A stretch of 64,000 nt of DNA. Source: Microvirga splendida (GTDB lineage: Bacteria; Pseudomonadota; Alphaproteobacteria; Rhizobiales; Beijerinckiaceae). Below the pieces are notes generated by a model. That model was given only the letters and a program-made list of their open reading frames with translations, was not told the DNA's origin and did no database searches. The position numbers and the translations under genes are program-made. This document shows, one piece after another, positions 1 through 64,000 of the stretch (within the stretch, counting starts at the first letter, position 1; every line of letters begins with the position of its first letter). Location of the stretch: assembly GCF_016427565.1 (NCBI RefSeq), contig NZ_JAELXT010000025.1, forward strand, positions 1 to 64,000, written 5' to 3'.

Positions 1-215
1 TGGGCTGCTCCTGTGCCGCTGGCTGCTCGAAGCAGCCATGCTACCTCACCGCTGGGTGGGAGCCGTCCACAGCATCAGGAGCTGACCTTGCGAGCCAACC
101 TGAGTGGCATCCCTGCTGTAGTAGATCTGCACGGAATTATTCGCCCTCTCCAAGTCACCATCCTCTGATCCAGAGCCATTAGAATACATCCCGGAGGGAT
201 TCGGCAGGGTCTACC

Positions 216-480
216 TCATCCTTCCTGCGTCGCCCGCATCCGGTTGCTCACATCCGTGAACAGGGCCGGGGCCAGGTAGAACCTCGGCGCATCATGCTTC
301 AGCAGTTCGCCGCCCGCTACCAGCTTGGCGCCCTCCTCCTGGCCGATGCGGATGTATTTCAGGCCTTGATCGAGCTGGCCTTGGTCCACCACCGGGCCGA
401 TGTGAGTGCCGCTCTTGAGGGCATCGTCCACCACCAGCCCCTGCATAGCGGCCACGAGGCGGTCGTGGAGGCTCTTCCGT
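216..480 (-). pseudogene. Aldehyde dehydrogenase fragment
   Basis: About 85 residues read like the C-terminal half of the catalytic domain of an aldehyde dehydrogenase of the alpha-ketoglutarate semialdehyde type: a VVDDAL stretch, then GTHIGPVVD, a GAKLVAGGE segment and FYLAPALFTDV followed by SNRMRATQE. In intact enzymes the last motif continues into EEIFGPV, but here the frame ends at a stop right after ATQEG. The N-terminal NAD-binding part and the catalytic cysteine region are missing. Upstream the homology stops near position 480, where a different unrecognised frame begins. It is a remnant truncated at both ends and not functional. Confidence 0.65.
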
Positions 481-880
481 TACGACAAGCCGTGGGTCTA
501 GGAACATCCCCAGTTCCAGCAATACATCGGCATTGGGACAGTACAAGCCGCAGAGCAAACGGGCATACTCATGATCGAGATGCAGCCGGCAGGGGACGGT
601 GGTCGGACGGCGTAGCAAGGTGATCGTGAAGATCTGCATCACCGCCGATTGGGCGCGTCCAACCCATGCCATATCGAGCGAGAGCATCTCCATGAGGCGC
701 CGCAACTCCGTCGCAGCATCTGGGCCGTAAGCTGCCAAGCCGGATAGCGTACTTCCGCAATTCCGACATCACAGGCGAGTGCTTGCCGCTGCTCCATACC
801 AAGGGCATTCAGTTCATGCGCCTGTGCCCACTTCGAACGTCATCGTCTGGCGTCTACCGCTAAACCCATGGTGACCTCCA
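480..880 (-). pseudogene. Frameshifted remnant of an unidentified gene
   Basis: Two minus-strand frames join into one protein-like stretch: an upstream frame containing HELNALGMEQRQALACDVGI, and a downstream frame containing RLMEMLSLDMAWVGRAQ and LLCGLYCPNADVLLELGMF. The upstream frame has an in-frame TGA near 851, and the two halves are out of register near 735. The composition looks like real coding sequence but I do not recognise the family. It abuts the aldehyde dehydrogenase fragment, so this is probably a rearranged, decaying border of the denitrification island. The remaining bases 1-215 hold nothing I can identify. Confidence 0.35.
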
Positions 881-956
881 TGCTACTGGACCAACATGAC
901 GAATACCCCTGCGCATGATCTTGCTTCAGCGCAAGTTGGTGACACTCTCCTCTATG

Positions 957-2138
957 TCAGGCGGCCACCCGTGGGCAGGTGAACACGTTCCAGTAGGCGA
1001 GCGCGAAGCCCACGAAAGCACCAGCCCATGCTATCCCGGCCGCATGCAGGAGCGCATCGCTCCAGCTCGGATGGATGGCCGCGCAAATGCGAGCCAGAGC
1101 AGCCGCAACCGCCAGCCCGTAGAGAACCTGCACAGACGCATTTGCAGTGAGCGCCCTGCCTGTATGACCGAGACTTGCCCGGGACATGACCGCCAAGGTC
1201 ATCACGCCCATCGCACCGCCCGTCCAGGCATGAATCCCTCCAGCGGCCGAGAGAAGGCCAAGAGAGGCAAGTCCGGTCAGCAAGAACCCCAGCGGTACGA
1301 ACATGTAGGCGACGTGCAGGATCAGGACGAGCCGATCCCGCCAAGTGCGTTCGCCTGCCCAACGGGCCATTCGCATTACCTGGAGCAGTCCGGCGGCAAT
1401 CAAGGCTACTCCAGTTAAGCCGTGGTCCGGTACAGCAACCCACGCAAGCAGGGCGACACCGGCGGTGACAATAGAAACGACATCGAAGCGTCCGAACGGT
1501 GCCGGCAGGCGGCCCGGGTTCTCCCGGGCGAGCCAGTTGCGCGTGAAGCTTGGGATGATGCGGCCGCCGATCAGCATGATCAGCATCATGATGGCTGCGA
1601 TCCCGAGGCGGGTGCCGTAATCTGCAACCCCGAGAAGATGCGCCTCGACATGGAAGAGGATGTTGCCGGCAACGATGAACCCCAATGCGATCAGCACCTT
1701 GAGGTTGCGCCAGTTCCTTCCCTTCACGATCTCGCGGGCCATCGCCGCGCCGACAAGCAGCAGGAATGCGTTATCAATGAGCGCTGCGGCCTCCCAGCCG
1801 ATCAAATCGGAAATGGTCACAGCCACACGCCCGGCCGCCCAGACGAGCACCAGGGCGAGCAGCGGCCGCCCCTGGAGCGGCATGCGTCCAGTCCAGTTCG
1901 GGACAGCCGTCAGAAGGAAGCCCGTGATAATGGCGGGCAGGTATCCATAGAGCATCTCGTGGATGTGCCAATCGCGTGGTGCGAAGGCAGTCGAGAACTC
2001 CAGTTCCCCGTAGAACGCTGGCACCCAGGCCAGAATCGCAAGGCCGGCATAGAGGGAGCCCAAGAGAAAGAACGGCCGAAAACCGTATGAGAGCAGCGCT
2101 GGACCGTTGTAGTCCCGCAGGCGTGGGATCGGAGCCAT
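957..2138 (-). CDS. nnrS: NnrS family heme-copper membrane protein
   Basis: Polytopic inner-membrane protein of about 393 residues with some 10-12 hydrophobic segments. It opens with MAPIPRLRDY and LLSYGFRPFFLLGSLYAG, the typical NnrS N terminus, and carries RDWHIHEMLYGY, a FHVEAH motif and a late SRASLGHTGR motif, all usual in the family. NnrS proteins bind heme and copper and accompany nitrite and nitric oxide reductase genes; known members protect against nitrosative stress. The ATG at 2138 has GGAGG six bases upstream and overlaps the ccoG stop by one base (TGATG). An ATG one codon earlier is possible. It is the last gene of a pseudoazurin-ccoG-nnrS operon. Confidence 0.93.
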   Translation of the reverse strand: MAPIPRLRDYNGPALLSYGFRPFFLLGSLYAGLAILAWVPAFYGELEFSTAFAPRDWHIHEMLYGYLPAIITGFLLTAVPNWTGRMPLQGRPLLALVLVWAAGRVAVTISDLIGWEAAALIDNAFLLLVGAAMAREIVKGRNWRNLKVLIALGFIVAGNILFHVEAHLLGVADYGTRLGIAAIMMLIMLIGGRIIPSFTRNWLARENPGRLPAPFGRFDVVSIVTAGVALLAWVAVPDHGLTGVALIAAGLLQVMRMARWAGERTWRDRLVLILHVAYMFVPLGFLLTGLASLGLLSAAGGIHAWTGGAMGVMTLAVMSRASLGHTGRALTANASVQVLYGLAVAAALARICAAIHPSWSDALLHAAGIAWAGAFVGFALAYWNVFTCPRVAA

Positions 2139-3583
2139 CATTGGCCTCCTTCGACTGGAATGAACACATCCTGCGTCGACACGGCGCCACCCGATGCGAC
2201 GTCGGTTGCAGTGAAAGCAATAGGCTGCCTGTCGCCCGCAGGAGCCGTCACGAGCACACGTAATTCGCGCGTCGTGTCGGAGGCGACGCTTACCAGACCA
2301 TCCTCGCCGACCACCTCGACGCTTGCGGATTGCAACCCGGTCACGACGAGGATGAACGACCGCTCCCTGTCCGCCTTGTTGTAGAGCCGGACTGCGTAGC
2401 CGTTCCGAGTCCGTCCGTCTGAGAGCCTCACGGCAACCGGATTGCGGTCGTGGATGACAGTGACCTTGGCATCGCTCCTCATCGACAGGCTGATGCCCAT
2501 GACGCCGACGAGCGCCACCACAGATAGTCCGAGACCAATCGTCTTCGGCCTGATCACGCGATTGCGTGCAGGTTCCTTCTGGCGTTCCCGCTCGATGTTG
2601 GACCACGCCACGTAGTCGATGAGCCCACGCGGGCGGCCGAGCTTCTCCATGGTCGCGTCGCAAGCATCCACGCACAAGCCGCAGTTGATGCAGGCGAAAT
2701 TGGGCCCCTCGCGGATGTCGATCCCGATCGGGCAGACGTTCACGCATTGCATGCAATCAACGCAATCTCCGGCAGGTTCGCCCTTCGCCCTCAGCTCCAA
2801 TGCCTTCTTGGCGGAGGCACGGGGCTCACCTCGATGGTCGCGATAGTTGACGGTCAATGCCTCGGGATCCCAGATCGCGCCTTGGAGGCGTGGCCACGGA
2901 CACATCCAAGTGCAGACCTGCTCGCGGGCGAAGCCGGCCAGGGTGTAGGTAGTGCAGGTCAGGATGCCCACCCACGCATAGGCGAGCATGGAGGCACGTC
3001 CAGTCGCGAGATCTACCAGAAGTGCCGGCGCGTCCGTGAAGTAGAGCACAAAGGCTCCCCCGGTGAGCATGGCAATGAGGAGCCAGATCGCGTGCTTGAG
3101 GCCGATCTCGAGGATGCGCCTCGGCGTGAGCGGCGCGCCATGCTTCTTCAGGCGTTCCCTGCGGTCACCCTCGACGAGGCGCTCGACGAGCAGGAACAGG
3201 TCGGTCCAGACGGTCTGCGGGCAGAAGTAGCCGCACCAGACACGGCCCGCAACGGCATTGAGCCAGATAAGGATCAGGGTCGCCAGGATCAGCAGGCCAG
3301 TGAGGTAGTAGACCTCCTGCGGCCAGATTTCGACGAAAAAGAAATAAAGACGCCCGCGCTCGAAATCGAGGAGCACGGCTTGGTCGGGCTGGCCGGGGCC
3401 GCGTGACCACCGGATGAACGGCAATACGTAGTAGATGGCCAGACAGCAGGCCAGCGCAATCCACTTTAGGCGGCGATAGCGGCCAGCGACGGATTGAGGG
3501 ACGACCCGCTCCGCGATGACGCCGCGCTTCGGCTTGCGCAGATGGGCGCGCTCGGGCTTGAAGCTGATGTCAAGAGTGGCCAT
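2138..3583 (-). CDS. ccoG: CcoG/RdxA-type polyferredoxin, copper-handling membrane protein
   Basis: A 481-residue protein of the CcoG (FixG/RdxA) family. It has N-terminal membrane helices, the paired CGYFCPQ and CTWMCPWPR motifs, two ferredoxin clusters (CVDCMQCVNVCP and CINCGLCVDACD, about residues 270-315), one further helix and a periplasmic immunoglobulin-like C-terminal domain. Family members reduce Cu(II) during assembly of the cbb3 oxidase. No ccoNOPQ genes are in the window. Here it lies between a copper protein (pseudoazurin) and nnrS, near nirK. I infer that this copy supplies copper to the denitrification enzymes. It overlaps nnrS and lies about 70 bases downstream of the pseudoazurin gene. 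Confidence 0.93.
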   Translation of the reverse strand: MATLDISFKPERAHLRKPKRGVIAERVVPQSVAGRYRRLKWIALACCLAIYYVLPFIRWSRGPGQPDQAVLLDFERGRLYFFFVEIWPQEVYYLTGLLILATLILIWLNAVAGRVWCGYFCPQTVWTDLFLLVERLVEGDRRERLKKHGAPLTPRRILEIGLKHAIWLLIAMLTGGAFVLYFTDAPALLVDLATGRASMLAYAWVGILTCTTYTLAGFAREQVCTWMCPWPRLQGAIWDPEALTVNYRDHRGEPRASAKKALELRAKGEPAGDCVDCMQCVNVCPIGIDIREGPNFACINCGLCVDACDATMEKLGRPRGLIDYVAWSNIERERQKEPARNRVIRPKTIGLGLSVVALVGVMGISLSMRSDAKVTVIHDRNPVAVRLSDGRTRNGYAVRLYNKADRERSFILVVTGLQSASVEVVGEDGLVSVASDTTRELRVLVTAPAGDRQPIAFTATDVASGGAVSTQDVFIPVEGGQ

Positions 3584-3652
3584 CGGATGTCCCGGGACAT
3601 GGGCACCGCCGCAACAGGAGCATCGCGGCGGCGCAAAGCTGGAGGCCGGGTG

Positions 3653-4108
3653 TTACTTGGCGGCGGTCTTGGTCGCAGCAAGCTTGTCGAAGAGATTTGC
3701 GAAGACCTGCTTGGCCTTGCCGGGGTGCGTGGCTGCCTTGGCCTGGTCCGCGTTGGCCGCATCGCCGACCACGATCATCCCGACCATGCCCATGCCATAG
3801 TGCGGCTTGCACTTGTAGCCATACACACCGGGCTTATCGAAGGTGACCGAGACCTCCTCGTTCATCTTGCCGACGAAGGTCTTTCCGCCTTCAGGCACCA
3901 TCGTGTCGATCGTTTCGACATTGTGCCCTTTGTCCGATGCCAAGAACTTGACCGTATCCCCAGGATTGATCTTTACGAACGCAGGCTCGAACACCATGAC
4001 ACCCTCGGTGCCCTTGTTGAGCATCTTCACCTCAATCTCGGCAGCTCCGGCGACACCTGCAAATCCGAGGACTGCCACGAGAGCTCCAAGTACGATAACC
4101 TTCCGCAT
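3653..4108 (-). CDS. paz: Pseudoazurin, periplasmic type I copper electron carrier
   Basis: A 151-residue precursor with a signal peptide of about 22 residues (ending AGVAGA/AE) and a cupredoxin fold. The type I copper ligands are visible: His62 in KGHNVE, then Cys100, His103 and Met108 in the segment YKCKPHYGMGMVGM. Pseudoazurins carry electrons in the periplasm to copper nitrite reductase, matching nirK in this window. The start at 4108 has AGGAGAAG at good spacing; a longer frame upstream has no such site. The C-terminal Lys/Ala-rich tail is ordinary for the family. First gene of the operon with ccoG and nnrS, with an FNR-like box 80 bases upstream. Confidence 0.95.
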   Translation of the reverse strand: MRKVIVLGALVAVLGFAGVAGAAEIEVKMLNKGTEGVMVFEPAFVKINPGDTVKFLASDKGHNVETIDTMVPEGGKTFVGKMNEEVSVTFDKPGVYGYKCKPHYGMGMVGMIVVGDAANADQAKAATHPGKAKQVFANLFDKLAATKTAAK

Positions 4109-4187
4109 GATACTTCTCCTGATGTGATATCCGGGAGCCTCACCGGCTCTTGAAGAGGAGTCATACGCCCGGTCGGACACGACTTGT

Positions 4188-4201
4188 TTGATCCAACACA
4201 A
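4188..4201 (-). promoter_or_regulatory. FNR/NnrR-type box upstream of pseudoazurin
   Basis: Read on the minus strand the site is TTGTGTTGGATCAA, fitting TTG-N8-CAA. If it is centred at -41.5, transcription would begin near 4153, giving a leader of about 45 bases to the pseudoazurin start. Confidence 0.6.
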
Positions 4202-4267
4202 ACTGGCGGGCGTTCTTCGTCCGAGCGTCAGGATCTGTGTTCGATTCTGCTGGATGGACAGGATTGC

Positions 4268-4281
4268 TTGAGGCATATCAA
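4268..4281 (+). promoter_or_regulatory. FNR/NnrR-type box upstream of the Crp/Fnr gene
   Basis: TTGAGGCATATCAA fits TTG-N8-CAA. Activation from -41.5 would start RNA near 4316, about 67 bases before the regulator ATG, so the regulator may be under control of itself or of another FNR/FixK protein. Confidence 0.6.
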
Positions 4282-4382
4282 TTCAATTCCACCGTCCTCC
4301 CTGTAGAGGTATCGTGCTCCGAAACCGCCGATGGCCGGAATGCCGTCGAGGGGATTCTTAGGCAAGAGATGGAACCCGCAGG

Positions 4383-5081
4383 ATGCCGAACCTCGATAAG
4401 TCACTGGTGGCCGATCTCCCGATATTCGAGGGGATGAATCCGGATGATCTCAGCGACATTATCCGGGAAGCTCAATCCATCCGCTATCCGAAGGGTTCGA
4501 GCGTCTTCCAGCAGGACGAAGAAGCGAACTCGTTCTTCATCCTTCTCCACGGACACCTGCGGGTCATGAAGGTCACGCCGGATGGGCAGCAGGTCGTGGT
4601 CCGCTTCGTGGCACCAGGGGAGATCTTCGGGATTGCCATGGCCATGGGACGAAAGACCTACCCGGCAACCGCTCTCGCGGTGGTCGACAGCGTTGCTCTT
4701 GTTTGGTCTGCTGCGGCTTGGCCCCGCCTCGTCGCGAAGCACCCATCTCTCGCCGTGAACACGATCCAGACCGTCGGAAGCCGCCTTCAGGACGCACACA
4801 CCCGTGTCGTCGAGATGTCGACCGAGCAGGTCGAGAGACGCGTTGCCCATGCTCTCCTGCGTCTTGCCCAACAGGCGGGTCGAAAGGGCGAGGACGGAAT
4901 CAAGATCGACTTTCCGATCTCCCGACAGGACGTCGCTGAAATGACGGGGACAACCCTGCACACGGTCAGCCGCCTGCTGAGCGCGTGGGAGGACCAGGGA
5001 CTGGTCGAGAGCGGACGCCAGAGGATCTCGATCCGAAACCCCCACAAGCTGTTCATGCTTGCCGAAGCTCCATCCCACTGA
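4383..5081 (+). CDS. nnrR: Crp/Fnr family regulator, NnrR/DNR-like
   Basis: A 232-residue regulator with an N-terminal cyclic-nucleotide-binding-type beta roll (about residues 15-125), a dimerisation helix and a C-terminal winged helix whose recognition region reads ISRQDVAEMTGTTLHTVSR. It contains no cysteine at all, so it cannot hold the iron-sulfur cluster of classical FNR; this fits the NO-responsive NnrR/DNR group. The recognition helix (TLHTVSR) keeps the Ser-Arg pair that contacts the TTG half-site. It lies divergently from the pseudoazurin operon and upstream of nor and nir genes, so it is the obvious candidate for binding the TTG-N8-CAA sites listed here. The nnrR assignment rests on context and the absent cysteines. 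Confidence 0.85.
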   Translation: MPNLDKSLVADLPIFEGMNPDDLSDIIREAQSIRYPKGSSVFQQDEEANSFFILLHGHLRVMKVTPDGQQVVVRFVAPGEIFGIAMAMGRKTYPATALAVVDSVALVWSAAAWPRLVAKHPSLAVNTIQTVGSRLQDAHTRVVEMSTEQVERRVAHALLRLAQQAGRKGEDGIKIDFPISRQDVAEMTGTTLHTVSRLLSAWEDQGLVESGRQRISIRNPHKLFMLAEAPSH

Positions 5082-5089
5082 CGTCCAGT

Positions 5090-5374
5090 TCAGACGGGCC
5101 AGCGGGCCGCAACGGCCTTCTCGCATTCTGTCAAGGGAGCGGCTTGCTCCCTGATAATGGCGTCCAGCTCCCTGAGGAACTGCGCCTGATCAACGCCATG
5201 TTCACGGCAGGCATCTGCAACGGTATGGAAGCAGGTGATCGGGCACCCCACGCAGTGCATCCGGTGGTTCAAGAAGGCCCGAATCGTCATGGGCCAGCGC
5301 CGCATTACATCGTCGACAAGTTGGCTTGATTCAACGGGCATCATGGTATCCACGCTGGTGGCTCGATTGAACAT
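5090..5374 (-). CDS. DUF1858 redox-disulfide protein
   Basis: A 94-residue soluble protein with the DUF1858 domain (hybrid-cluster-protein-associated redox disulfide). The motif HCVGCPITCFHTV contains Cys41 and Cys44, a CxxC pair, plus Cys48. Such proteins often sit beside denitrification or nitrosative-stress genes, but their biochemical role is not settled; a thiol redox or NO-sensing function is inference. The ATG at 5374 follows an AGGA ribosome site; later ATGs at 5344 and 5341 have none. Its stop lies nine bases from the convergent regulator stop. Confidence 0.8.
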   Translation of the reverse strand: MFNRATSVDTMMPVESSQLVDDVMRRWPMTIRAFLNHRMHCVGCPITCFHTVADACREHGVDQAQFLRELDAIIREQAAPLTECEKAVAARWPV

Positions 5375-5435
5375 GTGCCCATCCTGTCGGTTTTCCGCGG
5401 CGCTTCTTTGCGCGGCATCAACTAGGTGAACAATA

Positions 5436-5447
5436 CCGACATGTCGG
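5436..5447. repeat. Perfect 12-bp palindrome between divergent genes
   Basis: CCGACATGTCGG lies between the DUF1858 and DUF2249 genes, just beside the TTG-N8-CAA match at 5457. It may be an operator, but I cannot name a binding protein. Confidence 0.3.
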
Positions 5448-5456
5448 CGATTTAAT

Positions 5457-5470
5457 TTGAGATGGGGCAA
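5457..5470 (-). promoter_or_regulatory. Weak FNR/NnrR-type box between DUF1858 and DUF2249 genes
   Basis: The plus strand reads TTGAGATGGGGCAA, a TTG-N8-CAA match with one poor half-site. Used towards the minus strand it would give a 48-base leader for the DUF1858 gene, matching other units here. With only six fixed bases it could be chance. Confidence 0.35.
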
Positions 5471-5616
5471 AGAAGCTGCACCGGCGATACGCGATGGTCC
5501 CAGCCGTCGAGAACGTGCGGGGCTTTCCCTGTACTCATGCCGGGTCGCGGTGGTCCCGGAGCCTATCACGCACCGCGGCCGGCACCTGCCCTGCCGACTA
5601 ATGGAGTGCTAACCCG

Positions 5617-5865
5617 ATGTGCGACTGCAACGTCACCGAGACCGTCATCGATCTCCGCCATATCATGCCGCGGATGCGCCATGGCTTGATCTTCAGCACC
5701 TTCGATCAATTGGACGAGGGCGAAAGCTTCGTTCTCGTGAACGATCATGATCCGCGACCGCTCCTCTACCAGTTCGGCACCAACTATCCGGGTGCGTTCG
5801 ATTGGGACTATATCATGAAAGGGCCTGATCTCTGGCGGATACGCATCAGCCGTGAGGCAGCCTGA
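5617..5865 (+). CDS. DUF2249 domain protein
   Basis: An 82-residue protein carrying the DUF2249 fold: DLRHIMPRMRHGLIFSTFDQ, then LDEGESFVLVNDHDPRPLLYQ and a final WDYIMKGPDLWRIRI. The short conserved segment NDHDPRPL is the family hallmark. DUF2249 proteins resemble TusA-like small proteins and recur with DUF1858 and nor/nir genes in denitrifiers, but their activity is unknown. An N-terminal MCDCN gives two cysteines. It is transcribed away from the DUF1858 gene, towards the nor cluster. Confidence 0.82.
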   Translation: MCDCNVTETVIDLRHIMPRMRHGLIFSTFDQLDEGESFVLVNDHDPRPLLYQFGTNYPGAFDWDYIMKGPDLWRIRISREAA

Positions 5866-5949
5866 GACATCCTGAATTGCAGCGACACGAGCGAGGGGAC
5901 CTCCCCCCTCGCCGCCCAAACTTCAATTGTTCTTTTTTTTGTGCACTCA

Positions 5950-6105
5950 CTACTGCGTCAGGAATAGGGTGAGCGCGATGGCCACTGACACGGTCACGGC
6001 AGCGATCGCCCCGCTCAGGCGCAAGACGCCCATCCTGTGAAGCATCACCGCGAAGATCACGATGAGCGGCGTCGCCATCACCAGTCCGACCTGTGCATCC
6101 GTCAT
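5950..6105 (-). CDS. 51-residue two-helix membrane protein of the nor locus
   Basis: A short frame from ATG 6105 to TAG 5950 encodes 51 residues. The ribosome site is strong (AGGAG nine bases before the ATG). The product has two hydrophobic segments, GLVMATPLIVIFAVM and IAAVTVSVAIALTLFL, joined by the basic loop HRMGVLRL, which suggests a small two-helix inner-membrane protein. The TTG-N8-CAA site at 6173-6186 would place its RNA start about 33 bases upstream. I do not recognise a family. Location suggests a role near NO reductase or the denitrification chain, but that is inference only. Confidence 0.6.
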   Translation of the reverse strand: MTDAQVGLVMATPLIVIFAVMLHRMGVLRLSGAIAAVTVSVAIALTLFLTQ

Positions 6106-6172
6106 GATCGAATTCTCCTGTCCATAAGCCTCACCTCTCTATTCTCTATGGACCGGAATGCAGATGGCTTGT

Positions 6173-6186
6173 TTGCGGCAGCGCAA
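6173..6186 (-). promoter_or_regulatory. Symmetrical NnrR-type box
   Basis: TTGCGGCAGCGCAA is a perfect inverted repeat of TTGCG around a 4-base spacer. It lies 68 bases upstream of the 51-residue membrane protein (minus strand) and could equally have served norF on the plus strand. The G/C half-sites match those before norC and nirK, unlike the TTGAT type before nap. Confidence 0.6.
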
Positions 6187-6225
6187 CGAGAATGCGTGAC
6201 CTTGGCATAATGATCGTCTCGTTAA

Positions 6226-6384
6226 GTATGGAAAGGAAGCCACGTCCGCAGCGGAATCGTGCTGGTGGCGGCAGTCGCCAAGGGATGGTGGACGCTGATG
6301 GACTTTTTCAAGCTCCGCGATGCTCCGCCCGGCTGGCGGATCGCGCTGTCGTTGTGGCTCATCCTGATCGCCGTCTCGACTTGA
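6226..6384 (+). pseudogene. norF: norF remnant (C-terminal part)
   Basis: The frame ending at TGA 6384 reads GIVLVAAVAKGWWTLMDFF, then KLRDAPPGWRIALSLW and LILIAVST, the typical end of NorF / cytochrome-oxidase-subunit-IV-like proteins (helix, FMxLRxAPxxWR loop, helix). The frame is closed upstream by TAA at 6223-6225 and has no ATG; a GTG at 6259 would give only 41 residues and lacks the first helix. The usual partner norE is absent. Most likely a truncated or frameshifted norF left in its normal place upstream of norCB. Short expression from the GTG cannot be excluded. Confidence 0.5.
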
Positions 6385-6439
6385 ATCGCCACGGCCGTCC
6401 CTCTGTTGCACGGCTGACGGAGGCACTCCCCTCAGGAGC

Positions 6440-6453
6440 TTGTGCCAGAGCAA
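6440..6453 (+). promoter_or_regulatory. NnrR-type box upstream of norC
   Basis: TTGTGCCAGAGCAA fits TTG-N8-CAA with G-type half-sites. A start 41 bases downstream would leave a leader of about 156 bases before norC, longer than for the other boxes in the window. I saw no closer match. Confidence 0.45.
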
Positions 6454-6643
6454 AGAACGCTCCGTCCGGTCCGGTACGTTGCTGACTGTCCGCTCCGCGC
6501 GGCCTGCGACTTCACTGCGAGGCGTCAGCCATGTTCACCCTCAGCGATCAAACGGCCCGTTCCCGGAGCCCGCCACGGCACTTCCGATATCGCGGCTCGA
6601 ACCGCATCTCCTCCCTCTCTGACCGATCAAGAAGGATCGCGTG

Positions 6644-7096
6644 ATGGCTGAAGTCCTCACCAAATCGGCGGCAAGAAACGTGTTCTACGGAGGCTCGTTC
6701 TTCTTCTTCGCCATCTTTGTGGGCCTGACCGCCCACAGCCACTACTACATGAACACCACGTCGACGGACACGTCGACGCTCAATGACTCCGTCGCCCGCG
6801 GCAAGCACGTGTGGGAGAGGAACTCCTGCATCAACTGTCACTCCATCCTTGGCGAAGGAGCCTACTTTGCCCCTGAGCTCGGCAACGTCTGGGTTCGCTA
6901 CGGCGGCAAGGAAGATCCGGCCGGAGCGCGGGAAACGCTCAAGGCCTGGATGGCCGCGCAACCGACGGGCATCGAGGGCAGACGGCAGATGCCGCAGTTC
7001 AACCTGACCGATCAGGAACTCAACGACCTTGCCGACTTCCTGGAATGGACCAGCCGCATCAAGACCCAAAGCTGGCCGCCGAACAACGCCGGCTGA
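6644..7096 (+). CDS. norC: Nitric oxide reductase subunit C (cytochrome c)
   Basis: A 150-residue membrane-anchored c-type cytochrome, the electron-input subunit of cNOR. An N-terminal transmembrane helix (FYGGSFFFFAIFVGLTA) is followed by a periplasmic domain with one heme motif CINCH at residues 62-66, within the NorC signature NSCINCHSILGEGAYFAPEL, and the Met ligand in GRRQMPQFNLT. The ATG at 6644 is preceded by AAGGA; a GTG one codon earlier is less likely. It starts the norCBQD operon, 15 bases before norB. Confidence 0.97.
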   Translation: MAEVLTKSAARNVFYGGSFFFFAIFVGLTAHSHYYMNTTSTDTSTLNDSVARGKHVWERNSCINCHSILGEGAYFAPELGNVWVRYGGKEDPAGARETLKAWMAAQPTGIEGRRQMPQFNLTDQELNDLADFLEWTSRIKTQSWPPNNAG

Positions 7097-7111
7097 GAGG
7101 GGAATGTCATC

Positions 7112-8458
7112 ATGAAATACCAAACGCAAAAAGTGGCCCTGCTCTATTTCTATGGAGCACTGGCCCTGTTCATCGCCCAGGTTCTGTTCGGCGTTCTTGC
7201 CGGCACGATCTACGTCCTGCCCAACACCCTTTCCGAGCTTCTGCCCTTCAACGTGGTCAGGATGATCCACACGAACGCGCTGATCGTGTGGCTGCTGATC
7301 GGGTTCATGGGAGCAACCTACTACCTGGTCCCGGAGGAAACCGAAACGGAGCTCTTCAGCCCTTTCCTCGCCAAGCTCCAGTTCTGGATGTTCTTCATCG
7401 CGGCCGCAATTGCGGTGGTCGGATACATGTTCAAGATCCATGAGGGCCGCGAATTCTTGGAGCAGCCCTTCATCATCAAGGTTGGCATTGTCGTCGTCTG
7501 CCTGATGTTCCTGTTCAACATCACCATGACGGTGCTCAGGGGCCGCAAGACGGTTGTCACCAACATCCTGCTCTTCGGGCTGTGGGGCGTGGCGATCTTC
7601 TTCCTGTTCTCCTTCTACAACCCGTCGAACCTGGCTGTGGACAAGATGTACTGGTGGTACATCGTGCATCTCTGGGTCGAGGGAGTGTGGGAACTGATCA
7701 TGGCATCCGTCCTCGCCTTCCTGATGATCAAGCTCAACGGCATTGACCGTGAAGTCGTGGAGAAGTGGCTCTATGTCATCGTCGGCATGGCGCTGTTCTC
7801 CGGCATCCTCGGCACGGGCCATCACTTCTACTGGATCGGTGCGCCCGGCTACTGGCAGTGGATCGGCTCCCTCTTCTCCACCCTCGAAGTCGCTCCATTC
7901 TTCACCATGGTGATCTTCACCGTCCAGATGACCTGGAAGGCCGGCCGCAAGCATCCGAACCGCGCGGCTCTGCTGTGGTCCATCGGCTGCTCCGTGATGG
8001 CCTTTTTCGGCGCGGGCGTCTGGGGCTTCCTGCACACTCTGTCGTCGGTGAACTACTACACCCACGGCACGCAGGTGACCGCCGCTCATGGGCACCTCGC
8101 CTTCTTCGGTGCCTATGTGATGCTCAACCTCGCCATGATGGCCTATGCCATGCCGCAGATCCTCGGCCGTGCCCCGTACAACCAGATGCTCAGCATCGTC
8201 AGTTTCTGGATCATGTGCACGGCCATGTCCGTCATGACCTTCGCGCTCACCTTCGCGGGCGTCATCCAGGTCCATCTGCAGCGCGTGCTCGGGGAGTCGT
8301 ACATGGACGTTCAGGATCAGCTTGCACTGTTCTACTGGGTCCGCCTCGGTTCGGGCGTGTTCGTGCTGATCTCCGCGATCATGTTCGTCTACGCGGTCTT
8401 CGTTCCCGGACGCGAGAAGTCCCTGCGCCTCACGCAAGGTCTCCAACCAGCAGAGTGA
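7112..8458 (+). CDS. norB: Nitric oxide reductase subunit B
   Basis: The 448-residue catalytic subunit of cNOR, reducing two NO to N2O at a heme b3/non-heme iron centre in the inner membrane. About 12 transmembrane helices. Conserved segments include FNVVRMIHTNALIVWLLIGF near the N terminus, HLWVEGVWELIMASVLAF (metal-site histidine and glutamates), GTGHHFYWIG and TAAHGHLAFFGAYV. Length is normal for the NorC-dependent form; the quinol-oxidising qNOR is much longer. The ribosome site is GAGGGG. Confidence 0.97.
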   Translation: MKYQTQKVALLYFYGALALFIAQVLFGVLAGTIYVLPNTLSELLPFNVVRMIHTNALIVWLLIGFMGATYYLVPEETETELFSPFLAKLQFWMFFIAAAIAVVGYMFKIHEGREFLEQPFIIKVGIVVVCLMFLFNITMTVLRGRKTVVTNILLFGLWGVAIFFLFSFYNPSNLAVDKMYWWYIVHLWVEGVWELIMASVLAFLMIKLNGIDREVVEKWLYVIVGMALFSGILGTGHHFYWIGAPGYWQWIGSLFSTLEVAPFFTMVIFTVQMTWKAGRKHPNRAALLWSIGCSVMAFFGAGVWGFLHTLSSVNYYTHGTQVTAAHGHLAFFGAYVMLNLAMMAYAMPQILGRAPYNQMLSIVSFWIMCTAMSVMTFALTFAGVIQVHLQRVLGESYMDVQDQLALFYWVRLGSGVFVLISAIMFVYAVFVPGREKSLRLTQGLQPAE

Positions 8459-8527
8459 TCCATTCCGGGGGCGGCCCCGTTGGGTCGCCCCAATCTTCCA
8501 ATGACTCCACTTCGAAAGATTGAACCA

Positions 8528-9340
8528 ATGAAACCTCTTCTCCAAGCAGTTCCCGATCCCACTGTCGAAATTCCATACTACGTTCCGGCCGGGAACGAGT
8601 GTGCCCTTTTTGAGCTGGCTTGGCGCAAGCGACTGCCGCTGCTCCTGAAAGGCCCGACCGGCTGCGGCAAGACCAGATTCGTGGCTCATATGGCCTCAAG
8701 GCTCGGCCTGCCGCTTCATACCGTCTCCTGTCATGACGATCTCACCGCTGCCGACCTTACCGGCCGCTACCTCCTGAAGGGCGGCGATACGGTGTGGGCG
8801 GATGGTCCCCTCACCCGTGCCGTCCGTGAGGGCGGCATCTGCTATCTCGACGAGATCGTAGAGGCCCGTAAGGACGTGACCGTCGTGCTGCACCCTCTCA
8901 CCGACGACCGGCGCATCCTGCCGCTCGACCGCACTGGCGAGGAGTTGCAGGCGCCCGACAGCTTCATGCTCGTCGTCTCCTATAATCCCGGCTACCAGAC
9001 CCTTCTCAAATCCCTGAAGCCGTCGACACGCCAACGTTTCGTGGCGATCGAGTTCGACTTCCTGCCCATCGAGCATGAGATCGCCGTGGTCACGGCGGAA
9101 AGCGGGCTACCTGCGGACCGCGTTCGTCCGCTTCTCCTGCTGGCTCGTCGCCTCCGGGCGCTCAAAGGCCAGGATCTGGAGGAAGGCGTTTCCACCAGGC
9201 TGCTGGTTTACTGTGCCGCACTGATCGTTGCCGGAGTATCGCCAGAAGAGGCCATCACCGCAACGATGATTGAACCGCTGACCGACGATCTAGACGTCAA
9301 GCAGGCCCTCATCGAGGTTGCCCGCGCGACGCTTGCCTGA
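8528..9340 (+). CDS. norQ: NorQ, MoxR-type AAA+ ATPase for NO reductase assembly
   Basis: A 270-residue AAA+ ATPase of the CbbQ/NirQ/NorQ group. The Walker A motif GPTGCGKT lies near residues 41-48, Walker B is GICYLDEIVEA, and a sensor region reads VVSYNPGYQ. With NorD it activates NO reductase, probably in iron insertion or maturation. I chose the ATG at 8528; an in-frame ATG at 8501 has no better ribosome site, and family members usually start just before the PYYVPAGNECALFE block. It lies between norB and norD, which is the standard order. Confidence 0.92.
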   Translation: MKPLLQAVPDPTVEIPYYVPAGNECALFELAWRKRLPLLLKGPTGCGKTRFVAHMASRLGLPLHTVSCHDDLTAADLTGRYLLKGGDTVWADGPLTRAVREGGICYLDEIVEARKDVTVVLHPLTDDRRILPLDRTGEELQAPDSFMLVVSYNPGYQTLLKSLKPSTRQRFVAIEFDFLPIEHEIAVVTAESGLPADRVRPLLLLARRLRALKGQDLEEGVSTRLLVYCAALIVAGVSPEEAITATMIEPLTDDLDVKQALIEVARATLA

Positions 9341-9354
9341 ACCGGAGACCCGCC

Positions 9355-11268
9355 ATGCTCGACTTCCTCGAACTCGAAGAGACCGTCGGCCAGCTATGGC
9401 ATCGGCTCGTCGGACGCGCGGTGACCTACCCGCACCACCCCGAGCATGGCGTTTCGCTCGACGATGTCCGCAACTCGCTTGCCGTCTTCTTTCGCGGCCT
9501 CGGCGGTGAGGTTGGGGTGCAGTTGGCCGGCACGGCGGCACGTGCCTCATCCCACCGTCTGAATCTGCGTCAGCGGATCGGTCTCGCCGAGGAGCGACTG
9601 GAGCAGCCGGGGCGCGACACCGCCACCCTGTTCCTGCCGCCTCGGATCGATCTCTTCCCATCGAGCGTGCTCAATCGCTCCCTGTACTTATGGCTAGTGG
9701 CCTATCTCGCCCATGTCTCGCTAGAGCCAATCGCAGAGCAGGACCCTCTGCGCCGGGACCTTCTGGTCCTCAGGCGTGTGCAGGAGACCGTCAATGCCGT
9801 TCTGACGACGTGCCCCGGGCTAGTCGCCCCCTACAGAGAGCTTTGCACCGCAATGCGCGACGTGCGGCCGCAACGCCCGCTGCCCACGATCGAAAGCAAG
9901 GTTGAAAGCGTCGTTCTATCGCTTCTCGGAGATGTCACGGCGGTGCCACCTCCCCTTTGGAACTCGGCTGCAGGCGACGCGGCTCTGCCCCGGCGAGCCC
10001 CGGCAGGCTACCAGCCTTTCCTGCCCATCCCGCTCTGGGGCGACACCTGGACCCGGGAGACAGGAGCGCCGAACCGTAACAGCGACGAGCCGGCAGGGCC
10101 CAGCGACCTCGCCGCATCTGACACGCGCAAGCGCTTCGCCGGGCGGCGTGAGGCGGATCAGGCCCAACGCAGCGATCCGTTCATCCTGAACCGCTTCGAG
10201 AAGATCCTGGCGATGGCGGAGATGGTCAACGTCAACCGACCCTCCGACGACGAGGAGGACGAGAACGCCGAGAAGGCCCTGGACGAGATGGAGGAGATCC
10301 CTCTCTCCAAGCACAAGGGAAAGCCAGCCACAAAGCTCAAGTTCGACCTCGACCTTCCACCGGAGGCGGTGGATACGACCGCGCTCACCGCCGACCTGAC
10401 CTATCCGGAGTGGGACTACACCCGAAAGGCCTATCTCCCGAACCACTGCCGGGTGCTAGCCGCACGTGCCTCGGAACAGGGAGAGACCTGGGAGCGTGAC
10501 GATGAGGCTCGTCGGATGATCCGGCGCGTCCGCCGCCAGTTCGAAGCCTTGCGGCCCAAACATGAGATCCTGCGGGCACAGCCGGATGGTGAGGAACTCG
10601 ACATTGACGCCTTGGTGCGTGCGCGCAGTGATCTGCTCGCCGGCGGCTCAGGCTCTGATCGCGTTCACCTCGCCAGCAAGCGTCAGGCCCACGATCTTGC
10701 TGTGACTCTGCTGGTCGACGTCTCGCTTTCGACAGATGCATGGATCGACAACCGGCGGGTTCTCGACGTGGAGAAGGAGGCTCTTCTGGTGCTGGCGCAC
10801 GGACTGGCGGCCTGCGGCGATTCCCATTCCATTCTAACCTTCACGTCGCGGCGCCGCTCCTGGGTGCGTGTGGAGACCGTAAAGGAGTTCGAAGAACCAA
10901 TGGGTGAGACGGTGGTTCGGCGCATATCGGCGCTGAAACCCGGCTACTACACCCGCATCGGTACAGGGGTCCGCTATGCCGTAGCGAAACTCTGCGAGCG
11001 TCCGAACCGCCAGAAGCTTCTTCTGGTGCTCACTGACGGCAAACCCAATGACATCGACTACTACGAGGGCCGCTACGGCATTGAGGATACCCGGCGCGCC
11101 GTGATGGAGGCGCGCCGTGCAGGCGTCACGGTTTTCGGTGTAACGGTCGACCGTGAGGCGCAGTCCTATTTCCCCACTATCTTTGGCTGCGGTGGATACG
11201 CCATAGTCGGACAGGTCGCGAAGCTGCCCACCGCCCTCCCTGCGATCTACCGCCAGCTCGTTCGTTGA
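9355..11268 (+). CDS. norD: NorD, von Willebrand A protein for NO reductase activation
   Basis: A 637-residue cytoplasmic protein with a C-terminal von Willebrand factor A domain. The metal-binding MIDAS motif DVSLS lies in LAVTLLVDVSLSTDAWID near residue 450, and the later LLVLTDGKPNDIDYYEGRYG is diagnostic of NorD. A charged acidic linker (DDEEDENAEKALDEMEE) lies mid-protein. NorD acts with the NorQ ATPase. A GGAG site precedes the ATG. It ends the nor operon; a strong hairpin follows 22 bases after the stop. Confidence 0.95.
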   Translation: MLDFLELEETVGQLWHRLVGRAVTYPHHPEHGVSLDDVRNSLAVFFRGLGGEVGVQLAGTAARASSHRLNLRQRIGLAEERLEQPGRDTATLFLPPRIDLFPSSVLNRSLYLWLVAYLAHVSLEPIAEQDPLRRDLLVLRRVQETVNAVLTTCPGLVAPYRELCTAMRDVRPQRPLPTIESKVESVVLSLLGDVTAVPPPLWNSAAGDAALPRRAPAGYQPFLPIPLWGDTWTRETGAPNRNSDEPAGPSDLAASDTRKRFAGRREADQAQRSDPFILNRFEKILAMAEMVNVNRPSDDEEDENAEKALDEMEEIPLSKHKGKPATKLKFDLDLPPEAVDTTALTADLTYPEWDYTRKAYLPNHCRVLAARASEQGETWERDDEARRMIRRVRRQFEALRPKHEILRAQPDGEELDIDALVRARSDLLAGGSGSDRVHLASKRQAHDLAVTLLVDVSLSTDAWIDNRRVLDVEKEALLVLAHGLAACGDSHSILTFTSRRRSWVRVETVKEFEEPMGETVVRRISALKPGYYTRIGTGVRYAVAKLCERPNRQKLLLVLTDGKPNDIDYYEGRYGIEDTRRAVMEARRAGVTVFGVTVDREAQSYFPTIFGCGGYAIVGQVAKLPTALPAIYRQLVR

Positions 11269-11290
11269 TGATCAGTCTCCGAAAATATTC

Positions 11291-11321
11291 AAGGCAAGCT
11301 CAGGAGATATGAGCTTGCCTT
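11291..11321 (+). terminator. Hairpin terminator after norD
   Basis: A perfect 12-bp stem (arms AAGGCAAGCTCA and TGAGCTTGCCTT) with a 7-base loop follows the norD stop. No long T-run follows, so termination may be partial or may need Rho. Confidence 0.6.
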
Positions 11322-11384
11322 TATGCGCTTTGCTGGGCCTAGACCTCTCGCCACCTACGTACTTCTCCGTATCAGTACTCTTGT

Positions 11385-11398
11385 TTGCGCCGCAGCAA
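11385..11398 (+). promoter_or_regulatory. NnrR-type box upstream of nirK
   Basis: TTGCGCCGCAGCAA fits TTG-N8-CAA with a TTGCG half-site. RNA starting 41 bases on, near 11433, would have a 53-base leader to the nirK ATG. Confidence 0.6.
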
Positions 11399-11485
11399 AT
11401 AAGCCAAGCGGGATCCGCCGTACAACATCTTCATCCGATGACGGACCACAACGATCCGCCAGGCGGTCCCAAACAGGAGATGACG

Positions 11486-12589
11486 ATGAAGACCATGACA
11501 CTCTCGGGACGCCGGCCGCTGCTCGCGACCGCTGCCGTTCTTGCGCTTGGCGCAGCGGCCCTGCTGTCTCAGCCCCTGCCTGCCAATGCCGGTGACAAGC
11601 TCGCTGCAGCCACCCCGCATGTCCATACGAAGACGGATGCGACCGCAGGCCCTGTAAACATCGTGCGTCTGCCTACCGACCTTCCTGGCCCCATCGGAAA
11701 GCGTGGCCCACAGCGGGTCAAGGTCGATCTGGAAACCACAGAGGTGACAGGTCAGCTGGCTGATGGCACGACCTATCATTACTGGACCTTCAACAACAAA
11801 GTTCCAGGCCCCTTCGTCCGCGTCCGCGTCGGCGACACGGTTGAAGTCACGATGAAGAATGCCGAAGACAGCCTGATGATGCACAACGTTGACTTCCATG
11901 CGGTCACCGGCCCGGGTGGTGGCGCGAAGGCTACTGAGGCGGCTCCCGGTGAGACACGCGGCTTCGAGTTCAAGGCCTTGAACCCTGGCCTCTATGTGTA
12001 CCACTGCGCCACTCCCACGGTCGCTCAGCACATTGCCAACGGCATGTATGGCATGATCCTGGTGGAGCCGGAGGAAGGGCTGCCGAAGGTCGATCACGAG
12101 TTCTACGTCATGCAGGGCGAGATCTACACCGAGCAGGCCTATGGCACCCCCGGCCATGTGGAGGAAAGCATCGATAAGCTCCTCAGCGAGCGCCCTGAGT
12201 ACTTCATCTTCAACGGCAGCACCGATGCTCTGAAGAAGAACCCGCTCAAGGCCAAAGTTGGCGAGACCGTCCGAATCTACTTCGGCGTGGGCGGCCCGAA
12301 CTACACCTCGTCCTTCCACGTGATCGGCGAGATCTTCGACAAGGCCTATCCCATGGCATCGCTCAGCTCGCCGATGAAGGACGTCCAGACGATCACCACT
12401 CCTCCCGGTGGTGCCAGCGTGGTGGACTTCAAGGTCGAGGTGCCCGGCAACTACATCCTGGTCGATCATGCCCTGAGCCGCGTTGAGCGCGGACTGGCCG
12501 GCATCCTCCAGGTCGAGGGCCCGCAGAACGAGGCGATCTTCAAGGACTACAACCCGCAGAAGTCGGCTCAGTCGACGAGTGGCCACTAA
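11486..12589 (+). CDS. nirK: Copper-containing nitrite reductase (NO-forming)
   Basis: A 367-residue precursor of the trimeric periplasmic enzyme that reduces nitrite to NO. The signal peptide has an Arg-Arg pair (SGRRPLLATAA), suggesting Tat export. Two cupredoxin domains. Type 1 copper ligands are His133, Cys174, His182 and Met187; the type 2 site includes Asp136, His138 and His173, with another His in SFHVIGEIFD. The Cys-to-His spacing of eight residues (HCATPTVAQH) is that of the class II-like group rather than the HCAPxGMVPWH form. AGGAG stands six bases before the ATG at 11486; an ATG at 11480 touches the ribosome site. Single-gene unit. Confidence 0.97.
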   Translation: MKTMTLSGRRPLLATAAVLALGAAALLSQPLPANAGDKLAAATPHVHTKTDATAGPVNIVRLPTDLPGPIGKRGPQRVKVDLETTEVTGQLADGTTYHYWTFNNKVPGPFVRVRVGDTVEVTMKNAEDSLMMHNVDFHAVTGPGGGAKATEAAPGETRGFEFKALNPGLYVYHCATPTVAQHIANGMYGMILVEPEEGLPKVDHEFYVMQGEIYTEQAYGTPGHVEESIDKLLSERPEYFIFNGSTDALKKNPLKAKVGETVRIYFGVGGPNYTSSFHVIGEIFDKAYPMASLSSPMKDVQTITTPPGGASVVDFKVEVPGNYILVDHALSRVERGLAGILQVEGPQNEAIFKDYNPQKSAQSTSGH

Positions 12590-12616
12590 AACAGATAACA
12601 ATAGCGGCCACATCCC

Positions 12617-12640
12617 TGGCCCGGGCGCAAGCCCGGGCCA
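12617..12640. terminator. GC-rich hairpin between nirK and moeA, usable in both directions
   Basis: TGGCCCGGGC and GCCCGGGCCA form a perfect 10-bp stem closed by a GCAA tetraloop, between the convergent ends of nirK and moeA. It probably terminates both transcripts. Confidence 0.7.
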
Positions 12641-12654
12641 CAGCTTTATCGGCA

Positions 12655-13914
12655 TTAGACGGAAAAGCCATCCCGGAAGGGATGGAACATCAATTCGTCC
12701 CCCTCGGCCACGGGTGCATGAAGCGGTTCGATGCGCACGAGCCCATCTGCGGCGGCAAGCGGTTTGAGCCGAGCCGACCCACCGCGACCAAGGATCTCGA
12801 CCGCTGTTCCACGATCGGTTTGAACAACGCGGGCGGGTGCGAACTCGGTCCGTCCAAGTCGCCGATTGAAGGCATGCATCAGCGGAAGCCGCATGCCCGA
12901 GAGAGGACGTGCCTGCCGCCCGTCCAAAATGGCCAATACGGCACTTCCGAGGAGCAGCCACGAGACAAGAGCAGCCACCGGGTTTCCAGGCAGGCCAAGA
13001 TAGGTCGTCCGTTCAATAGCCCCGACCACACCAGGCTTGCCCGGCTTGAGGGCAATCCTGAGGGTTTCACCTCTGCCCCCAGCCGCTAGGAGCGCAGTCA
13101 TCGAATGATCCTCGTCACCAACCGAGACGCCGCCGGTCGTGACGATGAGGTCGCAGCGGCGGGCAAGGTCCGACAGGGCTCCGGCAATCAGTTGCGGATC
13201 ATCTCGTACGATTCCTCCATCCAGGACATCGGCCCCTGACTGACGCGCAAGAGCGATAATCATCGGGCGGTTGGAGTCGAAGAACGAGGCTTCGGTCAGC
13301 CGCTCCCCTTGGGAGCGAAGCTCGTTGCCGGTCGAGAGGATCCCGATCCGCACCCTGCGGCGAACGCAAGTCCGCTCGTAGCCTTGCGCGGCGAGCAGCG
13401 CGACATGACGTGCATCGATGCGCTCGCCCGGCTGAAGCAGCACCTCACCGGCTTGCACATCCTCACCGCACCGGCGGATGTTGTCCCCGGATCTGACCAT
13501 CCGGGTCAGGACAATCCTGCCGCTGCCGCTGACGACATTCTCCTGCATCACCACGGCATCGGCACCTTGTGGGATCCTCGCGCCCGTCAGAATGCGCAAG
13601 GCATTTCCCTGTGGCAGGGGCTGTTCCTCGTCGCCGGCGGCCATGCGCCCGGCAATGGCCAGGGTGGCGCCTGACGGCAACCCGTCACCTGCCGTCAGGG
13701 CGTACCCGTCCATAGCTGATTGATGGAATGGCGGCAGCGGCAGGACCGACTTCACCGGCAGCGCCAACGTCCGGCCGAGGGCATGGCTGAGGGAAACCTC
13801 TTCATGCTCCTGAATGGCGGAGGCATATGCCGCCGCTCGGGAGCAGGCCTGCTCGATCGAGATCAGACCATCGGGGGAGTCGCAGGAAAGGGCTCTGAGG
13901 GATTCAGTCACCAT
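12655..13914 (-). CDS. moeA: MoeA, molybdopterin molybdenumtransferase
   Basis: About 419 residues with the MoeA four-domain layout: FHQSAMDGYAL near residue 65, RILTGARIPQGADAVVMQE, the MPT-binding core GILSTGNEL and VTTGGVSVGDEDH, and a C-terminal beta domain. It inserts molybdate into adenylated molybdopterin to make Moco, needed by NapA upstream. The ATG at 13914 was chosen; a TTG at 13923 overlaps the DUF4142 stop (TTGA) and may give three more residues. A moeA inside a nap operon is unusual. It may be an extra copy dedicated to nitrate respiration, but I cannot tell whether a housekeeping moeA exists elsewhere. Confidence 0.93.
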   Translation of the reverse strand: MVTESLRALSCDSPDGLISIEQACSRAAAYASAIQEHEEVSLSHALGRTLALPVKSVLPLPPFHQSAMDGYALTAGDGLPSGATLAIAGRMAAGDEEQPLPQGNALRILTGARIPQGADAVVMQENVVSGSGRIVLTRMVRSGDNIRRCGEDVQAGEVLLQPGERIDARHVALLAAQGYERTCVRRRVRIGILSTGNELRSQGERLTEASFFDSNRPMIIALARQSGADVLDGGIVRDDPQLIAGALSDLARRCDLIVTTGGVSVGDEDHSMTALLAAGGRGETLRIALKPGKPGVVGAIERTTYLGLPGNPVAALVSWLLLGSAVLAILDGRQARPLSGMRLPLMHAFNRRLGRTEFAPARVVQTDRGTAVEILGRGGSARLKPLAAADGLVRIEPLHAPVAEGDELMFHPFRDGFSV

Positions 13915-13919
13915 CCCGC

Positions 13920-14468
13920 TCAAGGCGCGACTGCCTCGTACATTCTCTGGGCTCCCTCACGCTGCCTCTGCAATTCGGGAAGCACCTGGTCGGCGAATGA
14001 CCTGATCTCCTGGTGCGGGCTCTGGCTCGCGGCTCGGTAAATCGTCAGCTCCTGCTCGAGGGCTTGCACCTGGATTTCTGCGTAGCGTCGGCTCAGGGCG
14101 AGGTAGTCGAGCGGCTCCAGGTTCTCGATGATGACCTGATGCTCGAACTCCTTCACGGGAGGGAGCAGCATGCCGCGCTCCTTCGCGAAGGTCTCGATCC
14201 GCTGAAGAAGACCCTGGCGGAACTCGGTTGCCGCTGCTGCGTAGCTCTTGACCTCGGGTCTCGTCTCGCGACTGGCGGCCAGCTTGCCGGCCTGTCCCTG
14301 GAGGGTGGCCGAGCTGTAGGCGAGCCGCAGGAATTCTTCCGGTCCGATCGGGCGTGTTTCGGTTGGGCTGCCTCGGTCGCCCTGCACTTGTGCCAAACTG
14401 GATGTGGCTATTCCCGTGAGCAACGCCCCGAGAGCAAATGTCGCTATGAGAATTCTCCGAGTGCTCAT
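13920..14468 (-). CDS. DUF4142 periplasmic protein
   Basis: A 182-residue secreted protein with a signal peptide (STRRILIATFALGALLTGIA) and a helical DUF4142 domain (EEFLRLAYSSATLQGQAGKL, later a DYLALSRRYAE segment and LPELQRQREGAQ). DUF4142 proteins are ferritin-like four-helix bundles of unknown role, often linked to envelope stress. The start is four bases after the napC stop, so the gene is co-transcribed with nap. A longer frame upstream of 14468 only shadows napC. Confidence 0.82.
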   Translation of the reverse strand: MSTRRILIATFALGALLTGIATSSLAQVQGDRGSPTETRPIGPEEFLRLAYSSATLQGQAGKLAASRETRPEVKSYAAAATEFRQGLLQRIETFAKERGMLLPPVKEFEHQVIIENLEPLDYLALSRRYAEIQVQALEQELTIYRAASQSPHQEIRSFADQVLPELQRQREGAQRMYEAVAP

Positions 14469-14472
14469 GAGA

Positions 14473-15090
14473 TTACTGCCATCCAGGGACGCCGGACATG
14501 TCCGGCAGGCGATGCGCAATGCCCTTGTGGCAGTCGATGCAGGTTCTCTCGCCGGAGAACAGGAAACGCTCGTGCGCCGACGCCGCGCGTGGGTTCTGCT
14601 TCGTGAGATCCATCGACTCATCACTGTGGCAATTGCGGCATTCCAAGGAGTCGTTCGCTTTCATGCGCTCCCATTCACGCTCGGCCAGATGCTTTCGCAT
14701 GGACAGGAACTTCTCACGCGTGTCGATGGAGCCAAAGATGTGACCCCAAACTTCTTTGGATGCCTGCATCTTACGGGCGATCTTGTTCGTCCATTCGTGA
14801 GGAACGTGGCAATCGGGGCATGTAGCCCGTACTCCGGAACGGTTGGTGAAGTGAATGGTGCCCTTCAGTTCCTCGAAGACGTTTGCCTGCATCTCATGAC
14901 AGCCTACGCAGAACTTCTCCGTGTTCGTGTACTCGAGTGCGGTGTTGAAGCCGCCCCAGAATATGACACCGGCGACAAATCCGCCAAGAGTGAGAAAGCC
15001 GAGGCTCAGGTAGGCCGGCGGACTCAGCGCCGTCTTAACCCAGCGGTTTCCCCGGAACCGGCCCCAGGTTCGCGTGATCCAAGCCGACAT
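14473..15090 (-). CDS. napC: NapC, membrane-anchored tetraheme quinol dehydrogenase
   Basis: A 205-residue NapC/NirT-family cytochrome. One N-terminal transmembrane helix (about residues 25-50) anchors a periplasmic domain with four heme motifs, CVGCH, CPDCH, CRNCH and CIDCH. It oxidises quinol and passes electrons to NapB/NapA. As napGH are absent, NapC is the only visible quinol route. The ATG overlaps the napB stop by one base. Confidence 0.97.
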
Positions 15091-15563
15091 CAGTGCCTCC
15101 CCCGCGCGGGCTGCCGCTCCGGCTCGGTGATGGCATCCATGTCCCTGAAAACGTTATCGACAAGAGGCTTTGCGTTCGTCTGGGGCACGTGACAGGCGAC
15201 GCAGACATAGCGCCGTGGCGCCAATCCTCCCAGGGTGTTGCCGGCCCGGTCCTGGTAGTGCGTCACGCTGATCATCGGAGCCTGACTCTGCTCTGTGAAC
15301 TTACGCGCATGGCACGACATGCACTTGTTCGCGTTCAAGTCGACGGCGTAGCCCTCGATAGAATGCGGAATGACAGGGGGCTGGTCGGGATAATTGCGGC
15401 CCACGCGCATGTCATCGGTTACCTGCCGCTGCATCGGCGGGGCAGGCGTTTCCTTCGTGAACGGCTCCGGTCCTCGCAGGCGCGGGGCGTCCTGCGCAAG
15501 GATCGCACCTGCCGCCAAGAGCGGGCCGGCGCCGACCAGCACTGCAAATATCCCCCGCCTCAT
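15090..15563 (-). CDS. napB: NapB, diheme cytochrome subunit of periplasmic nitrate reductase
   Basis: A 157-residue precursor with a signal peptide ([17 protein letters not shown]) and two heme motifs, CMSCH and CVACH, each in the normal NapB surroundings ([21 protein letters not shown]). It passes electrons from NapC to NapA in the periplasm. The start at 15563 overlaps the end of napA by four bases (ATGA). Confidence 0.96.
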
Positions 15564-18079
15564 TGCTGACCTCCCACATCGGCGCTCGCGACCGCCAACA
15601 CCTTGACGGCGCACTTCTTGAAATCGGTCTGCTTCGAGATCGGGTCCGTCGCGTCCAGCGTGACCTTGTTGATGAGCTGGCTGGCGTCGAAGAACGGGAC
15701 GAAGATCAGTCCCGGCGGCACGCGGTTGCGCCCACGTGTCTCGATGCGGCTGCGGATTTCACCACGCCGTGAGACGACCTTGACCTCCTGCCCTCGCCTG
15801 AGACCGCGCTTGGCAGCATCGTCCGGATGCATGAACACGACGGCACCCGAGAAGGCCTTGTAGAGTTCGGGAACGCGCAAGGTCATGGAGCCTGAGTGCC
15901 AATGCTCGAGGACCCGCCCGGTCACGAGCCACATATCGTACTCGGGATCAGGAGATTCGGCCGGAGGTTCGTAGGGCGCCGCGACAAGGTTCGCCTTCTT
16001 GTCTGGATTGCCGTAGAATTGAACGCCTGTACCCTTCTCGACATAAGGATCGAAGCCCTCTCGGTAGCGCCAGCGCGTCTCCTTTCCGTCGACGACCGGC
16101 CAACGGAGCCCGCGCACCTCGTGGTAGACGTCGAACGGAGCGAGATCGTGCCCATGGCCACGTCCGAAAGCGGCGTACTCCTCGAACAAACCCTTCTGAA
16201 CGTAGAAGCCGAAATGCCTTGCCTCCCGGTTCTCGTAATCGGGGTCAATCTCCGCAAGAGGGAACTGGTTGACCTGTCCGTTAGCGAAGAGAACGTCGAA
16301 AAGGGTCTTGCCGCGGTACTCGGGAGCCTTGGCGAGAAGATCGGCTGGCCACACCTCATCCGTGGTAAAGCGCTTGGAGAACTCCATCAGTTGCCAGAGG
16401 TCTGAGCGAGCATCGCCCGGTGCATTCACCAGTTGGTGCCAGAAGTGCGTGCGCCGCTCGGCATTGCCATAGGCGCCTTCCTTTTCTACCCACATGGCAG
16501 CCGGAAGAATGAGGTCCGCGGCCATTGCTGTGACGGTGGGGTAGGCATCGGTAACAACGATGAAATTGGCCGGGTTCCGGTATCCCGGATAGGTTTCATG
16601 CTCTGTGTTCGGCGCCGTCTGGAGATTGTTGTTGCACATGATCCAGTAGGCGTTGAGCTTTCCGTCATTCAGCATGCGGTCCTGCTGTACGGCGTGATAG
16701 CCCGGCTTTGCCGGCAGAAGTCCTTCCGGGAGCTTCCAAATCTTCTCCGCGTATTTCCGGTGCTCCGGATTCGCCACCTGCATGTCCGCGGGAAGCCGAT
16801 GAGAGAACGTCCCGACCTCTCGGGCCGTTCCGCAGGCGGAAGGTTGGCCGGTTAGGGAAAATGGACCATTGCCTGGCTCCGAGATCTTTCCCGTCATCAG
16901 ATGCAGGTTGTAGATCATATTATTGGCCCACACGCCTCGGACGTGCTGGTTGAAGCCCATGGTCCACAGCGACATGACTTTGATCTTCGGGTCGGCATAG
17001 AGCTTGGCGAGGGCTTCCAGCTGTTCCTTAGAAACGCCGGACAGCTCCGACACCCGCTCGGCCGTGTACTCGCTCATGAGTTTCGCATAGGCCTCGAAGG
17101 TCGAAGGATGAGAGACCTGCGGATTCTGTGCATTCTGCGCCCGCTGCTCCAGCGTATGATCGGGCCGCAGGCCGTAGCCAATATCGGTGTTGGCCATACG
17201 AATGTTGACGTGCTTGTCTATGAACTCCCGGTTTACGGCCCCCGTCTGAATGAGATAGTTCGCGATATAGTTCATGATCGCGAGATCGGTCCCCGGCTTG
17301 AAGATAGAGACCATGTCGGACAGATCCGTAGTTCTGTGCTCATAGGTCGACAAGGTTGCGATCCGCACATGCGGATGGCTGAGACGCCGATCCGTCACGC
17401 GCGTCCACAGGATTGGATGCATCTCAGCCATGTTCGAGCCCCACAGCACAAAGGCGTCGGCGTGCTCGAAATCGTCGTAGCAGCCCATCGGCTCGTCCAT
17501 GCCGAAGGTGCGGATGAATGCAACGGCGGCAGATGCCATGCAGTGGCGCGCATTCGGGTCGAGATTGTTGGAGCGCCACCCTGCACGCATAAGCTTGGAT
17601 GCCGCGTAGCCTTCCCAGATGGTCCACTGGCCAGAGCCGAACATGCCCACAGCTTCGGGGCCTTTCTCCTTCAGCACCCGCTTCCACTGTTTGGCCATCT
17701 CGTCGAAGGCCCGGTCCCACGAAACCGGCTGGAACTCGCCATCCTTGGCGAATTCGCCGTTCTTCATCCGCAGAAGGGGCTGTGTAAGCCGATCGCCTCC
17801 ATACATGATCTTGGACAGGAAGTAGCCCTTCACGCAGTTGAGGCCGCGGTTGACCTCCGCCTGCATATCGCCATGCGTGGCAACGACGCGCCCATCCTTC
17901 ACGCCGACCATCACGCCACATCCGGTGCCGCAGAAGCGGCACGGCGCCTTGGACCACTGAAGCCGGATGTCCTCGCCCGTCGCAATGTTTTGAGCCTCGG
18001 CAGGAAGGGAGACGCCTGCTGCCGCGGCCGCGGCGGCCGCGGCCTGGGTTTTCAGGAGGGTACGGCGTGTGACGTCCAT
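15560..18079 (-). CDS. napA: NapA, catalytic molybdenum subunit of periplasmic nitrate reductase
   Basis: An 839-residue Tat-exported molybdoenzyme reducing nitrate to nitrite. The signal carries TRRTLLK followed by a long alanine run and a LPAEAQ cleavage region. The [4Fe-4S] ligands lie in [10 protein letters not shown] and, further on, GLNCVKGY; the molybdenum-ligating Cys is in [10 protein letters not shown]. The length and the C-terminal block ending with the [18 protein letters not shown] segment are normal for NapA. The ATG is five bases after the napD stop. Needs NapD and Moco (moeA downstream). Confidence 0.98.
18019..18044 (-). repeat. GCGGCC-rich repeat coding the NapA signal alanine run
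   Basis: Tandem, self-complementary GCGGCC units encode nine successive alanines in the hydrophobic core of the NapA Tat signal. Such a tract could change length by slippage without changing the frame. Confidence 0.5.
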
Positions 18080-18083
18080 GGGT

Positions 18084-18341
18084 CTACTCCCGCTCTTGGA
18101 CTGGCTCGAAGTGGTGGAAGACGAGGGTTGCGGCGAGGACGCCATCGAGAAGCTGGATAGTGTTGATGCGCTCAACGACCTGACCCTCAGTGTCGGTCTC
18201 GAGGGTGACGATCAGCTTGCCAGTATCGGCGCCGCCGTGAACCTCCGCACCCTCGAGCGAGCGTATGCCTTCGATGATCGCCTGGACCCGATCGGAACGG
18301 CTGTGAACGACCAGACTGGAGATGTGGCACTCGCCGCTCAT
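18084..18341 (-). CDS. napD: NapD, NapA signal-peptide chaperone
   Basis: An 85-residue cytoplasmic protein with the NapD ferredoxin-like fold: [17 protein letters not shown] at the start, [16 protein letters not shown] in the middle, then [20 protein letters not shown]. NapD binds the twin-arginine signal of NapA until the cofactor is inserted. Its ATG overlaps the napF stop by four bases (ATGA). Confidence 0.93.
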
Positions 18342-18637
18342 GAGCCCCCCTCGATAGTGGATAGTTCGATGGCATTGGCAGGACAGGCCTGACAGCAGTC
18401 TCCGCAACCGGTGCATCCATCAGTCATGATCCTGGGACGAGCGCCGCCGATGACGAGTTCGAAACGCACGGCACCGGACGGGCATGCGTCGCGGCAGCTC
18501 ATGCATGCTATTCCCTGAAAGGCGAAACAGGATTGCCCGATTACGGCCACGGGCGGGGACTCGGCTGACTCCGGCGGTTGGACGAACCTGCCGAGCAAGA
18601 AGCTGCGCCGCATGAGGTCAGGAGGGGTTTCGGCCAT
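18338..18637 (-). CDS. napF: NapF, short ferredoxin-type protein
   Basis: A 99-residue cytoplasmic iron-sulfur protein with two cluster motifs: CMSCRDACP, preceded by a further Cys in QSCFAFQG, and CTGCGDCCQACP. NapF is thought to interact with NapA during maturation. This form is clearly shorter than the roughly 160-residue enterobacterial NapF and appears to lack its N-terminal cluster. The ATG at 18637 was chosen because the N terminus then begins MAETPPDLMRRSFLLGR, as in relatives. It lies 13 bases after napE. Confidence 0.88.
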   Translation of the reverse strand: MAETPPDLMRRSFLLGRFVQPPESAESPPVAVIGQSCFAFQGIACMSCRDACPSGAVRFELVIGGARPRIMTDGCTGCGDCCQACPANAIELSTIEGGS

Positions 18638-18650
18638 CGTCGGGCTCCCG

Positions 18651-18815
18651 TCAGACCGGACCGGGCGGTCCCGTGAACAGGTAGTACATCCAGACGATGA
18701 ACCCCCATCCCGCGACGACGCCAACGGCGATGAAGGGCCAGATCAGGACGGCAAGAATGAGAAATGTGAGCGCCTCACGCCTCTTATTGCCCGCTTCCAA
18801 TGGTTCTGATTTCAT
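18651..18815 (-). CDS. napE: NapE, small membrane protein of the nap operon
   Basis: A 54-residue single-helix protein, missed by length cut-offs. It begins MKSEPLEAGNKRREALTFL and has the NapE/TorE-like segment LILAVLIWPFIAVGVVAGWG, then FIVWMYYLFTGPPGP. The conserved RREALTFLILAVLIWP pattern is diagnostic. Its function is unknown. It is the first nap gene, about 75 bases downstream of an excellent FNR/FixK box. Confidence 0.88.
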   Translation of the reverse strand: MKSEPLEAGNKRREALTFLILAVLIWPFIAVGVVAGWGFIVWMYYLFTGPPGPV

Positions 18816-18889
18816 TCTTGGCGACTTCTCAGAAGGAAACCTGGATGATTTCTAAACTGTAAGAATACAGCGAAGTTCCCCTCCGGGAT

Positions 18890-18903
18890 TTGATCCATGT
18901 CAA
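18890..18903 (-). promoter_or_regulatory. FNR/FixK/NnrR box of the nap operon
   Basis: TTGATCCATGTCAA on the plus strand is a near-perfect TTGAT-N4-(A/G)TCAA site. On the minus strand it predicts a start near 18855 and a leader of about 40 bases before napE. Confidence 0.75.
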
Positions 18904-20466
18904 AGCCCATCCTCTTCCGGCAGGATCCAGCCGGAACCCGAGATGCGGGAAAATCCGGGCTGCGATTGCCGCCAAGATAACTTTGATGCACCGGATTTGG
19001 CATCCGCCAACACAAGCGTGCATCAATGCTCCTGAGGCGATTTGACATACAAAAGCCTGGCTACGGCCTTGATGTCCGCGACCACCAAGCGCAGCGGCGT
19101 CCGATCTGTCGTTGCGCCTCCCAGGCCCGAGCGCCCGGCTCACCATGTGCAGGGTGCAGCCGATCAGGTCGGTGAGACCCTAGCGGCTCATCGGAAACGG
19201 GACATCGACGGCTTCATCAGTCCTGCGCCCGAAAGTCTCGACGAGCCTCAGGATCGCGCGTGCGCGGCTCGACGAGCTCGCTCGACAGATCCCGCGAGCA
19301 ATCCTCCATCTCACGCAGCCGCCTGGGTCCTCCTCGTCGAAGGGTACAACGAGATGGCGGTGGCCCAGGACTTCGCGACCCTGACACGGCAGAGCGGAGC
19401 CGGCCCGGCGATTGCGGGCGATCTCTACCTGCTCGGCCACGTCGGACAGCGGGAGGAGGCGGGCCCCACATGAAACGGGTCGCTGACCCGTCACCATGGT
19501 GCCGGGACACGCCGTGTGGCTTCCTCTGGGATAGCTCCGCGATAAACAATCTCTGGTGGTTGGCCCGTTGAAGCTACCCTACCCTAATCTGGATCAGGTC
19601 CCTTTACAGTCTCGCATCGTCTTCTGCCATGACGTTCGCGCCCTCAAAGATCGAACCCTCTTAGCTTCGTACGTTGGCGGAAAGAACACCGCCTTTATCA
19701 GATGACGTCCCAGCACGGCATGCAGCGCCATATATTTGTCCGCTAAGGGTCAGAGGGTGGCAAAGAGCAGCAGCACCAAAGGTCCGCTCTGCACTTCATT
19801 GCGGATGTAAATAAGCCCGGTGGAACTCCGCCTTGGCTGGTTAATCATCTGCCCTGCAGCCAGTCGGCTACGAATCATTCTCTGCCTGTAGACAGAGAAT
19901 TATTTGCTGAATTATATAAATTACGTCGATAACTTAGCAGTCCATAAGTTTATCAACCGTACTGAAGTTTGTATCTCGCCCGTTCCGCCGATCGCTAAGT
20001 ATCTGATAAAAAATAGACTTTCTTAGCTTCTGACACTCTTCACAAGTGCCGGTATTTATTAAGGCATTGCGATATACCTATTCTCTGTGCCGCCGATATA
20101 AAATGGTCGTAGAGGCAATTTCGCCTCCGATTTTGAGCCTCTTCTCCGCCCCAAAAGCACCCAGTCCGGTTGAGGGACTAGCGGCTCCTTCTGCACAGAA
20201 TCTGCAGAACAATCCTTAAATCCTGCACGATGCTTGTGATCGCTGTGCAAAGTGGTCTGCCAGCTTTACCGCCATGAACTCACCCATCCAATCACCTCCC
20301 GGTTTGCCCACGCGCCTTCTTAACGATGGCTGGTGGCTCTCTCAAGAGGATAACAAACGACAGCCGTCATCCTTCTCTTTCCTGAAAGGCAGAAGGACCG
20401 GACTGAAGGAAACAGGAACCCGGATGGGATCGCAGTTCACTCCTCGCAAGAACAGGCTGATCTCCC
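18904..20466. other. Gene-poor interval of about 1.5 kb
   Basis: No gene can be supported here. Frames at 19042-19473 (+) and 19180-19549 (-) overlap each other, have no recognisable domain and no good ribosome site. About 19,850-20,100 is markedly AT-rich compared with the rest of the window. The last 200 bases should contain the promoter of the DUF4173 operon. Confidence 0.5.
19877..19900. repeat. Inverted repeat at the edge of the AT-rich segment
   Basis: ATTCTCTG and CAGAGAAT form an 8-bp stem with an 8-base loop, followed by TATTTG. It could be a terminator or part of a lost gene boundary. Confidence 0.35.
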
Positions 20467-21993
20467 ATGACCGCTGTCTTTAGACCTCTGGCCATCCTGG
20501 CCCATTCCACATTCGGTACAAAGCTGGCTCTCGCCTTCACGATCACCGCATTCGGCGACTGGCTTTTCTACGATCACGACGTCGGCGTATCGCTGGCCAT
20601 GTTCCTGGTCGTCCTTGCCGGGGGTGCATGCCTCATGAGCCCAGTTCGTAAACGTCGAACTCTGCTGGCAGCTGCCACCCTCCTGACCTTTGCGCTGCTG
20701 CCGCTCCTCGAAGACACGGGAACGATCTCCATCCTCTTCGGGATCTTGGGAACGGCTCTGGCCGCTATTGTCATGACGGGCGGAGCTTCCAGGGGATGGA
20801 ACACTCTGGCAGCGTCGACCCAAAGGTTGCTCCTCACTGGTGCGTTCCAAATCATCCCCGATTTTGTCGAGGCAAGGCAGGAGGCCCAGCGCGAAGGACG
20901 ACAATGGATGCGGCTGGATGCAATGGTGAGTTGGATCGTTCCTGTCCTATGCTGCGCCGTTTTCATTGCCCTGTTCGCTTCGGCCAACCCGCTGATCGAG
21001 CAATGGCTGGCCATCTTCGATGTGTCTCGGCAGAGTTGGGAATTCGATGTCGTACGGTTGGCCGCCTGGATTATTCTTCTTGCTGTCGCCTGGCCTTTCC
21101 TGTCCGTGCGTCTGTGCGAGAAGCCGCTGATCAAGCGAGGCCTGCTGAAGGTCGACGCTCCCAGTATCAAAGGCAGCAACCTCCTTTTCGGGCCGGCAGC
21201 CATTTTGCGGTCGCTGGTTATCTTCAATGTGCTCTTCGCCGTGCAATCCGGCCTCGACGCTGTGTACCTGTGGAGCGGAGCAGCACTGCCTGAAGGCATG
21301 ACCTATGCCACATACGCCCATCGTGGGGCCTATCCCCTGATCATCACCGCGCTCCTGGCCGCCGGCTTCGTGCTGGCCGCCATGCGCCCCGGTGGATCGG
21401 GCGAGCAGTCGCCCATCATTCGGCAGCTGGTTTATCTCTGGGTTGCGCAGAACGTCCTGCTTGTGACCTCCTCCATCCTGCGCCTCGAATTGTATGTGGC
21501 CACCTACTCTTTGACCCTGCTCCGCATGGCGGCTTTCATTTGGATGCTGCTCGTGGCCGTAGGTCTCATCCTCATCATGGCCCGCATCGCCCTGCGGCGA
21601 TCCAATGGCTGGCTCGTGGGCGCCAATGTGCTTTCCCTCGCTCTCACTCTCTATGTCTGCAGCTTCGTGAACTTCGCGGCCGTGATCGCAAATCACAATC
21701 TGTCCTACAGACGCGAGACGATGCCAGGCGCCACATCGATAGACGCTTACTACATCCGAACACTCGGCCCGCACGTCATCCCCGCGGTCGACCGCTACAT
21801 CGCCCGCAAGCACCTCACAGCGTCGGACCACCTCGTTCAATGGCGCAACCGCATCGCCGTCGCTCATGGCGAGCAGATGAATGATTGGCGCGCCTGGACG
21901 TTCCGTGACCTGCGCCTGCAACACTATCTCGCCGGACGAATGGATGGTAAAGCAGCAACCTCTACGACGTTCGAACAGACCATCATCCCATAG
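20467..21993 (+). CDS. DUF4173 polytopic membrane protein
   Basis: A 508-residue inner-membrane protein with about 12 hydrophobic segments and a hydrophilic C-terminal tail after about residue 410 (IDAYYIRTLGPHVIPAVDRY). The ATYAHRGAYPLIITALLAAG block is the DUF4173 hallmark. The function is unknown. It starts a three-gene operon with the OmpR-type regulator and kinase, nine bases ahead of the regulator. By analogy with CreBCD, where a membrane protein accompanies a two-component pair, it may be a target or accessory of the system; that is inference. Confidence 0.85.
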   Translation: MTAVFRPLAILAHSTFGTKLALAFTITAFGDWLFYDHDVGVSLAMFLVVLAGGACLMSPVRKRRTLLAAATLLTFALLPLLEDTGTISILFGILGTALAAIVMTGGASRGWNTLAASTQRLLLTGAFQIIPDFVEARQEAQREGRQWMRLDAMVSWIVPVLCCAVFIALFASANPLIEQWLAIFDVSRQSWEFDVVRLAAWIILLAVAWPFLSVRLCEKPLIKRGLLKVDAPSIKGSNLLFGPAAILRSLVIFNVLFAVQSGLDAVYLWSGAALPEGMTYATYAHRGAYPLIITALLAAGFVLAAMRPGGSGEQSPIIRQLVYLWVAQNVLLVTSSILRLELYVATYSLTLLRMAAFIWMLLVAVGLILIMARIALRRSNGWLVGANVLSLALTLYVCSFVNFAAVIANHNLSYRRETMPGATSIDAYYIRTLGPHVIPAVDRYIARKHLTASDHLVQWRNRIAVAHGEQMNDWRAWTFRDLRLQHYLAGRMDGKAATSTTFEQTIIP

Positions 21994-22002
21994 GAGACAG
22001 GA

Positions 22003-22704
22003 GTGGCGCACCGGATCCTTGTCGTCGATGACGACCCGCACATCCGCGAGGTGATCTGCTTTGCTCTCGAAAAGGGCGGCATGGCAACCTCGATTGCCCG
22101 AGATGGCAGGGAAGCGGTCAACCGCTTTCGGGAGAGCAATCCCGACCTGATCGTCCTCGATATCGGCATGCCCGAGATGGACGGGCTGGAGGTCTGCCGC
22201 CAAATCCGGAAGACCTCCAATGTCCCGATCCTGTTTCTCTCCGCCCGCGATGAAGAGATTGACCGCATTCTCGGCCTGGAGATCGGGGGCGACGATTACG
22301 TTACAAAGCCTTTCAGCCCCAGGGAGCTCGTGACCCGCGTCAACGTCATCCTCAGGCGCAGGGTCGCGAGGGAAGCGCCGGCACCTGAAACCAAGCTCCT
22401 GGCTCAGGGAGTCTTATCGATGGACGCTCTTCGCCATGCCGTTACTTTCAACGGCTCCCCCGTTACGCTTACTGCAATCGAGTTCACGATCCTGAAGAGC
22501 TTCCTCACCCGGCCTGGAATCGTGCTGACCCGTGAGCAGATCATGAATGCTGCCTACGACACTCAGATTTATGTATCCAACCGGACAATCGACAGTCACA
22601 TTCGCAATATCCGAGTGAAGTTCGCGGCAGCAGGGTGCGCGAGCATCATCGATACCGTTCACGGAGTCGGCTTCAGGTTGGGCCCATGCGAGGCTGCCAT
22701 ATGA
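22003..22704 (+). CDS. OmpR/PhoB-family response regulator
   Basis: A 233-residue regulator starting at GTG with a strong ribosome site (AGGAG, overlapping the start region). The receiver domain has the acidic pair in LVVDDDPHIRE, the phosphoacceptor Asp in LIVLDIGMPEMDG (about residue 53) and the Lys in YVTKPFSPREL. The C-terminal winged helix reads VTLTAIEFTILKSFL and SNRTIDSHIRNIR. It overlaps the kinase gene by four bases. Its target genes are not shown by the sequence; the DUF4173 gene may be one. Confidence 0.93.
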   Translation: MAHRILVVDDDPHIREVICFALEKGGMATSIARDGREAVNRFRESNPDLIVLDIGMPEMDGLEVCRQIRKTSNVPILFLSARDEEIDRILGLEIGGDDYVTKPFSPRELVTRVNVILRRRVAREAPAPETKLLAQGVLSMDALRHAVTFNGSPVTLTAIEFTILKSFLTRPGIVLTREQIMNAAYDTQIYVSNRTIDSHIRNIRVKFAAAGCASIIDTVHGVGFRLGPCEAAI

Positions 22705-24287
22705 CGGACAAGGTCGTAGCCAAGTGGCGACCAACCCTCGGGATGATCGTGTTTGCCGTCCTTGTGACGGTGCTGGCGCTTCCCCTTGTCAGCCTGTTCT
22801 TCTTTCGGCTTTATGAGAACGAGCTCGTCCGTCAAACCGAAGCCGAGCTGATTGCCCAAAGTGCCGCGCTCGCCGCGATCTTCGCTCAGGAGGTTGAAAA
22901 GACACCTGACGCAAACCTGTTGCTTGGTGCATCCGCTCCCCCGGTGCGCTCAGAGCACAATGGATTCAACCGTTTCCTGCAGCCATCTCTCGATCTGACC
23001 AGCGATAATGTACTGGATCCAAGGCCGGATGCCGTTCCGGCGCTCAGACCGCCGGTGGCTCCTATAATGACGATCGGTGAACGCCTGCAGGGCATCGTGC
23101 AGCAGACGCAATCCATAACCTTGGCAGGCTTCCGTCTACTCGACCCACAAGGTGTGATCATTGCGGGCCGTGAAGAAGTAGGTTTGTCCCTAGGCCACGT
23201 CGAGGAGGTAAAGGAAGCTCTTCAGGGACGTTACAAGGCGGTTCTGCGCACACGCATCTCCAACGAGCCGCCTCCACCGCTTTACTCATTAAGCCGAGGC
23301 ACGAGCGTGCGGATCTTCGCCGCCATGCCTGTTATCGTGCAGGATCGCGTGGCAGGCGTGATCTATGCGTCACGCACGCCGAACAACATCATCAAGCATA
23401 TATACGATCAGCAACGGAAGCTGATCCTCGCAGGACTGTCGGTTCTGGGAGCAACATTGATCATCGGCCTGATTTTCTCCCGAGCCATCACAAGGCCACT
23501 CCATGCCTTGGTCGCACGGACGATTGAAGTGGGCCATGGCAGGCGTGAAGCATTGCAGCCGCTCGCTCATCATGGAACCCGGGAGATCGCGCTTTTGTCC
23601 CAGAGCTTCATCGACATGGCCCGGCGCCTTTATGATCGCTCGGATTATATCGCGACGTTTGCAGCTCATGTGACGCACGAACTCAAGACCCCCCTGACTT
23701 CGATCCAGGGTGCGGCGGAACTTCTGCGGGATGACGCAGCTGCTGTGGCAAGCTCAATGACGCCTTCTGAGCGAATCCGTTTCCTCGACAACATCATTGC
23801 CGATACCTCTCGCCTGACCCTTATGCTTCACCGTCTCCGTGAACTAGCCCGTGCCGAAACTCCGAGCATCGGTGGGCAATCAGATCTCACGTCAGTTATC
23901 CCTGAACTTAAGAGGCAGTCTCCTAATTTAAATATTGAGGTTGGTGGATATATTGACTACTGCGTTCCAATATCTGCCGAGAACCTACTCATCATTTTCT
24001 CCCATCTTGTGGATAATTCCATTTGCCATCATGCAGGCACAATCAAGATATCTGCATTCGCAGATAACGATGAGGTTGCGATTACTGTAAGTGACGATGG
24101 CGATGGAATATCTACAGCCAATCGGGCAATGATTTTTGAGGCATTTTTTACGACGCGCCGTGAATCAGGAGGAACAGGGATGGGGCTTGGCATTGTCCAA
24201 GCCATGTTAGAGGCACACCACGGCGCAATCAGGCTCTTGCCTTCCGAAAAAGGAGCTACATTTGAAATCCGGCTGCCGGAAGCATAA
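22701..24287 (+). CDS. Membrane sensor histidine kinase (CreC-like)
   Basis: A 528-residue kinase. A first transmembrane helix (about residues 14-36) and a second (about 255-275) flank a large periplasmic sensor domain of the CreC/PhoQ type. HAMP-like segment, then the H-box FAAHVTHELKTPLTSIQGA with the phosphorylated His near residue 320, an N-box (LVDNSICHH), and G-boxes (DDGDGIS, GTGMGLGI). The ATG at 22701 overlaps the regulator stop (ATGA). Base composition becomes more AT-rich over the last 400 bases, although the reading frame and motifs stay intact. Confidence 0.92.
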   Translation: MTDKVVAKWRPTLGMIVFAVLVTVLALPLVSLFFFRLYENELVRQTEAELIAQSAALAAIFAQEVEKTPDANLLLGASAPPVRSEHNGFNRFLQPSLDLTSDNVLDPRPDAVPALRPPVAPIMTIGERLQGIVQQTQSITLAGFRLLDPQGVIIAGREEVGLSLGHVEEVKEALQGRYKAVLRTRISNEPPPPLYSLSRGTSVRIFAAMPVIVQDRVAGVIYASRTPNNIIKHIYDQQRKLILAGLSVLGATLIIGLIFSRAITRPLHALVARTIEVGHGRREALQPLAHHGTREIALLSQSFIDMARRLYDRSDYIATFAAHVTHELKTPLTSIQGAAELLRDDAAAVASSMTPSERIRFLDNIIADTSRLTLMLHRLRELARAETPSIGGQSDLTSVIPELKRQSPNLNIEVGGYIDYCVPISAENLLIIFSHLVDNSICHHAGTIKISAFADNDEVAITVSDDGDGISTANRAMIFEAFFTTRRESGGTGMGLGIVQAMLEAHHGAIRLLPSEKGATFEIRLPEA

Positions 24288-24419
24288 GCCTGCGGATGTC
24301 TCCCGAGTACAAATTCATTCACTGCTTCCCGGACCAGTATCCAGTTTCTCAAACTATAGTCGAGATAGTGCGCTATAGACTATCCATCCCGCCCATACTG
24401 ACGGGCGCTTTCAACTTTT

Positions 24420-25120
24420 TTGACCCGCCTGACTGCTGCCGAGCTCCTCGTGCAGGAGGTTGGCATTGACGATCCGGCCTACATTGACCTTGAGGCGATC
24501 GCATACTAACGCAACGCAACCGTGAAGATCCGCCGGCTCGACAGCTGCGGGGCGCAGATCTTAGGTTTCCGGGATCGGGCTGTCATCTCGGCCGATGATC
24601 GCTTGGGGCTGCGCCGGCACGGTTCTCGCTGGCCCATGAACTGGGGTATTGGCAGCACCATCGGGGGCGCAGCTTTCTCTGCCGTCCGGAGGGTATCGGC
24701 CAGAAACGAGAGCGGAATGCGCTCGATCCCGGGTGGGTCGCCGACCAGTACGCTGCTAACCTTTTAATGCCTCATTACCTGTTCTGGCCTCGCGTCCGGT
24801 AGCTGAAGCGCATCAGCTTCGAGACAGCAGAGACCTTGGCTGATGAGTTCAACGTCAGCCTCACTGCAATCGCTATCTGTCTTATTGAAACAGGCCTTGA
24901 ACCTGCAATCCTGGTTTGCCACAGAGGACCGAGATGGGCGTGGTTCGTGAGCGCGCCGGACGTGGAACGTAAGTGGTTTCCTAAGGACGAACTGGATTCT
25001 GCCTCCTGTGCTCTTACTGCCCTCTTAGGCAAGCCGGTCCAGAGTCAGATGAGTTTAGTTCCTGCGGACACCTGGTTCGAGGGCTGGCACGCTGAGCGCG
25101 GCAACGTCCATGAGCAGTAG
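24420..25120 (+). pseudogene. Decayed ImmA/IrrE-type metallopeptidase
   Basis: Three frame pieces rebuild an ImmA/IrrE-like protein of about 230 residues: TRLTAAELLVQEVGIDDPAY..., then RRLDSCGAQILGFRDRAVIS, FSLAHELGYWQHHRGRSF, VADQYAANLLMPHYLF and a C-terminal ETAETLADEFNVSLTAIA. Lesions: TAA at 24507-24509 in place of a Tyr codon, a one-base deletion near 24621 before the FSLAHEL block, and TAG at 24800-24802. The zinc motif HExGH has become HELGY, so a metal ligand is also lost. Its start would be TTG, perhaps a mutated ATG. Such peptidases usually cleave a paired repressor; no partner gene remains beside it. Confidence 0.75.
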
Positions 25121-25938
25121 ATCAGAACGGCGGAAGGTCAGGTGCTCTCCCGATCGTCTTTCTCGATCACCGGCCTCTGAAAGAGCCGGAGCGTACACGG
25201 TCGCGATGGTAATGCACAGGCTTTACCTCTTCGGAATCTGACCAGCTCCGACTCGCCGGGGCAACGTTCAAATCCACCGCAGGCATCCACTCGATCCGAC
25301 CTAAGCGTTGAGTAGTTCAGGGTTCATCCAAACTGCTCAGCTGGGTTCAGTGCGCTTTATCCCAAGTACACTATGGCCTCTATTCTGAGAGAACCATACG
25401 GTAGACGATCTTGCTTCAAATCCAAAGATGGGGCGTCCGGGAAAGATCCTGAAGCAGACCTTCGAAAGAAGTCCGCTAAGTGTCAATCTGAGATCTTCAG
25501 GGCGTGGAGGCTGTTGCGCGCTCTATTCCGTCAATCGCTTGCGGCACGCCCTTGGGCAGGGCCGCGGTTGAAGCAAGTTGCAGAGCGCAGACGCAACAGC
25601 TCTCGATTCAACTCATGACTCCCGCGTCCGAGCGCTTTTCGGTACTTTGAATTGCTCGCAGCTCGGTGCGGCGGGTACTGATAACCACCCCTTACCGTTG
25701 CCAGCGGGCGTTTCTCCGCTTTGGCCCTTTATGTAACGTAGTTCAGCCTATTCTCCGTCTTGATCCTGCTACGGGTGCTTGCGTGTGTTTGGGAGCCGAT
25801 CCTGTTCCGGGCTCGAACTCCCCTCCCCTGCTGGACGCTGCCCGGAATTCCTGCCACGCTGACCCGTCCGGCTCCGGGCCGGACCGAACGAGAGCGCCGC
25901 CATCACATCAGGCGGAGCCGCCAGTGGAGAACAGCCTT
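25121..25938. other. Intergenic interval without a supportable gene
   Basis: Several short frames exist but none has coding character or a known domain. A GC-rich hairpin (GTCCGGC/GCCGGAC, loop of 5) lies at 25866-25884, 55 bases before the binding-protein gene, within its likely leader. Confidence 0.5.
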
Positions 25939-27528
25939 ATGATCCGAAACACCGTCCTCATCCCCGTCTCGATCATCTTTGCAGCCCTATCTACGCCCGC
26001 CTTGGCCGCTTCCCTGCGCTACGCCAACCAAGGCGATCTGAAGTCCCTGGACCCCTATACGCTCAACGAGACCACCACCAACGCCCACCTGGGGCATGTC
26101 TATGAGGGTCTGACGCGGCGCGGGAAGGACCTCGCGGTTCAGCCGAGCCTCGCCGAGCGTTGGGAGATTAGCGACGACGGCCTGACTTGGCGCTTCTTCC
26201 TGCGCAAAGGCGTCAAGTTCCACAACGGCAACGATTTCACCGCGGACGACGTGATCTTCTCGGCCACCCGGGTGCGGGCGCAGGGCTCGAACTTCACGAC
26301 CCGCGTGCCGACCAGTGCCGAGCTTGTGAAGATCGATGACCATACGGTTGACGTGAAGCTCAAGTCTCCGAACCCGATCCTGAACTCCCAGTGGGACACC
26401 TGGTACATCATGGACAAGGAATGGGCGGAGGCGAACAACGCCACCGCTCCGACGCCGGCGGCTGCCACAACGCCGAGCTTTGCGGCGCTGAACGCCAACG
26501 GTACGGGGCCGTTCAAGATCGAAAGCCATCAGGCTGGCGTGAAGACGGTCTTCAAGCCGAACCCGAACTGGTGGGACAAGCCGGAGCACAACCTGGATGA
26601 GATCGTCTTCACGCCCATCGCAAGTGACGCCACCCGCGTCGCAGCGCTCCTGTCGGGCGAGGTTGATGTCATCGAACCGGTCCCGGTGCAGGATATCGCG
26701 CGCGTCAATTCTTCGCCCAATGCCCAGGTACTCACAGGGCCCGAACTCCGGACGATCTTTATCAACATGGACTCGGCCCGCGACGAGCTTCTGTTCTCGA
26801 ACGTGAAGGGCAAGAACCCATTCAAGGACGTGCGGGTTCGGGAGGCGTTCTTCAAGGCGATTGATGTTGACCTGATCCGCGACCGCGTCATGCGGGGATT
26901 GTCGGCCCCTTCGGCACTAATGATCGCACCGGAGCTCTTCGTCCACGCAAAGGACTTCGAGCGCCCGAAATATGACCTTGAGGGTGCCAAGAAGCTTCTT
27001 TCCGACGCTGGCTACCCGAACGGGTTCGAGGTCGGCATGGACTGCCCCAACGACCGTTACGTCAATGACGAAGCGATCTGTCAGGCCGTCGTCAGCATGC
27101 TGGCTCGCGCAGGTGTCAAGGTGAACCTGACGGCACAGCCTAAGGCCCTCTACTTTGGGAAAGCCGGCAAGTCGGGCGGCTACACCACCTCGGTCTCTCT
27201 GCTCGGCTGGACCCCTGGCACCTTCGACAGCCACAATGTTCTTCATGACGTGATGGGCTGCCGAGACGTTCCTGGATCGAGCCGGGGCGAGACCAACTAT
27301 GGCGGGTACTGCAACAAGGAACTTGATGCTGTGACCGACCAGATCCTGGTAGAAACGGATCCGGAGAAGCGCAATCAACTGATCAAGAAGGCTTTTGAAA
27401 TCGCCACTAAAGACTACGGCCATATCCCGCTGCACCAGCAGGCGCTCGCCTGGGGCGTGTCGAAGAAGGTCAAGCTCGTTCAGCGGGCCGACAACCAGCT
27501 CCTGTTCTACTGGGCAAAGAAGGAATAA
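25939..27528 (+). CDS. Family 5 ABC transporter substrate-binding protein (peptide/oligopeptide type)
   Basis: A 529-residue secreted protein. Signal peptide LIPVSIIFAALSTPALA followed by the SBP_bac_5 fold: LRYANQGDLKSLDPYTLNE, GLTRRGKDLAVQPSLAERWE, FFLRKGVKFHNG and a C-terminal NQLLFYWAKK. Proteins of this kind bind peptides, nickel, opines or other small solutes in the periplasm. No permease or ATPase gene is adjacent, so it is an orphan or shares a transporter encoded elsewhere. I chose the ATG at 25939, since the longer frame upstream has no signal-like sequence. A terminator-like hairpin follows at 27609. Confidence 0.88.
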   Translation: MIRNTVLIPVSIIFAALSTPALAASLRYANQGDLKSLDPYTLNETTTNAHLGHVYEGLTRRGKDLAVQPSLAERWEISDDGLTWRFFLRKGVKFHNGNDFTADDVIFSATRVRAQGSNFTTRVPTSAELVKIDDHTVDVKLKSPNPILNSQWDTWYIMDKEWAEANNATAPTPAAATTPSFAALNANGTGPFKIESHQAGVKTVFKPNPNWWDKPEHNLDEIVFTPIASDATRVAALLSGEVDVIEPVPVQDIARVNSSPNAQVLTGPELRTIFINMDSARDELLFSNVKGKNPFKDVRVREAFFKAIDVDLIRDRVMRGLSAPSALMIAPELFVHAKDFERPKYDLEGAKKLLSDAGYPNGFEVGMDCPNDRYVNDEAICQAVVSMLARAGVKVNLTAQPKALYFGKAGKSGGYTTSVSLLGWTPGTFDSHNVLHDVMGCRDVPGSSRGETNYGGYCNKELDAVTDQILVETDPEKRNQLIKKAFEIATKDYGHIPLHQQALAWGVSKKVKLVQRADNQLLFYWAKKE

Positions 27529-27608
27529 CGATTCACGAATAGGGATCGTTGTTCCTGTAATTGCGGCGCGACGGGCTGGCCCATGCTAGTGCCGTCATGA
27601 GCATGCAG

Positions 27609-27647
27609 CCGTCCTTGGCCAATCCTAGGCCTAGGACGGTCCTTTTT
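27609..27647 (+). terminator. Rho-independent terminator after the family 5 binding protein
   Basis: CCGTCCT and AGGACGG pair around a loop that itself contains the palindrome TCCTAGGCCTAGGA, followed by TCCTTTTT. Lies 80 bases after the stop codon. Confidence 0.6.
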
Positions 27648-27985
27648 CGTGGTACGGCTAACGTTCTGTCGTGACCTGTGCGAGTTCTCTCTCCCGCCGC
27701 TCGCTTGTTTTGTCGAACAGGTTCTGAACCGCAGCCATGCCTGTCAGCTTGAAGGACCGCTGATTTGGCAGTGAGTGCTCTGGCGCAGACCTGGGATCGG
27801 AGCGCTGTCCATCTTCGCGACAAAAGTCTGGTATGGGTCATTTTCTGAAGTTCCCTGCCCTGCGCGGACGTCCGCTTACGCCGCGCGAGCAGACATCGCC
27901 ACATTTCTAAGGATGGACCAAGGATCGGACATCCTGACTCGACTACGGAAGGTATGCGGGCTCCAGGTCCATTCTTTCCGATGCC
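27648..27985. other. Intergenic interval between convergent genes
   Basis: Nothing recognisable. Short frames on both strands lack ribosome sites and domain similarity. Confidence 0.5.
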
Positions 27986-28933
27986 TTAAATCTTGAATTT
28001 GTCCCCGGCCTGAGCAGCAGTTAACTGTCTTTCTAGAAGTTCCAGGGCAGCTGGAGCATCGACTCTCAAAGCCACTCGAACAGAGGTACTCCCTGCCGCA
28101 ACCGCCAGTTCTCCAGCGTGCTCATTGCCAGCGGTACTGACGCTTAGTTCCAGATTCTCGCAGTGGAAGAGTTCCGGCGAGAGTGCAAAGAGCATTACGC
28201 ATGGATCATGCAGCGGACGGCTCTCCCGGTTAGTAGTGGACTCGAAATAGGACTCGATGAGCTTGCCGGCCATGGAGGCAAAGGACTTCTCGCTGGACGC
28301 CAGGATTCCCGAGAACTCGCGCGTGGCGCGTACGCGCCGGGTGACATCGAGGGGGATCAGCACAAGCGGCAGACCGGATGTGACAACCACTGCCGCCGCT
28401 TCGGGGTCCGCCCAAAGGTTGAATTCAGAGCGCGGCCCGACATTGCCCCGCTCATAAATGGCTCCCCCCATGGCAATGACGCGCCCGACGCGCTTCGCCG
28501 CCTCCGGTGATGCCAGGATGAGACGGGCAATGTTCGTTAGCGGCCCCAGGGCTAGCACGTCCACGGTTCCAACTGGCTGGTCGAGCAGGAACTCAGCCAG
28601 CCATTCCACTGCATTCCGGCCTTCAGGGGGGCGTGCAGGGTCAGGCAAGGCAACCCCGCCGATGCCGTCTTCACCGTGAAGGTTCAGCGGCTCGGGTCCA
28701 ACCCGCGACAGTGGCGCGGCTGCCCCTTGAAACACCGAAATATCCTCGCGGCCTGCAAACGCAAGAAGGCGGCCCGCATTGCGCGTTGTGGCTTCGATAC
28801 CGATGTTACCCGCCACGGTCGTGACCCCGGCGATGGTGAATTCTGGCGAAGAGAGCGCCAGGAGAATGCCGATGGCATCGTCGATGCCGGGATCGGTGTC
28901 GATGACGGTCATGCGGGGTTTTGCGAGGGGCAT
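27986..28933 (-). CDS. Nucleoside hydrolase (inosine/uridine-preferring type)
   Basis: A 315-residue enzyme of the IU-nucleoside hydrolase family, splitting the N-glycosidic bond of ribonucleosides to base and ribose. The calcium-binding signature DTDPGIDDA stands at residues 13-21, followed by GVTTVAGNIG; the later segments LALGPLTNIA and SEFNLWADPEAA are typical, and the last Ca ligand lies in LHDPCVMLFAL. The substrate (purine or pyrimidine) cannot be read from sequence, but the divergent adenine deaminase suggests purines. GTAAAAACC upstream gives no clear ribosome site; an ATG at residue 8 is an alternative start. Confidence 0.92.
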   Translation of the reverse strand: MPLAKPRMTVIDTDPGIDDAIGILLALSSPEFTIAGVTTVAGNIGIEATTRNAGRLLAFAGREDISVFQGAAAPLSRVGPEPLNLHGEDGIGGVALPDPARPPEGRNAVEWLAEFLLDQPVGTVDVLALGPLTNIARLILASPEAAKRVGRVIAMGGAIYERGNVGPRSEFNLWADPEAAAVVVTSGLPLVLIPLDVTRRVRATREFSGILASSEKSFASMAGKLIESYFESTTNRESRPLHDPCVMLFALSPELFHCENLELSVSTAGNEHAGELAVAAGSTSVRVALRVDAPAALELLERQLTAAQAGDKFKI

Positions 28934-28955
28934 GATGGGGGTAAAAACCTTGTGA

Positions 28956-28978
28956 GTCCGAGCATCCGGTTATCGGAC
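28956..28978. promoter_or_regulatory. Inverted repeat in the divergent purine promoter region
   Basis: GTCCGA and TCGGAC, 11 bases apart, lie in the 80-base gap between the divergent nucleoside hydrolase and adenine deaminase genes. A shared operator is possible. No regulator gene of this cluster is in the window. Confidence 0.35.
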
Positions 28979-29013
28979 AGAGCGCTCCATTTGACCATAG
29001 CCGCAGGTGCCTC

Positions 29014-30888
29014 GTGACACATTCAGCCCCGCTCCCGGACGATCTTCTGGTGAATGCTGCCGATGAGGTGAAGATCCGGCAGGACCTCCTTCTGGTACCC
29101 CTGGGCAGGCGGCCCGCGGACCTGCTCCTGCGCGTCGGGCGCCTGCTCGACGTTCACACCCGCACATGGCTTGACGATCAGGAGATCGCAATCCGCGGTC
29201 GGCGCATTGCCTGGACGGGACCTGCGGGCACGTTTCCCGGAGCGACGCTTGCGCGGGAAGATCGCTCGAACCTCGCGGCGGTCCCGGGCTTCGGCGAGGT
29301 GCACAAGCACATCGAAAGCTCTCACATTACGCCGGAATACGAGGCTGCCCTCGTTCTGCCGCACGGCAACACCTGGACCTGCGAGGCAAGCCACGAGTTC
29401 TCGAATGTGGATGGTACACACAATCTGGAGTTCTGGCTGACGGCCCGCCGCCACGGCTCGCCCATGAAGATCTTCCCGCTGCCCGGATCGGCCGTGCCGC
29501 CCACCGCCTATGAATGGGGCGGCGGCTATTATGGCTATGACGAGCAGGCGGATTTCCTCAAGCAGAGCCTCATGGTCGCTGGCCTCGACGAGGTGATGGA
29601 CTGGCCTGCGGTCTGGAATCCAGAGAACCCCTCGCACCAACGGCTCTGGGGCATGATCCAGGCGACGTTCGAAAACCGCGGCGTCGTCGAAGGTCACGGT
29701 GCCGGTCTGCGAGACCTCGACTCGATCAACGCGTTCGCGGCGGCAGGTCTCGCCTCCGATCACGAAGGCTGGACCGCCGAGGAGGTGTGGGAGAAGCTGC
29801 GCCACGGCATCTTCATCGAGATCAGGCCCCATTCCATGCCGGAGATCATCGCGGGGCTCCTTGGGCACGGCCTGTCGGACTGGTCTCAAGTCGCCTTCGC
29901 CACAGACGACCGCAGCGCCTCGGACACGCTGAAGATGGGTGCGACCGACCACAATGTCCGCCTCGCTATCCAGTCCGGTCTCTCGCCGGAGATCGCGATC
30001 CAGTGCGTCACCATCAACCCGGCGCGTCACATGCGTCTCACTTCCTGGGTCGGCAGCATCGCCCCGGGGCGGTTCGCTGACCTCGTGCTGCTCGACGATG
30101 TAGAAACCCTCTCCATTGCCGAGGTCTGGGCCGATGGCCGGCAAGTCTCTCGGGGAAGGGAATATTGCGGCTCTCTGCCATCTATCAACTGGCCCGAATG
30201 GGCGTCCAAGACGGTCAATATCCAGCGCAGGATCGAGCCCTCGGATTTCGCCATAACGGCCGAACCCGGCCGAGTCACGATGAAGGCCGCTCTTCTGCGG
30301 CCCTTCCATTGGCATGACGAGTTCATCACGATGGAGTTGCCAGTCGATAACGGCGAGATCCAGCGCGACCCGGCCCGAAGCGTCACCAAGTTCGCCATTG
30401 TCGACCGATTCTCAGGCGAGGCGAAAATCTCCCGCATGTTCTGGCTCGGCTGCGGACCGAAAACACCGGACACGGCCGTTGGCTGCACGGTGGCCCACGA
30501 CAAGCACAATCTCTGGATCGTCGGCTCGTCCGATGAAGCCATGGCGATGGTCGCCAACCGGGTGGCGGAGATCGGCGGTGGCTGGGTTCTCGTCAGCGGC
30601 GGCAAGGTTCTGGCCGAGGTGCGCTACGAAATCGGCGGGCTCATGACCCAAAGACCGGCGGAAGAGCTCGACGCCGACATGCAGAAGCTCTATGCGGCGG
30701 CCGATGAAATCGACTGGCTCTACGAACCGACCTTTTCGCCGCGTTGGTATCCAGGCTTTCCCGAGCGGCTGCAATTCGCGACCCTGACCTGCGCGCCTTG
30801 GCGCTGGGTTCTGGCCGCGCCCTGCGAGGCCGCTCCTCAGGGCTTCGTGAACGTGGCGACCGGGCAGACACACCCGGTCGTCTGGTGA
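29014..30888 (+). CDS. Adenine deaminase family amidohydrolase, variant form
   Basis: A 624-residue protein of the adenine deaminase (Ade) family, which deaminates adenine to hypoxanthine. An N-terminal beta domain (LLLRVGRLLDVHTRTWLDD) precedes the metal-site motif GFGEVHKHIESSH, where standard enzymes read GFIDxHxHIESSM; the two metal-binding histidines remain. Further motifs are CEASHEFSNVDG, EGHGAGLRDLDSINAF with GLASDHEGWT, and FATDDRSASDTL. The altered first motif, usually strongly conserved, and the length of about 620 suggest a subfamily with possibly different substrate. It starts at GTG with only a weak AGG upstream. Confidence 0.85.
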   Translation: MTHSAPLPDDLLVNAADEVKIRQDLLLVPLGRRPADLLLRVGRLLDVHTRTWLDDQEIAIRGRRIAWTGPAGTFPGATLAREDRSNLAAVPGFGEVHKHIESSHITPEYEAALVLPHGNTWTCEASHEFSNVDGTHNLEFWLTARRHGSPMKIFPLPGSAVPPTAYEWGGGYYGYDEQADFLKQSLMVAGLDEVMDWPAVWNPENPSHQRLWGMIQATFENRGVVEGHGAGLRDLDSINAFAAAGLASDHEGWTAEEVWEKLRHGIFIEIRPHSMPEIIAGLLGHGLSDWSQVAFATDDRSASDTLKMGATDHNVRLAIQSGLSPEIAIQCVTINPARHMRLTSWVGSIAPGRFADLVLLDDVETLSIAEVWADGRQVSRGREYCGSLPSINWPEWASKTVNIQRRIEPSDFAITAEPGRVTMKAALLRPFHWHDEFITMELPVDNGEIQRDPARSVTKFAIVDRFSGEAKISRMFWLGCGPKTPDTAVGCTVAHDKHNLWIVGSSDEAMAMVANRVAEIGGGWVLVSGGKVLAEVRYEIGGLMTQRPAEELDADMQKLYAAADEIDWLYEPTFSPRWYPGFPERLQFATLTCAPWRWVLAAPCEAAPQGFVNVATGQTHPVVW

Positions 30889-30891
30889 TGC

Positions 30892-32217
30892 TCAACCGGC
30901 CGCGTCGATCCGGGCCATTTCGGCCTTGAACGCAGCGGCGATCTGGCCTGCATCGCGCAGGATCTTCTTGCGCTCCAGGCTCTCCACGTTGCGGCCCCGC
31001 ATGATCCAGCGGCCGCCGACCATCACATCCTGCACGTCCACCGGCATGGCGGAGAACACCAGGGTCGCGTAGATGTCATAGACGGGCTGCATGCGTGGCG
31101 CCGACAGGTCTATCCGGATGAGATCCGCCTGCTTGCCCGGCTCGAGCGAGCCGATGCGGCTGTCGAGACCCAGCACCTGCGCGCCTTCCAGCGTCGCCAT
31201 GCGGATCACCTGGGCGGCCGGCATGGGCTTGCGGCTGTGGCCGAGGAGCTTCTGGAACATGGAGACAGGCCCAAACTGGCTGAACAGGTCCAGCGTGTTG
31301 CCGCTCATCGGGCCATCGGTGGCGATCCCCACCTTGATGCCTGCCGCCCGCATGGCCTCGATGGGTGCGATGCCGCGCCCGGCCTTGGCATTCGAGCGGG
31401 CATTGTGGGCGACGCGCACATCCGCCTTCGCCATACGCTCGATCTCGAAGGGGTCGATGTGCAGGCAATGGGCGGCGATCAAGCCAGGGATCAGCAGCCC
31501 CGCCTTTTCGACGACCTCAACGGGCCGCATGCCATGGTTCTTGCGGCACCATTCCATCTCGCTGTCCATCTCGGCGAGATGAAGTTGCACCGGGACCTGA
31601 GAGTGAGCCTCAGCCCAGCGAGCGACGCGTGCCATCACGTCGATATCGGTCGAGTAAGGCGCGTGGGGCGCAATCGAAGGAGTGATCCGGTCGTGTCCCG
31701 AAAACTCGGAGACAAGCTCCTCAACCAAGGCGAAGCCCTCATCGATCGTCTTGTGGTCAGGCGGATCGAAGGTGGCCAGCGTCTGGCCGACCACGCCGCG
31801 CAGGCCTGCCTGCTCGAGAGCCCGCCCCACTTCGGTCTCGTAATAGTACATGTCGGCGATGGTTGTGACGCCAGCCTCGATGGACTCCAGCGCGCCGAGG
31901 AGCGTGCCCACCCGCACCATCTCGGGCGTGACGAACTTGCGCTCCATCGGCAGCACATAACGGAACAGCCGGTCGTCCACGTCCTCGCCGAGGCCGCGGA
32001 ACAGCGTCATGGCCAAATGGGCGTGGGGATTGACCATGCCGGGCATGATCACATCCCCGCCCGCATCGACGATCTCGGCCCCATCCACCTGCGGCGGCTC
32101 GCCGGCGCCGAGCGCCCGGATCGTGCCGCCCTCGACGTGGATCCACCCATTCTCGATGACGCTCATGCTCGCGTCGATGGGGAGCAGGCAGGCGTTCCTG
32201 ATGAGGATTGATGCCAT
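30892..32217 (-). CDS. Amidohydrolase of the SAH/MTA/adenosine deaminase group
   Basis: About 441 residues with the TIM-barrel amidohydrolase layout. Metal site PGMVNPHAHLAMTLFRG, then SIAPHAPYSTD, the substrate-region QLHLAEMDSEMEW, a His in AAHCLHID, and the Asp in GIATDGPMSGNTLDLF. This pattern belongs to the cytosine deaminase/ATZ-TRZ branch, which includes S-adenosylhomocysteine, methylthioadenosine, guanine and 8-oxoguanine deaminases; the exact substrate is unknown. It overlaps the ABC ATPase stop (TGATG), so it is co-transcribed with the transporter and probably acts on the imported compound. Confidence 0.9.
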   Translation of the reverse strand: MASILIRNACLLPIDASMSVIENGWIHVEGGTIRALGAGEPPQVDGAEIVDAGGDVIMPGMVNPHAHLAMTLFRGLGEDVDDRLFRYVLPMERKFVTPEMVRVGTLLGALESIEAGVTTIADMYYYETEVGRALEQAGLRGVVGQTLATFDPPDHKTIDEGFALVEELVSEFSGHDRITPSIAPHAPYSTDIDVMARVARWAEAHSQVPVQLHLAEMDSEMEWCRKNHGMRPVEVVEKAGLLIPGLIAAHCLHIDPFEIERMAKADVRVAHNARSNAKAGRGIAPIEAMRAAGIKVGIATDGPMSGNTLDLFSQFGPVSMFQKLLGHSRKPMPAAQVIRMATLEGAQVLGLDSRIGSLEPGKQADLIRIDLSAPRMQPVYDIYATLVFSAMPVDVQDVMVGGRWIMRGRNVESLERKKILRDAGQIAAAFKAEMARIDAAG

Positions 32218-33284
32218 CACCGGGTTCCCTCACTGGCCAGAATGGTGCATTGCTCCGGCATGGGGACCAGCTTTACGCCCGTGCCGGCCTCAAGCGGATT
32301 CGTGAGGCTGCCGTTGGCGATGAGCTGACCGGCCGCCGTTTCGCACTGGTACTGATAAGCGCGGCCGAGATAGGTCCTGAGCCCCAGCCGGGCTGGAAGT
32401 CCTTCAGCGGCAGGATCCGTCGACACCATCAGGCCGTCCGGCCGCGTGGCGAGCAGGAAGGTGTCGGGGATCGCCCCGTAGGCGGCCTGCGACAGCCGCA
32501 GGGTCATTCCGGCGGTCTCGGCGGTGACCGTATCGCCTTCGCGTGCGACGACCTTGAACGGGATGATGTTCTCGAAGCCGACGAAGCGGGCCACGAAGGT
32601 GTTGGCAGGGCGCCGGTAGAGCACCTCGGGTCGGTCGAACTGCATGAGCCGCCCGGCATTCATGATGGCGACTCGATCCGAGATCGAGAAGGCCTCCTCC
32701 TGGTCGTGCGTGACATAGACCGAGGTGGTGCCGTTCGACCGCTGCAACTGGCGGATCTCCACTCGCATGTCGACCCGGAGCTTCGCATCGAGATTCGAGA
32801 GCGGCTCGTCGAACATCAGCAGCGGCGGCTCGATAACAAGCGCTCGCGCCAGGGCAACACGCTGCTTCTGGCCACCGGAGAGAGCGCCGGGCGCTCGATC
32901 CGCAAGAGCCGAAAGCCCCACGCGTTCCAGCATGGCCATGGCCCGCTTGCGGCGTTCGGAGGATCCAAGGCCCCTCTGCTTCAGCCCGAAGGCCACATTG
33001 TCGAGCACCGAGAGATGGGGAAACAGGGCGTAGTTCTGGAAAACGAGGCCGATGTCACGCTTGTGGGTCGGCAGGCGTGTGAGGTCGCGGCCGCCGAGCT
33101 GGATCGAGCCCGTGGTCGGCGTCAGAAAGCCTGCGATCAGGCGCAGAGTGGTGGTTTTCCCGCAGCCGCTGGCCCCGAGAAGCGAAACAAGCTCACCGGC
33201 CTGGACCGAGAGCGAGAGGTCTTCGAGAACCTTGGTCGTTCCGTAATGGGCGGAGACGGCTTGAAGATCGAGAGGCTGTGTCAC
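32217..33284 (-). CDS. ABC transporter ATPase (PotA-like)
   Basis: A 355-residue ATPase: Walker A GASGCGKTT (about residues 37-45), Q-loop VFQNYALFPHL, signature LSGGQKQRVALARAL, Walker B LLMFDEPLSNLDA and a C-terminal TOBE domain from about residue 270. It belongs to the spermidine/putrescine/iron group. It lies between the amidohydrolase and two permease genes and powers this importer. Confidence 0.93.
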   Translation of the reverse strand: MTQPLDLQAVSAHYGTTKVLEDLSLSVQAGELVSLLGASGCGKTTTLRLIAGFLTPTTGSIQLGGRDLTRLPTHKRDIGLVFQNYALFPHLSVLDNVAFGLKQRGLGSSERRKRAMAMLERVGLSALADRAPGALSGGQKQRVALARALVIEPPLLMFDEPLSNLDAKLRVDMRVEIRQLQRSNGTTSVYVTHDQEEAFSISDRVAIMNAGRLMQFDRPEVLYRRPANTFVARFVGFENIIPFKVVAREGDTVTAETAGMTLRLSQAAYGAIPDTFLLATRPDGLMVSTDPAAEGLPARLGLRTYLGRAYQYQCETAAGQLIANGSLTNPLEAGTGVKLVPMPEQCTILASEGTR

Positions 33285-33290
33285 GGAAAG

Positions 33291-34082
33291 CTACTTCGCA
33301 AGAAAGGTGAGGCCGAGGGTTCGCTCCACGACGGCCATGACGGCCACGGTGAGGAACATCAAAAGCACGGAGACGGACGCGACCGTCGGGTCGAAGAACT
33401 GCTCCACATGAGCGAGGATCTGGATCGGCAGGGTGCTGATCCCCGGCCCCGTCAGGAAGAGTGATACCGACACATCGTTGAGCGAGGTGATGAAGGCGAG
33501 GATGAAGGCCGCGATCACCCCTGCCCTGATATTCGGCAGCACAATGGTGAAGAACGTCTTCACAGGCGAACTGCCGAGGCTGATCGCGGCCTCCTCGACG
33601 GAGAAGTCGAACGAGGCGAGGCTCGCGCTGATCACACGGACGACATACGGCAGCACGATGAGCGTATGGCCGATGAGAAGGGACAGGAAGATCGGCGCAC
33701 CGGTTCCGACCGTAAACGATTTGAGCAGGGCGAAACCGAATACGATCTCGGGCACAAGGATCGGCAGCACGAACAGCGTCCCGAGCCATTTCGGGAGCTC
33801 GATCCGGAAGCGGTTGAGCGCATAGGCTGCAGGAATCCCGATCAGGAGAGCAATCATCGTTCCAAGGAAGGCGATCTGAAGGCTCGTTATGATGGTCCGC
33901 CGGAAAGCGCTGATCTCGAAGATGTTTTCGAACCAGCGCAGGGACAGCCCCTGCGGTGGGAAGGTGAGATACGTGGTGTCGCTCAGTGCCGCGCCGACCA
34001 CGATGACCAGCGGCAGCATCAGGAACAGATAGACCAGCGCCGTAACGACGATGAGGAAGGGATGAGGTCTGTCGGACATCAC
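33291..34082 (-). CDS. ABC transporter permease (PotC-like)
   Basis: A 263-residue inner-membrane permease with six transmembrane segments and the EAA-type loop SVEEAAISLGSSPVKTFFTIV. It overlaps the preceding permease gene by four bases and pairs with it in the importer. Confidence 0.92.
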   Translation of the reverse strand: MMSDRPHPFLIVVTALVYLFLMLPLVIVVGAALSDTTYLTFPPQGLSLRWFENIFEISAFRRTIITSLQIAFLGTMIALLIGIPAAYALNRFRIELPKWLGTLFVLPILVPEIVFGFALLKSFTVGTGAPIFLSLLIGHTLIVLPYVVRVISASLASFDFSVEEAAISLGSSPVKTFFTIVLPNIRAGVIAAFILAFITSLNDVSVSLFLTGPGISTLPIQILAHVEQFFDPTVASVSVLLMFLTVAVMAVVERTLGLTFLAK

Positions 34083-34927
34083 GTGGCCATGGGATTGATA
34101 CGGCGGGCGATGTGGCTCATCGCGAGAACGATGGTGATGGTGATCACCGTCATGATGGCCGCGATGGTCGACGCACCAACCCAGTCGAAGGACACCATTG
34201 CGCGCTGATGGAGCAGCGTGGCGAGCACGGTCTGGCGCTCACCGCCGAGCAGCTGCGGCGTGGCATAGGCCGTGAAGCTGCCGGTAAAGACCAGCACGGC
34301 GCCGACGATCAGCCCGGGCACGGCCAGTGGGAGAAGCACCTGCCAGAAGGTGGCGAGCGGCGATGCCCCAAGCGACGAGGAGGCCTGCAGCACGTCCCTG
34401 GGGATGTTCTCCAGTACGCCGACGAGGGAGAGCACCATGAGCGGCACGAAAAGGTAGACCATGCCGACGATGACCGCGCCTTGCGTGTAGAGCATCTCGA
34501 GCGGCTCACTCGTGATGCCGAGCGCGAGCAGGGTCTGGTTCAGGATGCCGTTGCGGCCCAGGATGATGAGCCAGGCAAAGGCACGCACCACCACGCCGGT
34601 CAGCAGCGGGAACACGGCGGCGACGATGAGCAGGCTTTTCAGCTTGCCCGGTGCGCGTGACACCACATAGGCGGTCATGAAGCCGAAGATCAGGGAGGTG
34701 ATCGTCGTCAGCGCGGCGATCTGGAGCGTCCGGAATAGGACAGTCGTGCGAAAGCCGCTGTTGAAATAGGAGATATATGGGGCAAAGACCCCGCGCGGAT
34801 CCATGAAGGTGCCGGCGATCACGGCTCCAATCGGCACGAGCAGGAACCCGATGACCGCGAGAGTGGCGGGCGCGGAGAGCGCCCACCCGGTTGCGCCGTT
34901 GCGGCGCCGGAAAAGTCCTGAGGTCAT
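34079..34927 (-). CDS. ABC transporter permease (PotB-like)
   Basis: A 282-residue permease with six transmembrane helices and the cytoplasmic loop DVLQASSSLGASPLATFWQV that docks the ATPase. The ATG at 34927 starts MTSGLFRRRN, ten bases after the binding-protein stop; a longer frame upstream only overlaps that gene. Confidence 0.92.
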   Translation of the reverse strand: MTSGLFRRRNGATGWALSAPATLAVIGFLLVPIGAVIAGTFMDPRGVFAPYISYFNSGFRTTVLFRTLQIAALTTITSLIFGFMTAYVVSRAPGKLKSLLIVAAVFPLLTGVVVRAFAWLIILGRNGILNQTLLALGITSEPLEMLYTQGAVIVGMVYLFVPLMVLSLVGVLENIPRDVLQASSSLGASPLATFWQVLLPLAVPGLIVGAVLVFTGSFTAYATPQLLGGERQTVLATLLHQRAMVSFDWVGASTIAAIMTVITITIVLAMSHIARRINPMAT

Positions 34928-34937
34928 GATGGCTAGA

Positions 34938-35978
34938 TTACTTCCCGAAGACCTCGCTCCAGGCATCGATCCAGTCGCTCTTGGCCGCATTGAGCTTTTC
35001 GTAGTCGAGGCGTTTGAGCGACGAGATCATCTGGGGTCCGTAGGTCCAGCGGGCCGCCTCCTCGGGCTTCAGCTGCACCGCGGTGGCGACGGGAGCATCC
35101 ACGCCCCGCTCGGCCAGCGTCTGCTGGATCTTGGGGTCGAGAATGAAGTTGATGAACTGATGCGCCAAGTCCGGATTCGCCGCGCCCTTGGCGATGTTCA
35201 CCGTGTTGAGCGTGGCGTAGTCGCCCTCCTTCAGCTCGGCCCAGCGGGCGGTCGGCACAGCCGCCTGGATCTGAGCCAGAGTGAAGTCCTGCGCCATGGC
35301 GACCGAGACCTCGCCGGTCGAGAACAGGTTCACGAGCTCGGAACCGGTGTTGTAGTTCTTCACCACGTTGGGCTTCAGCTGCTCGAGGGCTTTGAAGGCT
35401 GCGCTCTCATCCTTGTAAGAGTCGACGCCTGCCTTGTTGGCTGCGACCAGAACGGTCATCGGCCCGGCCGTCGTGGTGATGCCGGGAAGCGAGACCTGAC
35501 GCTTCAGGTCCTCGCGCCACAGGTCGTTCCAGGAGGTGATCGGCGGCTTGACCTTGGCGCTGTCGTAGATAATGCCGACGCGGCCGATGGTATAGGCCGG
35601 GCCGAACTGGCCCTGAGGCGCGCGGGCCAGCTCATAGATGCCGTTGAGGTTGGGAAGCTTGGAGCGGTCGACCGGCTGGAACAGGCCTTCCTGGATGCCG
35701 ATCTGAGAATAGCTGTCGGTGAGATAGACCACATCGACGCCGCTGCCGCCGCGGATCTTGATCTTGTTCAGGCGGTCGGCGTTGTTGCCCGTCTCGAAGA
35801 CCAGATCGCAGCCGCATTGGGCGCGAAACGGCTTAAGGACGATCTCTTCAAGCTTGTCGCCGTTGAAGCCCCACCAGGAGATCGTGAGGGTCTTGTTCTG
35901 AGCCATGGCCGGGGCCGCACTCAGCGCCGCCAGAACAAAGGCCATGCTCGCAACCGGTTTGTACCAACGCGCTACCAT
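34938..35978 (-). CDS. ABC transporter substrate-binding protein (PotD-like)
   Basis: A 346-residue periplasmic protein with a signal peptide (VASMAFVLAALSAAPAMA). The mature part begins LTISWWGFNGDKLEEIVLKP and has the two-lobed fold of the spermidine/putrescine class (VVYLTDSYSQIGIQEGLFQP; LPGITTTAGPMTVLV). The polyamine-binding residues cannot be confirmed from sequence. Because the operon ends with a nucleobase-type deaminase and is surrounded by purine genes, the ligand may be a nucleobase or nucleoside derivative. AGGAGAT precedes the ATG. The gap upstream can fold into two stems. Confidence 0.9.
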   Translation of the reverse strand: MVARWYKPVASMAFVLAALSAAPAMAQNKTLTISWWGFNGDKLEEIVLKPFRAQCGCDLVFETGNNADRLNKIKIRGGSGVDVVYLTDSYSQIGIQEGLFQPVDRSKLPNLNGIYELARAPQGQFGPAYTIGRVGIIYDSAKVKPPITSWNDLWREDLKRQVSLPGITTTAGPMTVLVAANKAGVDSYKDESAAFKALEQLKPNVVKNYNTGSELVNLFSTGEVSVAMAQDFTLAQIQAAVPTARWAELKEGDYATLNTVNIAKGAANPDLAHQFINFILDPKIQQTLAERGVDAPVATAVQLKPEEAARWTYGPQMISSLKRLDYEKLNAAKSDWIDAWSEVFGK

Positions 35979-36005
35979 CTCGGGATCTCCTACGTTCCAA
36001 TGTTT

Positions 36006-36121
36006 CGCCAACGAGGGGCCTGGTGCCGTTCCCATGACGCGGACGACTCCTCGCCCTGGCGCCATAGGCATTAACACAACCCTGCCCTCGGGAAAGCCCC
36101 GCTCTTCCGGGACAATGCCTA
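36006..36121 (-). ncRNA. Candidate structured leader RNA before the binding-protein gene
   Basis: On the minus strand the gap between the phosphoribosyltransferase stop (36139) and the binding-protein ATG (35978) can form two structures. Structure 1: TAGGCATT (36121-36114) pairs perfectly with AATGCCTA (36072-36065) around 41 bases that hold a further small stem (CGGG/CCCG). Structure 2: CGCCA plus CGAGG (36061-36049, split by GGG) pairs with CCTCG plus TGGCG (36016-36006, split by T) around a 32-base loop. I do not recognise a known riboswitch class. It may be a regulatory RNA, a processing signal or an attenuator. Confidence 0.4.
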
Positions 36122-36138
36122 CGTTACAGCCATTCTGC

Positions 36139-36852
36139 TCAAAAAGCTCGCAGATCGGGCGACAGCTCCACGGGTGCCCAGCCCCCGGCAGCATTCCGCT
36201 TGAGACGTGGCGTGCGCAGCACCCCGATGACGCGATCCGGCCAGCGCGGATCGACAGCCGCGAGCTTCTCCCGCCAGGCATCCGTCTGGAGCATCGCCGC
36301 GCCGATGACGACGGGCCTGATCCCACACGAGGCGAGGAGTTCCAGTGCTGCCACGATCGACCTTCCGCTGCTGATCACGTCGTCAACAAGCAGGACCCGC
36401 CTATTCTCGATGACAGGCAGCATGCGTGGATCGAGGTAGAGGCGCTTGACCTGCTCCGGGCTCGTGATGGAGGTCATGGGCACCGACAGGTCTTCTCGGT
36501 ACCAGAACTTGCGGGAGGTCCCGAGCGGGACATAGCGGCTGTGCCCGAGCTTCCTGGCCGTGCCGCTTGCAAGGGTCAGACCCAATGTCGGAAGGCCCAC
36601 GACCACCTCCGGTTCAAAGACGCGGACCTTTTCGGCGAGGCTGGCGCAGAGCGCCTCCTCCACGGCGAAACCTGCCTGGTTGATGATGAGGGAGGCCAGC
36701 GCATGCTCGCCATCGGCGAGTTCGCGGATCGGAAGGCGCAACTGCCTTCCGTCCTCGAACTCGGCCGGGAAGAAGCCGCAATGCCCCTCGGCGGGCTGAC
36801 GCTCGAAGGTCTCGGGCGGATGGATCTCCTGCCAGAAATCGTGGGGCTGCAT
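36139..36852 (-). CDS. Phosphoribosyltransferase
   Basis: A 237-residue type I phosphoribosyltransferase. The PRPP-binding loop RVLLVDDVISSGRS lies near residues 152-165, and VFEPEVVVGLPTLGL forms the pyrophosphate-loop region. The layout resembles adenine/xanthine phosphoribosyltransferases, but with an extended N terminus. It would convert a free base and PRPP into a nucleotide, fitting purine salvage. It is co-directional with the importer genes, 160 bases upstream, and divergent from the M20 amidohydrolase. Confidence 0.88.
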   Translation of the reverse strand: MQPHDFWQEIHPPETFERQPAEGHCGFFPAEFEDGRQLRLPIRELADGEHALASLIINQAGFAVEEALCASLAEKVRVFEPEVVVGLPTLGLTLASGTARKLGHSRYVPLGTSRKFWYREDLSVPMTSITSPEQVKRLYLDPRMLPVIENRRVLLVDDVISSGRSIVAALELLASCGIRPVVIGAAMLQTDAWREKLAAVDPRWPDRVIGVLRTPRLKRNAAGGWAPVELSPDLRAF

Positions 36853-36950
36853 CGCTCGTCTCTGTCCGCCTGCTGGAAGAAGGGTGATTGTGACCTGATC
36901 GCCACCGCGCTATCGAACGAGCCGAAACGGCACTTCAGGACGACAGCGCG

Positions 36951-38120
36951 ATGCCCCCTCATGACCTCATCCAGGCGGATCTATCATTCCTGCGCAACCT
37001 TCGCCAGGACTTACATGCGCATCCGGAGCTGGGTTTCGAGGAGGAAAGGACGAGCAGCATCGTCGCCACCCTGCTGGAGGAAGCCGGTCTTCGGGTGCAT
37101 CGCGGCTTAGGGAAGACGGGAGTCGTCGGCACGCTCCGGATCGGCAACGGCACGCGTACCATCGGCCTGCGCGCGGACATGGATGCCCTGGCCATGCCGG
37201 AGCAGGCGGAGCGGCCCTATAAGTCGAAACTTGCCGGCAAGATGCATGCCTGCGGACATGACGGGCACACGACCCTGCTGCTCGGAGCGGCTCGCCACCT
37301 CGCGAAAACGCGCAACTTTTCCGGCACGGTGCATTTCATCTTCCAACCTGCGGAGGAAGGCCGGGGCGGCGCGAAGAAGATGATCGAGGACGGCTTGTTG
37401 GATCTTTTCCCCTGCGATGCGGTCTATGGGCTGCACAACATGCCGGGACTGGCCGTGGACGAGATGGCCGTCACCGCAGGTCCGCAGCTCGCTTCGTCGG
37501 ACAGCTGGTTCGTGACCTTCAAGGGCGTCGGCACTCATGGCGCCAAGCCCCATCTCGGCAAGGACCCGATCACGGCAAGCGGTTACTTCCTCTCCGCCCT
37601 GCAGACGATCGTGGGGCGCGTGGTGAACCCGCTGCAGCCCGCGGTGGTGAGCGCCTGCTCGGTGCAGGCGGGCGATCCGCGGGCGCTCAACGTCATTCCG
37701 GATGTGGTTGAAATCGGCGGCACGGCGCGAGCCTATTCCGCCCAGGTGCGCGACCAGCTCGAAGCTGAAATCGAGCGGCTCGCCAGGGGCGTGGCTTCCA
37801 TGTTCGGTATCGAGGTGACCTACGAATTCCGCCGGCGCATCCCGCCGGTGATCAATCACCCGGACGCGACGGCCCGAGCGCTGAAGGCGGCGCAGGCCGC
37901 CTGCGGCTCAAAGGTCGTGACGAACTTCGAGCCCTCGACGGCCGGCGACGATTTCGCCTTCTTCGCTGAGGCGGCTCCAGGAGCGTATGTGTGGCTCGGA
38001 AACGGCCCCGCCGTCGACGGAGCGCTCCACCACAACACGGCTTACGACTTCAACGACGAAGCCATTCCAACCGGCGTCGCCTTCTGGGTGGCCCTCGTCG
38101 AGCAGGAACTCGGAGCATGA
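36951..38120 (+). CDS. M20 family metal-dependent amidohydrolase
   Basis: A 389-residue enzyme of the M20D aminoacylase/hippurate hydrolase group. Metal ligands are seen in GKMHACGHDGHTTLLLG and QPAEEGRGGAKKM, in the YGLHNMPG segment, and in the late GALHHNTAYDFND. It also has the dimerisation lid (GVGTHGAKPHLGKDPI). Such enzymes hydrolyse N-acyl amino acids or related amides; some bacterial members act on plant auxin conjugates. The substrate is not known. It stands alone, divergent from the phosphoribosyltransferase. Confidence 0.92.
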   Translation: MPPHDLIQADLSFLRNLRQDLHAHPELGFEEERTSSIVATLLEEAGLRVHRGLGKTGVVGTLRIGNGTRTIGLRADMDALAMPEQAERPYKSKLAGKMHACGHDGHTTLLLGAARHLAKTRNFSGTVHFIFQPAEEGRGGAKKMIEDGLLDLFPCDAVYGLHNMPGLAVDEMAVTAGPQLASSDSWFVTFKGVGTHGAKPHLGKDPITASGYFLSALQTIVGRVVNPLQPAVVSACSVQAGDPRALNVIPDVVEIGGTARAYSAQVRDQLEAEIERLARGVASMFGIEVTYEFRRRIPPVINHPDATARALKAAQAACGSKVVTNFEPSTAGDDFAFFAEAAPGAYVWLGNGPAVDGALHHNTAYDFNDEAIPTGVAFWVALVEQELGA

Positions 38121-38315
38121 TTTCCAGGATTTAAGATAGCAGTTCAGTCAAACGGATTTTTGTGTCCAAAAGGTCATAATCACTGGAAGGTGCGGAGTGA
38201 CCGCTTTGGATCAACCGAAGAAGAAGAGAGCACCAAATGAAGGTTCGCTCGCGCCATGGATGCGGAAATTCGATCTACTTCCGCCTCGTGCCAAAGGTGA
38301 CATTGTGCTGGTGTC

Positions 38316-39233
38316 TTAGACGCCGGACCGGGCCTTCCCTCTACTTCTAATCTTAAGCCACTGCTCGACGGGTGTTGCGAGGATCGTGGTTAGGACGACG
38401 ACGGCTGCGCCGAGACACAGCGACAATGATGGAACCTCGTCAAAGTAGACCCAGCCCGCAAAACCCGAGAAGATGATGGACAGGTATCCGATGGGCGCCA
38501 GAAGCCGCGCCTCCTGCTTCTGATAAGCCTGGAGCCAGCAATATTGCCCGACCTGGGCTAGGATCCCGATCAGGATGATGCTCGGTGCCTCGGTCCATGG
38601 AATTGGCACCCAGACGAGGGCTGCCGGAATCGATGTCAGGAGTGTGAGGCCCACCGTGTAGAAGAGCATCAGAACGACCGTGTCCTCGCCAGCGAGGCGA
38701 CGTGTCTGCACCACGGAGAGCGCGCCGAAGAACACGGAGCCGAAAGCAGCGAGCAGGCCGATGTTCCATGGAATCTCGTCCGGCCGCAGCATGGCAACAA
38801 CGCCGACGAAACCTAAGGCCGTGAGCGCGTAGCGGATTCGGCTCACCCTCTCCCCGAGCAGAACTGCCGCCATGGCCAGCAGGATCAGGGGGCGGGTATA
38901 GCCAATAGCGGTGACGAGGGCGAGCGGGAGCGCCGCGAAGGCCGCGAAGTTGCAGGTCAGCGCCGTGGAGTTGAAGGCGACGCGCACCAGATGGCCGCGG
39001 ATGTTCGACAGGTTCGCCAGCTTAGCACGATGGTGCCACATGAGCGGAGCCACGGCTAGGAACCCAACAAGAGAACGCAGGAAGACGAGCTGAACCGCCG
39101 GATAGGTGTCGCCCTTCGCCTTGACCATGGCCTGCATGATCGTGACCAGGCTCATGTCGAGCAGCAGCCACCCCGCGCTGCTCCACAGGGAGACTGCGGA
39201 GCCGGCGGATCGGCTTTCGGCTTCGACCGCCAT
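38316..39233 (-). CDS. DMT (EamA) family transporter
   Basis: A 305-residue membrane protein with ten predicted helices in two EamA repeats. Features: FLRSLVGFLAVAPLMWHH near the start, LVTAIGYTRPLILLAMAAVL and LLAPIGYLSIIFSGFAGW. Typical of the drug/metabolite exporter superfamily; substrate unknown. It is followed at five bases by the large PIG-L gene on the same strand, which lies upstream of it, so it may be the last gene of that operon. The 195-base gap 38121-38315 shows nothing. Confidence 0.88.
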   Translation of the reverse strand: MAVEAESRSAGSAVSLWSSAGWLLLDMSLVTIMQAMVKAKGDTYPAVQLVFLRSLVGFLAVAPLMWHHRAKLANLSNIRGHLVRVAFNSTALTCNFAAFAALPLALVTAIGYTRPLILLAMAAVLLGERVSRIRYALTALGFVGVVAMLRPDEIPWNIGLLAAFGSVFFGALSVVQTRRLAGEDTVVLMLFYTVGLTLLTSIPAALVWVPIPWTEAPSIILIGILAQVGQYCWLQAYQKQEARLLAPIGYLSIIFSGFAGWVYFDEVPSLSLCLGAAVVVLTTILATPVEQWLKIRSRGKARSGV

Positions 39234-39237
39234 AGGC

Positions 39238-41634
39238 TCAGGCAGGCTGAACGAGGTTTGCGAGCAGGCGGAACGCGCCGGGAACCAGCTTGTCCAGCTG
39301 ATGGTGCAGCACGAGCGATACGTGCGTGTGTCGCCCGCCCCCGATCCGGGCGGAGATCAGGGAGCCCCTGAGCGGGTTCTCGCCCGGATCGTTCAGGGCC
39401 AGCAGTTCCTCGTAGACGGCATCGTACTCCGCCGCGAAGTAGAGGCCCCTCTCCTTGTCCCAGCCCTGCCAGTCACCAGCTTCGATACGGTTCGGGGAGG
39501 TCAGCAGCGGATGCTCCGGCTTCAGAACAGTGACGGGAGCGGCGGGATCGGTCACGCGCCAGCGCAGCGAGGGCGATCCGATGACGAGGCGGCGCGGCGG
39601 CGTCGTGGCAGGGTCCCACGCATCGGTGGGGCGGTGGTAGAGCGTCACCAGATGCCCTCCCTCTTCCACGAAGCGGTGCAGCCGCGCGGTCGCACTCTGA
39701 AGGTCGCGCCTGAGGCCGAAGGCGAAGATGCCGACGACGATGGTCGTGAAGGCGGAAAGCGAGCCCGCCTTCAGTTCGGCCTCCCCGAGATCCGTCACGT
39801 CGAGGCCGAGACGGCGCAGATGGGCGCCGACATTGTCGCTCCCGCCGCCCACATAGCCGATCCGGGCTCCCGCCGGGAGGGCAACGTCGAGCGAGAGGAC
39901 CTTCAGCTCCGCCGGCGCGGCGATCGATGTCGGCCGAATGTGCGGATAGGCAATGGTCCGCACCGAACTCGCCGGCCTGCCGTTCACGATAGGAACGAGC
40001 GTTGCAATACCAGCGCCGCCCTCACGGGGTGGCACGGCAACCCAGTCGCTTCCCTCCTGGCGAACTGTCCAGCCCGCCGGTACCTGCCAATCCATCGGCT
40101 CGACTCCCACCGCTCTCACCCGGATACCGGAGGCAGGTTCTCCCGTCTTGATGAGTGCCACCGCAGGATCGAGAGAAAGGGAGTGACACGGTCTGATCTT
40201 CAGGGGCTCTTCCGGATCGAGATCGACCTCGATCCTGCGTTCTCCGACCTTTCCCGAGATGCGAAGGCCTGCCTCGCCGTTGCCGCCCAGCGGATCGAAG
40301 GACTCGGGATAGTTCCCGGTATGAGGCGCCGCTTCAGCAATCGCAATCTCATAATGCACGAGCCCTGGCTGGTCGTGCGTCGCGGTGGCGTCGACACCTG
40401 CCGGAAGGCGGGGCGCCGCCGTGACGTCGGAAAGCTCGCGCGTATCGATATGCACCTGCATGGCCAGACGCGCGCCTGGATGCGCCGATCCGGTGAACAC
40501 GGCCCGGGCCGTGTTGACGCTGGCTTCGAACAGAGCCACATCGATTTTCCGCAGCTTCCGGTCCAGGCGATGGCCCACTTGGCGCAGCGCCTCCTCGCCC
40601 AATCCTTTTCGAGCCTCTTCGATCCGACGCGCCGCACCGTTCAACGCTTCGACAATTCGGGAGCGGTTCGGGAAGGCCGCGATGGCGGCCTCGATCTGCG
40701 CCTGCGCGTCCCGCAGGGCCGTGGCCTCTGATCCAGTCACGCCCGGCATAGCCGCGATGTCAGCCAGCGTTGCGGGCATGTGATCGCGAATGTCATTCTC
40801 GGGCCCGGCTCCGCCGCCGGCCCGGACCTTCAGGTGCAGGCTCCACCGATCAACCGGCTTGTCCCGCCACACCCCCATGCCCTGGGAGGCGTGCGCGGCC
40901 CGCGACCATTCGCCGAGCTGCTTATAGGCAAGGCCCGTAACCTCGTCGGGGCCGGCAGCCTCAAGGCTCAGCGTCGCAGGCGGCGGGGGCACCTCGTCGT
41001 CATAGGCGTAACCTGCGCCCGACCATGCCGGGAGGTAATACTTGGACACCTGCCAGGGCCGAAGGCCCGACGCGGCATGCTCCGGAAAGGCTGACGGATC
41101 GGCCGCGAGAGCAAGCGCCGTCTCAGCTGCGCGGGTCATGGCGCGGTGGTGACCGTGCTGGCCCGGCACGTCCAGGAAGGTCGGGATGACGATGTCCGGA
41201 CGGTAGCGGCGGTAAGCGCGCACGAGGCGCTCGACGATGCGCTCCTCGCCCCAGCGACGGAGCGTGTCGTCTCCGTTCTTCGAGAATCCGAAATCGTGAA
41301 CCGGGTCGTCGGGACCATGGCCGAGCCACGCCACATCCGCATCCATGCGGCGCGCGGCCTCCTCCATCTCAGCCGTACGCAGCACGCCGAGAACGCCGCC
41401 CCGCTCGGGTCCGAGCGCATTCTGCCCTCCCTCACCCCGGGTGGAGCAGGCCACCACGACCCGCATGCCGTAGGCGAAGCGCAAGGCTGCCAGCATCCCG
41501 TTGATCTCGTCATCCGGATGCGCACCGGTGTTCATGACCGTCAGAACGGAAGACAGCCGGCTGAGGGCTCGATGCAGGCGCACGAGAGCCGGCTGATGGA
41601 CAGCGTGGGCCAAACGGCTGTGATCATCCAGCAA
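39238..41634 (-). CDS. Very large PIG-L (LmbE-like) deacetylase with extra C-terminal domains
   Basis: A 798-residue protein. The first 270 residues are a PIG-L/LmbE zinc deacetylase: the AHPDDE motif at residues 38-43 and the distal HGHHRAM metal-ligand motif. Most PIG-L enzymes stop there at about 220-300 residues. Here a middle beta-rich part (about 300-570) is followed by a ThuA/GATase-like domain (YVGGGSDNVGAHLRRLGLDV, then HRFVEEGGHLVTLYHRP). No signal peptide is visible. Such enzymes remove acetyl groups from amino sugars. It starts at TTG, overlapping the ROK gene by 11 bases; residues before the first in-frame alternative look conserved (LVRLHRALSRLSSVLTVMN), so the early start is preferred. 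Confidence 0.85.
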   Translation of the reverse strand: MLDDHSRLAHAVHQPALVRLHRALSRLSSVLTVMNTGAHPDDEINGMLAALRFAYGMRVVVACSTRGEGGQNALGPERGGVLGVLRTAEMEEAARRMDADVAWLGHGPDDPVHDFGFSKNGDDTLRRWGEERIVERLVRAYRRYRPDIVIPTFLDVPGQHGHHRAMTRAAETALALAADPSAFPEHAASGLRPWQVSKYYLPAWSGAGYAYDDEVPPPPATLSLEAAGPDEVTGLAYKQLGEWSRAAHASQGMGVWRDKPVDRWSLHLKVRAGGGAGPENDIRDHMPATLADIAAMPGVTGSEATALRDAQAQIEAAIAAFPNRSRIVEALNGAARRIEEARKGLGEEALRQVGHRLDRKLRKIDVALFEASVNTARAVFTGSAHPGARLAMQVHIDTRELSDVTAAPRLPAGVDATATHDQPGLVHYEIAIAEAAPHTGNYPESFDPLGGNGEAGLRISGKVGERRIEVDLDPEEPLKIRPCHSLSLDPAVALIKTGEPASGIRVRAVGVEPMDWQVPAGWTVRQEGSDWVAVPPREGGAGIATLVPIVNGRPASSVRTIAYPHIRPTSIAAPAELKVLSLDVALPAGARIGYVGGGSDNVGAHLRRLGLDVTDLGEAELKAGSLSAFTTIVVGIFAFGLRRDLQSATARLHRFVEEGGHLVTLYHRPTDAWDPATTPPRRLVIGSPSLRWRVTDPAAPVTVLKPEHPLLTSPNRIEAGDWQGWDKERGLYFAAEYDAVYEELLALNDPGENPLRGSLISARIGGGRHTHVSLVLHHQLDKLVPGAFRLLANLVQPA

Positions 41635-42877
41635 ATGCGATCTCCTCGTTTGTCGTTTCGCGGGCGGCTGCCTGAGCGGTGTCGAGCCGAGGCGTCATGG
41701 CTTCGAGGATCGGCAGCGCTGCGGCGCCGAGTGCCGCCGTGAACCGCCCCGTGCGGCCGTGGATCAGGCGTGCTTCGTTCCGGTTCCTGCGGCGCGCAAC
41801 GGACAGGGGCAGCGGCTGCATGGCTTTCGTGAGATCCTCCAGCAGACCTGGTGGCAAAGCACCGCCAATGACGACGGCCTCGGGGTCGAAGAGATTTTCG
41901 AGCATCGCAACCTGAGGCGCGAGATAACCGGCCGCCTCAGCGACCCATTCCGCGATGATCGGGTGCCGCTCGCGGTGTAACTGCTCCAGGCGCGTGTAGT
42001 CGACCCCCAGAATTCCTGCCGCGGAGAGTTTTTCGGCAAGAGCCTGCACGGAGGCATAGGCCTCAAGACAGCCGTGCTGGCCGCACGAGCAAAGGCGTCC
42101 GCCTCTTTCGATCAGCACATGCCCGATCTCGCCGGCATTGCCGTTAGCGCCCCGGTAAGGGCGCCCGTCGATCAGGATGCCGAGGCCGAGCCCTTGCCCG
42201 AAATAGATCAGGCAGAAGTTCTTGAGATCCTTGGCTGCACCGTGAAGGCGCTCCCCAACGGCTGCGGCGGTGGCATCGTTCTCGAGAGTGACGGGCGCTG
42301 CGAGCATTTGGCCGATGGTGGCCACTGCATCGAACTCTGCCCACCCTGACAGGGTCGTGGGGCCGACGGAGGTCATCCCCTCCACGTTGAACGGACCCGG
42401 CATCACCACTCCGACCCCGAGAAGCTGCGGCACGGGGGATTTCAGCTGAGCCTGTGCTGCGGCGATCTCGGCCTTGATGACGGGCAGCACCGTATCAGGA
42501 TCGTTGCGCGGGATTGAGACCGTGCGCTGCGCCCGGACGCGCCCCCCGATGTCAACCAGGAGCGTAGAGATATGGTCGGCCGCGATCTCGATGCCAGCCG
42601 TCATCCCGCCGTTCGGATTGACCGCGAACTGGATCGGCGGCAGTCCGCGCCCCGCCCTGAGCCGCCCGGTCTTGATGAGAAGGCCATCGGCGACGAGGTC
42701 ATCGACGATGTTCGAGACGGCTTGAGTGCTCAGATGCGCATGGCGCGAGATTTCGGTGCGCCCGACTGGACCAAGCTGGCGAACGACATCGAGCACCACG
42801 CGGCGGTTATGGGAGCGGTTGCGCTCCGGATTGCTGCCGATCGTCGAGCGTACCCCGGCCTTGGATTTTCTCGGCAT
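41624..42877 (-). CDS. ROK family transcriptional repressor
   Basis: A 417-residue regulator with an N-terminal MarR-like winged helix (EISRHAHLSTQAVSNIVDDL) and a ROK sugar-kinase-like domain. The zinc motif reads CSCGQHGCLE, and a glucokinase-type segment NGNAGEIGHVLIERGG is present. ROK repressors of this kind (NagC/Mlc/XylR) bind sugars or amino sugars. It is divergent from the ABC importer operon and overlaps the PIG-L gene, so it probably controls both. The ATG at 42877 was chosen over an upstream start at 42952 because the family begins near here (MPRKSKAG). Confidence 0.9.
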   Translation of the reverse strand: MPRKSKAGVRSTIGSNPERNRSHNRRVVLDVVRQLGPVGRTEISRHAHLSTQAVSNIVDDLVADGLLIKTGRLRAGRGLPPIQFAVNPNGGMTAGIEIAADHISTLLVDIGGRVRAQRTVSIPRNDPDTVLPVIKAEIAAAQAQLKSPVPQLLGVGVVMPGPFNVEGMTSVGPTTLSGWAEFDAVATIGQMLAAPVTLENDATAAAVGERLHGAAKDLKNFCLIYFGQGLGLGILIDGRPYRGANGNAGEIGHVLIERGGRLCSCGQHGCLEAYASVQALAEKLSAAGILGVDYTRLEQLHRERHPIIAEWVAEAAGYLAPQVAMLENLFDPEAVVIGGALPPGLLEDLTKAMQPLPLSVARRRNRNEARLIHGRTGRFTAALGAAALPILEAMTPRLDTAQAAARETTNEEIAFAG

Positions 42878-42916
42878 CTCCAAACTCCAGGCGGCAACAA
42901 TGACCCGCAGAATGGA

Positions 42917-42934
42917 ATAACTCAAGTGAATTAT
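42917..42934. promoter_or_regulatory. Candidate ROK operator
   Basis: ATAACTCA AG TGAATTAT is an inverted repeat (7 of 8 positions) in the AT-rich promoter gap between the ROK gene and the divergent transporter operon. A TTGACA -35-like hexamer lies just beside it at 42939-42944. Confidence 0.5.
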
Positions 42935-43041
42935 CTTATTGACAGCTCGCAAACTCTAAGGGAGCCTTGAGGTTGGATCGGCCACGAAGGCCGGCACCAG
43001 AGATGGATCGGCGCCCAGCGCCAGCAAGAACGGAGAGGGAC

Positions 43042-44295
43042 ATGCGTTTAGGTCATATGCTCGCGAGCGTTGCCTTGGGCTTCGCCACCCTGGCCTCCAC
43101 CGGCGCCAAGGCGGTCGAGATCGAGTACTGGCAATATGTGTTCGACACCCGCGTCAAGGCGATGAACCAGCTCATTGCCAAGTTCCAGGAGGCGAACCCG
43201 GACATCAAGGTCAAGCAGACCACTTTCCCCTATGCCGATTACCAGACCAAGGTGGCGGCCGCGATTCTGGCGGGCCAGGGACCCGACGTCGTGCAGCTGT
43301 TCTATGGCTGGACCGACAATTTCATCGCCGGCAAGATGATCCGCCCCTTGCGCGCAGAAGCCTTCCCGGCCGCTGAGATCGAGCGCGATTTCTTCCCGAT
43401 CGTGAGCGCCATGAAGCGCGGCAACGACTATTACGGCCTGCCGACCGCCGTGCGCTCGCTGGCCCTCTTCTACAACAAGAAGGCTTTCAAGGACGCGGGC
43501 CTCGATCCCAACAACCCACCGAAGACGCTCGAAGAGCTCGTGGCCGCCGCTGAAAAAACCGTGAAGCGCGACGGCAGTGGCAACATCATCTCCGCCGGCA
43601 TGACGCTCGACATGGGCGGGCAGGACCATCAATGGTGGCGCGAGGTGCTGATCCGTCAGTTCGGCGGCGTTCCTTACACGGAGAACGACACCAAGGTTGC
43701 CTATAACGATGAGGCTGGTCTGAAGGCGCTCACCTTCTACACGGACCTGCAGAAGAAGCACAAGGTCGGCCAAGCCGGATTCATGGATGAGGGACAGGCC
43801 GCCTTCCGCGCAGGCCTTGCCGCCATGACCATTGACGGCACCTTCCGCCTCGGCTCCTTCGGCACGATCAAGGCCTTCGATTGGGGCGTGACCGAGCTCC
43901 CCGCCAACGCCCAAGGCGTACGAAGCAACTATGCGAGCTACTTCGCCAACGCCATCACCACGAAGGCGGAAGGCGAGAAGCTGGCGGCGGCAGAGAAGTT
44001 CCTGAAATACGTCTCCTCCCCCGAGGCCATGAAAGTCTGGATGGAGGTCGTGGGCGAGCTCCCGGCCCGCCGTGAAGTGGCCCTGACGCCTGAGAATATT
44101 GCGCATCCGGTCTACGGCCCATTCCTCAAAGGCCTGGAATATGCGCATACCACTCTGTTCAAGGACGAGGCGGCCCAGCGTCAGGTGGCCATCGACATGG
44201 CCAATCGCGTCCTGATCGGCGGCGAGGATCCCAAGACCTCCCTGGCCAAGGCCGCGGAGGCCGAACAGGCGATCATCGACCGCGCCAAGCGCTAA
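43042..44295 (+). CDS. Sugar-type ABC transporter substrate-binding protein (family 1)
   Basis: A 417-residue secreted protein. The signal peptide LASVALGFATLASTGAKA is followed by VEIEYWQYVFDTRVKAMNQL, typical of the carbohydrate-binding SBP_bac_1 group. The closing segment has the family feature ASSPEAM-like (SSPEAMKVWMEVVGELPARR). The ATG at 43042 follows GGAGAGGG. First gene of a six-gene operon and probably the source of the substrate handled by the lyase, kinase and deacetylase beside it. Confidence 0.92.
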   Translation: MRLGHMLASVALGFATLASTGAKAVEIEYWQYVFDTRVKAMNQLIAKFQEANPDIKVKQTTFPYADYQTKVAAAILAGQGPDVVQLFYGWTDNFIAGKMIRPLRAEAFPAAEIERDFFPIVSAMKRGNDYYGLPTAVRSLALFYNKKAFKDAGLDPNNPPKTLEELVAAAEKTVKRDGSGNIISAGMTLDMGGQDHQWWREVLIRQFGGVPYTENDTKVAYNDEAGLKALTFYTDLQKKHKVGQAGFMDEGQAAFRAGLAAMTIDGTFRLGSFGTIKAFDWGVTELPANAQGVRSNYASYFANAITTKAEGEKLAAAEKFLKYVSSPEAMKVWMEVVGELPARREVALTPENIAHPVYGPFLKGLEYAHTTLFKDEAAQRQVAIDMANRVLIGGEDPKTSLAKAAEAEQAIIDRAKR

Positions 44296-44319
44296 TCCAC
44301 GCTCGCGAGGAAGCAGCGC

Positions 44320-45246
44320 ATGTCCGCCGTCTCACATCGGGAGGCCGCCTCCGGCGGCCTCTGGTCGAGGATGAGCCTCGGCCAGAAGCAGGTGATCTGG
44401 GCGTGGAGCTTTCTCGCGGTTCCCCTCGTCTTCTATGTGGTCATCCGCTTCTGGCCGACGTTCCAGGCCTTCTACCTGTCGGCGACGGACTGGACCATCA
44501 CCAAGCCCGCCGCCTTCGTCGGATTGGAGAACTACTGGAGGCTGTTTGAGGATCCGCTGTTCTGGCAGGTATTCCGCAACACCTTCATGTATTTGATCCT
44601 CGGCACCCCGATCAGCCTGCTGATCTCCTTCGTGGTGGCCTATTACCTCGACCGCGTGCGGTTCATGCACTCCTTCATCCGCGCGCTCTACTTCCTGCCC
44701 TTCCTCACCACCGCGGCGGCGATGGCTTGGGTCTGGCGCTGGTTCTACCAGCCCGTTCCCATCGGGGTGATCAACGATGTTCTCTCCAGCTTCGGCATCC
44801 CACAGCAGCCGTTCCTGCGCTCCACCTCTCAGGCACTGCCGGCCGTACTTGCGCCCGCGGTCTGGGCAGGCCTCGGCTTCCAGATCATCATCTTCCTCGC
44901 GGGGCTCAGGGCTATTCCCGTCACCTATTACGAAGCCGCGCGCATCGACGGCCTTTCGGAAGGCGCGATCCTGCGCAGGATCACGCTGCCGCTGCTCAAG
45001 CCGACCCTGGTGTTCCTGGTTGTTTTCTCGTCCATCGGCTTCCTGCGCATCTTCGATCAAGTCTACAACATCAACACGAACGATCCCGGCGGGCCGCTGA
45101 ACTCCACAAAGCCCCTGGTGCTGATGATCTATCAAACCGCCTTCAGCTCCTACGAGATGGGATATGCGGCTGCGCAGACCGTGGTGCTGTTCGTGATCCT
45201 TCTCGTGATCTCCCTCGTCCAGTTGCGCCTCATGAGAGACCGCTGA
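44320..45246 (+). CDS. Sugar ABC transporter permease (MalF/UgpA type)
   Basis: A 308-residue permease with six transmembrane segments. The EAA loop reads YYEAARIDGLSEGAILRRIT. It ends in TGATGA, overlapping the next permease by one base. Confidence 0.93.
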   Translation: MSAVSHREAASGGLWSRMSLGQKQVIWAWSFLAVPLVFYVVIRFWPTFQAFYLSATDWTITKPAAFVGLENYWRLFEDPLFWQVFRNTFMYLILGTPISLLISFVVAYYLDRVRFMHSFIRALYFLPFLTTAAAMAWVWRWFYQPVPIGVINDVLSSFGIPQQPFLRSTSQALPAVLAPAVWAGLGFQIIIFLAGLRAIPVTYYEAARIDGLSEGAILRRITLPLLKPTLVFLVVFSSIGFLRIFDQVYNINTNDPGGPLNSTKPLVLMIYQTAFSSYEMGYAAAQTVVLFVILLVISLVQLRLMRDR

Positions 45247-46097
45247 TGAAAGCCGCCGCATCCTCACAGGGCCTTGCGATGCCACATATCCGGCCAGGCC
45301 GGATCCTTGCCTGGACGCTCCTGTTCATCGGCGGCGTCGTCATGGTGACGCCCCTGCTCTTCATGCTCTCGACCTCACTAAAGGACGCCTCGCAGGTCTA
45401 TGACCTGCGCGTGATCCCCGAGGCGCCGACTCTCGACAACTACATCGAGATCCTCGGGGACGGGCGCTTCACCCGCTGGCTCATCAACTCGACCATCGTG
45501 GCGGTGATCGTCACCCTGTCGAACGTGTTTTTCGACAGCCTCGTCGGCTACACGTTGGCGAAGTTCCGCTTCCGCGGCCGTTACGTCGTCTTCATCGCGA
45601 TCCTGTCCACCTTGATGATCCCGACCGAGATGCTGGTCCTGCCCTGGTATCTCATGGCAAGCCAGTTCGGCTGGCTCGACAGCTACTGGGGAATCATGTT
45701 CCCCGGCATGATGACGGCGTTCGGCACATTTCTGATGAAGCAGTTTTTCGAAGGCGTGCCGGACGACTTCTTGGAGGCGGCGAGGATCGACGGGCTCAAC
45801 GAGTTCACCATCTGGTGGAAGATCGCCATGCCGCTCGTCACCCCTGCCCTCTCGGCGCTCGCCATCTTCACCTTCCTCGGCAATTGGACGGCGTTCTTCT
45901 GGCCTCTCATCGTGACCACGAGCGCCGAACTCTACACTCTGCCCGTCGGGCTCTCCAGCTTCGCGGTCGAGCAGTCGATTCAATGGGAGAAGATCATGAC
46001 GGGCGCGAGCATCGCAACCCTTCCCACCCTTATCATCTTCCTGTTCCTCCAGCGTTACATCGTCCGCGGCGTCATGCTCGCCGGGCTGAAAGGCTGA
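45246..46097 (+). CDS. Sugar ABC transporter permease (MalG/UgpE type)
   Basis: A 283-residue permease with six helices and the EAA loop FLEAARIDGLNEFTIWWKIA. The ATG overlaps the previous stop (TGATG); a much longer frame upstream runs through the first permease gene in another frame and is not real. Four bases separate it from the lyase gene. Confidence 0.92.
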   Translation: MKAAASSQGLAMPHIRPGRILAWTLLFIGGVVMVTPLLFMLSTSLKDASQVYDLRVIPEAPTLDNYIEILGDGRFTRWLINSTIVAVIVTLSNVFFDSLVGYTLAKFRFRGRYVVFIAILSTLMIPTEMLVLPWYLMASQFGWLDSYWGIMFPGMMTAFGTFLMKQFFEGVPDDFLEAARIDGLNEFTIWWKIAMPLVTPALSALAIFTFLGNWTAFFWPLIVTTSAELYTLPVGLSSFAVEQSIQWEKIMTGASIATLPTLIIFLFLQRYIVRGVMLAGLKG

Positions 46098-46101
46098 GCC
46101 G

Positions 46102-47610
46102 ATGACTGCGGGCCCCCACAACGACAGCTCCGTGTTTCCGAATCCGGTCTATAAGGAAACCGTTCTGCGCCCACTCTTCGACGGTGCGAAGGCTCATCAC
46201 GTCGAAGGCTTCCGCCTGATCGACAGAGCTCATCTCGTGATGCTGCACGAGACCGGCATCCTGACGCTCGAGCAGGCCCGTCCGATTGCCCAGGCGCTTG
46301 AGGCGATCGACCGTGAGGTGGACGTCAGCACCCTCACCTACACAGGAGAAGTCGAGGACTTTTTCTTCCTGATCGAGAAGGAATTGCGTGCGCGGCTCGG
46401 ACCCGATCTGGCAGGTCGCCTGCACACGGCGCGCTCGCGCAATGACATCGATCACACTCTGTTCAAGCTCGGTCTCAAGCATCGGATAGATCCCCTGCTG
46501 GAGCGCCTCGTCCGCCTTGCCGAGACCCTGGCGTCTGTCGCCGAGCGGGAGAGCGGTACGATCATCGTCGCCTATACCCACGGCCAGCCAGCGCAGCCGA
46601 CCGTCTTTGGACATTATCTTGCGGCGGTACTGGAAACCCTGCTGCGCGACATTGCGCGGCTGGAGGCGGCTCGTGACATTGTGGACCGCAGCCCCATGGG
46701 AGCCGCCGCCATCACCACGAGCGGCTTTCCCATCGACAGAGACCTGATGGCGCGGCTTCTCGGCTTCAGCCGGCCTCTGCAGAACTCCTATGGCTGTATC
46801 GCGTCGATCGACTATATTACCTCGACCTATTCGGCCATCGAGCTAGCCTTCCTGCATCTCGGCCGCTTCATTCAGGACCTCCAGTTCTGGACAAGCTTCG
46901 AGGTCGGCCAAGTGTATGTGCCCAACGCCTTCGTGCAGATCAGCTCGATCATGCCGCAGAAGCGCAATCCGGTCCCTATCGAGCACATGCGCCACCTTGC
47001 CTCCCAGACGGTCGGGCGGGCGCAGGCCATGCTCACGATCATGCACAACACGCCTTTCACCGACATGAACGACAGCGAGGGCGAAAGCCAAGGCTTCGGA
47101 TACGGCGCCTTCGAGAGCGGCGGGCGCGTGCTCGACCTGCTCACGACGCTGGTCCCGGCGCTGCGCATCAATCCCGACCGGGTGCGTCAGAACATCCGCC
47201 GCAGCTGCATCACGGTGACCGAACTCGCCGACAGCCTCGTCCGGCGTGAGGGGCTTTCGTTCCGTGAGGCGCACGAGATTGCCGCGGAGGTCTCCCGTGC
47301 CGTCGCGGCCATCGGAGGCGACATCGCAGCCGACGGTCATGAGGCCTTTCAGGAGGCTTTCGAGCGTAGTACAAAGCGCCCTTCGGCAATCGACAGGGCT
47401 CAATTCGCCGAGATTGTCTCGCCGGAGAACTTCGTCGCCGTGCGCGACCGTTTCGGCGGTCCGGCCCCAAGGGCGCTCTCACAGGCAATCGCTGGATATA
47501 ACCAAGAGATCTCCGATATTCGCAGCCGCATGCAGGAAGCCGCATACCGGGCCGATGCTGCCGGCCAGGATCTCCAGTTCCGTTTCAACGCACTTCTCGG
47601 AGCCCGCTGA
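46102..47610 (+). CDS. Argininosuccinate lyase-like enzyme of unknown substrate
   Basis: A 502-residue member of the fumarase/aspartase superfamily closest to argininosuccinate lyase. Signatures: HTARSRNDIDHT, VAYTHGQPAQPTVFGHY and SSIMPQKRNPVPIEH, the mobile loop with the catalytic serine. It differs from true ArgH at SPMGAAAITTSGFPIDRDLM (ArgH has a GSGA form) and in the TPFTDMNDSEGESQG segment. It lies inside a sugar importer operon with no arginine genes, so biosynthesis is unlikely. Family members split C-N bonds of N-succinyl adducts to give fumarate; the EDDS lyase of EDTA-degrading bacteria is a precedent. Role here: catabolic lyase, substrate unknown. Confidence 0.87.
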   Translation: MTAGPHNDSSVFPNPVYKETVLRPLFDGAKAHHVEGFRLIDRAHLVMLHETGILTLEQARPIAQALEAIDREVDVSTLTYTGEVEDFFFLIEKELRARLGPDLAGRLHTARSRNDIDHTLFKLGLKHRIDPLLERLVRLAETLASVAERESGTIIVAYTHGQPAQPTVFGHYLAAVLETLLRDIARLEAARDIVDRSPMGAAAITTSGFPIDRDLMARLLGFSRPLQNSYGCIASIDYITSTYSAIELAFLHLGRFIQDLQFWTSFEVGQVYVPNAFVQISSIMPQKRNPVPIEHMRHLASQTVGRAQAMLTIMHNTPFTDMNDSEGESQGFGYGAFESGGRVLDLLTTLVPALRINPDRVRQNIRRSCITVTELADSLVRREGLSFREAHEIAAEVSRAVAAIGGDIAADGHEAFQEAFERSTKRPSAIDRAQFAEIVSPENFVAVRDRFGGPAPRALSQAIAGYNQEISDIRSRMQEAAYRADAAGQDLQFRFNALLGAR

Positions 47611-48680
47611 TGGCGACCGTCGAAATTGATCGTCTCGTGAAGCGCTATGGGCAGACGACCGTCGTCCATGGAATCGACCTCTCGATCCAGGACGGCGAGT
47701 TCGTCGTGCTGGTCGGCCCATCCGGCTGCGGCAAGTCGACGACCCTGAGGATGATCGCAGGGCTTGAGGAGATCAGCGGCGGCGAGATCCGGATCGACGG
47801 ACGCGTCGTCAACGACCTCCAGCCCAGGGACCGGAACATCGCCATGGTGTTCCAGAACTATGCCATCTATCCGCACATGAGCGTCGCCGACAACATTGCC
47901 TTCGGCCTCTACCGCTCCAAGCTTTCAAAGAGCGAGAAGCGTCAGCGCGTCGAGCAGGCTGCCGAGACACTCGGCCTATCGCAGCTCCTGGATCGCCGCC
48001 CCTCGGCGCTGTCAGGCGGCCAACGCCAGCGCGTCGCCATAGGCCGGGCGATGGTTCGTGATCCGGCCGCGTTCCTGTTTGACGAGCCCCTTTCCAATCT
48101 CGATGCTCAACTGCGCACCCAGATGCGCATCGAGATCAAGCGGCTCCACCACAGGCTCGGCACGACCTCGGTGTTCGTCACGCATGATCAGGTCGAGGCC
48201 ATGACGATGGCCGACAGGATCGTGGTGATGCGCGACGGCAGGATCCTGCAGGTGGGCACACCCCTCGAGCTTTACGAGAATCCGGTCGATATATTCACCG
48301 CCCGGTTCATCGGCAGCCCGACGATGAACCTGCTGCCAGCCTCTCTCAAGAATGGTGGAGCGGATCTGACGCTCGGTGGGTCCGTTCAGGTTCCGCCGGC
48401 AGCCGCGACCAGCGCGGACATCCTGGTTGGCGCACGACCGCAGGATCTCGTCCCGAGCAGCCCCGGCGTGCCGGGACTGACTGTGTCAGGCACGGTGGCG
48501 GTTGTGGAAACCCTTGGCTCGGAGACCCTCGTGCACATCGAGAGCGCGGGCCAAACCATCATCGGCTCCGCGCCGGGTCGGCAGATCCCGCAGATCGGCG
48601 AGCATCTGACACTCCATGCCCCGGCAGAGCGCCTCTATTATTTCGACAAGGCCACCGAGAAAGCACTGGCAGCCCGATGA
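47610..48680 (+). CDS. Sugar ABC transporter ATPase (UgpC/MsmK type)
   Basis: A 356-residue ATPase: Walker A GPSGCGKST, Q-loop VFQNYAIYPHMSV, signature LSGGQRQRVAIGRA, Walker B FLFDEPLSNLDA and a C-terminal regulatory OB fold. The sequence FIGSPTMNLLPA marks the CUT1 carbohydrate class. Its ATG overlaps the lyase stop (TGATG), and it overlaps the kinase gene by four bases, so lyase and kinase genes frame the importer ATPase. Confidence 0.94.
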   Translation: MATVEIDRLVKRYGQTTVVHGIDLSIQDGEFVVLVGPSGCGKSTTLRMIAGLEEISGGEIRIDGRVVNDLQPRDRNIAMVFQNYAIYPHMSVADNIAFGLYRSKLSKSEKRQRVEQAAETLGLSQLLDRRPSALSGGQRQRVAIGRAMVRDPAAFLFDEPLSNLDAQLRTQMRIEIKRLHHRLGTTSVFVTHDQVEAMTMADRIVVMRDGRILQVGTPLELYENPVDIFTARFIGSPTMNLLPASLKNGGADLTLGGSVQVPPAAATSADILVGARPQDLVPSSPGVPGLTVSGTVAVVETLGSETLVHIESAGQTIIGSAPGRQIPQIGEHLTLHAPAERLYYFDKATEKALAAR

Positions 48681-49573
48681 CCGGAACGCTCACCGAGCGC
48701 GGCAAGGTCCTATGCCTTGGGCGGACCTATTGCGACATCATCTTCACGGGCCTGAGCGGGATGCCGGTGCTAGGGCGCGAACGGTTTGCCGGTAACGTGA
48801 CCATCGCAGCGGGCGGCGGCGCCTATATCACGGCAGCGCATCTCGCCTCGCTCGGGCGGCCGGCCGCCCTCCTCACCCGCCTTGGATCGGACCCACTGTC
48901 CCAGAGCCTCACTCCCGAGCTCGAATCCAGCGGGATCGATCTGTCGTTCGTCGAGCGGTCCCCAGACGCCGGACCTCAGCCGACGGTGGCCCTGGTCAGA
49001 GACGGGGAAAGAGCCTTCGTGTCCCGACGTGCCGGGGGCTCACGTCCGGCGACGCTGGAGCAGGCTCTCTCGGCCCCTGATGTCGCCCACCTGCACATCG
49101 CGGAATTTGCCACCCTAAAGGACACTCCGGAGGTGATCGCTTTGGCTCGCCGCTTCGGCCTGACGATCTCTCTTGACCCGAGTTGGGACGATGAACTGAT
49201 CCGCCGCGACTCGGACTTCTTCGAGATCTGCGCAGGTATCGACCTGCTGCTTCCGAACGTCGAAGAGGGAAAGGCGCTGACAGGAGAAAGCACGGACGAA
49301 GCCATTCTGCGAAGCCTGCGTGAGCGGTTTCCCTTGGTGGTGCTGAAGCGCGGCGAGCACGGTGCCATAGCCTCCTGCGGGTCGACCTGTGTTTCTGCCG
49401 AAGCCATTCGGGTGAATGTGGTCGACACGACAGGAGCGGGAGATGCCTTCAATGCCGGCTTTCTGCACTCCTGGCTCGGCACCTCGGATCTGGGGAAAAG
49501 CTTGGCGGCTGGGATCGAAGCGGGAGGGCTCTCAGTCCAGTCTGCAGGCGGAGCCCCACCGCGCGCCCCTTGA
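48677..49573 (+). CDS. PfkB family carbohydrate kinase
   Basis: A 298-residue ribokinase-like kinase. The N-terminal substrate region reads AGNVTIAAGGGAYITAAHLA, and the catalytic signature is VDTTGAGDAFNAGFL with the base Asp in GAGDAF. Family members phosphorylate ribose, fructose, adenosine, 2-keto-3-deoxygluconate or related alcohols; the acceptor is not identifiable. Last gene of the importer operon; it should act on a sugar product of the pathway. Confidence 0.9.
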   Translation: MTGTLTERGKVLCLGRTYCDIIFTGLSGMPVLGRERFAGNVTIAAGGGAYITAAHLASLGRPAALLTRLGSDPLSQSLTPELESSGIDLSFVERSPDAGPQPTVALVRDGERAFVSRRAGGSRPATLEQALSAPDVAHLHIAEFATLKDTPEVIALARRFGLTISLDPSWDDELIRRDSDFFEICAGIDLLLPNVEEGKALTGESTDEAILRSLRERFPLVVLKRGEHGAIASCGSTCVSAEAIRVNVVDTTGAGDAFNAGFLHSWLGTSDLGKSLAAGIEAGGLSVQSAGGAPPRAP

Positions 49574-49953
49574 TAGGCCTACGCAAACGATTGCCGGATG
49601 TGACGCAGCCTGCTAGGCGACTGACTACAAGCCGGGCGTTGGACATATGTAGGCACCGTCAGAACGTAGGTATGGCGCAGGACAATGCCGGCAGGACAGA
49701 ACCTTATCGCGGAATGGTTGCGGTTCCGAGGGCACTGTAGGTCCGGCTTGGGTCAAACAGAGAAATCTGCTCCCCACTAGGAACGTCCGGTATTCCCTGC
49801 CAGAGCTGGAATTCGGTTTGCTTCCGGGAGGTGTCAAGACGCGACATTCGTGCTCTTGCATAGCCAGCGATGCCCATCGGCAGAATGGGATCCCTGCATG
49901 AGTGCAACTTCTCCCGTTATGTCTTCTGCAAACATGACGAAGCCGCGGCCACC
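49574..49953. other. Intergenic interval between convergent operons
   Basis: No gene supported. A 67-codon frame at 49704-49907 (-) contains TEFQLWQGIPDVPSGEQISL, which looks weakly protein-like but has no known domain and no clear ribosome site; it would lie downstream of the cyclase gene. Confidence 0.45.
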
Positions 49954-52140
49954 TCATCCCGAAGATGTTGAAGCGTCAGCCCTGTGGCGGATCCGCTGGA
50001 TGTAGAGCTCGTAGTAATCGTCCAGGCCAAACTTCCTGCCTAGCTCCCTGCACAGGAGAATTGTCTCGAGAGCTCGCGGCCAGTCGCATCCCCGATAGGC
50101 TGCGAGCATGGTACCGTTTCGTTCGACCAACTCCACGAAGTCAGGACTCTCAACAAGATCAGCATGTCCCAGGATCGTGAAGATCCGCTCCGGATCGCGC
50201 TTTCCCCTTACCTGCAGATGATCGACCTCGAGCACGGCGAAATGAGAACGCACAGCCTGGGCGGTTTTCTCGCCGATGAGAATAGGAACCCCATACTGCT
50301 TGGTGAGCTCCTCGAGACGGGATGCGAGATTGACCGTGTCGCCCAGGACCGAGTAGTTGAAGTGGAGATCGGATCCGAAGTTGCCGACAACGCAGAGGCC
50401 GGTGTTCAACCCTATCCCGACTCTGAGCGGCGGGATCGCCTGATCACCATCGACGTTCCTCCGATGCTGTTCATTGAGGTCCCTAAGGCTGGCCAGCATG
50501 GCAAGTGCTGCCTCGCATGCGTTCACCTCATGATCGGGGTCGGCGAGCGGAGCGTTCCAGAAGGCCATGATCGCGTCGCCCATGTATTTGTCGATCGTCC
50601 CACGACGTCTCATGATATCCCGTGTCAGCGGCGTAAAGAGCCGATTGATCAGCGCTGTCAGTCCCTGCGGATCATCCTTGTAGACTTCGGAAATGGCCGT
50701 AAAGCCGCGCACGTCCGAGAAGAGGACGGTGAGCTCTCGCTGTTCTCCGCCGAGGGTTAGCCTCTCCGGCGATTGTGCCAGCTGCTCGACCAGATCGGGC
50801 GAGAGATACTGGTTGAAGGCCGATCTGATCCGATAGCGATCTGCGGAAACGCTCACATAATTGGTGCACACGAGAACGGCATAGATCAAGAAGCTCGAGA
50901 GCAAGGGGAAGGTGTAATCGATGAGAAGATCGAGACCTGTGAAGCAGTACCACGACACCCCCAATGTCACCGCGGCAGTGATGCCTCCGAGGGCGAAGAG
51001 AGTTCCGGCATTCACTTTTGGAGCCAGGACGATCAGTAGCACGCTCATCAGCGCCGTGAGCACAAGCTCGATGAAGGCTGTGTAGCTCGGCCGACTCAAG
51101 GTCGATCCCGTCAGGGCGCTCTCCAGGAGCTGGGCATGCAACTCTACGCCTGGCAGCGCCGGGTGTACGGGGGTGACCTTAAGATCGAGAAGACCGGCGG
51201 CCGAAGTTCCGATGAGCACCATTTTTCCTGCCAAGGCGTCGGTGGGTGCTCTGCCGCGTAGAAGATCGATCGCAGGGATGTATCTGCTCAGGTTGAGGGA
51301 GGAGTAATGAAGCCATACCCGGCCCTTTCCATCCGTTGGGATCTCGAAAGTGCCGACACCGACGCTTCGAACCCCGCTCGGGTCCGTTTTGACGAGAATG
51401 GCGTCCGATCCGGTGGCGACCCTCAACATCTCGAGGGACAGGGATGGAACGATAGTTCCGCCAGCCAGTGCGATGATCGGGACTCGACGTACGACACCAT
51501 CCCGGTCGGGAGCAACCGAGAACATGCCATGTCCTCGGGCGGCTTCGTCGAGAACAGGAAGGTTCTGCAGCAGGTGCGGAAACTCGACTAGGAAGAGACG
51601 CGGGTCAGGCCCGAGGGCTGCGATTCCCGTCTGGCCCCCTGCCTGACCGGTGGGCACCGCCCCTGAGACGCGATAGCCCGAACGTCCGAGCACAACTGTG
51701 GACGCGCGGATGGCATCGGCAAAGGTGGTGTCGTTGCTGGGCAGGTGCCGGAGCTTCTCGCGTGTGGCGTCATCCAGGCCTTGAAATGCCTCGGCCGCGA
51801 CCTCCGGCGAGCTGCGATCGGGCTCCGGAAAGAGCACATCGAAGCCGATAACCGTTCCACCCCCTTCGGCGATCTTCGCAACCATCTCGGCCATGATCGT
51901 GCGCGGCCATGGCCATTGCCCCAGAGCCCGCAGACTCTGCTCGTCGATATCTACGATCGCCACGCGGCCCTGCCGCTCGACGCGCGGATAGACGAGTTGA
52001 TAGATATCGAGCGACTTCAGACGAATAGCCTCAACGGGCCCCGGATCCAGGACCCGGAGCACCAGCAGGCCCACGAGAAGCAGGAGACCGACGACCCGGC
52101 CGGTCCCGAAGCGCTGCGTTCTATTCAGAATGGAGGCCAT
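49954..52140 (-). CDS. CHASE2-domain adenylate/guanylate cyclase
   Basis: A 728-residue membrane cyclase. One N-terminal helix (VVGLLLLVGLLVLRVLDPG), a large extracytoplasmic CHASE2 sensor (AIVDIDEQSLRALGQWPWPR, then VIGFDVLFPEPDRSSPE), two or three helices near residues 355-440, and a class III cyclase domain. Metal-binding Asp residues lie in LFSDVRGFTAISE and DKYMGDAIMAFWNAP; the transition-state region is LGDTVNLASRLEELT. CHASE2 senses an unknown envelope signal. It lies 137 bases downstream of the FecR/vWA gene on the same strand. Confidence 0.93.
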   Translation of the reverse strand: MASILNRTQRFGTGRVVGLLLLVGLLVLRVLDPGPVEAIRLKSLDIYQLVYPRVERQGRVAIVDIDEQSLRALGQWPWPRTIMAEMVAKIAEGGGTVIGFDVLFPEPDRSSPEVAAEAFQGLDDATREKLRHLPSNDTTFADAIRASTVVLGRSGYRVSGAVPTGQAGGQTGIAALGPDPRLFLVEFPHLLQNLPVLDEAARGHGMFSVAPDRDGVVRRVPIIALAGGTIVPSLSLEMLRVATGSDAILVKTDPSGVRSVGVGTFEIPTDGKGRVWLHYSSLNLSRYIPAIDLLRGRAPTDALAGKMVLIGTSAAGLLDLKVTPVHPALPGVELHAQLLESALTGSTLSRPSYTAFIELVLTALMSVLLIVLAPKVNAGTLFALGGITAAVTLGVSWYCFTGLDLLIDYTFPLLSSFLIYAVLVCTNYVSVSADRYRIRSAFNQYLSPDLVEQLAQSPERLTLGGEQRELTVLFSDVRGFTAISEVYKDDPQGLTALINRLFTPLTRDIMRRRGTIDKYMGDAIMAFWNAPLADPDHEVNACEAALAMLASLRDLNEQHRRNVDGDQAIPPLRVGIGLNTGLCVVGNFGSDLHFNYSVLGDTVNLASRLEELTKQYGVPILIGEKTAQAVRSHFAVLEVDHLQVRGKRDPERIFTILGHADLVESPDFVELVERNGTMLAAYRGCDWPRALETILLCRELGRKFGLDDYYELYIQRIRHRADASTSSG

Positions 52141-52277
52141 GATCGTCCTTCCGCGAGAACAGGGTCTCGGGCCAGCGCAGGATCGTGGCAGAACCAATCG
52201 AATCTCGACCTTGTGCTCCGCTTGACGAAACTGTCATGGAGCGGGCTCAAGAGAGACGGCGGTCGCAGCATGCTTCC

Positions 52278-54992
52278 TCACAGGATGCCATCTGTGGAAC
52301 GGGGCAGAGCGCCTGCGACGACCAGATCGGTCGCAAGCACTTCGCCGCTGGCGAACGTGACCGTCGCCGTCACCGCGTTCTGATCGCCGGCGAGCCGCCG
52401 CAAACCGTCGACGGATGCGTTCAGAATCCATCCTTGCGGCGTCAGAACGAGATCCTCCCGTCCTATCTCGACAATATCCCTGCCGTTCACGAACACGTCG
52501 ATATCGGTGATCGTCCCGCTTTGCACGGGCGATCCCAGGACGGAGATATCGATCTGCCCCGGCTCGGTCAGCAGAGAGGCTCCTCCCGTGTTGTCGATGT
52601 CATTCAATTGCGAAAGGCTTGCATTCTCACCGACGCCAATAGCGGTGATCCTCGCGCCGTAGCGATCGTTCAGGATGGCGATCTCAGTATCGATGGGACC
52701 CTGCCCCCTGCCGTCAGAGAGGAAATACACGAAGTTTTCCTCGCCTCCCTGGTCCAGATTCTGCAGGCGATCATTGGCTGCCCGCAGGGCGCTGGCGAAG
52801 CTCGTCTCGCCGTCTGCATCAAGGCCGCTGAGATAGGCAGCGATTGCTCCGTCCCCGGCCTGCCCCAGGTTGAAGGTCGCGGCATTCACGCCACTCTGAT
52901 CCGGTTCCCTGGGATCGGCGGGGTCTGCGCTCCCGTTGAAGGGGATGATCGTCACCGTGACGTCGGCAGAGGAAAAACCGAGGCTCCTCACCCGCTCGGT
53001 CAGTGCGGTCAGGCCCGCGATCTCCGCATCGAGGACAGTGTTCGCGCGGCCATCGCTGTTGAGATCGCCAACCGCCGTTCCCTCGAACCTGTCCGAGGTG
53101 CTGCCCGAGATGTCGATCAGATAGAGAATATTCATCTGTGGCTGCAGGACCGGGCCAAGGCTGATGAGCAGTTTCAGATCCGCCGTTGCAGCCGTCGTGG
53201 CTGTCGGCGCGTCGACCGAAAGGGAGACGGACTGGCGATTGAACGCGAGAGTGTCAGTGTCGCGAAGGACCTGACGCGAGGATGAGAACGTCCCTTCCCC
53301 GCGGACCTGCAGGGTCACCGTTGCCGTATCGGATCCTCCGTTGCCGTCGGACACCGTGTAGGCGAACTGCACCGTTGCGGTTTCACCCGCACTGAGAGCC
53401 TGAAAGCCGCTGCCAGGGTCGAAGACGAGGTTGCCCCTTGCTCCCAGGCTCACGGATCCTTCAGATGGAGTAGTCCAGCGGACCGGCCGGAGAGTGTCGC
53501 CATCGATGTCACGATCGTTGGCAAGCACAGCGACGATCGTCGGCTCGTTCTCTTCAACAACCACGATGCGATCGTCTCTTGCAACGGGAGCGTCATTTCG
53601 GCCATCGACAATCCAGGTTACCGAAGCCGGCACAGCGGTACCGCCGTTGACGATCAGGTTATAGTCGACCGTGACCGACTCTGTCTCTCCCACGCCGAGG
53701 TGCTGGTAAGCCGGATGCTTTGGGTCTAGGCGAAAGCTTCGCGTGCCCAGGAGATACGTCACGCCGGGAGGCAGTGTTTCCGACACGACGACGCGCGGGA
53801 GAGTTTCCGGGTCGGATGGGTCGGAAGCCGGAAGCGCGCCAAGCTGCTCAACCGGTCCATCCTCCACCGCGGCGCCCCGGATCGGCGCAGGTGCTGCTAC
53901 GAGGGACGGAAGGATTATATCGCGGGATGTGGTGCTCTCAGAAGGAGGGAGCGCGACGGCGAACTCTGAAGGATCGGGCGGATCAACAGGCTGGGGCAAG
54001 TTCACGGGCACGATGGGAGCATCATCAGGATCGCTGCTGCCCCTCCTCTGTCGAGGCTCGGGGGAGAAGAACCGATACAGGTCCCTCACGAAATCGCTTT
54101 CATCCCTGATGTCATCGTTCGTCTTGGCTATCTGCGTGACCCGTGGTTCGGATCCGGATACCGGCGTCAGCAGGGTCGCGACGCGAGCATCCGACATGAG
54201 CGCAATCACGCGGGATGGATTGTTCCTGTCCAGGAGAACGATCGAACCGACGCTTCCGTCCGGTTCGGCGAGCAAGGAAAATCGCGTCGTTCCGCTGGCA
54301 GCCGTGATCTCTGTCTGAACAGCCGTTCCCCTGATCGCCATCGTGGCGACTGGCGTATCGATCTTGAGATCACCGGTCTTGGCAATACGGCCCGCTACGA
54401 ACCCGATCACGCCCTGAACCAGCGTCAACAGCGCCGAATTTGCGTTGGAATCCGCAGCATAGACCATATCATTCAGCACCATCCGAGCGCTGGAGGACAG
54501 GCTAAAGACCGTTCCATCGTTGAACTTGATCGTCAGCGCCGAGTTGGGGCCGGTTTGCACCACGTCGCCCTTCACGACCGGGTCGCCAAGTCGAAGCGCG
54601 ATCGAGACGCCATTCCGCAGAACCGTGACGGATCCTGACGCTTTTTCGACGCGGCCGATCGGGGCCAGGGCCGCCGCTGCCGCACCCGCCTGCGCGTACT
54701 GCCCTGATGTATCCGGACCTGCCAAGGCCTCGACAGTCGCGCCCGTAAGGCCTGCTCCTTCCGGCGTTACAATGCTGAGGCGCCGTTCGTCCTTGAAGAA
54801 CCCTAGGAGAGCAGCAGTTGTCTCTGGCCCTGTGAGCAGGAGATCGGCCCCCGATCTTCTGAAACTGGCGTTGAACAGAAGATCCTGATCGGGAAACAAA
54901 ATTGCGTATTCTGAGTCAGCAGCACGGCTCGACGCGTGGGCAGCGTCGATAAGAACGTCAAAAACAGTGGCGCCGTCCCCAGATCGGTACAC
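52278..54992 (-). CDS. FecR / cadherin-like / von Willebrand A surface-type protein
   Basis: A 904-residue protein starting at GTG (ribosome site AAGGGGG). It has no classical signal peptide. Order: N-terminal domain (1-100), FecR domain (about 110-250, with DTPVATMAIRGTAVQTEITA), a proline-rich linker (about 310-400), two Ig/cadherin-like segments (VDYNLIVNGGTAVPASVTW and AYTVSDGNGGSDTATVTL), then a von Willebrand A domain with the MIDAS LYLIDISGSTSDRF near residue 625 and YFLSDGRGQG. The layout resembles type I-secreted or surface calcium-dependent adhesins. With the CHASE2 cyclase it forms a pair also seen in other alphaproteobacteria. Its role is unknown. Confidence 0.83.
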   Translation of the reverse strand: MYRSGDGATVFDVLIDAAHASSRAADSEYAILFPDQDLLFNASFRRSGADLLLTGPETTAALLGFFKDERRLSIVTPEGAGLTGATVEALAGPDTSGQYAQAGAAAAALAPIGRVEKASGSVTVLRNGVSIALRLGDPVVKGDVVQTGPNSALTIKFNDGTVFSLSSSARMVLNDMVYAADSNANSALLTLVQGVIGFVAGRIAKTGDLKIDTPVATMAIRGTAVQTEITAASGTTRFSLLAEPDGSVGSIVLLDRNNPSRVIALMSDARVATLLTPVSGSEPRVTQIAKTNDDIRDESDFVRDLYRFFSPEPRQRRGSSDPDDAPIVPVNLPQPVDPPDPSEFAVALPPSESTTSRDIILPSLVAAPAPIRGAAVEDGPVEQLGALPASDPSDPETLPRVVVSETLPPGVTYLLGTRSFRLDPKHPAYQHLGVGETESVTVDYNLIVNGGTAVPASVTWIVDGRNDAPVARDDRIVVVEENEPTIVAVLANDRDIDGDTLRPVRWTTPSEGSVSLGARGNLVFDPGSGFQALSAGETATVQFAYTVSDGNGGSDTATVTLQVRGEGTFSSSRQVLRDTDTLAFNRQSVSLSVDAPTATTAATADLKLLISLGPVLQPQMNILYLIDISGSTSDRFEGTAVGDLNSDGRANTVLDAEIAGLTALTERVRSLGFSSADVTVTIIPFNGSADPADPREPDQSGVNAATFNLGQAGDGAIAAYLSGLDADGETSFASALRAANDRLQNLDQGGEENFVYFLSDGRGQGPIDTEIAILNDRYGARITAIGVGENASLSQLNDIDNTGGASLLTEPGQIDISVLGSPVQSGTITDIDVFVNGRDIVEIGREDLVLTPQGWILNASVDGLRRLAGDQNAVTATVTFASGEVLATDLVVAGALPRSTDGIL

Positions 54993-55457
54993 AGCAACCC
55001 CCTTTGGGCTTCTGTGATCATAGTCTCTTTAGAGACCTACTCCTATCGGAAGCAAATCCTAGATAGCGGAAGGTTCTCCACTAGCAGCGGCTTGTTACGC
55101 CAAAGATCATCCAAGTGGTCCCGACGCTCAAAGGGACTAGGTTGTCGGCGGCGTTCACGATGATGCCGCAGAGTTTGACCGAGCAACTGACGCGTTCTCT
55201 TAAGGCAGCTAGGGTGGGGTAGGCTCCGGCTTCTCTAGCAAGGCATGAAGCCCTGAGCGGCAGGGCTGTCCGAGCGGAGTTCAAGGTTTGAACCGATCTT
55301 CTAATTTCGTCCGAACTCAAGCTAATACGAAATCCTAGTGGAGTGGAATGTCGCGTTTGGATCAAAGTGTAACGTAGAGCGGTCCCAATGAAAGTCCGCC
55401 TATCGCGAAATTGCTGACCTTTGGAAGAACAATCCATTGTTAGCAACGGCCCGAAGT
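54993..55457. other. Intergenic interval, probable gene debris
   Basis: No intact gene. Long frames on the minus strand (55081-55605) carry no recognisable domain. Likely holds the promoter of the FecR/vWA gene near 55,000-55,080. Confidence 0.45.
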
Positions 55458-55577
55458 TTAGGAGGAGACGCGCCCGAAGAGGGCGCACCGCCTCAACGCG
55501 ACAGCGACGACCAGCATGCCGCCAACCCAGGTGACGATGGCAACGATGCGCAGGGCTTTCAGCTAGAGATAGCCCAT
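55458..55577 (-). pseudogene. Amber-interrupted small membrane protein
   Basis: A 40-codon frame from ATG 55577 to TAA 55458 encodes MGYL, then a TAG at 55563-55565, then LKALRIVAIVTWVGGMLVV and AVALRR. The sequence around the stop resembles the first helix of CopD/HemJ-like membrane proteins, where a Trp codon (TGG) is expected at the TAG. Probably a truncated, decayed gene. Confidence 0.4.
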
Positions 55578-55588
55578 CGCCTGTTCCC

Positions 55589-55693
55589 TCAGACAGATGT
55601 CGCAAGCGACGCTTGCCGACGGGCCAGCTCTCGCTCGTTCACGAAGGGGATGAAGGCTGCAAGAACATCCAAACCGCTGCGGCACGCGCCCAT
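55589..55693 (-). CDS. Possible 34-residue protein downstream of the winged-helix gene
   Basis: The frame ATG 55693 to TGA 55589 reads MGACRSGLDVLAAFIPF, then VNERELARRQASLATSV. It starts eight bases beyond the winged-helix stop. The amphipathic, basic composition looks coding, but it is short and may be a remnant of a longer gene. Confidence 0.3.
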   Translation of the reverse strand: MGACRSGLDVLAAFIPFVNERELARRQASLATSV

Positions 55694-55700
55694 CCGCCCA

Positions 55701-56054
55701 TCAGGTGTCTGATGCCTTGGAGGCTGGGCTCAACGAATGTGCCGCATCCGCTACGTCCGAGGGTGTGAGCACAATTTCAAAGGGCGCTGTTTGGAAGAAG
55801 TTGAGTGCCTTGCCATCGCTGGAAAGCTCAAGCTGGCTCATGACTAGCCCGGCTTCCTCGAGCTTCTTCAAATGCAGGTGGAGAAGCGGGCGGCTGATGC
55901 CGATCTCGCGGGCGAGCTGGCTCACATAGGTCCTGCCGTTATTCTGGAGAGCCTCGACGATCCGCAACCGGTGCGGATTGGCCAAGGCGGCCAGCGCCTC
56001 CAGCAACCAGTCTCCGTGCCTCTTCAAAAAGACCCCGCACAGCCTTACTTTCAT
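55701..56054 (-). CDS. Winged-helix (ArsR-like) transcriptional regulator
   Basis: About 117 residues from ATG 56054; a TTG at 56093 would add 13. The HTH reads LANPHRLRIVEALQ, then YVSQLAREIGISRPLLHLHL with KKLEEAGLVMSQLE. No ArsR metal-binding cysteine motif (CxC in helix 3) is present; the single Cys lies near the N terminus, so it is not an obvious arsenic or metal sensor. It is divergent from the LLM oxidoreductase gene, about 250 bases away, and may regulate it or its own decayed downstream genes. Confidence 0.8.
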   Translation of the reverse strand: MKVRLCGVFLKRHGDWLLEALAALANPHRLRIVEALQNNGRTYVSQLAREIGISRPLLHLHLKKLEEAGLVMSQLELSSDGKALNFFQTAPFEIVLTPSDVADAAHSLSPASKASDT

Positions 56055-56301
56055 ATGTGAGTTTTGTCCAACAGGTAGCTCGAACGCCGTCAATCGGCAG
56101 CACGGCGCGCCTGATTTCCTATCGAGAGATTGAGGGAGTGAGGGTCACTCAGGCCCAAACCGGGGAAGACCTGGGAAGCCCTTGTGCTTTGGAATTATCC
56201 TGCATGACTTGTTGAAGCGCTCATAAAAATCTTAGGCGCGTTCAACCGATCCGCCTGCTATCGTGTTCAATCGACTGACAGCGCTTGCTGAGGACCGCCC
56301 C

Positions 56302-57318
56302 ATGAAGAAGATCGGCTTTCTCTCGTTCGGCCACTGGTCGCCTTCGCCCGGATCGCAGACACGGTCCGTCCGCGACACTCTTCTCCAGTCCATCGACCTT
56401 GCGGTGGCGGCCGAGGAGCTCGGCGCGGACGGCGCTTACTTTCGCGTCCATCACTTTGCGCGCCAGCTCGCCTCGCCGTTCCCGCTGCTCGCAGCGATCG
56501 GCGCGAGGACGAGCCGCATCGAGATCGGCACCGCCGTCATCGACATGCGCTACGAGAATCCGCTCTACATGGCCGAGGATGCGGGCGCGGCCGACCTGAT
56601 CGGCGGCGGCCGTCTCCAGCTCGGAATCAGCCGCGGCTCGCCCGAGCAGGTGATCGATGGCTGGCGCTATTTCGGCTATGCACCGGAGGAGGGCCAGAGC
56701 GATGCCGACATGGCTCGCCAGCACACGGACGTGTTTCTCCGTGTGCTCAGCGGCGAAGGCTTCGCCCAGCCGAACCCGCGCCCGATGTTCCCGAACCCGC
56801 CGGGCCTGCTGCGCCTTGAGCCGCACTCGGAGGGCCTGCGCGAACGCATCTGGTGGGGTTCCGCGTCCAACGCGACAGCCATATGGGCTGCGCAGCAGGG
56901 CATGAACCTTCAGAGCTCGACTCTGAAGGAGGACGAGACGGGCGAGCCCTTCCATGTGCAGCAGGCCAAGCAGATCCGCCGCTATCGGGAAGCCTGGAAA
57001 GAGGCGGGGCACACCCGCCAACCGCGCATCTCTGTCTCGCGCTCTATCTTCGCCCTCGTGGACGACCGCGACCGCGCCTATTTCGGCCGCGGCAAGGACG
57101 GCGACCAGATCGGCATCATCGACAACATGCGGGCGATCTTCGGCCGCTCCTATGCGGCGGAGCCGGACAAGCTCGTGGAGGAACTCAAGGCCGATGAGGC
57201 GATTGCGGAAGCCGATACGCTGCTCTTAACGGTGCCGAACCAGCTCGGGGTCGATTACAACGCCCATGTCATCGAGGCGATCCTGAAGCATGTGGCTCCA
57301 GCCCTGGGCTGGCGGTGA
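56302..57318 (+). CDS. LLM class flavin-dependent oxidoreductase
   Basis: A 338-residue TIM-barrel oxidoreductase of the bacterial luciferase/F420 superfamily. Opening strand MKKIGFLSFGHWSP, AAEELGADGAYFRVHHF, RIEIGTAVIDMRYENPLYMA and GGGRLQLGISRGSPEQVI are the usual core motifs. Members are FMN-dependent monooxygenases acting on alkanesulfonates, nitriles, EDTA or pesticides; the substrate is unknown and no flavin reductase is adjacent. GAGGA precedes the ATG at 56302; an ATG 13 codons earlier has no such site. It is convergent with the pfkB gene, 19 bases apart. Confidence 0.9.
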   Translation: MKKIGFLSFGHWSPSPGSQTRSVRDTLLQSIDLAVAAEELGADGAYFRVHHFARQLASPFPLLAAIGARTSRIEIGTAVIDMRYENPLYMAEDAGAADLIGGGRLQLGISRGSPEQVIDGWRYFGYAPEEGQSDADMARQHTDVFLRVLSGEGFAQPNPRPMFPNPPGLLRLEPHSEGLRERIWWGSASNATAIWAAQQGMNLQSSTLKEDETGEPFHVQQAKQIRRYREAWKEAGHTRQPRISVSRSIFALVDDRDRAYFGRGKDGDQIGIIDNMRAIFGRSYAAEPDKLVEELKADEAIAEADTLLLTVPNQLGVDYNAHVIEAILKHVAPALGWR

Positions 57319-57337
57319 CATCAGGCCTGCGAGATCT

Positions 57338-58267
57338 TCACCAATCGGCCACAAGGCTGAAGAGGCGCTCGACATCCTCACGCCTGCACAGCCCGGTGCC
57401 GGGCGTCAGGACCGCCGCCGTTCCCGCGGCGATTCCCCATCTGAACGCGTCCTCCGGCGGCACGCCGCGCGCCAGGGCAAACGTCATGCCGGCAACGAAG
57501 CTGTCGCCCGCCCCCACGGCACTGCGAACCTCCACCTCCAGGGCCGGAAGCCTCATGGACCCGCCAGCCTGGGCGAGCAGAGCGCCCTCGTGGCCCATGG
57601 TGACAGCGAGAAGCTCGACGCGGCCCGACCGGACCAGCTCCATCGCGGCGTCTTCCAACGCCCCCGGTTCCCTCAGGCTGCGGCCGACACATTGCTCGAA
57701 TTCGCCAAGGCTCGGCTTGGCCAGATGGACGCCGCCTGCCGCGATGACTTCACGAAGGGCCTGTCCCGAGGTGTCGAGGATGAGCTTCATTTCCTTCTCC
57801 CGCGCGATGGCAGCGACCCGGACATAGAAATCGGACGGAACGCCCTTGGGGATGCTGCCGCTTGCCACGAGATATTCGCCATCCACGTTGCCCAGCACCG
57901 CCAGAGCCTCCTGCCACTCAGCCGGACCGACCTCAGGCCCCTCGGGAACGAAGCGATATTCGAGCCCGGTGCTGCGTTCGAAGACGGTGTGGCTGACCCG
58001 TGTGTGATCCTTGATCGCGATGCGCCTGCCGGCGATGTCCCTGCCTGCGAGGAGTTCCTCGAGCACCGTCCCCGTGGCGCCTCCGGCCAGGTAGAGCGCG
58101 AGCGACGGTCCGCCGAGTTCCCGAACGACGCGCGTGACGTTGATCCCGCCCCCGCCCGGCTCATAGCGTTCGTTGGAGGTGCGCACCTTGTGGGTGGGGC
58201 GCACGGCCTCGGCCTCGCTGGAGCCATCGATGGACGGGTTGAGGGTCAGGGTCACGATCGGCTTCAT
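57338..58267 (-). CDS. pfkB: 6-phosphofructokinase II / 1-phosphofructokinase (PfkB)
   Basis: A 309-residue PfkB-family sugar-phosphate kinase: VTLTLNPSIDGSSEAEAVRP at the start, YEPGGGGINVTRVVRELGG and the signature VGAGDSFVAGMTFALARG. The TLNPSID opening with GGGGINV is characteristic of the phosphofructokinase II/FruK branch. It would phosphorylate fructose 6-phosphate or a related sugar phosphate in glycolysis. It is the last gene in a row with lactate permease and D-lactate dehydrogenase. Confidence 0.88.
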   Translation of the reverse strand: MKPIVTLTLNPSIDGSSEAEAVRPTHKVRTSNERYEPGGGGINVTRVVRELGGPSLALYLAGGATGTVLEELLAGRDIAGRRIAIKDHTRVSHTVFERSTGLEYRFVPEGPEVGPAEWQEALAVLGNVDGEYLVASGSIPKGVPSDFYVRVAAIAREKEMKLILDTSGQALREVIAAGGVHLAKPSLGEFEQCVGRSLREPGALEDAAMELVRSGRVELLAVTMGHEGALLAQAGGSMRLPALEVEVRSAVGAGDSFVAGMTFALARGVPPEDAFRWGIAAGTAAVLTPGTGLCRREDVERLFSLVADW

Positions 58268-58325
58268 GGCTGCGCTCGCTCCAAGGATCTCATCGGCAAG
58301 GGTAAACGCCTGAGGCCGCGCAGGT

Positions 58326-59816
58326 TCATGAGCTCAGAACCAGCACGAGAAGGCCGCCGGCCAGAGCATAGACCGCGCAGGCCAGCGCCGTTCGCGACAG
58401 GATGGCTCCCTCCTGGCCGCTCAGGCCGACCGTGGCCGCCCCGGCGATGATATTGTGCGGGCAGACGATGTTGCCCAAGGCCGCGCCGAAACCCTGCGCG
58501 GCCACCATTGTTGCGAGCGGCAGCGCAAGCGCCGAAGCGGTGGCGGCCTGGAATTCGGTGAAGAGAATGTTCGATGCGGTTGCGGACCCGGTCACGAAAG
58601 TGCCGAGGACGCCGATTGCCGGCGCCAGGAGCGGCCATGCGGCTCCTGCTTCCCGGGCACCGTCCGCCAGTTCGTGAATCATCCGGGCGTGCAGCATCAG
58701 GCGGGACAGGGCGAGCATCGCCACGAGCGCGAGCGAGACCGGCACCAACCGGCGCAGCGCCGCCCGGGAGGCCTTGAGCAGGTCCGCAGGGCCACGCCCT
58801 TGCACGAGCCCGCCGAGCACGAAGCCCAGCAGCAGGATGGTTCCGGCGTGGTAGAGCGGCTGCATGCTGCCGCGGAATGCGCCGAACAGAGACCAGCCGA
58901 TCTCGATGGAGCGGAGCTGCTCCCCTAGCCCCGGCAGCAGCCGGGTCGCGAGGATGAGCGCAAGGACGATACCATAAGGCATTCCGGCCTTCGCGATGGA
59001 GCGCCAATCATGCCTGCCGGATGACCCGGCCGTCCAGCGGAGGACGAGCACGAAGGCTGCTCCCCCAATCAGAGCGCCGCCGAGCGTCGGGAGTTCCGGC
59101 CCAACCACCATCGCCAGCACGGCATAGGGGACGAGAAAGCATGCGGCCGCCACAACGCCCCAGCCCCATTGCCGGGCGGTCGGCGGGCCATCTCCGGAAA
59201 GCCGCACGAGGAACAGCATCAGGATGATGCCCAGCACACCGTGAAGAAGGCCGGTAGCCCACGCGATCTCCGCGGCGCTCAATGCCACGAGCGAGGCCTG
59301 GGCCAGCACAGGCGTTCCGACCGCTCCGAACGATACGCCGACAGCATGTCCGATCAGGGCTAGGACGACAGCCTTCACGGGAGAGAAACCAAGGCTCACC
59401 AGCAGGGGCGCAGCCAGTGCCACCGGGGTGCCGAAGCCGGCTGCGCCCTCCATGAACAGGCCGAAGAACCAGGCCACCAGGAGAGCCTGAACCCGCGGGT
59501 CTTCGGAGAGGCTGGCAAGGCCGGCACGGATGACGTCGAAGGCGCCGGACCGGACCTGAAGCTCGTAGATGGCAAGCGCGGGAAAGATGATCCAGAGGAT
59601 GGTGACGGCCGTGAACAGCGCCTCCAGGACGGAGCCTCCGAGAACGCCGGCGGCTCCGATGCCCGGATGAGTCCCGGCGCCGATCCCGAAAGCCGAGAGC
59701 GCCAAGACAGCCGCCAGCCCCAGGCCTGCAAAGCCTGCGCGAGCCGCGGGCCAGCGCCACCCGATCATCAGGACCAGCACGAGCGCCAATGGAAGAGCAG
59801 CGTAGACTGGCCTCAT
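58326..59816 (-). CDS. lctP: L-lactate permease family transporter
   Basis: A 496-residue inner-membrane transporter with 12-14 helices. Family motifs: VTILWIIFPALAIYELQVRSG in the front part, FMEGAAGFGTPVALAAPLLV, HAVGVSFGAVGTPVLAQ, and GTFVTGSATASNILF followed by QGFGAALGNIVCPHNIIAG. LctP-type carriers move lactate or glycolate with protons. It lies between a D-lactate dehydrogenase gene and pfkB, so lactate export during fermentation, or uptake, is likely. Confidence 0.92.
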   Translation of the reverse strand: MRPVYAALPLALVLVLMIGWRWPAARAGFAGLGLAAVLALSAFGIGAGTHPGIGAAGVLGGSVLEALFTAVTILWIIFPALAIYELQVRSGAFDVIRAGLASLSEDPRVQALLVAWFFGLFMEGAAGFGTPVALAAPLLVSLGFSPVKAVVLALIGHAVGVSFGAVGTPVLAQASLVALSAAEIAWATGLLHGVLGIILMLFLVRLSGDGPPTARQWGWGVVAAACFLVPYAVLAMVVGPELPTLGGALIGGAAFVLVLRWTAGSSGRHDWRSIAKAGMPYGIVLALILATRLLPGLGEQLRSIEIGWSLFGAFRGSMQPLYHAGTILLLGFVLGGLVQGRGPADLLKASRAALRRLVPVSLALVAMLALSRLMLHARMIHELADGAREAGAAWPLLAPAIGVLGTFVTGSATASNILFTEFQAATASALALPLATMVAAQGFGAALGNIVCPHNIIAGAATVGLSGQEGAILSRTALACAVYALAGGLLVLVLSS

Positions 59817-59839
59817 GTCACGCCTGCCCTCCGATTTCC

Positions 59840-60847
59840 TTACCGGGCAATCTTCTCGATCGAGACTTCGTGCGCGGCCTGCCCCGTGCGCTCGAACGAC
59901 GTGATGTTTTCAATCGTCGTCTCGGCAATGTTGGCCAGTGCCTCCCCGGTGAAGAAGGCCTGGTGGCCTGTGATCAGCACGTTCGGAAAGGTCAGCAGCC
60001 GCGCGAACACATCATCGCTGATGAAGCGCTGGGACAAGTCCTCGAAGAAGAGGTCCGCCTCCTCCTCGTAGACGTCGAGGCCGAGATGTCCGATGGTGCC
60101 GTCCTTCAACCCGCGCAGAACCGCCCGGGTGTCGATCACCGCCCCGCGGCTCGTATTGACCAGCATCACGCCGCGTTTCATCCGCGCGAGAGCCCGAGCA
60201 TCGATGAGGTGATGCGTGGCGGGCGTGAGAGGACAGTGCAAGGTGACGATGTCGGAAAGCGACAGCAACTCCTCCAGCGGCACATAGCGCACCCCCATCT
60301 GCTCGCAGGCGGCGTTGGGCTGCGGATCGTACGCCAACACGGTGCAGCCAAAACCCGTCAGGATTCGGCACACCACCTCGCCGATCTTGCCCGTTCCCAC
60401 CACGCCTGCCGTCTTGCCCGCCAGATCGAAGCCGAGAAGTCCGTCGAGAGCGAAGTTGCCTTCCCGGACGCGGTTGTAGGCGCGATGGATGTTGCGGTTG
60501 AGGGTGAGAATGAGCGCGATCGTATGCTCAGCCACCGCGTGGGGCGAATAGGCAGGAACCCGCGCCACCGTGATGCCCTCGCGCCGGGCTGCTTCCAGAT
60601 CGACGTTGTTGAAGCCCGCCGCGCGCAACGCCACGAGTTTCACGCCCATGGACGACAGGCTGGCTAGGACATCGGCGTTCACCTCGTCATTGACGAAGGC
60701 GCACACGGCACCGGCACCTTTCGCCAAGCCACTTGTTGCGGCGGAGAGACGTGCCTCAAGAAAGGACAGGGAGTGCCCTCCCCTGGCGTTCGCCTCCTCG
60801 AGAAAGCGGCGGTCATAGGGCTTGGTGCTGAAGACCGTAACATGCAT
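59840..60847 (-). CDS. ldhA: D-lactate dehydrogenase (2-hydroxyacid dehydrogenase family)
   Basis: A 335-residue NAD-dependent enzyme reducing pyruvate to D-lactate. It begins [20 protein letters not shown], the usual fermentative D-LDH start. The NAD-binding motif is [15 protein letters not shown] (GxGxxG, about residues 150-160). Catalytic Arg lies in [11 protein letters not shown], Glu in [12 protein letters not shown] and His in ITGHQAFFT, and the insert [14 protein letters not shown] is typical of LdhA. The ATG at 60847 was chosen over one ten codons earlier. Confidence 0.92.
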
Positions 60848-60938
60848 CGGCAAGGCTCCTTCCGGTGGCCATTCCATGGAGTGACCTCCGGTTGTATCTG
60901 GCCAGGCCGGAGAGTGGACCAGAGCGCCGCTCCCGTGT

Positions 60939-61136
60939 CTACCGCGACTTACGGAAGCGGTTTGGATTGATGGTCCAATGCGAGGGCCAGAACGCCAGGA
61001 TGGCGAACACGACGGTGATCAGCAGGAGAGCCACCATCACTTGAGCAAAGCCGAAAATCGCAGCATCTCGCGCGACAAACCAGCCTGTCACAATGCCTGC
61101 AACGATCAAAAGAACCCGGATGATCCAGCCTATCAT
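60939..61136 (-). CDS. Small two-helix membrane protein
   Basis: 65 residues from ATG 61136 (ribosome site GGAGG six bases upstream; an ATG four codons earlier overlaps that site). Two hydrophobic segments, [18 protein letters not shown] and [18 protein letters not shown], and a basic tail NRFRKSR. Unknown function. The excellent FNR/FixK box at 61209 lies 73 bases upstream of the start, so it is probably induced at low oxygen together with the divergent universal stress protein. Confidence 0.7.
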
Positions 61137-61208
61137 GGTGGCCTCCACCCACTTGAGCTCATGCAGTTCCGCCAGCCTCAGGATCAGGCCATTTCCGCCA
61201 GGGTGCCT

Positions 61209-61222
61209 TGATGCAGATCAAG
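61209..61222. promoter_or_regulatory. FNR/FixK box between small membrane protein and universal stress protein genes
   Basis: TTGATGCAGATCAA is a perfect TTGAT-N4-ATCAA inverted repeat. Centred at -41.5 it gives a 57-base leader for the stress protein (+) and a 38-base leader for the membrane protein (-). Confidence 0.8.
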
Positions 61223-61313
61223 GCCTCTGCCGCAAGGGTGATCGATGATGCCTCTAGATTTCGCCCAAAGGCAAAACCCTTCAAGAATCAGCCAAACCGG
61301 CGCGGAGGATACC

Positions 61314-62159
61314 ATGCTGCAGAACATCCACAGCGTTCTCATCGGGCTCACGGAGGAAGGCGACGCCGAGGAGCGGTCTTCCTCAGCCTTGGCTTACGGC
61401 CTCTCGCTCGCCCGTACAGCCGGTGCCCATGTGACAGTTCAAGCTGCCTCTTTAATGCTGACCGTGTCTCATGCTTTCATCAGCAACTTTGCTGAAGGTC
61501 TTGTGGCAGCCGAGAACCGCCGTTTGGACGCCCTGGCGCACGCTGTCGCTGAATCCTCTCAGCGGGCGGCTGCTGCGTCGGGCGTCGCCTGCACCACCCA
61601 GGCAGCGCAGCTGACCTATCCAGCCCTTGTCAAGAGCTTCACCTCCCTGGCAAGAACCCACGACCTGACGGTTCTAGACTCCGAGCCGATCTCCCTTGCC
61701 GTCGATCGTGGGCTGATCGAGGCGGTGCTCACCGACAGCGGACGACCCCTCCTGACTGTGCCGCGGGGACGTGAGGCCTTTGCGGGAGACCGGATTATCG
61801 TAGCGTGGGACGGCAGCGCCAAGGCGGCGCGTGCTCTGAATGACGCCCTTCCCTTCCTGCGGGCTGCCTCGCAGGTTGAGCTGGTCAGCGTCACGGGCGA
61901 GAAGGACTTGGCACACACCCTCCCCGGGGCTGAAGTCGCTCCCCATCTCACGCGCCACGGTGTGCAGGTGAACGTCTTATCTCTGCCCGCACAGGATGGC
62001 GATGTGGCCGAGACGCTGCGCAACCATGCGCGTCTGACGCGAGCCGACATGGTCGTGATGGGAGCCTATGTGCACTCGCGCCTGCGGCAGATGATGCTCG
62101 GCGGCACCACGCAATCCCTGCTCAGGAACTGCCCTGTGCCTCTGTTCCTGTCCTATTGA
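61314..62159 (+). CDS. Universal stress protein (tandem-type)
   Basis: A 281-residue UspA-family protein with two domains. The second is clearer: RIIVAWDGSAKAARALNDAL and the C-terminal ADMVVMGAYVHSRLRQMMLG plus TQSLLRNCPVPLFLSY, a nucleotide-binding G-x2-G-x9-G(S/T)-like pattern in altered form. The first domain (SVLIGLTEEGDAEERSSSAL) lacks a clear nucleotide loop. Such tandem proteins are typical of FNR/FixK/RegR regulons. GGAGG precedes the ATG. The strong box at 61209 supports low-oxygen induction. Confidence 0.88.
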   Translation: MLQNIHSVLIGLTEEGDAEERSSSALAYGLSLARTAGAHVTVQAASLMLTVSHAFISNFAEGLVAAENRRLDALAHAVAESSQRAAAASGVACTTQAAQLTYPALVKSFTSLARTHDLTVLDSEPISLAVDRGLIEAVLTDSGRPLLTVPRGREAFAGDRIIVAWDGSAKAARALNDALPFLRAASQVELVSVTGEKDLAHTLPGAEVAPHLTRHGVQVNVLSLPAQDGDVAETLRNHARLTRADMVVMGAYVHSRLRQMMLGGTTQSLLRNCPVPLFLSY

Positions 62160-62202
62160 GAAGGGGCGAGACGTTTCGCACGAACGCCTCGCCCGGACAG
62201 CG

Positions 62203-62523
62203 CTATCCCTGGATGGAATTGAGGTAGGCGAGCAGATCGTTGATCTGAGCCGGATCGAGCTGGAACTGGGGCATCGATGGATGGCCTGTCGTGATGCCCT
62301 CGGCAAAAGCCTCCGCCAGATCCTCGATGGGATAGAGGGTGTGAAGGGTCCTAAACGGCGGCGCCTCGGGAATGGGGCTGTCGCCGAAGCGGCCGATGGC
62401 ATGACATTGAGAGCAGTTTGTCTGCGCGAAGGTGAACCCGCGCTGCACGCGTCCGGATTGGGCCATCACGGCCGATGAGCCGAGCGCCAGTGCGATGCCG
62501 AGAAGAACAAGCCGCTTCATCAT
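62203..62523 (-). CDS. Small periplasmic c-type cytochrome
   Basis: A 106-residue class I cytochrome c with a signal peptide (LVLLGIALALGSSAVMA), heme motif CSQCH at residues 37-41 and the distal Met in HPSMPQFQLDPAQINDLL. Close to cytochromes that accept electrons in the periplasm or act as small donors. Its ATG overlaps the preceding gene's stop (ATGATG), so both are one operon. GGAGG lies upstream. Function here: probably an electron carrier in low-oxygen respiration; inference. Confidence 0.9.
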   Translation of the reverse strand: MMKRLVLLGIALALGSSAVMAQSGRVQRGFTFAQTNCSQCHAIGRFGDSPIPEAPPFRTLHTLYPIEDLAEAFAEGITTGHPSMPQFQLDPAQINDLLAYLNSIQG

Positions 62524-62924
62524 CGATGCTCCTCCGCTCCGGCGTGTTCGACCTGCTTCACGGAGACGATCTGGAACGTATGAGGCTTCTCGTCGTCATC
62601 CTGGATCGTAATATATTCGCCCTCAGTGAAACGATGCTGATGAAGGCGATAGCCGGCCTCCTCGTCGCCGAGGTGACCCTGGTTGTAGTCGATCATCCAA
62701 GTCGCTCCGCCGGCCCCGCCCGGGCGATGGATTAGCACGCCGTGCCGCTCCCCCTCACTGCCCCAGAACCGGCGAACCCGGCAATAGGCCCGCTTGTCCG
62801 CCCATTCCTCCTGGTTCAAATGCCCCTGTGCATCGAGAGGTGCGTTGATCTCATAGCCGTGGCGCGCGCTGCCCTCAGGATGCTCTCGGCTGCGGGCCAG
62901 ATGAAGCGTGATGTGGTAAAGCAT
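62520..62924 (-). CDS. Conserved hypothetical protein of a low-oxygen operon
   Basis: A 134-residue soluble protein with a His- and acid-rich composition: MLYHITLHLARSREHPEGSA, RVRRFWGSEGERHGVLIHRP, then FTEGEYITIQDDDEKPHTF and QIVSVKQVEHAG. I do not recognise a named family. It lies 87 bases downstream of a near-perfect FNR/FixK box and is translationally coupled to the cytochrome c gene. Confidence 0.75.
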   Translation of the reverse strand: MLYHITLHLARSREHPEGSARHGYEINAPLDAQGHLNQEEWADKRAYCRVRRFWGSEGERHGVLIHRPGGAGGATWMIDYNQGHLGDEEAGYRLHQHRFTEGEYITIQDDDEKPHTFQIVSVKQVEHAGAEEHR

Positions 62925-63004
62925 GTCTCCCTCCCAGATTCGGCGCGCATCTCAAGCGAACCTCGTCATTGTGGCAAAGCTTAGGGCCATGCCCGCCCAC
63001 GGCT

Positions 63005-63018
63005 TTGATCCTGGTCAA
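63005..63018 (-). promoter_or_regulatory. FNR/FixK box of the hypothetical protein-cytochrome c operon
   Basis: TTGATCCTGGTCAA on the plus strand matches TTGAT-N4-GTCAA. RNA would start near 62970 and have a 46-base leader. Confidence 0.75.
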
Positions 63019-63052
63019 TTCGCAGCCAAACCGGAACCGAATGGCACCGGCC

Positions 63053-64000
63053 TTACGGTCTTGAGCCGTTCTTCAGCGCGTCCCTGAGGCGCCGGATGAC
63101 AACTCCCTTGGCCTTTCTGTCGGCGGCGGCCTCGACGGCATCGTTGATTGCGAGAAGCAGCTCTGCATAGTCGTTGTGCCAGTCCCGATGTCCGGCACTT
63201 GAACTTGGAAGCCGCGGCTCATGGGGGTCGATGCGCACGGCCTGCTCGCCGCTCAGATCGTACACGTCGTCGATCTCGGGAATGATCGCATCCGGCGTCC
63301 GCTCCGGATCGGCCAGCGACGACTGCAGGGCCTTCAGCGCCGGGTCCTCGCCATGGACCAGGAACACCCCGCGCCGGACTGGCAGGCGCTCCGCGAGCCA
63401 TGTCTTCAGCTCCGGCCCGTCCGCATGACCTGAGTAGAGGTCGAGGGTCCTGATCCGGGCGCGAACCTTGATCTCCTCCCCATGGATCCGGACCTTCGAT
63501 GCGCCGTCCTGGAGGATCCGGCCAAGCGTGCCCTGTGCCTGGAAGCCCACGAAGAGAACGGTGGCCTCGTCCCGCCAAAGCCATGCCTTCAGATGATGGC
63601 GGATGCGGCCTGCCTCGCACATGCCGCTGGCCGCAATGATGATGTGGAAGCTGTGAATGCGGTCGATGGCCTTGCTCTGCTCGACGGTCTCGGTGAAACG
63701 CACCCACCGGGATTCGAGCGCCTGTACCAGGTCGGACCCGTTCCTGAGTTCTCCGGCATGGCGCTTGAAGATGGCGCTGGCCTTCGAGGCGAGTGGAGAA
63801 TCGATGAAGATCGGAATGTCCGGCAACTCGCCGGCTTCCATCAACTCCATAAGATCGACGAGCAGTTCCTGGGTTCTCTCCACCGCAAAGGACGGAATGA
63901 GCAGAACCCCGCTCGGGTGCATCGCCGCGCGAACCTCATCCCGCAGCATACGTCGGCGACGCTCGATTGTGGTCCCGGCCCGGTCCGTGTCGCCGTAGGT
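63053..64000 (-). CDS. Metallo-beta-lactamase/beta-CASP hydrolase, partial
   Basis: The frame is open to the right edge of the window; 315 codons plus stop are visible and the N-terminal catalytic metallo-beta-lactamase half is outside. The visible part has beta-CASP features: GVLLIPSFAVERTQELLVDL, PIFIDSPLASKASAIFKRH, IIIAASGMCEAGRIRHHLKA and the RMM segment RTLDLYSGHADGPELKTWL. Family members (YSH1/CPSF73-like) are RNA-processing nucleases or of unknown function; bacterial copies often sit in low-oxygen regulons. No start can be assigned. Confidence 0.88.
   Translation of the reverse strand, partial: TYGDTDRAGTTIERRRRMLRDEVRAAMHPSGVLLIPSFAVERTQELLVDLMELMEAGELPDIPIFIDSPLASKASAIFKRHAGELRNGSDLVQALESRWVRFTETVEQSKAIDRIHSFHIIIAASGMCEAGRIRHHLKAWLWRDEATVLFVGFQAQGTLGRILQDGASKVRIHGEEIKVRARIRTLDLYSGHADGPELKTWLAERLPVRRGVFLVHGEDPALKALQSSLADPERTPDAIIPEIDDVYDLSGEQAVRIDPHEPRLPSSSAGHRDWHNDYAELLLAINDAVEAAADRKAKGVVIRRLRDALKNGSRP

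Follow-up and report, generated by a model that had tools for sequence, protein, structure and literature searches.

Which compound might be taken up and broken down by the products of two divergent operons of Microvirga splendida, in which a large PIG-L-type amidase and a relative of argininosuccinate lyase (ArgH) accompany a sugar importer, a sugar kinase and a ROK-family regulator? In the window, the whole stretch of 64,000 nucleotides analysed here, a first-pass annotation had placed these parts (PIG-L, ROK, importer, ArgH-like lyase and PfkB) at 39238-49573, and all of them were recovered there. Our preferred answer, held tentatively and with less than even confidence, is an inducible catabolic operon for a conjugate of an N-acyl-glucosamine with a four-carbon dicarboxylate, the likeliest candidates being GlcNAc-malate and bacillithiol (Cys-GlcN-malate) with its derivatives.

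The arms DMT–PIG-L–ROK and SBP–TMD–TMD–lyase–ATPase–PfkB start from one 164-bp gap. The reverse strand codes for an EamA/DMT-family transporter, a probable exporter (38316..39233; PF00892, 81.1 bits), a predicted large PIG-L/LmbE-type amidase of 798 aa (39238..41634; PF02585, 70.1 bits) and a ROK-family repressor (41624..42877; PF00480, 174 bits; NagC model, 123.1 bits against a cut-off of 650), in which the ROK domain (residues 119-413) follows an N-terminal MarR-type HTH at about residues 52-96, detected with sub-cut-off scores (both numbered from the TTG start). The forward strand codes for a complete CUT1-type ABC importer, consisting of a solute-binding protein (SBP, 43042..44295; SBP_bac_1/8; UgpB model, 101.3 bits against a cut-off of 411), two permeases (44320..45246 and 45243..46097; both BPD_transp_1) and a MalK/UgpC-type ATPase with a TOBE domain (47610..48680; PRK11650, 487.7 bits, above the cut-off of 432). 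Between the second permease and the ATPase lies the gene of an ArgH-like, predicted fumarate-releasing lyase of 502 aa (46102..47610; identified from profile scores, motifs, tree and structure model), and the arm ends with a PfkB-domain sugar kinase, predicted to act on glucosamine (48677..49573; PF00294, 133.9 bits). On sequence grounds the ROK start was shifted from TTG 42952 to ATG 42877 and that of the SBP from TTG 42967 to ATG 43042, between which the 164-bp gap remains.

The idea that both operons share this gap and a single ROK repressor was supported, and the gap contains a conserved 25-bp element, AATAACTCAAGTGAATTATCTTATT (42916..42940, forward strand), identified from gap alignments and a genome scan. 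It is near-identical in all 15 Microvirga gaps aligned and overlaps a TTGACA -35-like box (42939-42944), and the scan, allowing up to 3 mismatches, returned 42916-42940 as the sole site in the genome. Its 15-bp core, ATTATNTTATTGACA, recurs in 74 of the 94 other gaps (obtained from 96 loci), where shuffled sequence would lead one to expect 0.000, and was absent from the remaining 20 of the 94, which belong to more distant loci (L080-L087, L194, L195 and others). The element is a probable ROK operator.

The arrangement is not due to chance, since all seven core genes occur together in 116 of the 119 related loci compared. Almost all of these loci belong to Hyphomicrobiales, and they include the best 80 of at least 408 confirmed relatives (the named loci); as the named and unnamed sets share genomes, these are not 119 independent cases. 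The gene set whose co-conservation the first-pass annotation had left to be checked is therefore kept together across Hyphomicrobiales and, in part, beyond them. The exceptions are L148, devoid of ROK, L157 (Devosia limi), devoid of ROK, SBP, permeases and lyase within the 22 kb fetched, and L182, on a contig of only 9.8 kb. Two loci (L077 and L079) failed the strand test, the reason being that the top PIG-L hit in each is an additional copy close by on the opposite strand. The DMT exporter gene is a frequent, not universal, member of the set, present in 11 of 20, 14 of 19 and 59 of 80 loci (the last being the best 80 of the 408 relatives). Lyase and PIG-L look like the core of the system, because one lineage (L211-L213, three genomes of one genus) retains just these two, divergently arranged and without the sugar importer, next to predicted Dpp-type transporter genes. 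Related operons were also found on Deinococcus plasmids, with the order ROK-lyase-SBP-TMD-TMD-PIG-L-PfkB in four of seven records and the lyase and importer only in the other three; this plasmid survey matched 41 records, of which 15 regions, two of them unannotated, were examined. Three genomes (G337, G990 and the 70% complete G985) hold lyase operons, and the large PIG-L was not found in them. Sulfatase-like and GH4-like neighbours of eight Agrobacterium-type copies, read from their sequences, were set aside as clade-specific.

The lyase carries the motifs of the aspartase/fumarase superfamily, SRND (S112-D115), TH (T159, H160) and the SSxMPQKxNP loop, here SSIMPQKRNP (S281-P290), all invariant in a 21-sequence alignment. 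It thus shares with ArgH its fold, these motifs and an expected fumarate chemistry, and it passes the cut-off of the NCBIfam argH model TIGR00838 (311.4 against 279.5), whereas its Deinococcus relatives fall under it (D. ficus 265.6, D. deserti 264.1). Thermus ArgH is its top solved relative by sequence alone, and its relatives are labelled argH or argininosuccinate lyase in 22 of 27 alphaproteobacterial plasmid rows. In contrast to ArgH, it is encoded inside an importer operon and has HN-x-P[FY]-x-D-[MIV]-ND in place of the active-site segment KGLP(L/F)AY-x-(K/R)D: residues 315-324 read HNTPFTDMND, the ArgH motif being lost there (about 314-324), whereas two other ArgH-like proteins of the genome read KGLPLAYSKD and KGLPFAYNRD. 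Twelve alphaproteobacterial and seven Deinococcus lyases form one clade (99/96), which leaves the genome's own ArgH outside. The lyase is accompanied by other ArgH-like proteins in the genome, whereas being its sole and active ArgH would have spoken against a catabolic role, and it was rejected as the genome's ArgH on the grounds of the two further genes, the separate clade and the lost motif. The signature is perhaps not exclusive to this clade, because the lyase of L219 (G868; 35%), which lies outside it, shares a part (KNTAFGDVND); on account of this position outside the clade, the hydantoinase-like neighbours of that locus were set aside.

The structure model of the lyase (pLDDT 88.9) is closest in Foldseek to EDDS lyase (6g3d/6g3i; E 5.7e-26, TM 0.83), followed by ArgH. 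EDDS lyase is a non-biosynthetic relative of ArgH that cleaves N-substituted aspartates. The two proteins are 28% identical, and position D290 of EDDS lyase, an amine-side residue that was engineered and is named in the title of entry 6rx8, corresponds to V291 in a profile alignment.

The PIG-L enzyme is composed of a PIG-L domain (about 28-281), a beta-sandwich part and a C-terminal GATase1/ThuA-like part (about 588-798). It contains the HxDD motif, of the type tabulated for LmbE-like amidases in an excerpt of PMC4101496, and the third histidine ligand, and its residues H39, D41, D42, H160, H162 and H163 are invariant among 16 aligned sequences, its own included. The model (pLDDT 84.1) is nearest in fold to LnmX/MshB, with Z scores of 21.5 for MshB, 18.4 for GalB and 18.2 for BshB, while the C-terminal part matches STM3548 (Z 16.8), GATase1-like 3rht (Z 15.2) and ThuA-like 1t0b (Z 13.4); for residues of about 300-583, fold families were absent from the VIA structure-match list. 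The fold does not prove action on a glucosamine amide, because the model is no closer to BshB than to GalB, which is a 4-carboxy-2-hydroxymuconate hydratase. In profile searches, BshB stayed below the E 0.01 threshold among solved structures, the BshB model TIGR04000 scored 21.3 (cut-off 195.25), TIGR04001 was not among the matches at E 0.001 and the cut-off of TIGR03446 was not reached. The enzyme resembles BshB, Bca and MshB/Mca of the LmbE-like superfamily in its PIG-L fold, HPDD motif and third histidine, and by analogy with them would be expected to hydrolyse an N-acyl-glucosamine amide, N-acetyl- or N-acyl-glucosamine being the substrate core of LmbE-like enzymes in the part of the review PMC4101496 consulted. 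It differs from them in being a large three-part protein with a proposed role in breakdown rather than synthesis.

The sugar itself is suggested by the neighbourhoods of the cassette in other lineages. NagB-II-like genes overlap the end of PfkB in L193 and accompany a ROK-family kinase in Roseomonas (L243); NagB-II-, NagA- and NagK-like genes surround the cassette in L217, nag-type clusters adjoin it in L255/L235 and lie about 1 kb away in L194, and a glucokinase gene adjoins PIG-L in L234. ROK-family proteins occupy the PfkB position in L185, L216 and L243, the one in L185 being a 354-aa ROK-like protein after the ATPase, a candidate kinase or regulator. Such neighbours are confined to a minority: NagB-II-like genes lie in the vicinity of just 3 of 16 outside loci and on the PfkB side in one of 19 order loci, were not found in the fetched stretches of 80 named loci (best 80 of 408), which mostly stop about 2 kb past PfkB, or of 19 genus loci, and every NagB-II match lies under the NCBIfam cut-off. 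From these neighbours, and from the ROK-family proteins sometimes replacing PfkB, the freed product is probably glucosamine or GlcNAc. The cassette is also comparable to alphaproteobacterial GlcNAc/nag operons, which are physically adjacent to it in several lineages, in its CUT1-type importer, sugar kinase and NagB-II end point; it differs from them in the PIG-L and predicted fumarate-releasing lyase that precede the kinase, and in its separate regulator and operator.

An N-acyl-glucosamine with a group leaving as fumarate suggests GlcNAc-malate or bacillithiol. We infer this substrate together with the step order, the C-O bond cleaved, the kinase specificity and the directions of transport. 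The importer would bring the conjugate in, PIG-L would hydrolyse the amide at the glucosamine nitrogen, releasing acetate or cysteine, and the lyase would eliminate the malyl unit to yield fumarate and glucosamine; PfkB, or in other lineages perhaps a ROK kinase, would then form glucosamine-6-phosphate, which NagB-II would convert to fructose-6-phosphate. The ROK protein would repress both operons via the single operator. The acyl part, once released, may leave the cell through the DMT protein. BshC was matched in none of 18 cassette genomes chosen, in which a control was matched, and the compound would therefore come from outside. Deinococcus, which holds a related version of the operon, includes a bacillithiol maker. 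We know of no superfamily member that splits a sugar ether to yield fumarate. As a more doubtful proposition, we put forward that the operon is the first example of a pathway that catabolises bacillithiol-type thiols: non-makers would import bacillithiol or GlcNAc-malate, and an ArgH-descended lyase would split the sugar-malate ether to fumarate and glucosamine.

C-N cleavage is typical of the best-known members of the superfamily, and this, the EDDS lyase fold and nag-type neighbours compatible with any amino sugar would suit an amino sugar bearing an aspartyl or succinyl group on its nitrogen, from which PIG-L would take another acyl group and the lyase would free fumarate and the amino sugar. 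We consider this unlikely, if still a serious contender: no common natural compound with such a make-up is known to us, and nothing in the neighbourhoods seen points to one. Of the earlier interpretation, the amino-sugar link was supported, through the NagB-II- and NagK-like neighbours of some lineages. In our judgement, however, the two-enzyme core is better explained by a malyl glycoside (GlcN-malate, bacillithiol) than by the succinylated or aspartyl alternative, given that the glycoside is known from nature and that PIG-L-family enzymes handle its amide. Bacillithiol is given as Cys-GlcN-malate in PMC4360819, and according to PMC6282198 its derivatives are predicted to have the widest distribution of all thiols.

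An Amadori compound (fructosyl-aspartate or -asparagine), split by the lyase to fumarate and fructosamine before phosphorylation by PfkB, is improbable. In L128/L129, it is true, PIG-L is neighboured at a distance of about 1-2 kb by a gene for a fructoselysine deglycase-like protein (72.2 bits, cut-off 430) and one for a fructoselysine kinase-like protein (167.5, cut-off 247), and the window's PfkB weakly matches the fructoselysine kinase model (60.4 bits); however, the two loci are near-identical in these genes (98%) and thus represent one event, their set has its own kinase and apparently its own GntR regulator, and PIG-L would be left without a role and the NagB-II neighbours unexplained. 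The substrate is slightly less likely still to be glycoasparagine (GlcNAc-Asn) or some other remnant of a glycopeptide. Such a compound contains GlcNAc and a four-carbon amino acid and could account for the peptide-type transporter genes of L211-L213 and the nag-type neighbours elsewhere, but elimination at asparagine would give ammonia and leave fumaramide on the sugar, with no finishing enzyme present. Finally, that the lyase is a redundant ArgH caught up in a sugar operon, despite the argH cut-off, the Thermus relative and the database labels, is very improbable in view of the two other ArgH-like genes, the separate clade without the ArgH motif, and the tight conservation of the operon with a related one in a second phylum.

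In the open-licence literature we found no paper describing this gene set. If true, the malyl glycoside reading would name a fate for the predicted most widespread class of bacterial thiols, add a new reaction to the ArgH superfamily, and correct the argH label given by the NCBIfam cut-off to the lyase and by database records to its relatives. Even with a different substrate, the operon is well bounded, widespread and testable, with two predicted coupled enzymes. From soil Microvirga to Deinococcus, the gene set appears to serve for importing and dismantling an amino-sugar compound of an unusual kind, which may be a thiol of the bacillithiol type. As a side observation, genes for MSOX-type oxidases lie beside the DMT gene in two loci (L076 and L157) and, going by excerpts of the literature, could process N-methyl-cysteine from N-methyl-bacillithiol.

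The operon is real and conserved. Gene calls together with domain or profile matches confirmed the genes claimed by the first-pass annotation at their places in the window, which lies on contig C17. The minus strand has the large PIG-L amidase (39238-41634) and ROK (41624-42877), besides a DMT gene (38316-39233). Across a gap at 42878-43041, the plus strand has SBP (43042-44295), the permease pair, the ArgH-like lyase (46102-47610), the ATPase and PfkB (ending at 49573). That annotation had made its reading depend on co-conservation in relatives, which was borne out, with PIG-L, ROK, SBP, both permeases, lyase and ATPase occurring together in 116 of 119 fetched loci (20 from the order, 19 from the genus and 80 from named relatives, the best 80 of 408; genomes overlap between sets, and the named loci go in part beyond Hyphomicrobiales, e.g. 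Pseudotabrizicola L185). Gene order among the genes present was the same in all 119, and the strand exceptions, L077 and L079, reflect an additional copy of PIG-L. Counts for PfkB are 11/20 order, 19/19 genus and 72/80 named loci (best 80 of 408); in four further order loci (L262-L264, L266) it lies just past the fetched edge, L080, L081, L082 and L085 have no PfkB adjoining the ATPase, and ROK-family proteins occupy its position in L185, L216 and L243.

At E <= 1e-90 the lyase was detected in 32 of 37 genus genomes (own included) and in none of a set of 24 that each represent another family of the order. A search of 397 genomes from the order for the large PIG-L gave 25 at E <= 1e-60, again counting the window's genome. 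Among the matches listed, the nearest named relatives of the window's genome are Microvirga, and the named-relative search gave M. soli PIG-L at 93% to that of the window. Near the cassette, 36951-38120 reads as an M20-type amidohydrolase, and 49954-52197, 3' of PfkB on the other strand, as an adenylate/guanylate cyclase that has a sensor part at its N-terminus.

Within the gap, a conserved element, AATAACTCAAGTGAATTATCTTATT (42916-42940), runs into TTGACA and is near-identical in all 15 aligned Microvirga gaps. ATTATNTTATTGACA was recovered, in 15 distinct versions, from 74 of the 94 other gaps (shuffle expectation 0.000), those lacking it including more distant loci such as L080-L087. In a whole-genome scan the gap site was unique at <= 3 mismatches, and a conserved element that is the sole such site in the genome fits a putative local repressor. 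A simple scan of the gap did not find a full sigma-70-type promoter.

The window lyase scores above the NCBIfam argH cut-off in a profile search, and 22 of 27 alphaproteobacterial plasmid rows carry an argH or argininosuccinate lyase label, the rest being unannotated. It is not the only ArgH-like protein of the genome, which encodes two more: a 466-aa protein from contig C3, apparently the housekeeping ArgH, and a protein from C32 whose gene adjoins an amino-acid permease gene. In a 24-row tree, 12 alphaproteobacterial and seven Deinococcus lyases formed one clade (99/96), excluding both of these proteins and relatives from Cupriavidus, Haladaptatus and genome G868. All 19 clade lyases carry HN-x-P[FY]-x-D-[MIV]-ND, shared in part by the G868 relative, whereas the genome's two ArgH-like proteins have the ArgH segment KGLP(L/F)AY-x-(K/R)D; the SRND, TH (SH instead in one Deinococcus) and SSxMPQKxNP motifs are retained. 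Since the catalytic motifs are kept and the ArgH segment is replaced, fumarate chemistry with a leaving group other than that of ArgH is expected; that D321 and D324 bind a sugar amine is a guess. The best solved relative by sequence is Thermus ArgH, and the lyase model (pLDDT 88.9) is closest in fold to EDDS lyase, then ArgH.

The metal and base residues of PIG-L are invariant in the alignment. In its model (pLDDT 84.1) the PIG-L domain has MshB and LnmX as nearest folds (Z about 21), BshB scores Z 18.2, and the modelled C-terminal domain resembles GATase1/ThuA proteins. An N-acetyl- or N-acyl-glucosamine core is the substrate feature of the LmbE-like enzymes covered by one review (PMC4101496). 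Two results caution against over-reading such likeness: the hydratase GalB shares the PIG-L fold at Z 18.4, and LnmX, MshB and diacetylchitobiose deacetylases, but not BshB, came up when solved structures were searched by profile. A second large PIG-L adjoins the cassette on the opposite strand in L075, L076, L077 and L079; that of L076 has by eye a Tat-like signal at its start, which suggests a periplasmic version, and beside that of L077 a gene at 13069-14196 reads as a cysteine-synthase-like PLP enzyme.

Searches across the class and phylum matched the lyase in 6/398 and 13/385 genomes (own included in both, one shared), giving 16 further loci, one of them (G337) in Microvirga's own family. 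PIG-L adjoins the lyase in 11 of these and is not beside it in L193, L210, L217, L218 and L219; in G815, the genome of L210, PIG-L lies on a separate contig, adjoining a glucokinase gene, and no large PIG-L was found at E <= 1e-20 in G337, G985 (70% complete), G990 and G868. In three genomes of one genus (L211-L213), lyase and PIG-L form a divergent pair beside genes named from sequence as a Dpp-type peptide transporter, and no CUT1 importer was seen there (L212 ends at a contig edge). We judge this pairing the best evidence that both enzymes would act on one substrate.

A second phylum has its own version. Among 41 records of a plasmid search, seven from Deinococcus encode lyases at 34-36% identity, and four of these (D. 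ficus, D. deserti, D. wulumuqiensis and D. actinosclerus) read ROK-lyase-SBP-TMD-TMD-small PIG-L-PfkB. In three of the four a further gene follows the lyase; that of D. ficus encodes a large PIG-L with NEW3 and CBM9 domains, while annotation calls it PIG-L in D. wulumuqiensis and hypothetical in D. actinosclerus. In the remaining three records nothing beyond lyase and importer is seen, absences that are weak given incomplete gene tables for these plasmids. MshB is the best match for the small PIG-Ls from D. ficus and D. deserti, at 160.6 and 145 bits against a cut-off of 224.35.

Amino-sugar genes lie near the lyase in a minority of lineages. NagB-II-like genes, none of which reaches the NCBIfam cut-off, occur in three of the 16 outside loci (NagB-II and NagK were assigned by profile, NagA and MurQ by sequence reading): overlapping the end of PfkB in L193, within a nagA-nagB2-gntR-nagK-murQ cluster in L194, and with NagA- and NagK-like genes in L217, which lacks PIG-L and PfkB. 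Another lies near the PfkB side in one of 19 order loci (L255), so that four were seen in 35 loci against 0.2-0.3 that we roughly estimate by hand to be expected by chance at about one gene per genome. Immediately after the ATPase, Roseomonas L243 carries a ROK-family protein together with a NagB-II-like gene. No NagB-II-like gene turned up within the window, nor in what was fetched around the 19 genus and 80 named loci (best 80 of 408), the latter stretches mostly stopping about 2 kb past PfkB. At E <= 1e-50, 17 of 18 chosen cassette genomes have such a gene, that of the window's genome lying in a separate nag-type cluster on contig C11.

An amino-sugar conjugate cleaved with a fumarate-releasing lyase is the probable general reading. 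GlcNAc-malate or bacillithiol would supply what an N-acyl-glucosamine amidase, a fumarate-releasing lyase and a glucosamine end need, and a GlcN-malate or bacillithiol substrate is proposed tentatively, at somewhat under even chances. In bacillithiol synthesis, as described in PMC4360819, BshA joins malate to UDP-GlcNAc, BshB deacetylates and Cys is then added; the operon would reverse this route, the malyl unit leaving as fumarate. BshC was not found in the 18 cassette genomes searched (control positive in 3/14 genomes), so the compound would be external. A bacillithiol-type food source is plausible, since PMC6282198 predicts that bacillithiol and its derivatives are the most widespread thiols. 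L217, with NagK- and NagA-like genes and no PIG-L, fits a route via GlcNAc instead. The open-licence literature searched for the gene set held no description of the operon.

Several neighbouring genes are recorded as side observations. Sarcosine/N-methyl-amino-acid oxidase-type genes directly follow DMT in L076 (10156-11376; PRK11259 453.6 bits, cut-off 257) and L157 (13252-14418), and could process N-methyl-cysteine if N-methyl-bacillithiol were used; the 22 kb fetched for L157 (Devosia limi) contain PIG-L and DMT without the cassette lyase, ROK, SBP or permeases. Genes reading as gamma-glutamyltransferase-like lie near the PIG-L-less lyase operon of L193 (1580-3244) and near the detached PIG-L of G815 (L234:7410-8942).
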